A DNA stretch of 28,329 nt from a virus. The notes beneath the pieces were generated by a model. It did no database searches, was not told the DNA's origin, and saw only the letters and a list, made by a program, of their open reading frames with translations. Numbering within the stretch: position 1 is the stretch's first letter; each line of letters begins with the position of its first letter. The translations under genes were made by a program, and so were the position numbers. Of this stretch, positions 1 to 28,329 are shown one piece after another. Location of the stretch: positions 1 to 28,329 of the IMG/VR virus record IMGVR_UViG_3300031885_001671; one strand, 5' to 3'.

Positions 1-54
1 CTAGCGTCGTCCAAGCCATACCCGTGGCCTCTTCCCTGCCCTGAGGTCGGCTAA
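1..54 (+). CDS. 3' end of an upstream gene (partial, frame uncertain)
   Basis: The first 54 bases are open in frame 1 and end at TAA (52-54), two bases before the next ATG. They would encode a proline-rich tail ending PCPEVG. Frame 3 is also open until TGA at 42-44, so the true frame cannot be decided from this fragment. The tight spacing to the next gene fits the operon layout. No function can be given. Confidence 0.35.
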   Translation, partial: LASSKPYPWPLPCPEVG

Positions 55-56
55 CA

Positions 57-155
57 ATGAAGACCATCTTCTGGCTCTGGTGTCGAAAGTGCAAGACGAC
101 TACGCTGCACTCGTTCCGACGCTGGAGAGTTCGGTGTAACAGGTGCGACAAGTGA
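57..155 (+). CDS. Tiny Cys-rich zinc-ribbon-like protein
   Basis: A 32-residue basic protein with two CxxC pairs, CRKC at residues 9-12 and CNRC at 27-30, spaced like a minimal zinc ribbon. The segment between them is rich in Arg and Thr. A GAGG stretch about ten bases upstream could serve as ribosome binding site. Its TGA stop overlaps the GTG of the next ORF as GTGA, the coupling seen across this phage. The zinc role is inferred only from the Cys spacing, and at this length a chance ORF is possible. Confidence 0.5.
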   Translation: MKTIFWLWCRKCKTTTLHSFRRWRVRCNRCDK

Positions 156-298
156 AGCTCTCCGAGAAGATGCAGCTGCAAGCAATACGTGGGATAGGCA
201 AGCTCCTAGCCTTCGGGATAATGGGGCTATGCCTCCTCATGGTCGTACTCATCGGAGCAATCATCGTCCGCGCTATCGTCTGGATACTAGGAGGCTAG
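152..298 (+). CDS. Small single-pass membrane protein
   Basis: A 48-residue ORF with a GTG start overlapping the upstream stop (GTGA). The N-terminus is charged and amphipathic (KLSEKMQLQ). A hydrophobic stretch of about 30 residues follows from residue 18, rich in Leu, Ile, Val and Gly and broken by one Arg near residue 40. This fits one transmembrane helix. The next gene starts four bases after the stop. Tiny membrane proteins are common in phage early regions, but nothing here shows a specific role such as holin or superinfection exclusion. Confidence 0.55.
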   Translation: MKLSEKMQLQAIRGIGKLLAFGIMGLCLLMVVLIGAIIVRAIVWILGG

Positions 299-302
299 TA
301 GT

Positions 303-575
303 ATGGACCTACAAGTCTGGAAGTTCCCGATCCGCTACGAGGACTACCCCGAGGTTAGCATGCCCGAGGGTGCGAAGCTCCTACACTTCGGGCTGCAGCG
401 CAACGTACCGACCATCTGGGCCCTGGTCGACCCTCTACAGCCCCCCATGAATCGACTGTTCCGGTTCGTCGGCACAGGACATCAGACCTCAGCTGAGGAA
501 CGCCTGACACATATCGGCACCACGATCGACGACGACCACGGCCTTGTGTGGCATCTGTTCGAGAGGCACCCATGA
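303..575 (+). CDS. DUF7352-type conserved phage protein
   Basis: A 90-residue protein with the layout of a small family common in actinobacteriophages, annotated as DUF7352. It opens with a W-K-F-P segment, followed by MPEGAKLLHFG, a WALVDP segment, the conserved FRFVGTGH motif at about residues 53-60, and a C-terminal VWHLFE. Function is unknown. The compact beta-rich pattern suggests a small beta-barrel or sandwich. The ATG follows the upstream stop closely, and the TGA overlaps the next ATG as ATGA. The family match is from memory of its motifs, not a search. Confidence 0.75.
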   Translation: MDLQVWKFPIRYEDYPEVSMPEGAKLLHFGLQRNVPTIWALVDPLQPPMNRLFRFVGTGHQTSAEERLTHIGTTIDDDHGLVWHLFERHP

Positions 576-859
576 TCGACTCCTGTCGCTGCGGTGAGGA
601 CTGTCCTGTCTGGCAGTCACAAGACGGCGACATCTACATCTGTGAGATGTCCACAGACCACCTACGAAACGCACTTCGCTGGCTCCGTAGGAAGCGTCAA
701 GAGGTTGGCTGCTACTGGCCACAAGGAGAGATGGCTCAGGTCGCAGCACAACAGGCCGAGGACGAAATGGACAGGCTTGACGACGCCATGTCGTCGGAGC
801 TCGACAAACGTACACCGGCTCTCGTGGGTGTCAATACCGATCCGGATCCGTTCGACTAG
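572..859 (+). CDS. Hypothetical protein with Cys-rich N-terminus
   Basis: A 95-residue acidic protein. The ATG at 572 overlaps the previous stop as ATGA and is preferred over the in-frame start at 548. The N-terminus holds four Cys within about 25 residues (SCRCGEDCPVW, then YICEM), followed by a basic helical stretch and a long Gln/Glu/Asp-rich helix that could form a coiled coil. I do not recognise a family. The Cys cluster could bind metal, but the spacing is not a standard zinc ribbon. Confidence 0.6.
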   Translation: MIDSCRCGEDCPVWQSQDGDIYICEMSTDHLRNALRWLRRKRQEVGCYWPQGEMAQVAAQQAEDEMDRLDDAMSSELDKRTPALVGVNTDPDPFD

Positions 860-872
860 TAGGGAGGCTAAG

Positions 873-1061
873 ATGGACCAGCAAGTCGAGGACCTCGTCC
901 AGACCCTGTGGAGAGACCTTCGGAAGACGTGGTCAAGTCTGACCTTGGAGTGGCTCCGTGAGGAGGCCGAACGCCAACTAGCTGGTGAGCGACCTCGCGG
1001 CGGTCCTGGCGTCATGCTAGCGGACTACCTGAAACGGTTGGAGCCTACTGAGAGTGAGTGA
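873..1061 (+). CDS. Small helical hypothetical protein
   Basis: A 62-residue charged protein, predicted mostly alpha-helical (DQQVEDLVQTLWRDLRK, then EWLREEAERQL). The start at 873 is chosen because AGGGAGG lies 861-867, five bases upstream. The longer in-frame ORF beginning at 594 would overlap the whole previous gene and has no such site. No family recognised. It sits in the same run of closely packed small genes ahead of the ribonucleotide reductase. Confidence 0.6.
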   Translation: MDQQVEDLVQTLWRDLRKTWSSLTLEWLREEAERQLAGERPRGGPGVMLADYLKRLEPTESE

Positions 1062-1083
1062 GTTCACACAAGAAAGGGAAGTG

Positions 1084-1206
1084 ATGGAAAACTGGATAAT
1101 CCTCACTCTCATCTTCTTAGGTTTGCCCCTCTGTGCTGTCGTGGCGGGGCTGCTCTACCATCTCATCGCTTGGTTTCACGGCTACGGGTTCTGGTGGCAC
1201 TTCTAG
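1084..1206 (+). CDS. Tiny membrane protein
   Basis: A 40-residue ORF, almost entirely hydrophobic. A single transmembrane helix spans about residues 4-31, followed by an aromatic tail (WFHGYGFWWHF). An AAGGGAA site lies just upstream; GTG at 1081 is an alternative start one codon earlier. Upstream lies a stretch resembling the left arm of the inverted repeat at 1221-1245 (both contain gtgag followed by cacacaaga). The protein could affect the membrane, but no family is recognised. Confidence 0.55.
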   Translation: MENWIILTLIFLGLPLCAVVAGLLYHLIAWFHGYGFWWHF

Positions 1207-1220
1207 GAGTGAAGTAGTGG

Positions 1221-1315
1221 GTGAGTACACACAAGAGCAGGCTGATTCCTCCTTTCATCCGTGTCCGCCCCGCCAGCGGTCGCGGAGCTTTCAGCCTGCT
1301 CTTGTGTGTACTCAC
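1221..1315 (+). repeat. 25-bp perfect inverted repeat, 45-nt loop
   Basis: Positions 1221-1245 and 1291-1315 are perfect reverse complements over 25 bases, the arm beginning GTGAGTACACACAAG. The 45-base loop contains a weaker inner hairpin (tccgc 1264-1268 with gcgga 1282-1286). The right arm ends directly before the GGGGA ribosome-binding site (1316-1320) of the gene at 1327, so folding in RNA could influence its translation. There is no T-run as in an intrinsic terminator. Confidence 0.85.
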
Positions 1316-1326
1316 GGGGATCACTG

Positions 1327-1851
1327 ATGCCTGGCTATTGGGAGTGGACTTGGAAAGACGGTATCGAAGTACCGACCTGGATACAGGTGGGACCTCCGGC
1401 GCCGCCACCCCAGCTAGCACAGTTCCCATCTCGGCTGCCACCCACACTAACGATACCTCCGTCGCAGCAAGCGCCCGTGCGGAAATTAGCCCGACCTAGA
1501 ACGAGGCCGGCGAGATCCTTGCCAAAGAGGACAAGGAGAAGTCTAAGGGAACTAGTAGAGTCTCTGCCGAAACCGGAACCCCCATCACCTGAGGTCCCAG
1601 CCGTTCCTACTGCCCTGGAAACAGATGAGTGTCCACCGCATCGCTGGCTCCTGCCGTCACCTGGTTCGGGCAACACGACGCAGCGGTGCTTGAAATGTGA
1701 CCAAGTGAGGCCCTACAGTGAGCCCTGGATATCAAACTGGGGTGAGTTCGTGGAGGCCGCCAAGTCCTCCCGCTCAGGAGGCATCGAGTACCTGCGTCAT
1801 AAGGTGGCGGCCTCCTACCCATACAGGCTTCTACAGGAAGAGAGCGTATGA
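1327..1851 (+). CDS. Pro-rich protein with C-terminal zinc-finger-like motif
   Basis: A 174-residue protein. The ATG at 1327 is preferred over the longer in-frame ORF starting at 1261, which would run through the inverted repeat; GGGGA lies 1316-1320. A Trp-rich N-terminus (residues 1-20) is followed by a long proline/arginine-rich, probably disordered region (about 21-98). Then comes a compact module with C102, H105 and a CLKC pair at 121-124, and a final helix. The same C-x-H or C-x2-H, then CxxC-DxVR layout recurs in the gene at 5556. Function unknown; nucleic-acid or metal binding is inferred. Confidence 0.6.
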   Translation: MPGYWEWTWKDGIEVPTWIQVGPPAPPPQLAQFPSRLPPTLTIPPSQQAPVRKLARPRTRPARSLPKRTRRSLRELVESLPKPEPPSPEVPAVPTALETDECPPHRWLLPSPGSGNTTQRCLKCDQVRPYSEPWISNWGEFVEAAKSSRSGGIEYLRHKVAASYPYRLLQEESV

Positions 1852-2168
1852 GTGAGGAGAAGGCTCCGGCTCGTCTTATGTGGGGCATCTTCTACACGTT
1901 CGTCGACATCCCTCTAACTCTGGATGGCCACTATCCCAAGAGTATCGTCGTCTCGCTAACGACCGTTGTAGATCCAGAAGAGGGTATCATTGCCTCACCT
2001 CCGAGGGTGTTCGACGAGGCAGTCGGTCTGGAGGAGGGTTGGGAGTTTCGGCTTCGAACTGGGTGTGGTTGTGAGATGGAGTACGACGCTGTCGAGCCTC
2101 CTTGGGTGGTACAGATACGAAGTGTGATGAGTCGGATGCACCCCACCGAAGAGATGTCGGAGTGCTAG
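1848..2168 (+). CDS. Hypothetical acidic protein
   Basis: A 106-residue protein starting at an ATG that overlaps the upstream TGA (ATGA). It has a hydrophobic beta-rich centre (GIFYTFVDIPLTL and SIVVSLTTVV), a GCGCEMEY stretch with two Cys, and a Met-rich C-terminus. No recognised domain. It is the last gene before a 111-base intergenic region holding a strong promoter, so it probably ends the first small-gene block. Confidence 0.6.
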   Translation: MSEEKAPARLMWGIFYTFVDIPLTLDGHYPKSIVVSLTTVVDPEEGIIASPPRVFDEAVGLEEGWEFRLRTGCGCEMEYDAVEPPWVVQIRSVMSRMHPTEEMSEC

Positions 2169-2235
2169 CGAGCGCAGACGAACGAGATCGGGCGGACCGT
2201 GCCATGACCTAGCACTCTGACTAAAGGTAAACACC

Positions 2236-2264
2236 TTGCAATTAACTCCCGGATTAGTTATAAT
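2236..2264 (+). promoter_or_regulatory. Sigma-70-type promoter, family 1, ahead of nrdJ block
   Basis: TTGCAA (2236-2241) and a perfect TATAAT (2259-2264) are separated by 17 bases in the 111-base gap 2169-2279. The surrounding sequence (AACACCTTGCA with TTA after it, and TTAGTTATAAT at the -10) is repeated almost exactly at 8616-8650, marking it as a phage promoter class. The expected start point, near 2270-2273, falls on or just after the AAGGAGG at 2265-2271. Transcripts may therefore begin within a few bases of the start codon. Confidence 0.8.
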
Positions 2265-2279
2265 AAGGAGGAACATGGG

Positions 2280-2543
2280 ATGGCCGCTATACCCGATTCA
2301 CACAAGCCCCTAGAGGAGCTAGTCGACCGATACGTCGAGAAGCTCCGAGTGGACCTCAAAGCTCGGCTGATCTTAGGCGAGCAACGATATCAAGGTACCT
2401 GGGTAGACCTCACGCCCGTGCAGGTAGTAGCGATGCTGTACGAGGAGGACCTCGACAGCATCGTCTACCGTCTCATGCTCCTCCACAAGCTGTCACAGCT
2501 ACAAATCCACATTAAGAACGTGAAGATCACACCTCTCAGCTAG
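2280..2543 (+). CDS. Small helical protein, weakly MazG-like
   Basis: An 87-residue protein starting at ATG 2280, eight bases after AAGGAGG. ATG 2275 is out of frame and gives only a 12-residue peptide. The pattern GEQRYQGTW at 33-41 followed by EEDLDSIVY at 55-63 resembles the metal-binding ExxD part of all-alpha NTP pyrophosphohydrolases (MazG/dATP pyrophosphohydrolase type). The usual first ExxE helix is not evident, so this is only suggestive. It is the first gene behind the family 1 promoter and sits 12 bases upstream of the ribonucleotide reductase, where a nucleotide-pool role would make sense. Confidence 0.55.
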   Translation: MAAIPDSHKPLEELVDRYVEKLRVDLKARLILGEQRYQGTWVDLTPVQVVAMLYEEDLDSIVYRLMLLHKLSQLQIHIKNVKITPLS

Positions 2544-2555
2544 GAGGGCCACTCC

Positions 2556-4745
2556 ATGGACCTCACACCTACTGCTCGGGAAGTATTGTACAGCCGCTAT
2601 CTGCTTCGCGATGCAGAGGGCATCGTCGTGGAGACACCCGAAGAGATGTTCTCACGTGTGGCTGTCGCTGTCGCCTCAGTGGAGACTACCAAGGAGGCGC
2701 GAGAGCGATGGGGCGGAAAGTTCTACGATATCATGTCGCACTTGCTCTTCCTGCCCAACTCACCGTGCCTGATGAATGCCGGCACACCACTTGGGCAGCT
2801 ATCCGCTTGCTTCGTCTTGCCCATCGAGGACTCCATGGAGGGCATCTTCAAGACGCTGTACGATATGGCCATGATACAGCGTACTGGGGGAGGCACCGGC
2901 TTTTCGTTTAGCCACCTGCGTCCTCGCGGCGACATCGTCCTGGGTACGCGAGGTGTTGCGTCAGGGCCGGTATCCTTCCTACGGATGTATGACGCAGCGA
3001 CCAACGAGATCAAGCAGGGCGGCAAACGTCGCGGCGCTAACATGGCCACACTCCGCGTCGACCACCCAGACATTATGGAGTTCATCGGCTGCAAGGACGC
3101 CGAGAACACACACATCACGAACTTCAACATCTCGGTCTGGATGGACACCGCCTTCATGGACTACGCCACCGATCGAAACAGCCCGTTCGTCTACACGCTG
3201 ATAAACCCCCGAACCAACGAACACATCCTCATCGACGGCCACAGGCTTGTGGAGGCCATCGTTGAGCAGGCTTGGAAGACTGGCGACCCGGGCCTTCTGT
3301 TTGGTGACCGCATCAACACCGACAACCCGACTCCGTGGCTGGGCCCGCTAGAAGCCGTTAACCCCTGCGGCGAGCAGCCTCTGCTTCCGTACGAGGCCTG
3401 CGTACTGGGCTCGATCAACCTAGCGAGGGTGGACCTCACCAGTCGTAATCTCGACGAGATCGTGCGGACTGCAGTAAGGTTCCTAGACAACTGCATCGAC
3501 GTGCAGACGTACACACTACCTGCAATCGAACGACTGCATCGCCTCAACCGCAAGATCGGCCTCGGTGTTATGGGCTGGGCAGACTGGCTAGCCATCCACC
3601 ATATCCCCTACACCCACGACCACGCGGCGAGCTGTGCGGAGTCGATGATGTCGCAGATCTCGACCGCCGCTCACACCGCCTCGATCGAGCTCGCAGAGGA
3701 GCGCGGCGCCTTCCCAGGACAGCCAGCCATCGACATTCCACAGCGTCGTAACGCTACAGTGACCACCATCGCTCCTACAGGCAGTATCGGACTCATCGCC
3801 GGATGTTCATCGGGCATCGAACCCTACTTCGCACTGGCTGTGAGGCGTGAGAACGTCCTAGAAGGCAAGACTCTCTTCGACGTGAATCCTCACTTGCTTC
3901 CTTATCTGCAGTTGCTGGAACACCCCGACAGAGACGGTGTTAGTGGGGATCCTGATGCGGTTATGAACTACGTGAAGGAGCACGGCACACTGCCAGACGA
4001 GGCTTGGGCGGGCGAATGGATAAAGCCCGCCCGAGACATCTTCGTTACGGCCCACCAGATACCGTATCAACAACACGTACGTATGCAGGCAGCCTTCCAA
4101 CGGTACACCGACAACGCCGTCAGCAAGACGATCAACCTTCCACACGAGGCTACTAGAGAGGACGTCTACAACGCATTCATAGCTGCCTACCAAGAAGGCT
4201 GCAAGGGTGTCACCGTGTTCAGAGACGGATGTAAGTGGACGCAGGTGCTACACGCAGGAGAGGGTACATCCCCCGCCACCAGCGACGAGAAGCCCATCCG
4301 CGTCGTAGCACCGCGTCCCGCAGTAATGTCTGGTCACACAGAGAAGATCCGTACCGGCGTAGGAAGCCTGTACTTGACGATCAACTACAACGGCGTCCCC
4401 CGCGAGGTGTTCGCGCAGATCGGTAAGGCAGGCTCAGAGGTTGCTGCCTTCACAGAGGCGCTCGCCAGACTGGTAAGCCTCGCACTACGTTCCGACATCC
4501 CCGTCGAGGAGGTCGCGAACCAGCTGGTCGGGATCGGCGGAGCACACCCCAGCGGCCTAGGTCCAGCGAAGGTGCTAAGCGTACCGGACGCGATCGGTAG
4601 AGCTCTTGTGCACACCGCGGTGCACCTACCCGAAGGTAAGGCGACCCCCATCTACGGAGACATATGTCCACAGTGCGGAAACGCGAGCCTTCGGCATCAA
4701 GAGGGGTGCGTCTCGTGTGGATCTTGTGGATACACTACTTGCTGA
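2556..4745 (+). CDS. nrdJ: Class II (B12-dependent) ribonucleotide reductase
   Basis: Reduces ribonucleotides to deoxyribonucleotides using adenosylcobalamin, without oxygen or a separate radical subunit, to supply dNTPs for phage replication. The 729-residue length is usual for class II enzymes. Visible motifs are PNSPCLMNAG, SACFVLPI (C85, likely redox partner), NPCGEQPL (N269, thiyl C271, E273) and C282, eleven residues on as in class II enzymes. The C-terminus has a CPQC/CGSC zinc-ribbon-like tail carrying cysteines of the type used for re-reduction. AGGAGGG lies at 2542-2548. No intein interrupts the active site. Host supply of cobalamin is implied. Confidence 0.95.
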   Translation: MDLTPTAREVLYSRYLLRDAEGIVVETPEEMFSRVAVAVASVETTKEARERWGGKFYDIMSHLLFLPNSPCLMNAGTPLGQLSACFVLPIEDSMEGIFKTLYDMAMIQRTGGGTGFSFSHLRPRGDIVLGTRGVASGPVSFLRMYDAATNEIKQGGKRRGANMATLRVDHPDIMEFIGCKDAENTHITNFNISVWMDTAFMDYATDRNSPFVYTLINPRTNEHILIDGHRLVEAIVEQAWKTGDPGLLFGDRINTDNPTPWLGPLEAVNPCGEQPLLPYEACVLGSINLARVDLTSRNLDEIVRTAVRFLDNCIDVQTYTLPAIERLHRLNRKIGLGVMGWADWLAIHHIPYTHDHAASCAESMMSQISTAAHTASIELAEERGAFPGQPAIDIPQRRNATVTTIAPTGSIGLIAGCSSGIEPYFALAVRRENVLEGKTLFDVNPHLLPYLQLLEHPDRDGVSGDPDAVMNYVKEHGTLPDEAWAGEWIKPARDIFVTAHQIPYQQHVRMQAAFQRYTDNAVSKTINLPHEATREDVYNAFIAAYQEGCKGVTVFRDGCKWTQVLHAGEGTSPATSDEKPIRVVAPRPAVMSGHTEKIRTGVGSLYLTINYNGVPREVFAQIGKAGSEVAAFTEALARLVSLALRSDIPVEEVANQLVGIGGAHPSGLGPAKVLSVPDAIGRALVHTAVHLPEGKATPIYGDICPQCGNASLRHQEGCVSCGSCGYTTC

Positions 4746-4758
4746 TGAGGAGGAACCA

Positions 4759-4929
4759 ATGGCATCTGCACAACTGCTCGCCAAGATAGCCGAGGCAAAG
4801 GCGCTGCTGGACAAGTGCGCGGCGGAGCCGCTAGCTTACGCCGGCGTTCTTTATGCCATTGGCGCCAACAACGCCGCCGGTGTCGTCATCGCCCAGGCTA
4901 CCGCGGACTTCGCCAAGTCAGTGCATTGA
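4759..4929 (+). CDS. Small Ala-rich hypothetical protein
   Basis: A 56-residue, alanine-rich, probably helical protein. The ATG at 4759 is preferred because GAGGAGG lies six to twelve bases upstream; the long in-frame extension to 4606 lies within the reductase gene. It has 'LLAKIAEAKALLDK' amphipathic character near the N-terminus and one Cys. No family recognised. It follows nrdJ by 13 bases and is likely co-transcribed. Confidence 0.6.
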   Translation: MASAQLLAKIAEAKALLDKCAAEPLAYAGVLYAIGANNAAGVVIAQATADFAKSVH

Positions 4930-4977
4930 CCCCCAATCAACATCGACTCATTCAGCGCAGAGCTAAAAGGGGGCATC

Positions 4978-5205
4978 GTGGGTAAGGTAACGCTCCGCCT
5001 ATCTAGTACCCTTCTCGCAGACATGTTCAAGGCAGGAGTTCGCGACGGATACGAGATCATACACGACGCGGTGCCCGACGACGTCGAGGGTGTCGAGGCA
5101 GTAACTCTAGACAAGGAGAGGGGTGTGCTCGTCGTCGAGATGCAGTCACCTCTGACCGTTCACGACATCGAGATCTGTCCCGCTGCTACAAGGAGATCAG
5201 TATGA
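4978..5205 (+). CDS. Hypothetical protein
   Basis: A 75-residue protein with a GTG start after AAAAGGGGG. It has alternating beta and alpha character: an N-terminal VTLRLSS strand, a central helix containing MFKAGVRDGYEI, and paired strands (GVEAVTLD, GVLVVEMQ). It looks like a small alpha/beta fold. No recognised family. Its stop overlaps the next gene's ATG, so the two are probably translationally coupled. Confidence 0.6.
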   Translation: MGKVTLRLSSTLLADMFKAGVRDGYEIIHDAVPDDVEGVEAVTLDKERGVLVVEMQSPLTVHDIEICPAATRRSV

Positions 5206-5387
5206 GGTACGTCGCGAACAAGGACACTAAGGAGTTCCACGACCGTGAGCACGAAGACCCGCGGTGCAACCTCGCGGAGTTGAAGGCGAACGTCGATAAC
5301 GTCGTCGAGCGTGCCATGTACGACGAGATGATCGCCGAGAACTTCACACCCTGTGGTTGGTGTATCGGCGAGTTCGCCAAGGAATGA
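5202..5387 (+). CDS. Ada-like metal-binding mini-domain protein
   Basis: A 61-residue protein that begins YVANKDTKEFH and ends FTPCGWCIGEF, with C22, C51 and C54 plus H13 and H17. This resembles the short zinc-binding module of Ada and of some nuclease/ComEC-linked proteins, where a Y-V-x-N-x-x-T-K-x-x-H strand is followed by C...C-x2-C. Here it stands alone. The start overlaps the upstream TGA (ATGA) and the end overlaps the next ATG. A zinc-binding fold is inferred; the role is unknown. Confidence 0.6.
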   Translation: MRYVANKDTKEFHDREHEDPRCNLAELKANVDNVVERAMYDEMIAENFTPCGWCIGEFAKE

Positions 5388-5521
5388 GACTGCTACGTCG
5401 ACTAGTCTGCTGGCTCCGTCACGGTGGAGAGCACGACTATGAGGAAGAGACGAACGTCATAGCTCGTGTACAGGTGCTTCGCTGTAAGTGTTGTGAGCAC
5501 CATTCTGTGGGTTGGGGCTAA
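5384..5521 (+). CDS. Tiny Cys/His zinc-binding-like protein
   Basis: A 45-residue ORF starting with ATGA overlap. It has C9, then LRHGGEHDY, and near the end RCKCCEHH. The arrangement C-W-L-x-H followed by R-C-x-C-C is similar in outline to DUF1660-like prophage mini-proteins (C-x-L-x-G-H-x-W, then C-x2-C-G). The resemblance is loose. It belongs to the string of small cysteine-rich genes between nrdJ and the 3D-domain gene. Confidence 0.5.
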   Translation: MRLLRRLVCWLRHGGEHDYEEETNVIARVQVLRCKCCEHHSVGWG

Positions 5522-5555
5522 GGAGTAGCATAAGGCTACCAGAAAGGGGAACACG

Positions 5556-5777
5556 ATGCCAAAGGAGAAGAAGGCAGCCACATCGAGACGCCGACTCACT
5601 CCGACGGAGAAGACGGAAGTCACCGCCTCGGAAGAGGAAGCCACCGCCTCGAAGCCCGAGTGCAACCATCGCTTCGAGGAGTCCACAGGTCACCGGCGCA
5701 CAACCGCTGAGGGTACGTTCGCACTTGAGATCTGCTCCAAGTGTGACGCCGTGCGGACTGGCAGGAGGATTAGCTGA
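5556..5777 (+). CDS. Small protein with C-x-H...C-x2-C motif
   Basis: A 73-residue protein with GAAAGGGGA upstream. Residues 1-34 are lysine, threonine and glutamate-rich and likely disordered. The C-terminal half has ECNHRF (C36, H38) and EICSKCDAVR (C60, C63). This is the same layout as residues 102-128 of the protein encoded at 1327, so the two share a small domain, probably zinc-binding. Function unknown. Confidence 0.65.
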   Translation: MPKEKKAATSRRRLTPTEKTEVTASEEEATASKPECNHRFEESTGHRRTTAEGTFALEICSKCDAVRTGRRIS

Positions 5778-5858
5778 GGTGTTTAGCCCTGCTTGCCGCA
5801 CTGCTAGTAGTCCTAACGGCGACGGCGGCAGGGATTGCAACCATAGAAAGGGGGTCGA

Positions 5859-5960
5859 GTGGAACTAGGATTCAGAGCTGGTCTCCTGATAGGCCTCTGT
5901 GTGTGGCCAGCGCTTGTCCTCCTGGGAGTTGTAGTAGGGCGCTGGTTACGAGCCTCCTAG
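5859..5960 (+). CDS. Tiny membrane protein (nested frame)
   Basis: A 33-residue ORF with GAAAGGGGG at 5846-5854 and a GTG start. After a short N-terminus the protein is a single hydrophobic helix (GLLIGLCVWPALVLLGVVV) ending in the basic tail GRWLRAS. The frame differs from the 3D-domain ORF, which is open across the same bases. The good ribosome binding site and charge pattern favour a real gene, but the length makes it uncertain. Confidence 0.5.
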   Translation: MELGFRAGLLIGLCVWPALVLLGVVVGRWLRAS

Positions 5961-6319
5961 CCAGACCTACCGTACAAGCACTCGGAACACCCACATCAAA
6001 CGCACCAAGGCTCGTCGAACAACCACGAGAGGCAACCGAGGCGCCACCCGGAATCTACGAGGTCTGGGTAACAACCTATGGATACGAGTCCTGCAACGAC
6101 CCAGAGTGCTACACCGCCTCAGGTATCATCGCAGGCTCTCCCCTCCCAGACGGAGCGCAGACAGCTGCCTGCGGTTACTTCTTGGAGCTCGGTCGTCGTT
6201 TCCTGTACGAGGGAACCCTATATGCTTGTATCGATCGAGGTGGTGGTCCCCACTACTGGGTCGACCTCTGGCTCGGAGATCATTCCGAACAAGGTGTCAC
6301 AATAGAGGTCCTGCCGTAA
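5903..6319 (+). CDS. 3D-domain (RlpA/MltA-fold) secreted protein
   Basis: The conserved part, about residues 50-138, matches the 3D domain, a small double-psi beta-barrel of cell-wall hydrolases and lytic transglycosylases: VWVTTYGYES, TASGIIAG, TAACGYF, CIDRGG and VDLW. A wall-directed or secreted role is likely. The start is uncertain. GTG 5903 has a poor ribosome binding site and gives no signal peptide. The frame stays open up to 5774, where a CTG overlapping the previous stop (CTGA), behind AGGAGG, would add a signal-like LALLAALLVVLTATAAG stretch. In-frame D/Y/C residues of the barrel appear intact. Confidence 0.7.
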   Translation: MASACPPGSCSRALVTSLLARPTVQALGTPTSNAPRLVEQPREATEAPPGIYEVWVTTYGYESCNDPECYTASGIIAGSPLPDGAQTAACGYFLELGRRFLYEGTLYACIDRGGGPHYWVDLWLGDHSEQGVTIEVLP

Positions 6320-6342
6320 CTGCCTAACGTTGCGGACCCCGG

Positions 6343-6371
6343 TTGCTTTATGGGGGCGAGTGCTATATAAT
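6343..6371 (+). promoter_or_regulatory. Promoter, family 2, ahead of HTH gene
   Basis: TTGCTT (6343-6348) and TATAAT (6366-6371) with a 17-base spacer lie in the 77-base gap after the 3D-domain gene. GTTGCGG at 6329-6335 and TGCTTTA follow with the same spacing as in the promoter before folE, defining a second promoter class. The predicted start is near 6378, leaving room for AAAGGAGG at 6384-6391 before ATG 6397. Confidence 0.75.
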
Positions 6372-6396
6372 ATAAGCAGATGAAAGGAGGTATTGT

Positions 6397-6966
6397 ATGG
6401 CAAAGAAGGGTAGTACCAAGACTACTCTCCTGATCACCCCCGTACAGTACGCCAAGCAGCGTAGCATTCGACCCCAGATGGTCTACAACTGGATCACCCG
6501 CCAGGGAGGCCCTCACGAGAAACTGGGTGGCAAGTTCTTCGTCAACGCCGCCAAGCTCGACGAGTGGCTCGACGACCGCAAAGTCAGCAGAGTTGAACGC
6601 CAAGAGCGCTCGAAGGAACGCCGTGCGCGTGGCAAGTTCGGTCTGCCCCCCGAAGTCTCGATAGCGCTGCAGAAGTTCCACTCGCAGCACGTACAGCACT
6701 ACTGCTACAACTGTGAACGCGAGACCGACCATCTCTGTGACCTCACCTACACAGGCGACCCGGTCGAGAACTTCCGGACCTCCTACTGTCTCGAGTGCAA
6801 GGGTGAGCACACCATGGGACCTTTGTCAAACGAGGACGCACTCGCAGTGCTGCTTCACGGCGCCGTACTAACAGTACCGGAGCCGGGGGCGGAGAAGCTG
6901 CTACCGCTACCAGAGCCCACGGACGAGGAGGAATTAGGAAATGCGCCGATGGAAGAAGCCGGATAA
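6397..6966 (+). CDS. HTH and zinc-finger DNA-binding protein
   Basis: A 189-residue protein. Residues 11-61 form a MerR/excisionase-type winged helix-turn-helix (TPVQYAKQRSIRPQMVYNW, then GGKFFVN and LDEWL), like the HTH_17 family. Residues 62-80 are very basic. Two Cys pairs, C103/C106 and C131/C134, suggest a zinc ribbon. The C-terminus is acidic and proline-rich. AAAGGAGG precedes the ATG and it has its own promoter, so it may regulate a block or guide a partner to DNA. It could be a repressor, activator or excisionase-like factor; no operator is identifiable. Confidence 0.75.
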   Translation: MAKKGSTKTTLLITPVQYAKQRSIRPQMVYNWITRQGGPHEKLGGKFFVNAAKLDEWLDDRKVSRVERQERSKERRARGKFGLPPEVSIALQKFHSQHVQHYCYNCERETDHLCDLTYTGDPVENFRTSYCLECKGEHTMGPLSNEDALAVLLHGAVLTVPEPGAEKLLPLPEPTDEEELGNAPMEEAG

Positions 6967-7090
6967 GGCCCAGCAGCGGCGTGCTGCAGAGAGCAGGAAC
7001 CGGCACAAGATCAGGCGTGTCCAGAAAGTCTCGTTCAGGCGTTCAGGCAGGAACAACGAGCAGGGTATCATAGCTCTCGGACTGGACTAG
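6941..7090 (+). CDS. Small highly basic protein
   Basis: A 49-residue protein rich in Arg and Lys (roughly one third of residues) through about position 37, starting MRRWKKPDK. The ATG at 6941 follows GAGGAGG and overlaps the 3' end of the HTH gene by 26 bases in another frame. Nucleic-acid binding is plausible from charge alone. No family recognised. Confidence 0.55.
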   Translation: MRRWKKPDKAQQRRAAESRNRHKIRRVQKVSFRRSGRNNEQGIIALGLD

Positions 7091-7095
7091 AGATC

Positions 7096-7620
7096 GTGCA
7101 GGGGCTCGCTAACGCCGTCATGGAGGAATTCTACCCCGACCTGGAGAAGCCACTAGTCGCGATCTCACCCCGCATGACTTGGGCCGCCGGGCGCACCTGG
7201 CCCACACGCCTCGAGATACGTGTCGCTAAGGGCTACATCGAGGAGCTCGGCCGTGAGGCTGGTGAAGAGACGCTGAAGCACGAGATCATTCATGCAGCGC
7301 TGTGGCAACACGGTATTAGGCAGATACACGGGCGGCGTGACTCGATCTTCTACGCAGAGTGTCGACGCCTAGGTATTCCGGACTCCCGGTTCTGTAAGCC
7401 TTGGGGGGAGCAGAGGCTCCAGACGTTCTACGTCTTCCAGTGTTCTCGTGGGCACGAACGTGTTCTCTACCAGAACCGAGAGTCTCCCTGCTGCCTAGTA
7501 TGTACACGAGGGATGCTCCTGACGCATCAGGGAAAGATAGACGGTACGATGAGTGCGTGGGACGTCGCGCAGGCACTGAAGGAGGTGGCACATGCCCCCG
7601 ATCGAAATCCACGTCAGTGA
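7096..7620 (+). CDS. SprT-like zinc metalloprotease
   Basis: A 174-residue protein with the zincin motif HEIIHAALWQHG (HExxH at 62-66) set in a helix preceded by a strand (LEIRVAKGYIEEL), as in SprT/Spartan-type proteins. A C-terminal part has C115, H119, a CCLVC cluster near 133-137, consistent with a zinc ribbon. Family members act on DNA-protein complexes, but phage substrates are unknown. GTG start at 7096, six bases after the previous stop. It overlaps the nuclease gene by 29 bases. AAGGAGG for the next gene lies inside its 3' end. Confidence 0.8.
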   Translation: MQGLANAVMEEFYPDLEKPLVAISPRMTWAAGRTWPTRLEIRVAKGYIEELGREAGEETLKHEIIHAALWQHGIRQIHGRRDSIFYAECRRLGIPDSRFCKPWGEQRLQTFYVFQCSRGHERVLYQNRESPCCLVCTRGMLLTHQGKIDGTMSAWDVAQALKEVAHAPDRNPRQ

Positions 7621-8617
7621 CGTGCTAAACTTCAAGCGATGCCGCCGCAGGTGGGGCTTCAGCAGTCCTCTGATGAGCCACCTTGAGCCGAAGCGGCCCA
7701 ATACGACCCTGTGGCTCGGCACCGGAGTTCACTACGGCCTGAACGAGTACTACCGGGGCAACGTTAAGAACCCTGCAGACGCGTTCACGTCCTGGGCTGA
7801 CACCGCGATAAAACAGATCCGCAATCGCGTCGAACTCACACAGGAGCAGTTCGACAAGTTCCTAGCGACCCGTGAGCTTGGTGAGGGCATGCTGCAACAC
7901 TACACTCGCTGGGCTCCCGAGCAGGACAAGCCATATACGGGCCTGGCGGAGGAGTACACGTTCGCAGTGCCGCTCCCCGGGTTCCCGCCTCAGTCGGTCG
8001 TGTTGTGTGGCCGCTGGGACCGAATCGTACGCGACCGAAACGATCTGTTCTGGATCATGGAGCACAAGACGACGCAACGCTTCGACACGGAACGGCTGAT
8101 CCTGGACGAGCAGGTGGGTGTGTACATCTACGCGGCGCACAAGGCGCTCGGTCTCGACCTGCAGGGCGTCCTGTACAACATGCTCCGCAAGAAGGCTCCG
8201 ACAGTACCAGAGCCGTTGAAGTCCGGAGGTCTGACGAAGCGTGCGAACATCGACACCACCGAAGAGGTCTACCGGGACGCGATCTCGATGCAGGGTCTCG
8301 ACTCGGAAGACTACGAGGACATACTGGGGCAGCTGCGAGCAAAGGGCAACACGTTCTTCTATCGGGAGTTTGTGTACCGCTCTGAGGCCGAGATCAAGTT
8401 GCTCATGGCCAACATCGCAGCCGTTGTCGTCGAGATGCTAGACTCCAAGGTCGTGCTATACCCGAACCCCAACACACTGAACTGTCTGGGGTGTATGTTC
8501 CAGGGTCCCTGCATCGCGATGGCTGACGGGTCAGACTGGAAGTTCATCCTGCAGCAGGAGTTCCATACACGCGTTACGGAGGAGACTCAAGCTGAGGTCG
8601 AGGACCCTTGGGGGTAA
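7592..8617 (+). CDS. Cas4/RecB-like PD-(D/E)XK iron-sulfur nuclease
   Basis: A 341-residue nuclease. It has GTGVHYGLNEYY (H47), GRWDRIVRD (D143), the EHK core at E157/K159, and DEQVGVYIYA (Q174, Y178), the motif order of RecB-family exonucleases. C17 in KRCRRRW together with C298, C301 and C307 matches the Fe-S staple of Cas4/AddB-type nucleases. It probably resects DNA ends and may work with the Sak4-like ATPase and SSB encoded downstream. AAGGAGG lies just before the ATG. No cas gene or repeat array is nearby, so a CRISPR role is not implied. Confidence 0.88.
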   Translation: MPPIEIHVSDVLNFKRCRRRWGFSSPLMSHLEPKRPNTTLWLGTGVHYGLNEYYRGNVKNPADAFTSWADTAIKQIRNRVELTQEQFDKFLATRELGEGMLQHYTRWAPEQDKPYTGLAEEYTFAVPLPGFPPQSVVLCGRWDRIVRDRNDLFWIMEHKTTQRFDTERLILDEQVGVYIYAAHKALGLDLQGVLYNMLRKKAPTVPEPLKSGGLTKRANIDTTEEVYRDAISMQGLDSEDYEDILGQLRAKGNTFFYREFVYRSEAEIKLLMANIAAVVVEMLDSKVVLYPNPNTLNCLGCMFQGPCIAMADGSDWKFILQQEFHTRVTEETQAEVEDPWG

Positions 8618-8621
8618 CACC

Positions 8622-8650
8622 TTGCAGTTAGCTAGACTCTTAGTTATAAT
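8622..8650 (+). promoter_or_regulatory. Promoter, family 1, ahead of HNH gene
   Basis: TTGCAG (8622-8627) and TATAAT (8645-8650) have a 17-base spacer, starting five bases after the nuclease stop codon. The stretch AACACCTTGCA and TTAGTTATAAT are shared with the promoter at 2231-2264. The predicted start is near 8657, giving a leader of about 23 bases to the GTG at 8680. Confidence 0.8.
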
Positions 8651-8679
8651 TAGGATATCAAAGCGACGAGGCATCGAGC

Positions 8680-9114
8680 GTGGCTGAGTACTGCGGCGAC
8701 TGTGGAAGCGAGCTGGCCCCCAGTAAGCTACGTACCTCAGACCTCTGTGACTGGTGTCGCAGGCGACACTATGGTAGACGCTACAATCAGAGTGACGAGC
8801 AACGCAGAAAGCAGGGAGACAAGCGGCAGCAGTTACGGGCCGAGTTTATACAGGCGTATGGTGGAGCCTGTCAGTGCTGCGGAGAGACGGAGCCGGTCTT
8901 CCTGACTCTCGACCACGTCAACAACGACGGCGCACAGCACAGACGCACTACGAGACGATCCGGCTACATGATGATTGCACTGCTTCGAGAGCTCGGATGG
9001 CCGAAAGAGGGTTATCAGTTGTTGTGCTTCAACTGTAACGCCGCGAAGCAGTGGGCACCCGGCGGAGTCTGCCCACACAAAGTACGAGGAGGTGAGGTGG
9101 TTGCTCGAGCTTAG
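8680..9114 (+). CDS. HNH endonuclease
   Basis: A 144-residue protein. The N-terminus has a CGDC/CDWC zinc-binding pair (C5, C8, C23, C26), then a basic linker. The HNH core is ACQCCGE, LTLDHVNNDG (D78, H79) and LLCFNCNAAK, ending with CPH. This form is common as a freestanding phage HNH nuclease that nicks or cuts DNA and may be a homing element. It has its own family 1 promoter, and a GTG start. A role in packaging (terminase-associated HNH) is less likely, since no terminase is near. Confidence 0.88.
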   Translation: MAEYCGDCGSELAPSKLRTSDLCDWCRRRHYGRRYNQSDEQRRKQGDKRQQLRAEFIQAYGGACQCCGETEPVFLTLDHVNNDGAQHRRTTRRSGYMMIALLRELGWPKEGYQLLCFNCNAAKQWAPGGVCPHKVRGGEVVARA

Positions 9115-9298
9115 GACCAGGGGTGTCCAGGATTGCCGCCGGCTACGACGCCGGGTGGCCCGCATCTACGGACTCGGTCGTATCACCCCGGAGATGTTCG
9201 AGAACCTCCACAGCCGGATAAAGGAGCTCGAGGAGCTTCTGCTTAAGGCGGAAGAGAAGTCCGAAGAGGAGGCACTTAGTGGTGCAGCAAGGAATTGA
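9101..9298 (+). CDS. Small coiled-coil protein
   Basis: A 65-residue, strongly charged helical protein. Arg-rich residues 6-25 are followed by a Leu/Glu heptad-like helix (HSRIKELEELLLKAEEKSEEE). TTG 9101 is chosen because AGGAGG at 9087-9092 is correctly spaced; GTG 9092 overlaps that site. It overlaps the HNH stop and the start of the ATPase gene. It could be a small DNA-associated or adaptor protein; no family recognised. Confidence 0.5.
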   Translation: MLELRTRGVQDCRRLRRRVARIYGLGRITPEMFENLHSRIKELEELLLKAEEKSEEEALSGAARN

Positions 9299-10223
9299 CA
9301 CCAAGAAGGTCGAGGAACGTCAGGCCCCGTCCGTAGCGGTGGTGGAGCCGACACCGGAAGCGATCGAGCGTACGAGCGAGATCGCGGATGCTGCTCTGAA
9401 GGAGCTCGAGAAGCCTGCTGTCGGTCCACCCTTCACTCCTCAGTCACCAGCTCAGATCACGAAGTGGGTCAAGGGGCTGTTCTACGGAGACCCTGGAGTC
9501 GGCAAAACCTTCTTGCTCGGCACAGCAATGAAGTTCGCCCCGACACGTCCCGTTCTCCTGTTGGACTCCGAGGCTGGTACCATGAGCATCCGCGACACCG
9601 GAGTCGACGTAGTGGCCGTTCGGTCGTACGAGGAGGTGGGGCAGATAGCCAAGTGGCTCAAGGAGAACAACTTCGCCCGCGTCGGAGCCGACGGCAAGAT
9701 CGTACCGGGACAGCGCTACCAGACGTTGTGTATCGACTCGCTATCAGAGCTGCAGCGCCACGTGATGCGGGGTATCCTCACGGCAGCTGTCCGCAAGGAC
9801 CCAGAGCATGACCCCGACATCGCAGAGCAGCGCGACTGGCTGAAGAACGCCGAGCGTGTACGAAAGCTCGTCCGCGGTGTAAGAGACCTGGACATCCACG
9901 TCCTGTTCACGTGCCTTGCGCGAGAGCGACAGGACGAACGAACGGGTGCGGTTACTATCAAGCCGCATCTGCCGGGACAGCTAGCCGATGAGGTGTCGGG
10001 CTTTCTTGACTTCGCCGGCTACATGAGAATTGGCACGGTAGAGGATGAGGATAACGACGCAGAGGGTAAGCGGAAGAAGGTCCTAATCCGCCGTGTCTAC
10101 TTCCAGCCCGCTGGGCACTTCCTGGCGAAGGACCGCTCGGGTGTCCTGCCAGTGTATCTGGACAACCCTACGATCGAGGCGATTGTAGGCCCAATCGTTA
10201 ACGAAGGAGGCAACAAGCAGTAA
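9279..10223 (+). CDS. Sak4-like RecA-type ATPase (recombinase)
   Basis: A 314-residue P-loop ATPase with Walker A GDPGVGKT (70-77), LLLDSEAG after strand 2, a CIDSLSEL Walker B, and an LFTCLARER sensor segment, matching the phage AAA_24/Sak4 family. Sak4 proteins promote single-strand annealing and are commonly encoded beside a DUF669-type SSB, as here. The first 50 residues are disordered and acidic. GTG start after GAGGAGG (9265-9271). The stop overlaps the SSB start (TAATG). It probably acts in recombination-dependent replication with the nearby nuclease. Confidence 0.85.
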   Translation: MVQQGIDTKKVEERQAPSVAVVEPTPEAIERTSEIADAALKELEKPAVGPPFTPQSPAQITKWVKGLFYGDPGVGKTFLLGTAMKFAPTRPVLLLDSEAGTMSIRDTGVDVVAVRSYEEVGQIAKWLKENNFARVGADGKIVPGQRYQTLCIDSLSELQRHVMRGILTAAVRKDPEHDPDIAEQRDWLKNAERVRKLVRGVRDLDIHVLFTCLARERQDERTGAVTIKPHLPGQLADEVSGFLDFAGYMRIGTVEDEDNDAEGKRKKVLIRRVYFQPAGHFLAKDRSGVLPVYLDNPTIEAIVGPIVNEGGNKQ

Positions 10224-10690
10224 TGGGCATTCACGTCGACTTCACAGGCGTACAAGACCAGGCGGAGGCTATACCCAAGGGGACGTACCCCGCTACAGTG
10301 TTCGACATGAGCGCAGATACGTCCAAGAACGGCAACCCCATCGTCAGGTGGGAGTTCAAGATCGACGACGATCACCCAGTCGCCGGCAACCGTCACGCCT
10401 GGCTGATCAACTCGATGCAGCCCCAAGCGCTGTGGGCTCTCAAGCGAACGCTGGTCGCCCTGGGCGCCAATCCAGGTGATCTCGACAGCAAGGTCGACAT
10501 CACGCCGGAGGATTACCTTGGACTCCCGTGTCGCCTGGTAATCGGACACGAGATGTACGAGGGTGTCATACGCTCTCGTGTCGTACGTGTACTGCCGGCG
10601 GGTGCGGGACAAGAGAGCGAGGACTCCTTCGGCGGAGCGGCCCCGTTCTCTGAGCCTGCTGCCCACCCAAGCGACCTCCCGTTCGAGTAG
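10223..10690 (+). CDS. DUF669-like single-stranded DNA-binding protein
   Basis: A 155-residue protein with the beta-rich core of phage DUF669 proteins (KGTYPATVFDM, NPIVRWEFKID, CRLVIGHEMYEG, SRVVRVLP) and a flexible acidic tail ending DLPFE, the kind of terminus SSBs use to bind partners. Immediately downstream of the Sak4-like ATPase with a TAATG overlap, a usual gene pair. Predicted to coat ssDNA in replication and recombination. Confidence 0.8.
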   Translation: MGIHVDFTGVQDQAEAIPKGTYPATVFDMSADTSKNGNPIVRWEFKIDDDHPVAGNRHAWLINSMQPQALWALKRTLVALGANPGDLDSKVDITPEDYLGLPCRLVIGHEMYEGVIRSRVVRVLPAGAGQESEDSFGGAAPFSEPAAHPSDLPFE

Positions 10691-10725
10691 ACCAACTCCT
10701 CAGGCCGATATGCTAATGGAGGACG

Positions 10726-10998
10726 ATGACGATGATCAATCTAGGTGATCGGGTCAAGAGTAAGATCACGGGCTTCACTGGAATCGCTGTCTCCCGCGCG
10801 GAGTTCCTGAATGGCTGCATCCGATTCCAGGTGCAGCCAGAGACCCTTAAGGACGGGAAGCAGCTCGAATCCGAGTGGGTCGACGACGTCGAGCTTCAAG
10901 TCGAGACCACGGGAGTACATCAGCTGCCCGAGCGCAAGCGTCCCGGAGGGCCGCACCCCAACCCCGAGCGCAGTCGTCCCCTTCCTGCACGATCGTGA
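10726..10998 (+). CDS. SH3/KOW-like conserved phage protein
   Basis: A 90-residue protein. Residues 4-57 (INLGDRVKSKITGFTGIA, then GCIRFQVQP and SEWVDDVELQ) match a small widespread phage protein with an SH3/KOW-like barrel. The C-terminal 30 residues are proline/arginine-rich. ATG 10726 follows TGGAGGA at 10718-10724 closely; ATG 10732 is an alternative with better spacing. Its TGA overlaps the next ATG. Function unknown. Confidence 0.7.
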   Translation: MTMINLGDRVKSKITGFTGIAVSRAEFLNGCIRFQVQPETLKDGKQLESEWVDDVELQVETTGVHQLPERKRPGGPHPNPERSRPLPARS

Positions 10999-11408
10999 TG
11001 CCCGATCCGACCGAGGTACGGTTCCGTGAGCTTGTCCTCGAGAAGGTCACACTCGGGATGTCGTCCTCGATCGACAAGGGACTCCTGGACAGCATGACGC
11101 TTGACACCGCCACGGATGTGGTAGCTACGAGGATCATCCTCGTTCTGCGTACGAGACTTCTCGGCAACCAGATCTCGCGGGAGGTCCTCGAAGTCAGGGA
11201 GATTCCCAAGACTTGGTGGGACGCCTTCAAGAAGGCCTTCTTCCCGAGCTGGCTGGCCCGATGGTTCCCAGTACGAGTAGAGCGTGTCGAGGTCGTGACA
11301 CAGTTCGTGCACGTCTGTCCGCACCTGATCTCTAGCCAGCCGGATGTGCACTTCCGTTTTCTGTCGAGTCCGTCACAAATAGCCGCCTGGAGACAGGAAG
11401 AAACCTGA
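10998..11408 (+). CDS. Conserved phage protein of unknown function
   Basis: A 136-residue protein. The ATG at 10998 overlaps the previous stop (TGATG); the longer in-frame ORF from 10875 would overlap another gene. Distinctive features are RIILVLRTRLLG, a Trp-rich KTWWDAFKKAFFPSWLARWFP segment split around residues 71-91, then strands VRVERVEVV and FVHVCPH. I recognise this Trp/Phe-rich pattern from small actinophage proteins of unknown function. Confidence 0.65.
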   Translation: MPDPTEVRFRELVLEKVTLGMSSSIDKGLLDSMTLDTATDVVATRIILVLRTRLLGNQISREVLEVREIPKTWWDAFKKAFFPSWLARWFPVRVERVEVVTQFVHVCPHLISSQPDVHFRFLSSPSQIAAWRQEET

Positions 11409-11409
11409 G

Positions 11410-11949
11410 ATGGACAATGTCGAAGCTGAGCAGCTGTTCAAGCTGCTGTTCGAGGCGGCTCCCGGTTTCATAAGTCTGTTCTTCCTCCGGCGCACTGATC
11501 GGCTAGCAGAGCGAGCAGTCTGTGAGACTGCCGACTACATCGAGGCAGCTCGATACGCTCTCACCAAGACAGAGGCTGGCTTCGACTCCTACTTCTCTCC
11601 TGCCGTACTGGCAAACAGACCGAAGGCAGGCGGTCGCGGCAAGAAGGAGGACTTCCTAGGAAGCAGAACCCTGTGGGTCGACGTAGACGCTACGACTCAT
11701 CATCCCGCTGATGAGATCCTACGCCGACTCACGGGGTTTCAGCCTCCACCCTCAGTAGTCGTCCACAGCGGCAATGGCTTTCATGGCTACTGGCTACTAC
11801 GAGAGCTGATCACCGACAAGCCGGCCGTTGAGGCCGCCAACAGGTGGCTTGCTCAAGAGCTTGGAGGTGACCAGTGCTTCAGCATCGATCACGTCCTTCG
11901 AGTCCCCGGCACACTGAACTACAAAGGTCGAGCTGTAAAACGTGACTGA
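11410..11949 (+). CDS. AEP-type DNA primase domain (N-terminal part)
   Basis: A 179-residue archaeo-eukaryotic primase-like domain. It has LWVDVDAT (catalytic D91 and D93), SVVVHSGNGFHGYWLL (H125) and LRVPGTLNYK (163-172), the three AEP motifs as in RepB/prim-pol families. It synthesises primers for phage replication. In single-chain relatives the chain continues after the PGTxNYK motif. Here that continuation (SVRLVLNSPERVYDL) is at the start of the next ORF in the +1 frame, overlapping eight bases. The primase may thus be split or frameshifted. Confidence 0.8.
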   Translation: MDNVEAEQLFKLLFEAAPGFISLFFLRRTDRLAERAVCETADYIEAARYALTKTEAGFDSYFSPAVLANRPKAGGRGKKEDFLGSRTLWVDVDATTHHPADEILRRLTGFQPPPSVVVHSGNGFHGYWLLRELITDKPAVEAANRWLAQELGGDQCFSIDHVLRVPGTLNYKGRAVKRD

Positions 11950-14005
11950 GCCTCTATCTGTGCGTCTAGTGTTGAACTCGCCGGAGCGCGTCTACGACCT
12001 GAGCAGCTTCGGGTCTATAGAGGCAGGGCCGTCTACAGCTGAGTCGTTCGACCCTGAACCTCTCCCTGATAACTTCCTGGAGGTCATTCACCCTAAGACT
12101 AGAGCCCGCATCGTAGACGGCCCTCCATATGGAGATCGGTCGGCTAACGACTTTGCAGTCGCTCGATCTCTGGCTAAGCAGGGCTTCACTCCTGGGCAGG
12201 TGCTGACAGCCTTCATAACGCCGGAGTGGTATGTCGCTCGTAAGACTCGCGACAAGGGGCTGGCATACGCCATACGTACAATCGTTGCCGCCTTCGAGGG
12301 GTTGCCTACGCAGACAACCGGAGCACATCCAACGACACCGCCTGAAGACCTTGCGGCCCTGCTAGAGCGGCTTCACTGGGTCGAATCCGAGAAGGGCTCA
12401 CGACGGCAGAAGGAAGTAGAGCCGGACTACCTGTTTACAGTGCCCGCCGTGAGATGGCTCGCGGAGCACGGAATGCAGTTTCTGCGGGACGTACATACTG
12501 GAGATGGATTCGTGTTCTGGAAGGGTCGCATACTTCGAGCCGATAAGGACAGCCGCGAGCTACGCGATCTACTGTACGAGCTAGCTCACGTCACAGAGAC
12601 CGCCTGGGATAGTCGGAAGCTTCGCGAAGCACTGTCGCATGAAGCACGGGTAAACGGCAACGGCGTAACGCTATATCCGTGGGTGACGTTCGATCCCATC
12701 TCCTGTAAGGGGTACTTACTCCCTGATAGTAGTAGCGGGGAGCTTCTAGTTATCGCACCGAACAAAGAGGTCGAGATAGCCTCTAACGGTACAGACGGCT
12801 TCTTGCTGAAGCCCTCCTTGCTGTCTGAACCTTTGCGGTTGGATTTCGCCACGGACAAGAAAGAGGGTATCCGTAAGATAGTGCAGCTGCTATCGGCCAG
12901 CTTTGCCTGTGAGTCAGGAGTTCGATGCCTCGCGACCTGCTACCTGCTCTCTGTCCCGCTGCAACGTTTCGCATCGGATGACTTACTACCAATACTTCAC
13001 GTGACCGGTCCTTCCGGCGGAGGTAAGTCGTGGGCACTAAAGCTCATGACCACGTGGCTGTACGGACGCTCACTACTCCTGCAAGCGACACAGGCATCTT
13101 CACACGCGATCTCGGACTCCGACCCGTTTCTAGCTCTCGACGACTACGAGTCGCTCGACCCCGAATGGCAGCGACGACTACTCACGGGTGCTACAGGCCA
13201 GGTCCGAGCGAAGATGGGGGCGCAGGCAACCGGAGTCGTACTGCAGCAGAGTACAGTGTGTTTCGCGATGACGAGCATCAATCCGCTGCCGACAGAAACG
13301 CTGAGGCGCCGAGCAGTTGTCATCGAAACAGACGCGGAACGTCTCGGAGACGTAGGCTTCAACGCTACGACGGCGCTGACCGATCTGGCACGCAGCCGAA
13401 ACGAGACGTGGTCAGCATACATCAGGCTGCTCGCTGAAGACATACTGCCACGAATGCAATCAGGCTCGGCTCGCCAGAACATTATGAAGGCCCGCGACAT
13501 AATTGGCATGGAGCAGAACAAGGGACTGAGTACCTTCTTGACCCTCATGTGGTTGGTAGGAGTTAGCATCGAACGCTACGTGCCTCACTTCATGCCGGCG
13601 ATCGAACTTGAGGACGTCATTCAGTCTTGGGCGAAGAGTCTTCTCCTACAGAGCCAGGAGGAGTTTATGGAGCGTGAGCCCCTTATAATGTACGTCGATA
13701 CTGTCTGGGATGAGATCTTGCACTCGGGTGGTGATCTCGAATTTGGTGTCCGAACAGGTGCACTCTTCATCGAGCCAATCATCCGTGGTGGCTCCTTAGT
13801 CGGATTCAGGGGGACGGGTGCACAACTGCATTCCACGTTCGCTACGGTATGTCGTAATCGAGGACTGCGATACGAGTTCAGCAGTCCCAATCAGGTAGGA
13901 AGACGCTTTCAACTGTCGCAGAACCTGCTTGCAGAGTCGGGCTGGATAGTGAAGGCGGCCAGGTTCGGCCCACGTCGTGGGTGGGAGGTCTGCAAACGTG
14001 ACTAA
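11942..14005 (+). CDS. Replicative helicase with PriCT-like N-terminus
   Basis: A 687-residue protein. Residues 1-30 look like the missing end of the upstream AEP domain. Residues about 60-120 (SANDFAVARSLAKQGF, ARKTRDKGLAYAIRTIV) resemble a primase C-terminal (PriCT) domain. The rest is a P-loop ATPase with Walker A GPSGGGKS near residue 357 and FLALDDYESLD near 400, as in phage/plasmid DNA helicases. Unwinds DNA at the fork with the primase. GTG start overlaps the primase stop (GTGACTGA). Only a weak ribosome binding site is present, supporting coupling or frameshift. Confidence 0.82.
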   Translation: MTEPLSVRLVLNSPERVYDLSSFGSIEAGPSTAESFDPEPLPDNFLEVIHPKTRARIVDGPPYGDRSANDFAVARSLAKQGFTPGQVLTAFITPEWYVARKTRDKGLAYAIRTIVAAFEGLPTQTTGAHPTTPPEDLAALLERLHWVESEKGSRRQKEVEPDYLFTVPAVRWLAEHGMQFLRDVHTGDGFVFWKGRILRADKDSRELRDLLYELAHVTETAWDSRKLREALSHEARVNGNGVTLYPWVTFDPISCKGYLLPDSSSGELLVIAPNKEVEIASNGTDGFLLKPSLLSEPLRLDFATDKKEGIRKIVQLLSASFACESGVRCLATCYLLSVPLQRFASDDLLPILHVTGPSGGGKSWALKLMTTWLYGRSLLLQATQASSHAISDSDPFLALDDYESLDPEWQRRLLTGATGQVRAKMGAQATGVVLQQSTVCFAMTSINPLPTETLRRRAVVIETDAERLGDVGFNATTALTDLARSRNETWSAYIRLLAEDILPRMQSGSARQNIMKARDIIGMEQNKGLSTFLTLMWLVGVSIERYVPHFMPAIELEDVIQSWAKSLLLQSQEEFMEREPLIMYVDTVWDEILHSGGDLEFGVRTGALFIEPIIRGGSLVGFRGTGAQLHSTFATVCRNRGLRYEFSSPNQVGRRFQLSQNLLAESGWIVKAARFGPRRGWEVCKRD

Positions 14006-14684
14006 GAAGGTAGTAGCTCTACTCTCTGGTGGGCTCGACTCCGCTGTGATGGCCTTCGAGCTGTGTGCACGTGGGCGTGAACTGATCTTGCTGAGCTTCA
14101 ACTACGAACAGCGCCACTCCAAGGAACTAGGGTGCGCTGCACGCATCGCGAGTATGCCCTTCATCCGCAACCACAGCGAGCACTACGTCATAGATCTTCG
14201 TAGTGTGGGCATACTGCTCAAGGGGTCTGCACTGACCGACCCCAGTGTCGAGGTGCCACAAGGTCATTACGCCGACGAGTCGATGCGTTCGACTGTAGTA
14301 CCCAATCGCAATGCGATCTTCTTGTCCATCGCGTTCGGAATAGCAGCCGCTCATGGAGCCGAGTCTGTCGCGTACGCCGCCCACGCCGGCGACCATCCGA
14401 TCTATCCGGACTGTCGTCCAGAGTTCGTGGTAGCGTTCGAGCTGATGGAGATGCTCGCGATGGCCGGATACGCAGCGGTTCGACTGGAGACGCCGTTCAT
14501 CTATATGACGAAGGATAAGATCGTCAAGCATGGTGACCGGATGTTCGTTCCTTTCGGAGATACCTGGTCGTGCTACGAAGGCGGCGAGCTGCACTGCGGG
14601 CGCTGCGGTACGTGCGTCGAGCGCAAAGAGGCATTTCAGCTTGCGGGGGTGATGGATCCTACAAAATACGAGAGCGAGAGTTGA
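13998..14684 (+). CDS. queC: 7-cyano-7-deazaguanine (preQ0) synthase
   Basis: QueC converts 7-carboxy-7-deazaguanine to preQ0 using ATP and ammonia. The 228-residue protein has LLSGGLDSAVMAFEL (PP-loop SGGLDS at 10-15), VVPNRNAIF, YAAHAGDHPIYPDCR and the zinc-binding Cys cluster CYEGGELHCGRCGTC. GTG 13998 is chosen over 13977 because GGGAGG lies 13983-13988 and the GTGACTAA overlap with the helicase stop mirrors the primase/helicase junction. First gene of the deazaguanine island. Full length, with all hallmark residues. Confidence 0.95.
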   Translation: MTKKVVALLSGGLDSAVMAFELCARGRELILLSFNYEQRHSKELGCAARIASMPFIRNHSEHYVIDLRSVGILLKGSALTDPSVEVPQGHYADESMRSTVVPNRNAIFLSIAFGIAAAHGAESVAYAAHAGDHPIYPDCRPEFVVAFELMEMLAMAGYAAVRLETPFIYMTKDKIVKHGDRMFVPFGDTWSCYEGGELHCGRCGTCVERKEAFQLAGVMDPTKYESES

Positions 14685-14752
14685 CTCTTTGCCGGATGTG
14701 GCAGAGCACTGAAATTCAATACAAAATGTGACTGAAAGGGGGGCTAGAAACG

Positions 14753-15247
14753 TTGACCCTTAACGCGAACGCGAACAAAGATGCAAGTGAAAAAAGTGGG
14801 GCAGATTATGCGAGGGAGCAGGTGGAGTCGCATCTACCACACCCCACAGACGTCGAACGCTACGTTTCGATAGTCAAGACCTACACATTCGAGGCGGCCC
14901 ACCATCTACCAGGGCACATAGGTGCCTGCAAGAACCCACATGGGCACAGCTATCAGCTCGAGGTCGAGGTTGCGGGCCCAATAGTGCAGCATCCAGGAGC
15001 TACCGACGACGGCATGGTGTTCGACTTCGGCGACCTCGACGGCATCGTCGATGACGTGATCCTTCGCTGGGTAGATCATCAAGACCTCACCAGAGTGATG
15101 CCGTACCGCACCACAGCGGAGAACATGGTCTGCGACTTCGCCGAGCGTCTTGGCAGGGTGTTCCACGAAACCCCGCTTCGTCTGGAGACACTGACATTGT
15201 GGGAGACAGCTAAAGGGAGGGCAATCTGGCGGCGACCGTGTCAATGA
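14753..15247 (+). CDS. queD: 6-carboxy-tetrahydropterin synthase
   Basis: QueD makes 6-carboxy-5,6,7,8-tetrahydropterin from dihydroneopterin triphosphate, step two of preQ0 synthesis. The protein has FEAAHHLPG, GACKNPHGHSYQLEVEV (catalytic Cys and zinc His), FDFGDLDGIVDDVI, DHQDLT, PTAEN-like TAENMVCDFA, and LWET near the end. TTG 14753 follows GAAAGGGGGG; a GTG inside (about 14822) would remove a 24-residue polar extension and is a possible true start. The 68-base gap upstream holds a 7-bp hairpin (14687-14706), without a T-run. Confidence 0.93.
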   Translation: MTLNANANKDASEKSGADYAREQVESHLPHPTDVERYVSIVKTYTFEAAHHLPGHIGACKNPHGHSYQLEVEVAGPIVQHPGATDDGMVFDFGDLDGIVDDVILRWVDHQDLTRVMPYRTTAENMVCDFAERLGRVFHETPLRLETLTLWETAKGRAIWRRPCQ

Positions 15248-15259
15248 CGAGGCGCTACA

Positions 15260-15877
15260 ATGCCTAGTAACCTGATAATAGATCTTCGACCTTCATCGAC
15301 ACTTGCGTACGTAGTTGGGGTAGTACTAGGTGATGGGAGTATCTGGCACCCACGACCGCACGAGTACACTATTGGGCTGAGAGTCAAGGACGAAGAGTTC
15401 GCGTCCGCCTTCTTGTACGCACTGCAGCACATAGGTCTAGGTGCGAAGACGATGTGGTGCAGCCAGGAGGCCGGACGTGAGTACCATGTTGTGCGTGCAC
15501 GTGGGAAAGCCCTGTACACCTACTTACGGCCGATGAAGGATGACCCGTCCTGTGCGACTGAGATCGCGCTACAGTACCCTCGAGACTTTCTCCGAGGGAT
15601 GTACGATAGTGAAGGCTCGCTTCACACCGATTCTACCCGATACGGCTACCGCCACATCCAGCTGCCCTCAACAGATCGGCGCATTCTGGAGGTCTGCGGG
15701 GCCTGTCTAGACTCTCTGGAGATTCCTTACTACTTCTACACCTACGGTCGCAAGCCTAACAGCTTCAACCCGCACCCGTTCGTGGTGCACAAGCTGGCGC
15801 TGAACAGGCAGTGTGCGATAGACAGATTCCTACTCGAGGTTGGGTCTTCAATCCCACGTAAGAGAGGAGGTACCTAG
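15260..15877 (+). CDS. Freestanding LAGLIDADG homing endonuclease
   Basis: A 205-residue protein with two LAGLIDADG motifs, LAYVVGVVLGDGS near residue 15 and FLRGMYDSEGS near 110, each supplying an acidic catalytic residue (GDG and DSEG). Single-chain, two-motif enzymes of this size cut long DNA sites as a monomer. No intron or intein surrounds it. It sits between queD and the phosphoribosyltransferase gene and has an insertion-like position in the deazaguanine operon. Its TAG overlaps the next GTG, so it has been fitted into the operon. Confidence 0.9.
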   Translation: MPSNLIIDLRPSSTLAYVVGVVLGDGSIWHPRPHEYTIGLRVKDEEFASAFLYALQHIGLGAKTMWCSQEAGREYHVVRARGKALYTYLRPMKDDPSCATEIALQYPRDFLRGMYDSEGSLHTDSTRYGYRHIQLPSTDRRILEVCGACLDSLEIPYYFYTYGRKPNSFNPHPFVVHKLALNRQCAIDRFLLEVGSSIPRKRGGT

Positions 15878-16431
15878 TGGAAATCATCCCGATCATAGAG
15901 CCTAAGAAGATCCGTGAGTGTCTGAAAGGCATCGCAGACGAGATTCGCGCGCAGCACGGAGAGCAGAAGATCCTGTTGGTGCCTGTACTCAACGCCGCCT
16001 ACATTATGGGGGCAGACATCAGTCGCCTGCTGAGCGACCTGAATCCTACGATCTGCTTCGTGCTTGCGAAGTCCTACGTAGCTGATCGTCGTGCGGCTAT
16101 GGGAGTCGTCGTGCGCCCCCTCGACAGCACCGTGTACAACGACGTTCAGGCGGCTATCATCCTCGATGTCGTTATCGATACGGGGCGCACACTCGCCGCT
16201 GTAGGACTGCGCCTTCACGACTTCGCACCACGCGCCGAGATCTCGGCGTATACGCTAGTAGCGAAGCCGGACAAGCTCCGCTACAAGTGTACGTTCCCTG
16301 TCTACAGCCGGATCATGTTGCCAGGTGATCCCTGGCTAGTAGGCTTCGGACTGGACTCCAACGGGAAGTATCGTTCACTGCAGTATATAGGAGAGACGAA
16401 GTATGGAGAAGGAGCAGTCCTACCAGGTTAA
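15877..16431 (+). CDS. HPRT-like purine phosphoribosyltransferase
   Basis: A 184-residue PRPP-dependent transferase. The PRPP loop IILDVVIDTGRT (94-105) carries the base-catalytic D101. The ending LVGFGLDSNGKYRSLQYIGE matches the VGYGLDYNEKYR end of hypoxanthine-guanine PRTs. The usual second acidic residue before the loop is Val here (LDVV), and the segment that normally contacts the purine is altered. It sits between queD and queE. It may salvage guanine released by DpdA, or act on a deazapurine; both are inference. AGAGGAGG precedes the GTG start, and it overlaps queE by 29 bases. Confidence 0.82.
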   Translation: MEIIPIIEPKKIRECLKGIADEIRAQHGEQKILLVPVLNAAYIMGADISRLLSDLNPTICFVLAKSYVADRRAAMGVVVRPLDSTVYNDVQAAIILDVVIDTGRTLAAVGLRLHDFAPRAEISAYTLVAKPDKLRYKCTFPVYSRIMLPGDPWLVGFGLDSNGKYRSLQYIGETKYGEGAVLPG

Positions 16432-17026
16432 CGAGATCTTTCGCTCCATACAAGGCGAGGGCTTCTGGTGTGGTACGCAGGCAGTCTTTGTACGCCTACA
16501 AGGCTGTCCCGTCGGCTGCGAGTGGTGCGACACCAGACGAACTTGGGGACGTGGCGGAACGTCAATGACCATCTCGGAGATCGTAGGAGAGATCACCCGC
16601 CTCAACATCGGACAGTTCGGCCACGTCGTCATCACGGGCGGCGAGCCAACGATCTGGGAACTCGGGCCGCTCGTCGATGCACTACACTTCCGACCATACT
16701 ACGTGCAGCTAGAGACGTCGGCACTGGAGGGTGGCAAGGACATATCACGGCGACCCAACTGGATAACCGTATCGCCTAAGGCACAGCTCGACTTCAGGAT
16801 CAGGGAGTCGTTTCGCCGTCACAACGGCGTCAACGAGGTGAAGTACGTCGTCGACGACAGCTTCGACGAGGCAGTGGTGGACGAGAGTCTGCACGCCCCG
16901 ATCTATCTGATGCCAGAGGGGCTACCGTCCCGAGTAGAGATGATCCACAAGACCCTCGAGATACTGGAGCGGCATCCAGCCTGGCGGTTCGGCTCACGAC
17001 TACAAGGCTGGATAAACATAAGATAG
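16403..17026 (+). CDS. queE: 7-carboxy-7-deazaguanine synthase
   Basis: QueE is a radical SAM enzyme making 7-carboxy-7-deazaguanine from carboxy-tetrahydropterin. The 207-residue protein has FRSIQGEG, the cluster-binding CPVGCEWCD (C35, C39, C42, CxxxCxxC), a VITGGEPTIW segment, and a C-terminal FGSRLQGWINIR. Length is typical. It overlaps the preceding PRTase gene by 29 bases, so coupling is likely. The last bases belong to a 22-base direct repeat copied again inside folE. Confidence 0.94.
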   Translation: MEKEQSYQVNEIFRSIQGEGFWCGTQAVFVRLQGCPVGCEWCDTRRTWGRGGTSMTISEIVGEITRLNIGQFGHVVITGGEPTIWELGPLVDALHFRPYYVQLETSALEGGKDISRRPNWITVSPKAQLDFRIRESFRRHNGVNEVKYVVDDSFDEAVVDESLHAPIYLMPEGLPSRVEMIHKTLEILERHPAWRFGSRLQGWINIR

Positions 17027-17122
17027 TTGCGGCGCAGGCGTGCTTTAACCGGCGCTAGTGTGATATAATAGGGATAGAGTATGAAAACACAGAACACACC
17101 GGATAAACATACGATAGTTGCG
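17010..17122 (+). repeat. 22-base direct repeats flanking folE promoter
   Basis: Positions 17010-17031 and 17101-17122 are identical at 21 of 22 bases (ggataaacata, a or c, then gatagttgcg), 91 bases apart. The first covers the end of queE, the second the N-terminal coding part of folE. Between them lie the family 2 promoter and the folE start. This suggests a duplication, or an insertion of a promoter cassette by recombination. Confidence 0.85.
17040..17069 (+). promoter_or_regulatory. Promoter, family 2, ahead of folE
   Basis: GTGCTT (17040-17045) or TGCTTT (17041-17046) serves as -35, and TATAAT (17064-17069) as -10. GTTGCGG (17026-17032) and TGCTTTA keep the same spacing as at 6329-6350. 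The predicted start near 17076 lies only about five bases before ATG 17081, so this transcript should be nearly leaderless. Confidence 0.7.
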
Positions 17123-17683
17123 ACTGATGAGCTCATACCCATCATCACGTCACTGCTGGATGTAGTAGGACCACCACTCTGGGCGGAGGATCCGAATCTG
17201 GTAGACACACCAGCACGTGTCGCACGCATGTACAGAGAGCTCTTGACGCCAGAGGCGTTCAATCCGACAACCTTCCCTAACGACCCACAGAACGGATACG
17301 ATCAGGTCGTCCTCGTCAAGGACGTAGTCTTCCACTCACTCTGTGCTCACCACCTGTTGCCCTTCTCAGGACGGGTCGCAATCGCGTACATCCCGTACGC
17401 AACGGTGATAGGCCTCAGTAAGCTGGTACGTATAGTAGAGCACTACAGCAGGATGTTGCAGATACAAGAGTCGCTTACGCAGGACATCGGCGACTACCTA
17501 GTAGAGCTGCTTCACCCACGTGGAGTTGCAGTCATCGTTGAAGCGGCGCACCTGTGCATGCGCATGCGTGGTGTACGCAGCCCAGATAGTGTTGCGGCCA
17601 CATCCTTCATGTGGGGTGCATTTCGAGAGCGCCCAGAAGCCCGTGCCGAACTGATGCAGCTTCTATATGGAGGTACAAGGTGA
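17081..17683 (+). CDS. folE: GTP cyclohydrolase I
   Basis: Converts GTP to dihydroneopterin triphosphate, the first step of preQ0 synthesis. The 200-residue protein has DTPARVARMYRELL, SLCAHHLLPFSG (zinc ligands C88, H91 and H90), and HLCMRMRGV with C159. The tail is usual length. An N-terminal stretch of about 15 residues overlaps a direct repeat and is not conserved-looking, so a start further downstream cannot be excluded. It has its own promoter and overlaps the mazG start as GTGA. Confidence 0.94.
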   Translation: MKTQNTPDKHTIVATDELIPIITSLLDVVGPPLWAEDPNLVDTPARVARMYRELLTPEAFNPTTFPNDPQNGYDQVVLVKDVVFHSLCAHHLLPFSGRVAIAYIPYATVIGLSKLVRIVEHYSRMLQIQESLTQDIGDYLVELLHPRGVAVIVEAAHLCMRMRGVRSPDSVAATSFMWGAFRERPEARAELMQLLYGGTR

Positions 17684-18024
17684 GCGACCTCAGTGTTGGA
17701 CACATGCTTGAGGAGGTAGCTAGATGGGATGGCGTGTGGCGCTTCTCAAACGCCGCAACGGTACACAACTTGATGCAATATACCATCGCGCTCTGCGGCG
17801 AAGCAGGAGAGTTCGCAAACGTCGTCAAGAAGCACGTGCGCAGCTCCGACGAGAACGCCGCCGGCGAGCTCGTCGACGCACGTAGCAAGATGCTCGAGGA
17901 GCTAGTTGACGTGCAGATCTACTTCACTAAGCTCCTGCTCGTACTCGGATGCGACGCAAGCGAGTTTCGTGAGGCCTGGGATGCTAAGCATCAGGTCTTA
18001 CGGGAGCGTTGGGGGGCAGGCTAA
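17680..18024 (+). CDS. MazG-like nucleotide pyrophosphohydrolase
   Basis: A 114-residue all-alpha NTP pyrophosphohydrolase-type protein. CGEAGEFANVVKK (E41, E44) and EELVDVQIY (E73/E74, D77) are the two metal-binding ExxE/ExxD motifs. It hydrolyses (d)NTPs to monophosphates plus pyrophosphate. GTG start overlaps the folE stop, ATGGAGG upstream. Position between folE and dpdA suggests control of a particular nucleotide, possibly guanine nucleotide levels or unwanted dNTPs, but substrate cannot be read from sequence. Confidence 0.85.
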   Translation: MSDLSVGHMLEEVARWDGVWRFSNAATVHNLMQYTIALCGEAGEFANVVKKHVRSSDENAAGELVDARSKMLEELVDVQIYFTKLLLVLGCDASEFREAWDAKHQVLRERWGAG

Positions 18025-18788
18025 TGAGAGTGGCAATCATAGCACCACCGAGACTGCTGCACCTGTCAGAGGCTACCAACTACCACCTAGGACTAGTGCA
18101 GCTTGTGAAGACAGACAAGGTGTACCGTGAGTGGCACCGAACACAAGCTGAAGCTGGCCACTACGTAATCCTGGACAACGGTGCTGCCGAGGGTGTAGTA
18201 CCACCATCACCGCCGATACTGCTCCGGTGGGCACGTGAGATCAAGGCGAACGAGGTCGTCGCGCCCGACGCGCTCTGCGACTTCCGAGGCACTCTTAGCC
18301 TCACCGAGCAGTTCATAACGGAAGCACTAATTCGTCAGTCATTCAACGGCAACTTCATGCTCGTACCACACGGGCAGGACTATACAGAGTGGCTCTACTG
18401 CTTCAGGCGGATGCGTGAACTGTGGAGCGGTCCACGGTTCATATACGGCATATCGAGAGCAGTCGAGCGTCGATGGGACTTTCCGGTACGTCGCTCGGAG
18501 ATCGTCATGAGACTAGTTCGCGACGGCCTGCTACGCCCCCTTGAGCAGGTACACCTGCTAGGCGTAGGGAACTCCCTAGTCGACATAGAACTCCTCGCCG
18601 ATAGTCCTTACGTGCGTGGCATCGACACATCTCTGCCGATTGTAGCCGCACAACACGGAGTCGACCTGTCGAACCTCCGAGGCGTAGACCTTCAGCGACT
18701 GCGATACGACCCGTTCGAAAGTCGCATCAGCGACGAGCTAGCACACAACAACATCGCCTTCTTTAGGGGATTGTGTCACGATGAGTGA
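18024..18788 (+). CDS. dpdA: DNA 7-deazaguanine transglycosylase (DpdA)
   Basis: A 254-residue TGT-fold protein related to queuine tRNA-guanine transglycosylase but of the DNA-modifying DpdA type. It has YVILDNGAAEG (D51), VAPDALCDFRGTL (D82, D86), FMLVPHGQD, HLLGVGNS and RGIDTS (D201, probable nucleophile). It exchanges guanine in DNA for preQ0 or a derivative. It lacks a CxCxxC zinc cluster seen in tRNA TGTs. Start at 18024 overlaps the mazG stop (TAATG). Coexistence with queC, D, E and folE makes the DNA role much more likely than a tRNA role. Confidence 0.9.
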   Translation: MRVAIIAPPRLLHLSEATNYHLGLVQLVKTDKVYREWHRTQAEAGHYVILDNGAAEGVVPPSPPILLRWAREIKANEVVAPDALCDFRGTLSLTEQFITEALIRQSFNGNFMLVPHGQDYTEWLYCFRRMRELWSGPRFIYGISRAVERRWDFPVRRSEIVMRLVRDGLLRPLEQVHLLGVGNSLVDIELLADSPYVRGIDTSLPIVAAQHGVDLSNLRGVDLQRLRYDPFESRISDELAHNNIAFFRGLCHDE

Positions 18789-19122
18789 GGAGATCGCAAA
18801 GCTCACCCTCCTCGTCCCACTCTTCGAGGAGGGCCGTCTAGTCTGCAGTGTAGAAGAGGCCGCTAGCATCGGTCACGTAGTGGTAATGGAAGTCGACGGC
18901 CATGGTGAGATCTGTGACATGTGGGTAAAGCCAGAATATCGAGGGTGGCATTACGGCAGTCGACTACTGGAAACTGCGATACAATGGCTGCGTGATCGAG
19001 GCTGCGAAGATGTGGTTCTGCACGTAGAGACCGACAACAAGGTTGCACTGCACCTATATCGAAAAGCCGGCTTCACAGAGACCCGCAAAGAGTACCATAT
19101 GAGGCGGCTCCTTGGCGAATAA
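18781..19122 (+). CDS. GNAT-family acetyltransferase
   Basis: A 113-residue N-acetyltransferase. ICDMWVKPEYRGWHYG includes the acetyl-CoA binding RGxHxG-like motif, followed by LLETAIQWLRDRGCEDVVLHV and NKVALHLYRKAGF, the standard GNAT C-terminal motif. The substrate is unknown: antibiotic, protein or a modified base are all possible. Overlaps dpdA by eight bases (ATGAGTGA). Whether it modifies the deazaguanine product is open; proximity is the only hint. Confidence 0.87.
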   Translation: MSEEIAKLTLLVPLFEEGRLVCSVEEAASIGHVVVMEVDGHGEICDMWVKPEYRGWHYGSRLLETAIQWLRDRGCEDVVLHVETDNKVALHLYRKAGFTETRKEYHMRRLLGE

Positions 19123-21499
19123 GCACCCGCTAGCTGAGTGCGACGGCTGTCCACTACTGGAGGAGATCTACATCCCTCCCGAAGGTCCAGAGCGGGCAGA
19201 TGTCGTCCTACTAGGACAGGCGGGTGCGAACGAAGAGGCCAAACTGAAGCGCCCCTTTGTCGGCTCCGCCGGAAGACTGCTAGATAAGGTATGTGGGGCG
19301 GTAGGAATTGATCGAGAGGCTTCCTGGGTTACCAACTCGGTCCTGTGTCGGGTACCGGCTGGAGGCAAGGTACCTGTAACGGCTGTACGAGCGTGTCGTA
19401 AACGCCTCCTGAACGAGCTAGACACCCACCACCCTAAGGTCATAGTCGCAATGGGAGGCGTAGCGTATCAGGCGCTCCACGATCTTGACAGTCAAGCCGG
19501 TATCATGCTGGTGAGGGGTAAGGTCGAGACGTACAACGAAGCGTATGTCGTTCCCACTGTGCATCCGGCCGCGATGCTATACCCGGGTGCACAGGGTATG
19601 TTTGTCGACTTTGCACGCGATATGGAGAAGGCTGGTCGACTCCTAAGGGGCGAGAAGCCTCCTGAGCCGCTCGATATCGTACACGCAGTCATCATAGATA
19701 TAGCCACACTTGGACGCTGGAGCCACTTGGTTACTGAAGGCTCACAGCTCGCAATGGCCTGTGATATTGAGACGACAGGCTTTGACTCTCGCGAGGACTC
19801 GATCCTTTGTATATCCTTCTCTTGGGGCAAAGGGCTCACTGCAGTGGTTGCAGGTGAGTTGCATGACGACGAACAGGCACGGAGCCTCCTCAACTTTGTA
19901 TTCGAGCATCCTAAGCTCCGATGGATATTCCACAACGGCAAGTTCGACACGCAGTTCTTACGGGCTGCCGGACTAAAGGCACGTTGCGAAGATGACACAA
20001 TGCTGGCCAGCTACGCCCTTGACGAACGTAGCACACGAGATCCCGGTAGCGGCCGTACAGGTGGGATCGGCCACGGACTCAAGAAGCTCGCTGCCGAATA
20101 CTGTGCTGCGCCCAACTACGAAGCAGAACTGCGTAAGTATCTGCCGCACAAGAAGGCGTCGTACGCAGACATTCCGCGTGATAAGTTGTACAAGTACGCC
20201 GCGTACGACGCCGCTTATACTCGTGAGCTAGCCTACGTACTTGGGAAGCTCCTACGCGATGAGCCTGGTCCACAGCGGTTCTACCGTGAGGTACTGATCC
20301 CTGGTGCAGAGGCATTCTCTCGTGTCGAAGAGGCCGGCTTCGCCCTGGACACGGACTTCTTAGTAACTGAGTTCGAGGAGAAGTACTTTACCGACCTCCA
20401 AGAGCGTGAGCGACAGATGCAGGAGTACGTAGGCATCAAACACTTCAATCCGCGCTCTCCACAACAGGTGGCGGAGATCTTCTTCGATCGGCTGAAGCTA
20501 CCAAAGGTCAAGGGTAAGGGACGCTCTACCGATAAGGAGGTCCTCGAGGTCCTTGCGCCACGGCACGAGTTCCCCCGGATGGTACAGCAGTACCGAGGGA
20601 TACACAAGGAGTACTCCACCTACGTCGTCGGGCTGCTAGAGAGCGTACGAGAGGATGGAAGGATACACGCTACGTACCTGCTCCACGGATCGGTAAGCAG
20701 GACGTCGTGCAACGAGCCTAACGTCCAGAACATTCCTCGGCCACCGGAGTCGCGCATGCGAGATGCATTCATCGCCTCGCCTGGGAACGTCCTACTGCAG
20801 GCCGACTATCGACAGCATGAGTTCCGCGTTATGGCTGTTGCCTCTGGAGATGAGTACTTATGCGAGCGGTTCCGTGATCCGAGCTGGAACATCCACGCCG
20901 ATATGGCCAGGCGCGTCTACGGCCCAGATTACACCCACACGCAGTATGTCTGGGCTAAGATGATCGACTTCGGCGTGCTCTACGGCCGAGGCGACTACTC
21001 ACTGTCGATACAACTGGACTGCACAACAATTGAGGCACACCACTTCATTGAGGAGTTCTTCGCACCCTACCCGCGCGTGCGAGAGAAGCGGGCGGAGGTG
21101 CAACACGAAGCGATCGTACGTGGTTGGATCGAAGCCCTTACTGGGCGTCGACGACGGTTCGGTCTCATCACACGGATGAACGTCGAGGATGTTCGGAAGC
21201 AGGCGTGCAACTTCATAAGTCAGGGACCAGCTTCGGACACCACTGTTGTGTCGATGGCAAACCTACTGCCGCCGAGATCTCACGACCTTTGGGACATGGG
21301 CGTTCGAGTCGTACAGATGGGACATGACGCACTGATCTTCGATGTGCCACGCAACGTACTACGGGATACCGCTGCGATCGTTGTGGAGGTAATGGAGAGG
21401 ACACCACGTGAGCTGCTCCGTACGGACGTACCGTTCTTTGTGGACTTGAGCTATGGCGAACGATGGGGAGGTCTTATCGACCTACCTAAGGAAGCCTAG
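19112..21499 (+). CDS. Uracil-DNA glycosylase-DNA polymerase I fusion
   Basis: A 795-residue, two-part protein. Residues 1-190 are a family 4 (Fe-S) uracil-DNA glycosylase: C10, C13, C79 and C95 ligands, KRPFVGSAG, and TVHPAAML. Residues 210-400 are a 3'-5' exonuclease (ACDIETTGFD, FHNGKFDTQFL, YAAYDAAYT). The rest is a family A polymerase: motif A ADYRQHEFRVMA, motif B AKMIDFGVLYG, and motif C MGHDALIFDVP. Replicates phage DNA. TTG start, overlapping GNAT by 11 bases. Motif A differs from the usual DYSQIELR. A UDG fused to a polymerase is known from SPO1-type phages. Confidence 0.93.
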   Translation: MANKHPLAECDGCPLLEEIYIPPEGPERADVVLLGQAGANEEAKLKRPFVGSAGRLLDKVCGAVGIDREASWVTNSVLCRVPAGGKVPVTAVRACRKRLLNELDTHHPKVIVAMGGVAYQALHDLDSQAGIMLVRGKVETYNEAYVVPTVHPAAMLYPGAQGMFVDFARDMEKAGRLLRGEKPPEPLDIVHAVIIDIATLGRWSHLVTEGSQLAMACDIETTGFDSREDSILCISFSWGKGLTAVVAGELHDDEQARSLLNFVFEHPKLRWIFHNGKFDTQFLRAAGLKARCEDDTMLASYALDERSTRDPGSGRTGGIGHGLKKLAAEYCAAPNYEAELRKYLPHKKASYADIPRDKLYKYAAYDAAYTRELAYVLGKLLRDEPGPQRFYREVLIPGAEAFSRVEEAGFALDTDFLVTEFEEKYFTDLQERERQMQEYVGIKHFNPRSPQQVAEIFFDRLKLPKVKGKGRSTDKEVLEVLAPRHEFPRMVQQYRGIHKEYSTYVVGLLESVREDGRIHATYLLHGSVSRTSCNEPNVQNIPRPPESRMRDAFIASPGNVLLQADYRQHEFRVMAVASGDEYLCERFRDPSWNIHADMARRVYGPDYTHTQYVWAKMIDFGVLYGRGDYSLSIQLDCTTIEAHHFIEEFFAPYPRVREKRAEVQHEAIVRGWIEALTGRRRRFGLITRMNVEDVRKQACNFISQGPASDTTVVSMANLLPPRSHDLWDMGVRVVQMGHDALIFDVPRNVLRDTAAIVVEVMERTPRELLRTDVPFFVDLSYGERWGGLIDLPKEA

Positions 21500-21507
21500 G
21501 AGGTCAC

Positions 21508-21735
21508 ATGCGACAGGTACGACAGACCTTTAGTCCCAGGCAGCATGTTATGGTCAGGTATCACAACGAGTGGGTATCGGCTGTGGTGCTATGCGAAAGC
21601 ACACGTATTGGGATCAATAGGCGTGAATACCCCTTTGTGAAGGTCACAACTGACACGGACACCTTCGAGGTGTCGAACTCAAGGATGTATATCCTGTCCA
21701 TGGACGAGTACGTGCGAACACGCTATGGTAGCTAA
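21508..21735 (+). CDS. Small beta-rich hypothetical protein
   Basis: A 75-residue protein, AGGAGG just upstream. Alternating strands (QHVMVRYHNEWVSAVVL, YPFVKVTTD, TFEVSNSRMYIL) suggest a Tudor/SH3-like barrel. No family recognised. It lies between the polymerase and the SNF2 helicase, overlapping the latter by 11 bases. Confidence 0.6.
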   Translation: MRQVRQTFSPRQHVMVRYHNEWVSAVVLCESTRIGINRREYPFVKVTTDTDTFEVSNSRMYILSMDEYVRTRYGS

Positions 21736-23062
21736 CGAAGAGACACTGAGCCTCTACCCGTTTCAGGAACGGGGAGCTAACTACATCCAGGAGTGGAAGA
21801 GGCTCATCGTAGCTGACGAGCCCGGCCTCGGCAAGACTGCTCAGGCGATTGTCGGTCTACGAGGTCAGTACCCCCAACTGGTAGTATGTCCGAGCTCCCT
21901 CAAGCTGTTTTGGGCGCAGGAGTATCTTAGGTGGTCCGACGTACCCGCAGAACGGATCGCCTTCCTGTGGTCACAAGATAAGGCAGTTCCAGAAGGCTAC
22001 GACGTCTACATCACTCACTGGGATATCCTTCGCTTGACGTGGCAGGGCTTGATGCGAGTCAAGTGGGCTGCAATCGTAGCTGACGAGGCTCACCGAGCGA
22101 AGAACAGGAAGGCACTGCGGACCAGAGCACTCAAGAAACTAGACGCCCCGTACAAAGTACTACTTACGGGCACTCCAATCGTCAATCGCCCCGACGAGAT
22201 CTGGTCGCTGCTTCACTTTCTGTTCCCGCAGCAGTATCGGTCGTACTGGCGTTTCGTAGAAGAGTTCTGCTCCGTGGTTATCAACCGCTGGGGGGGCTAC
22301 GAGATCGTAGGCATCCGTGACAGAGAGAAGATGCACCGCGAGCTCCGCGGCAAGGTGATCCGGCGTACTAAGAAGACAGTACTACCTGAACTTCCTGACA
22401 AGCGGTACATGACTATCCCCATAGAACTATACCCCGAACAGATTCGTGCGTACACAGAGATGCGTGACCAGATGATCGCCAGGATCAACGACGACACCAT
22501 CTTGTACGCTCCAGTCGTACTGTCGCAGCTCATGCGGCTGCGACAGATAGCGATCGGGCTGGGATTCTTCGACTCCACTAACAGGTGCTCCTCGAAGATC
22601 GACGCCGTGGTCGACTTCGTAATGGACCGGCTGCCCCGGAAGACAGTCGTATGTACTCAGTTCGTATGGGTAGCCAACCAGATCAAGGAGGCCCTTGCTG
22701 CCCACAAAGTCTCAGTAGGAGTCCTCACAGGCCAAACGCCTATGGCCGAACGCAACGTCATCGTAGAGGACTTCCAGAAGAACGACAAGTACAGCGTCAT
22801 CTCCATGACGGCAGAGACTGGCGGTACGGGGTTCACACTTACGGCCGCCGACGCTCTAGTGTTCACGGATCGTCCCTGGACTCCGGCTGTGGTTCAGCAG
22901 GCAGAGGACCGCATACATCGTATCGGCCAGAAGGATGCAGTACTGATCGTGACACTCCTTGCACACGGTACGGTAGAGGAGAAGGTCGAACGTGCCTTAC
23001 GGCGTAAGGAGCGGATGTTCAACGAGATGTTTACGGGCAAGACCTTCAAGGAGCTACTGTGA
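21725..23062 (+). CDS. SNF2-family helicase
   Basis: A 445-residue superfamily 2 ATPase of the SNF2 type. It has a Q-motif-like YPFQERG, Walker A DEPGLGKT (31-38), VADEAHRAKN (DEAH at 120-123), LLTGTPIVN, and the C-lobe motifs TAETGGTGFTLTAAD and QAEDRIHRIGQ (about 391-401). Acts on dsDNA, possibly clearing proteins or remodelling recombination intermediates. Common in actinophage replication regions. Its TGA overlaps the next ATG. No extra nuclease or zinc domain is visible. Confidence 0.94.
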   Translation: MVANEETLSLYPFQERGANYIQEWKRLIVADEPGLGKTAQAIVGLRGQYPQLVVCPSSLKLFWAQEYLRWSDVPAERIAFLWSQDKAVPEGYDVYITHWDILRLTWQGLMRVKWAAIVADEAHRAKNRKALRTRALKKLDAPYKVLLTGTPIVNRPDEIWSLLHFLFPQQYRSYWRFVEEFCSVVINRWGGYEIVGIRDREKMHRELRGKVIRRTKKTVLPELPDKRYMTIPIELYPEQIRAYTEMRDQMIARINDDTILYAPVVLSQLMRLRQIAIGLGFFDSTNRCSSKIDAVVDFVMDRLPRKTVVCTQFVWVANQIKEALAAHKVSVGVLTGQTPMAERNVIVEDFQKNDKYSVISMTAETGGTGFTLTAADALVFTDRPWTPAVVQQAEDRIHRIGQKDAVLIVTLLAHGTVEEKVERALRRKERMFNEMFTGKTFKELL

Positions 23063-23232
23063 TGCCTGGAAGCGTTGTAGGCGGCGTAACACACGTGAAC
23101 GACCTTGGAGGACAGCTGACAATCAGCGTCAAGGTCACTCGTCAGTTCTTCGTGCGACTACGAGTGGGACTTCTACTCCTGCGCATCGCTGCGTGGGTAC
23201 TGAATGCACATGTGGAGGTAGACGATGACTGA
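23062..23232 (+). CDS. Small membrane-like conserved phage protein
   Basis: A 56-residue protein. Start overlaps the SNF2 stop (TGATG), and its end overlaps the dCMP deaminase start. The segment FFVRLRVGLLLLRIAAWVL followed by an acidic tail (EVDDD) is a pattern I recognise from small phage proteins of unknown function. It may be peripheral membrane or an amphipathic helix. Confidence 0.6.
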   Translation: MPGSVVGGVTHVNDLGGQLTISVKVTRQFFVRLRVGLLLLRIAAWVLNAHVEVDDD

Positions 23233-23635
23233 GATACCCACGAAGTGGTTCGATCGGTTCGCGAACGAGGCCCGTATGTGGCGGTCATACTCGTCGTGTA
23301 GGCGGACGCGTGTCGGGGCAGTTATCATCGACCCGACAACGAGGGCGATCGTCAGCACGGGCTACAACGGTACGGTGCCAGGTTCTCCAAGCTGCAATGA
23401 GGGCGGCTGCAAACGATGCGAGGAGGCGGCTGCGCAGGGGCTACCTCCCGGAGCAGTTAGGGAATACCTCGACTGTGAGTGCGTACATGCGGAGATGAAT
23501 GCACTTCTGCTAGCCGCACAACGAGGCACAAAGGTCGCTGACTGCCTGATATTCGTAACGCACGAGCCGTGTATGTCCTGTAAGAAGCACCTAACAGTCG
23601 CCCGGGTAGCATGGGTGGTGTGTAGAGAGACATGA
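23225..23635 (+). CDS. dCMP deaminase
   Basis: Deaminates dCMP to dUMP, the precursor for dTMP. The 136-residue protein has CVHAEMNALL (H88, E90) and EPCMSCKKHL (C116, C119), the zinc-dependent active site, plus a second, structural Cys group (C57, C62, C65) typical of dCMP deaminases. Overlaps neighbours by 8 and 4 bases. No thymidylate synthase is in the window, so the dUMP must be methylated by the host or by genes elsewhere. Confidence 0.93.
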   Translation: MTEIPTKWFDRFANEARMWRSYSSCRRTRVGAVIIDPTTRAIVSTGYNGTVPGSPSCNEGGCKRCEEAAAQGLPPGAVREYLDCECVHAEMNALLLAAQRGTKVADCLIFVTHEPCMSCKKHLTVARVAWVVCRET

Positions 23636-24183
23636 AGATCGTAGGAGTCGACCCCGGTGAGAAGTACTGCGGTTTGGTGTACTTGCAGGACGACCTACCA
23701 ACTTTTGGTGCGGACCTCACACCTCAGCAGCTGATCGAGACGTTCGAGCGCGTCGAGGCCGACCTCGTAGCTATCGAGCGCTTTCAGCTATGGCCCGGTC
23801 GAATGATGGCACAGTCGTACAGTACACTAGGAGTGGTCGAGCTAATCGGAGTCCTGAAGTACTTGTGTCAGAGACGGCATATCCCCTACATCATGGTCCA
23901 GCCGTCTGAGTCGAAGTGGGTTACGCATCCGCAACATACACACGGGAAGACTCCGCATCAGGTGGCTGCTTACAAGGCAGCTGTGTTTGCTCAGCGGGGT
24001 CTAAAGCGTCTTGTGAAGCGCGTGGTAGGCAGCCCCTCCGCTTCTGTAGGAAAGGCCCCTCGAGATCGAGCGAGTAGTCGTGTCGATAGCCGCACTGTAG
24101 ACACACGTCGTACGTCCCGTCGACCTCGTAGTCCACGTACACCTGACCATCGCAGCGTGGGCAATCCCTCAAGGCTCTCTTGA
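23632..24183 (+). CDS. RuvC/RNase H-like nuclease, antisense-overlapped C-terminus
   Basis: A 183-residue protein. The N-terminal 120 residues look like a RuvC-type resolvase: IVGVDPGEKYCGLVYL (D7), DLVAIERFQLWPG (E49) and a helix/strand order usual for this fold. The last acidic position near the HGKTPHQVAAY helix appears altered. After about residue 130 the sequence becomes Arg/Ser-rich and simple, because it is antisense to a zinc-ribbon gene on the other strand. The real functional part may therefore end near 24020. Probably resolves branched DNA before packaging. Confidence 0.8.
   Translation: MKIVGVDPGEKYCGLVYLQDDLPTFGADLTPQQLIETFERVEADLVAIERFQLWPGRMMAQSYSTLGVVELIGVLKYLCQRRHIPYIMVQPSESKWVTHPQHTHGKTPHQVAAYKAAVFAQRGLKRLVKRVVGSPSASVGKAPRDRASSRVDSRTVDTRRTSRRPRSPRTPDHRSVGNPSRLS
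23921..24172 (-). CDS. Zinc-ribbon protein antisense to RuvC gene
   Basis: An 83-residue minus-strand ORF, last gene of the late operon. CPRCDGQVYVDYEVDG followed by CLQCGYRH gives two CxxC pairs about 17 residues apart, an ordinary zinc ribbon. The rest is polar and ends VYVADA. The assumed start is TTG 24172, without a strong ribosome binding site; an upstream open stretch overlaps the hydrolase gene. It lies wholly opposite the RuvC ORF, so one of the two has an unusual end. Confidence 0.55.
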   Translation of the reverse strand: MRDCPRCDGQVYVDYEVDGTYDVCLQCGYRHDYSLDLEGPFLQKRRGCLPRASQDALDPAEQTQLPCKQPPDAESSRVYVADA

Positions 24184-24194
24184 GTCCACGGAAC

Positions 24195-25208
24195 TCAGCT
24201 GGGTGTCTGTTCGATGACTCCAACGACGCTGCCGTCCTTACGATGCAGGACGCGTCGAAGATCCTGAGGCCCGGCGAAGCCGACCACAAGGTCGCCGCGC
24301 GTGAGGTCTGCGATGACAGAGTCACGTAACGCCCTCGAGAGCTCTCTTAGCTCGGAGGCACTCACCCTTTGTTCTACGACCGCTAGGTCCGGCATCGAAT
24401 CACCTCCAAGATCTACTTCTCGAATAGCCGCCCACAGATTCTGATCGGCGTATTCGTACACCCACCAGGAAAGGCAAGACGCTCCGTAAGAGATAGCTAG
24501 CCTGGCGAAGTCGAGCAGCTCTTTCGGCGTCGTCGAGTGCGGTGCAATCGCTACAGAGTCGCCGGCCGGCTGCCACATGTTCGCCGGGAGTCCACTCGCA
24601 CACCAGTCGAGGTAGCTCCGTCGAGCTGCCTCCTCCCCCCTATCTGGACGATAGTACTGAGTACCCACAGGGAACATGCTTCCCGAGTACGCCATTGGGA
24701 ATGCGGCCTCACAGTACTCGTTGAACACGTCGTACGGGAACGCTCGGTGATAGTGAGGCTGTGCGAACGGCGAGTAGAACAGTCGAGCATTCGGTACGGC
24801 AGTCTTGATGCGCGTTAGGTAGTCGCGTGCTGTTTGGCCAGGTCGCGGCAGACTCTCGAACTCGATCTCGGCGTCTGCAATATAGCCGTCACCACCGAGA
24901 TCGGTTAGTGCACGCACAGCCATAGCTGCCTCTTGCTCCCAGCCGAGTTTCTGGTCGCCATAGAAACTTCCTGCCTGTCCGTAGACGTACCCCCAGAACA
25001 TCACTAGGAGACCCTCGTTGTGTAGGCAGCGTACAACCTCACGAGTGCGATCTAGGTTCCAGGTGAGACCAAATGGATGCCCACCATCATCGCTCTTGAT
25101 GAAGCACCCTCGGAAGCCCGCAGAGAGGAGCTGGCGTGCTACGGCGTGGGCGTTTCCGTCAGAGGAGTGCTCCCAATTCCAGATCCAGGCGTACTTTCCG
25201 GACAGCAC
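24195..25208 (-). CDS. TIM-barrel glycoside-hydrolase-like protein
   Basis: A 337-residue protein. Residues 1-250 read as a beta/alpha barrel: YAWIWNWEHSS, GFRGCFIKSDDG, GLLVMFWGYVYG, YIADAEIEFE (candidate acid residues), RLFYSPF, AFPMAYSG and CLSWWVYEYAD. Such barrels occur in endolysins and tail-associated glycoside hydrolases. The C-terminal 80 residues are a helical linker (ELRELSRALRDSV) and a small strand region. GGAGGTGA lies before the GTG start. Substrate and family cannot be fixed by eye. It stands downstream of structural genes, so a tail enzyme or lysin is likely. Confidence 0.65.
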   Translation of the reverse strand: MLSGKYAWIWNWEHSSDGNAHAVARQLLSAGFRGCFIKSDDGGHPFGLTWNLDRTREVVRCLHNEGLLVMFWGYVYGQAGSFYGDQKLGWEQEAAMAVRALTDLGGDGYIADAEIEFESLPRPGQTARDYLTRIKTAVPNARLFYSPFAQPHYHRAFPYDVFNEYCEAAFPMAYSGSMFPVGTQYYRPDRGEEAARRSYLDWCASGLPANMWQPAGDSVAIAPHSTTPKELLDFARLAISYGASCLSWWVYEYADQNLWAAIREVDLGGDSMPDLAVVEQRVSASELRELSRALRDSVIADLTRGDLVVGFAGPQDLRRVLHRKDGSVVGVIEQTPS

Positions 25209-25283
25209 AATCTCACCTCCACTTGTAGACCACTCATCTGCAGTCGACGCGATAGAACGTAGGCGCGCAGGTGTGTAAGGGGT

Positions 25284-25670
25284 TTACCGCGTCGGTCGCG
25301 TTGCAGGATGAGGCGAAGCAAACTGCCGTGTGCGTTCGCTACTACTGTCGCGTACGGAGCGGACGAAGTACAGAGCCTTCCAAGTACCACTGAAAATCTC
25401 CTGGAGCAGATCTATTATTGGTTGCCCCTTAAATGGCTTGCACGAGAATACATGTGCCTGTGCAACGAGTCCTCGGACGTGAATGCTTATGTGGCTCTCA
25501 GCAATGAGCTGGAAGCCTACTCCATAGGCTTCGTAGACGACCGGTGTGGCAATCTTCGTCATTCCGATCAGTTGTACGGCACGCTCTAGGAACACACCGA
25601 TATCACCTGGGTGGCAGGCGACGTCTATACCCTCAGCCGCCAAGTGATAGCCGTGGAGTGCAGTCTTCAT
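25284..25670 (-). CDS. S-adenosylmethionine decarboxylase-family protein
   Basis: A 128-residue pyruvoyl-enzyme homologue. HGYHLAAEG at the N-terminus, GVGFQLIAESHISIH (self-cleavage at E58-S59, H64) and AHVFSCK (C77) match the catalytic Ser, His and Cys of prokaryotic AdoMetDC (SpeD/SpeH). The length also fits. The ATG at 25670 overlaps the previous stop (ATGA), so the longer start at 25700 is rejected. Relatives have turned into ornithine or arginine decarboxylases, so the substrate is not certain. It follows structural genes rather than polyamine genes. Confidence 0.82.
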   Translation of the reverse strand: MKTALHGYHLAAEGIDVACHPGDIGVFLERAVQLIGMTKIATPVVYEAYGVGFQLIAESHISIHVRGLVAQAHVFSCKPFKGQPIIDLLQEIFSGTWKALYFVRSVRDSSSERTRQFASPHPATRPTR

Positions 25671-26029
25671 ACTATTCCGCTCGGGTTGAGAGTACACCAC
25701 CCCACAGTGGTCACAGACGGATGATCTCCTATATCTACTATCTCGGCCTCGTGGTAGTAGACTCGGGCGTCAAGCTCTTTGGTGTCGTCGGATTCGAGAG
25801 TGAGAACGAACTGCCCCCTATTGGTCCCCTGATCTAGAATGACGATGCCTTCTACAGGTGAGGTCTTCCTGAGTATATGTGTTGGTGAGTCTTCACGCAG
25901 CTTCAGTAGCCATGTGATCTGACTTGCTGTTAGGTCGAGCAGTTCATCGTCCACTCCGCCACGTATCTCGAACGTGACCTCCTTGGTCTCACCTGCGTAC
26001 ATCTCGAAGTTCTGCTCTACGTCTGTCAT
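25667..26029 (-). CDS. Small Ig-like structural protein (BppU-type)
   Basis: A 120-residue all-beta protein. It begins with FEMYAGETKEVTFEIRG, then SQITWLLKL, GQFVLTLESDDTKEL, YYHEAEIVD and a final strand VTTVGWCTL. This resembles the small beta-sandwich proteins of tail/baseplate regions (BppU N-terminal-like). ATGA overlaps tie it to the repeat protein upstream and the AdoMetDC-family gene downstream. Likely a baseplate, tail-fibre or capsid accessory part. Confidence 0.65.
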   Translation of the reverse strand: MTDVEQNFEMYAGETKEVTFEIRGGVDDELLDLTASQITWLLKLREDSPTHILRKTSPVEGIVILDQGTNRGQFVLTLESDDTKELDARVYYHEAEIVDIGDHPSVTTVGWCTLNPSGIV

Positions 26030-28179
26030 GGCACGTTACCCCCTAAGGCCAACTCGGTCGACTTCGTGCCGGTGAGGAATATCGTAGCCCTCTGTCCGCG
26101 CAGCTCGATAGTGCCGATAATATTGGCGGGTCGCGCAACAACCGCAGCTCTTGCGGTGCTGACACGACTGTAGGTTCCGAGTGATAGCATCGCTGCTCGA
26201 GACGTCCCTATCTGACTACACAGGCGTAGAACCCGTCCTTTAGCGACCCCCGTGTGACTGAGGAGTTGCAGCACTCGCACCCGAGCGGTTGCTGTCTTGG
26301 TTGCAGAGACCAACGAGCGAGCAAGCGCCTGCGTAGTCCTGCTGATAGAGGCTAGAGTTCGGCTTCTAGCCTGACTGGTCTTGCTCGCAGCCCACAGAAT
26401 ACGCCCGTGGCTGACCGCGGTCTTGGCGCGAACCAACAGCATCCGGCTCTTTGCTACGCTCTCCTTCAGTAGGGTAGTAACGCTGATGATATTGGCTCGG
26501 GCAGTACCGGTTGTGGCAATTGATCTGAAGATGCGGGCGTATGTCGTGCCGGCTTTGCTGTTCGATATGAGCACCGCCGCCCTAGCGGTAGCTGTACGTA
26601 CGAGCGTTATTAGGATGCGTCCTCGAGCGGTCGCAGTCTTGAAGCGGGTAGTGAGGCTGATAACGTTGGCTAGTACCGTACCAGTCTTTGTCCAGACGTA
26701 GAAGACGCGAGCCTTAGCCGTGCTGGTCTTGACGCTCGTCGCCGCTGCGACGATGTTGGCTAGGGTCGTGCTAGTCTTAGCGAAGACAGCTAACAGCCGC
26801 GTCTTAGCCGTAGCGGTCTTCGTCTGGCTCAGTAGGATTCGTCCGCGGGCCGTAACCGTCTTGATGCGAGTAAGAAGGATCTGTGCCTTGCTCGTAGCGG
26901 CCCGGGTCCAGGTGCGAAGGGTACGAGCCTTGCTTGTAGTTGTCCGTATGAACTGCCCGAGAACTCGCGCACGAGCAGTTCCTATCTTGACACGGACGAG
27001 GAGCACGCGGGCGAAGGCCGTACTAGTCTTCGTCCGACCCGCAATGAGGATACGAGCAAGTACCGTTCCCGTTTGCGCAATGGCCTTTTGAATGCGTGCT
27101 CGGCTTGTACCAGTTCGACTGATAGGTACAAGTAGACGCGCCCCGCTCGTCGCAGTCCTAGCGGCGGTCGTCAGCATGCGTGCGAGTATACTGCTCGTCT
27201 TGCTGCGAATGAGGGCGATTCGCCCGAGAGTGGTTGTGGTCTTGAAGCTGGTAGAGATGCCGATGACGTTAGCTAATGCGGTGCTAGTCTTTGTCCAGAC
27301 GTAGAAGATTCGAGCTCTAGCTGTGCCTGTCTTAACACTTGTAGCTGCTGCGACGATATTGGCTAGTGCGGTACCAGTCTTAGTGAAGATCGTCAGTACG
27401 CGTGCGACGGCGGCAGCGGTCTTCGTACGACTCAGGAGAACACGACTGCGTGAAGTTGCTGTCTTCGTGCGTGTGAGAAGGATCTGCGCCTTACCCGTCG
27501 CAGTCTTCGTCCAGAGGTAGAGGACGCGGGCTTTGCTCGTCGCTGTCTTCGCTCGAGTGTAGAGGATACGAGCTTTGCTCGTAGCTGTCCTCGTTCGGGT
27601 GAGTAGGACACGAGCCTTGCTTGCGGCGGACTTCGTCCAGGTGTAGAGAACTCGGGCTTTACTCGTCGCTGTCTTCGTCAGAAGGCCGAGCGTACGAGCT
27701 CTACTCGTAGCCGCCTTAGTTATGGAGGTAAAGACCCGCGACTTGCTTATAGCCGTCTTCGTCCGGATATAGGGCGTACGCGCAAGACTCGTAGCTGTCT
27801 TCGTGCGTGTGTAGAGTACGCGCGCCTTGCCTGTAGCGGCCTTCGTGCGTGTATAGAGGATACGAGCAAAACTCGTAGCTGTCTTTGTTCGCTCACGAAG
27901 TATGCGTGCAAGGCTCGTAGCCGTCTTAGTTATGGAGGTGAAGATCCGAGACTTGCTCGTAGCCGTCTTCGTCTGAGTGTAGAGGATACGAGACTTGCTT
28001 ATAGCCGTCTTTGCCTGAGTGTAGAGGATACGAGACTTGCTCGCCGCCGTTTTCGTCCAAGTGTAGAGGATACGGGCGAGAGCGACAGCTGTACGGGAAA
28101 CGGAGTCAATGCCGCGCAGGTAATCTAAGTGACGGAGGCTGGAGCCACCCTCACTCTTCCGAAGCCGAAAGCTCGGCAT
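26026..28179 (-). CDS. 14-residue-repeat structural protein
   Basis: A 717-residue protein starting at ATG 28179, behind GAAGGAG; the GTG at 28203 lies further upstream, inside the previous gene. After about 28 unique residues come 46 tandem units of about 14 residues (consensus K-T-A-T-S-K-A-R-I-L-Y-T-x-T), then a 33-residue ending with IIGTIELRGQRATIFL. Hydrophobic and small residues alternate as in beta strands, suggesting a beta-solenoid or fibre. The protein is very rich in Thr, Arg, Lys and Ala and strongly basic. Upstream of an Ig-like gene, it is probably a tail or fibre component; no known fibre domain is recognisable. Confidence 0.78.
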   Translation of the reverse strand: MPSFRLRKSEGGSSLRHLDYLRGIDSVSRTAVALARILYTWTKTAASKSRILYTQAKTAISKSRILYTQTKTATSKSRIFTSITKTATSLARILRERTKTATSFARILYTRTKAATGKARVLYTRTKTATSLARTPYIRTKTAISKSRVFTSITKAATSRARTLGLLTKTATSKARVLYTWTKSAASKARVLLTRTRTATSKARILYTRAKTATSKARVLYLWTKTATGKAQILLTRTKTATSRSRVLLSRTKTAAAVARVLTIFTKTGTALANIVAAATSVKTGTARARIFYVWTKTSTALANVIGISTSFKTTTTLGRIALIRSKTSSILARMLTTAARTATSGARLLVPISRTGTSRARIQKAIAQTGTVLARILIAGRTKTSTAFARVLLVRVKIGTARARVLGQFIRTTTSKARTLRTWTRAATSKAQILLTRIKTVTARGRILLSQTKTATAKTRLLAVFAKTSTTLANIVAAATSVKTSTAKARVFYVWTKTGTVLANVISLTTRFKTATARGRILITLVRTATARAAVLISNSKAGTTYARIFRSIATTGTARANIISVTTLLKESVAKSRMLLVRAKTAVSHGRILWAASKTSQARSRTLASISRTTQALARSLVSATKTATARVRVLQLLSHTGVAKGRVLRLCSQIGTSRAAMLSLGTYSRVSTARAAVVARPANIIGTIELRGQRATIFLTGTKSTELALGGNVP
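26128..28095 (-). repeat. Coding tandem repeats, 46 units of about 42 bases
   Basis: Counted in protein, the block has 46 units: mostly 14 residues, with six of 16, one of 15 and a final one of 13. At DNA level the units are diverged, so they are an old minisatellite rather than fresh copies. Units 17-20 and 31-34 form a higher-order duplication (both contain LANIVAAATSVKT, FYVWTKT and LANVI), 14 units apart. The 16-residue units sit mainly in these blocks. Confidence 0.92.
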
Positions 28180-28327
28180 GTTGCTCCTTCGGTAGCGGTC
28201 CACCGTAGCGCTGCCGCAGCAGGCAGGCGTAGTACGTGATCATCTTCGGCTCGTCCACGTCGAAGTCGCTGAAGGATGGCACGAAGGGCTCCGTCTCCGA
28301 CGACAGGATCGCGGCGATGCCCTTCAT
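28151..28327 (-). CDS. Hypothetical protein, possibly truncated by window edge
   Basis: A minus-strand ORF of at least 58 residues, reading MKGIAAILSS, then DFDVDEPKMITYYACLLRQRYG and ending ELSASEE. It overlaps the repeat-protein start by 29 bases, so translational coupling is likely. The ATG lies two bases from the window edge and may be internal to a longer gene. No family recognised; position in the late operon suggests a structural or assembly role. Confidence 0.55.
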   Translation of the reverse strand: MKGIAAILSSETEPFVPSFSDFDVDEPKMITYYACLLRQRYGGPLPKEQHAELSASEE

Positions 28328-28329
28328 GA

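Follow-up and report, generated by a model that had tools for sequence, protein, structure and literature searches.

A 14-residue repeat family of uncultured phages, and a 46-unit array that is a candidate shaft of a virion stalk

Described repetitive fibre proteins and the window gene

In phage phiCbK, gp76, a large repetitive protein with a lectin domain, is encoded in the head module and is the candidate head filament (PMC3556154). Agrobacterium phage 7-7-1 has capsid fibres whose structure is not known (PMC12796354). The repeat proteins described here share with gp76 a repetitive sequence and, among relatives of the window protein, a head-module setting; two of these relatives (L185 and L159; relative loci carry L numbers) also have a lectin-like domain. 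However, gp76 is Gly-rich rather than rich in Thr, Ala and Arg and lacks a 14-residue period, and the family profile described below found no match in the phiCbK stretch holding gp76 or in the 7-7-1 genome. The repeat protein of our window may work like gp76 or the 7-7-1 capsid fibres. The same 14-residue unit is represented, in relatives of the window protein, by the cluster phrog_25538, which has no name, function or structure and whose reach does not extend to the window protein itself.

The window, by which we mean the whole stretch of 28,329 nucleotides analysed, is a fragmentary IMG/VR contig of an uncultured phage. The preliminary description of this DNA had placed a repeat protein at 26026-28179. 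These coordinates are correct, and it is the minus strand that carries the ORF (ATG at 28179, stop at 26026, 717 aa); the plus strand of the same interval is interrupted by stops. The Shine-Dalgarno sequence is found at 28184-28189, four bases 5' of the ATG; translation is less likely to begin at the in-frame GTG at 28203. The features of the gene are as follows.

26026 to 28179, minus strand: repeat protein gene, 717 aa, ATG with Shine-Dalgarno AAGGAG
28096 to 28179, minus strand: non-repeat N-terminus, residues 1-28 (MPSFRLRKSEGGSSLRHLDYLRGIDSVS), from the segmentation
26125 to 28095, minus strand: 46-unit array, from the segmentation and the family profile (E=4.6e-57)
27334 to 27381, minus strand: 16-residue unit in which Arg8 is replaced by Asn (KTGTALANIVAAATSV), from the segmentation and the family profile
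27244 to 27291, minus strand: 16-residue Asn unit (KTSTALANVIGISTSF), same evidence
26731 to 26778, minus strand: 16-residue Asn unit (KTSTTLANIVAAATSV), same evidence
26641 to 26688, minus strand: 16-residue Asn unit (KTGTVLANVISLTTRF), same evidence
26467 to 26514, minus strand: 16-residue Asn unit (TTGTARANIISVTTLL), same evidence
26029 to 26124, minus strand: C-terminal tail, residues 686-717, mostly non-repeat, from the segmentation

The array was delimited with a 14-position profile fitted to the protein. Residues 29-685 resolve into 46 units of 14-16 residues, the number counted earlier for 26128-28095, and they occupy 657 of the 717 residues (92%; the earlier estimate was over 90%). 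The segmentation scores 962, compared with a mean of 260 and a maximum of 296 for 50 shuffles, each refitted identically. A lag of 14 gives a residue identity of 0.376, and most other lags about 0.06-0.1. The unit consensus is K-T-A-T-S/A-K/L-A-R-I/V-L-x-T-x-T. Spacing is mostly 14 residues, with seven longer spacings, six by two residues and one by one. Lys and Arg are very abundant and acidic residues nearly absent, and the strong basic charge noted in the preliminary description is confirmed by a net charge (K+R-D-E) of +128. The N-terminus, M-x-x-F-x-L-R, resembles by eye those of relatives L201 (MSFFQLR) and L183 (MAFIALR). A block of about 60 residues is duplicated inside the array (residues 468-527 and 267-326, at 26599-26778 and 27202-27381 on the minus strand; DNA 73% identical).

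Between units, codons mismatch at 0.68 of third positions, compared with 0.48 and 0.44 at the other two. In the coding frame pS (0.72) exceeds pN (0.46), the two shifted sense frames giving about 0.49/0.52. The codon-position bias, together with an excess of pS over pN in the coding frame only, indicates that the repeat is a real protein and not a DNA artefact.

Searches with the window protein itself returned little. Neither Pfam nor NCBIfam has a match, in keeping with the earlier statement that no named phage fibre domain with this repeat is known. PHROG gave nothing convincing, phrog_25538 not being listed at E up to 1, and Rfam gave no match. Back-translated peptides of the repeat protein, of its downstream neighbour and of the operon's last gene found no direct relatives. 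The only tblastn match among 50,697 phage genomes was to an unrelated tandem array, the DQRPATS repeat of Escherichia phage PhiR12_3, and was discarded as low complexity. That array (L002, 7995-8612) is a near-perfect DQRPATS/GRWSLVA tandem, open on both strands, and its annotation as a transporter is an artefact of the simple repeat. The sole PDB match found by phmmer, gp75 (E 0.009), was also rejected: the alignment is of low complexity and lacks the T-x-T-x-x-A-R-I core, and the E value is marginal for a protein of biased composition.

A family of 14-residue repeats in uncultured phages

Relatives were sought with DNA patterns derived from the repeat. The pattern T-[A/G]-T-x-x-A-R, occurring twice 42 bases apart, returned 94 stretches. 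A repeat profile found no relative among the loci retrieved from these, where a similar unit was seen only in a Streptomyces element, L037. The relaxed pattern T-x-T-x-x-A-R-[IV], required in two adjacent units, returned 55 viral-contig stretches, most of which encode genuine 14-residue repeat proteins. About 40-50 viral contigs carry the unit, with the consensus [QK]-T-x-T-[G/A]-x-A-R-I-x-x-T-x-x. A later profile matched repeat ORFs in all viral pattern loci except five, and an extra pattern with Leu10 added one member, L206. Nearly all the relatives are metagenomic. A scan of bacterial genomes gave mostly chance matches, the only convincing member being a Blastocatellia MAG contig (L120), and tblastn with relatives L201, L183 and L151 found nothing in the 50,697 phage records. 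Among the relatives, phrog_25538 matches the unit in L183 (6.5e-22), L159, L169, L201 and L186, so the 14-residue unit is not unique to the window protein; a Pfam scan of relatives yielded no model that fits the repeat. The family appears to be undescribed, PHROG 25538 having no function assigned.

L037 has a 14-residue period and a T-A-T-x-x-A-R-I core, as in the family, but a different gene context. It and its twin L112 give no match to the family profile; they were for that reason not accepted as members and are treated as convergent. Both carry a 14-residue TATLRARINATVKL repeat (L037, 5258-6865, minus strand) with perfect alternation of polar and non-polar residues, in the position of a tape-measure gene.

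A family profile was built from 86 non-redundant three-unit segments of relatives, the window being left out. Against the window ORF it gives E=4.6e-57, with 2.7e-8 for the best domain, and none of the shuffled, reversed or unrelated ORFs fell below E=0.2. Part of this score is built in, because the search pattern was derived from the window repeat. Three checks are independent of the pattern. First, at the nine unconstrained positions of the unit, the window scores -296 against the preferences of the relatives, compared with -659 (sd 41) for within-unit shuffles; the absolute score is negative, which marks the window protein as a divergent member. Second, extra residues come after units in which Arg8 is Asn. 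In the window, inserts accompany 4/4 scored Asn units and 3/18 Arg units; among the relatives the corresponding numbers are 12/24 and 45/401 (p=9e-6). Third, the gene that follows the repeat gene in the window, related to phrog_1084, has counterparts among the relatives: the next gene in L181 (3.5e-15), the downstream gene in L159 and L178 (weaker matches) and probably a gene in L169, whose record has one match at 5.6e-4. Partner genes in L166 and L189 match Pfam BppU_N weakly, and direct comparison of the window protein's downstream neighbour with the BppU_N-like proteins of relatives is also weak.

Position 5 of the window unit is Ala or Ser in 79% of scored units and Gly in 3%. Gly5 does not define the family, because 13 of 40 scored relatives also have mainly Ala or Ser there. 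The preliminary description had suggested that the basic charge could bind DNA, cell-wall teichoic acid or acidic glycans. Positive charge is common to the family: the charge per unit is about +2.8 in the window and has a median of +1.9 in the family. The mean is positive in every scored relative, L183 and some others being far less charged owing to Glu in the unit. By these sequence comparisons, the window protein is a divergent member of the family, with Ala/Ser5 and a very basic composition, and the family itself is widespread among uncultured phages.

Three observations concern individual relatives. L198 encodes a 3080-residue member with lectin-like domains, recognised by eye (329-9568, minus strand). 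L191 has two adjacent repeat genes (8920-14595, minus strand). In L158 the repeat gene occurs twice in perfect inverted orientation (3691-4383, plus strand; 9113-9805, minus strand), which looks like an assembly palindrome.

Fold of the array

The shaft of adenovirus-type fibres is a triple beta-spiral, built of a short repeat of about 15 residues with alternating residues. The repeat length is similar here, but the window units lack its Gly/Pro turn. The preliminary description had proposed a beta-solenoid of about 14 residues per turn, and the predictions divide on it. AlphaFold models, made as monomers, disagree: ten window units, aligned with the other units of the protein, form a single long helix (pLDDT 88, pTM 0.37), whereas a canonical relative, modelled from a family alignment of 20 rows, comes out all beta with two short strands per 14 residues (pLDDT 50, pTM 0.34). 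The proposal is thus favoured by low-confidence beta coils in a relative and opposed by the helix of the window units. The top Foldseek matches of the relative's model in the PDB are almost all beta-solenoids, the class of hemolysin A, LpxA/LpxD/GlmU and the ice-binding proteins, though the best has E 0.49 and TM below 0.4 and none is significant. Nor was there a significant match among viral structures, or a sequence match to the solved beta-solenoids in the PDB.

The strongest hydrophobic harmonic, at 154 degrees, is nearer that of a strand than of a helix. Fourteen residues make two heptads, as a coiled coil would need, but the two-residue inserts break the heptad; they preserve strand alternation. 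A helix of 600 residues is difficult to reconcile with the Gly/Thr-rich relatives, and a beta fold is therefore the preferred, though putative, reading of the array.

Gene neighbourhoods and possible place in the particle

Upstream of the repeat gene, the contig extends for 150 bases beyond the start codon. The genes around it are as follows.

28151 to 28327, minus strand: upstream gene, truncated at the contig end so that its 3' part is present, and overlapping the start of the repeat gene
25667 to 26029, minus strand: 120-aa phrog_1084-like (BppU_N-type) gene, PHROG E=5e-6
25284 to 25700, minus strand: S-adenosylmethionine decarboxylase-like (SpeD-like) gene of the same operon, PF02675 E=3.1e-6
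24195 to 25208, minus strand: last gene of the operon, 337 aa, with no family match and TIM-barrel-glycosidase-like by eye

The start codon of the phrog_1084-like gene overlaps the stop of the repeat gene (ATGA). No head gene is among these visible neighbours (the phrog_1084-like, SpeD-like and 337-aa genes). The plus strand encodes a DNA polymerase, ribonucleotide reductase, an SNF2 helicase and other replication genes. In one relative identified through the polymerase, terminase, portal-like and capsid-like genes, as read from the sequence, open a minus-strand operon beside the early genes, and because of this order the minus-strand genes at 24195-28329 of the window are read as the probable end of a late operon. 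The repeat is absent from L003 and L004, two distant polymerase-based relatives of the window phage.

Other features of the window deserve mention. The SpeD-like gene (25284-25700, minus strand) sits within the apparent late operon. The polymerase (19112-21499, plus strand) is of family A with an exonuclease domain, and its N-terminus is a domain of the uracil-DNA-glycosylase superfamily (PF03167, 2.6e-20). Genes that by eye resemble queC, queD, queE, folE and a DpdA-like gene (13977-18788, plus strand) suggest 7-deazaguanine DNA modification; similar genes are present in L003.

In the relatives, the neighbours of the repeat gene include clusters matching a major head protein (phrog_267, 2e-22), a head-tail adaptor (phrog_442, 5e-10) and SU10_adaptor (PF24175, 9e-15). 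Further order, read from sequence, is tail tube, chaperone and tape measure. Three small proteins, C0, C1 and C2 (median 182, 152 and 96 residues), accompany the repeat gene, and searches with their representatives gave no family match. In some relatives the array is fused to other domains: LamG in L185 (Laminin_G_3, PF13385, 3e-23), Gly_rich_2 in L159 (PF21722, 1e-12), which also matches the tail-fibre-assembly cluster phrog_863 (1e-11), and other surface-type domains elsewhere. The structural role proposed earlier gains support, short of proof, from the occurrence of the relatives' repeat genes among capsid, adaptor and tail genes. Together with the domain fusions, this position suggests that the array serves virion proteins as a linker or shaft. 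We therefore favour, at a probability of roughly 0.6, the reading that the 46-unit array is the elongated shaft of a stalk or fibre on the virion surface. The repeat, its coding nature, the family and the gene neighbourhoods are directly observed; the presence of the protein in the virion, its position on the particle, the shape of the shaft and any ligand are what we infer from these comparisons.

Where such a stalk would sit is suggested by the relatives, which point to the head or neck, whereas the position of the window gene near the operon end leaves room for the tail. A stalk mounted specifically on the head, as a capsid or neck fibre or decoration, is a reasonable prospect at somewhat less than even odds. 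The repeat gene follows the C0-C2-C1 set on the major-capsid side in 21 of 39 relative loci, with the adaptor cluster at most three genes downstream in 11, and phiCbK gp76, encoded in a head module, likewise has both repetitive sequence and a ConA-like lectin domain (PMC3556154). However, the window gene seemingly belongs to the last part of the late operon, with the SpeD-like and 337-aa genes after it, and neither gp76 nor the structural genes of 7-7-1 match the family profile. The shaft of a tail fibre or tail spike encoded near the lysis genes is a weaker candidate. It accords with that same position in the window, with the phrog_1084-like next gene, with weak matches of some relatives' partner genes to tail PHROGs, and with the L159 Gly-rich domain, which is like those of tail fibres, and its phrog_863 match. 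But among the relatives whose neighbouring genes can be read, most have the repeat gene upstream of the head-tail adaptors and not beside tail-tip genes.

An internal protein that binds or condenses DNA, its +128 charge neutralising the packaged genome, would account for the wealth of Lys and Arg, the scarcity of acidic residues and the positive units of all scored relatives; the fusion of several arrays to lectin-like, glycine-rich and other surface-type domains, and the much lower charge of relatives with Glu in the unit (L183), make it improbable. A tape-measure protein with basic repeats is more improbable still: the TATLRARI repeat gene of L037 lies between a tail assembly chaperone and distal tail genes and has a tape-measure-like C-terminus, and the window units are modelled as a long helix, but L037 does not match the family profile, the window gene is followed by the phrog_1084-like, SpeD-like and 337-aa genes with no distal tail genes, and in the relatives a tape-measure-like gene (cluster C13) lies apart from the repeat gene, downstream of it.

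If the array is the shaft of a surface stalk, the short non-repeat ends would serve as its anchor and tip, and the overlapping phrog_1084/BppU_N-like protein may be its partner, as adaptor or cap. The length of the shaft would be set by the number of repeats, and the 16-residue Asn units might form local bulges in it. For 46 units, a beta-solenoid would give a rod of about 22 nm (about 0.48 nm per unit) and a long helix or coiled coil one of about 99 nm, compared with about 36-60 nm for an ordinary trimeric fibre (12-20 residues per nm, PMC3556154). In some other members of the family, such a shaft would bear lectin-like or glycine-rich domains. More tentatively, the family may represent a class of surface stalks that is widespread in phages but has escaped recognition, with a modular 14-residue shaft of a fold outside the structure libraries searched, mounted on the head or neck, decorated with lectin-like domains and serving, before infection, to tether the phage to glycans, flagella or surfaces.

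Because repetitive virion proteins count as low complexity in alignment searches, those of uncultured phages routinely go without annotation. In phiCbK, the protein of the capsid or neck fibre is not established (PMC3556154). Should the repeat protein be a surface stalk, its family would offer a concrete, testable protein for such fibres, and a simple repeat scaffold of tunable length.
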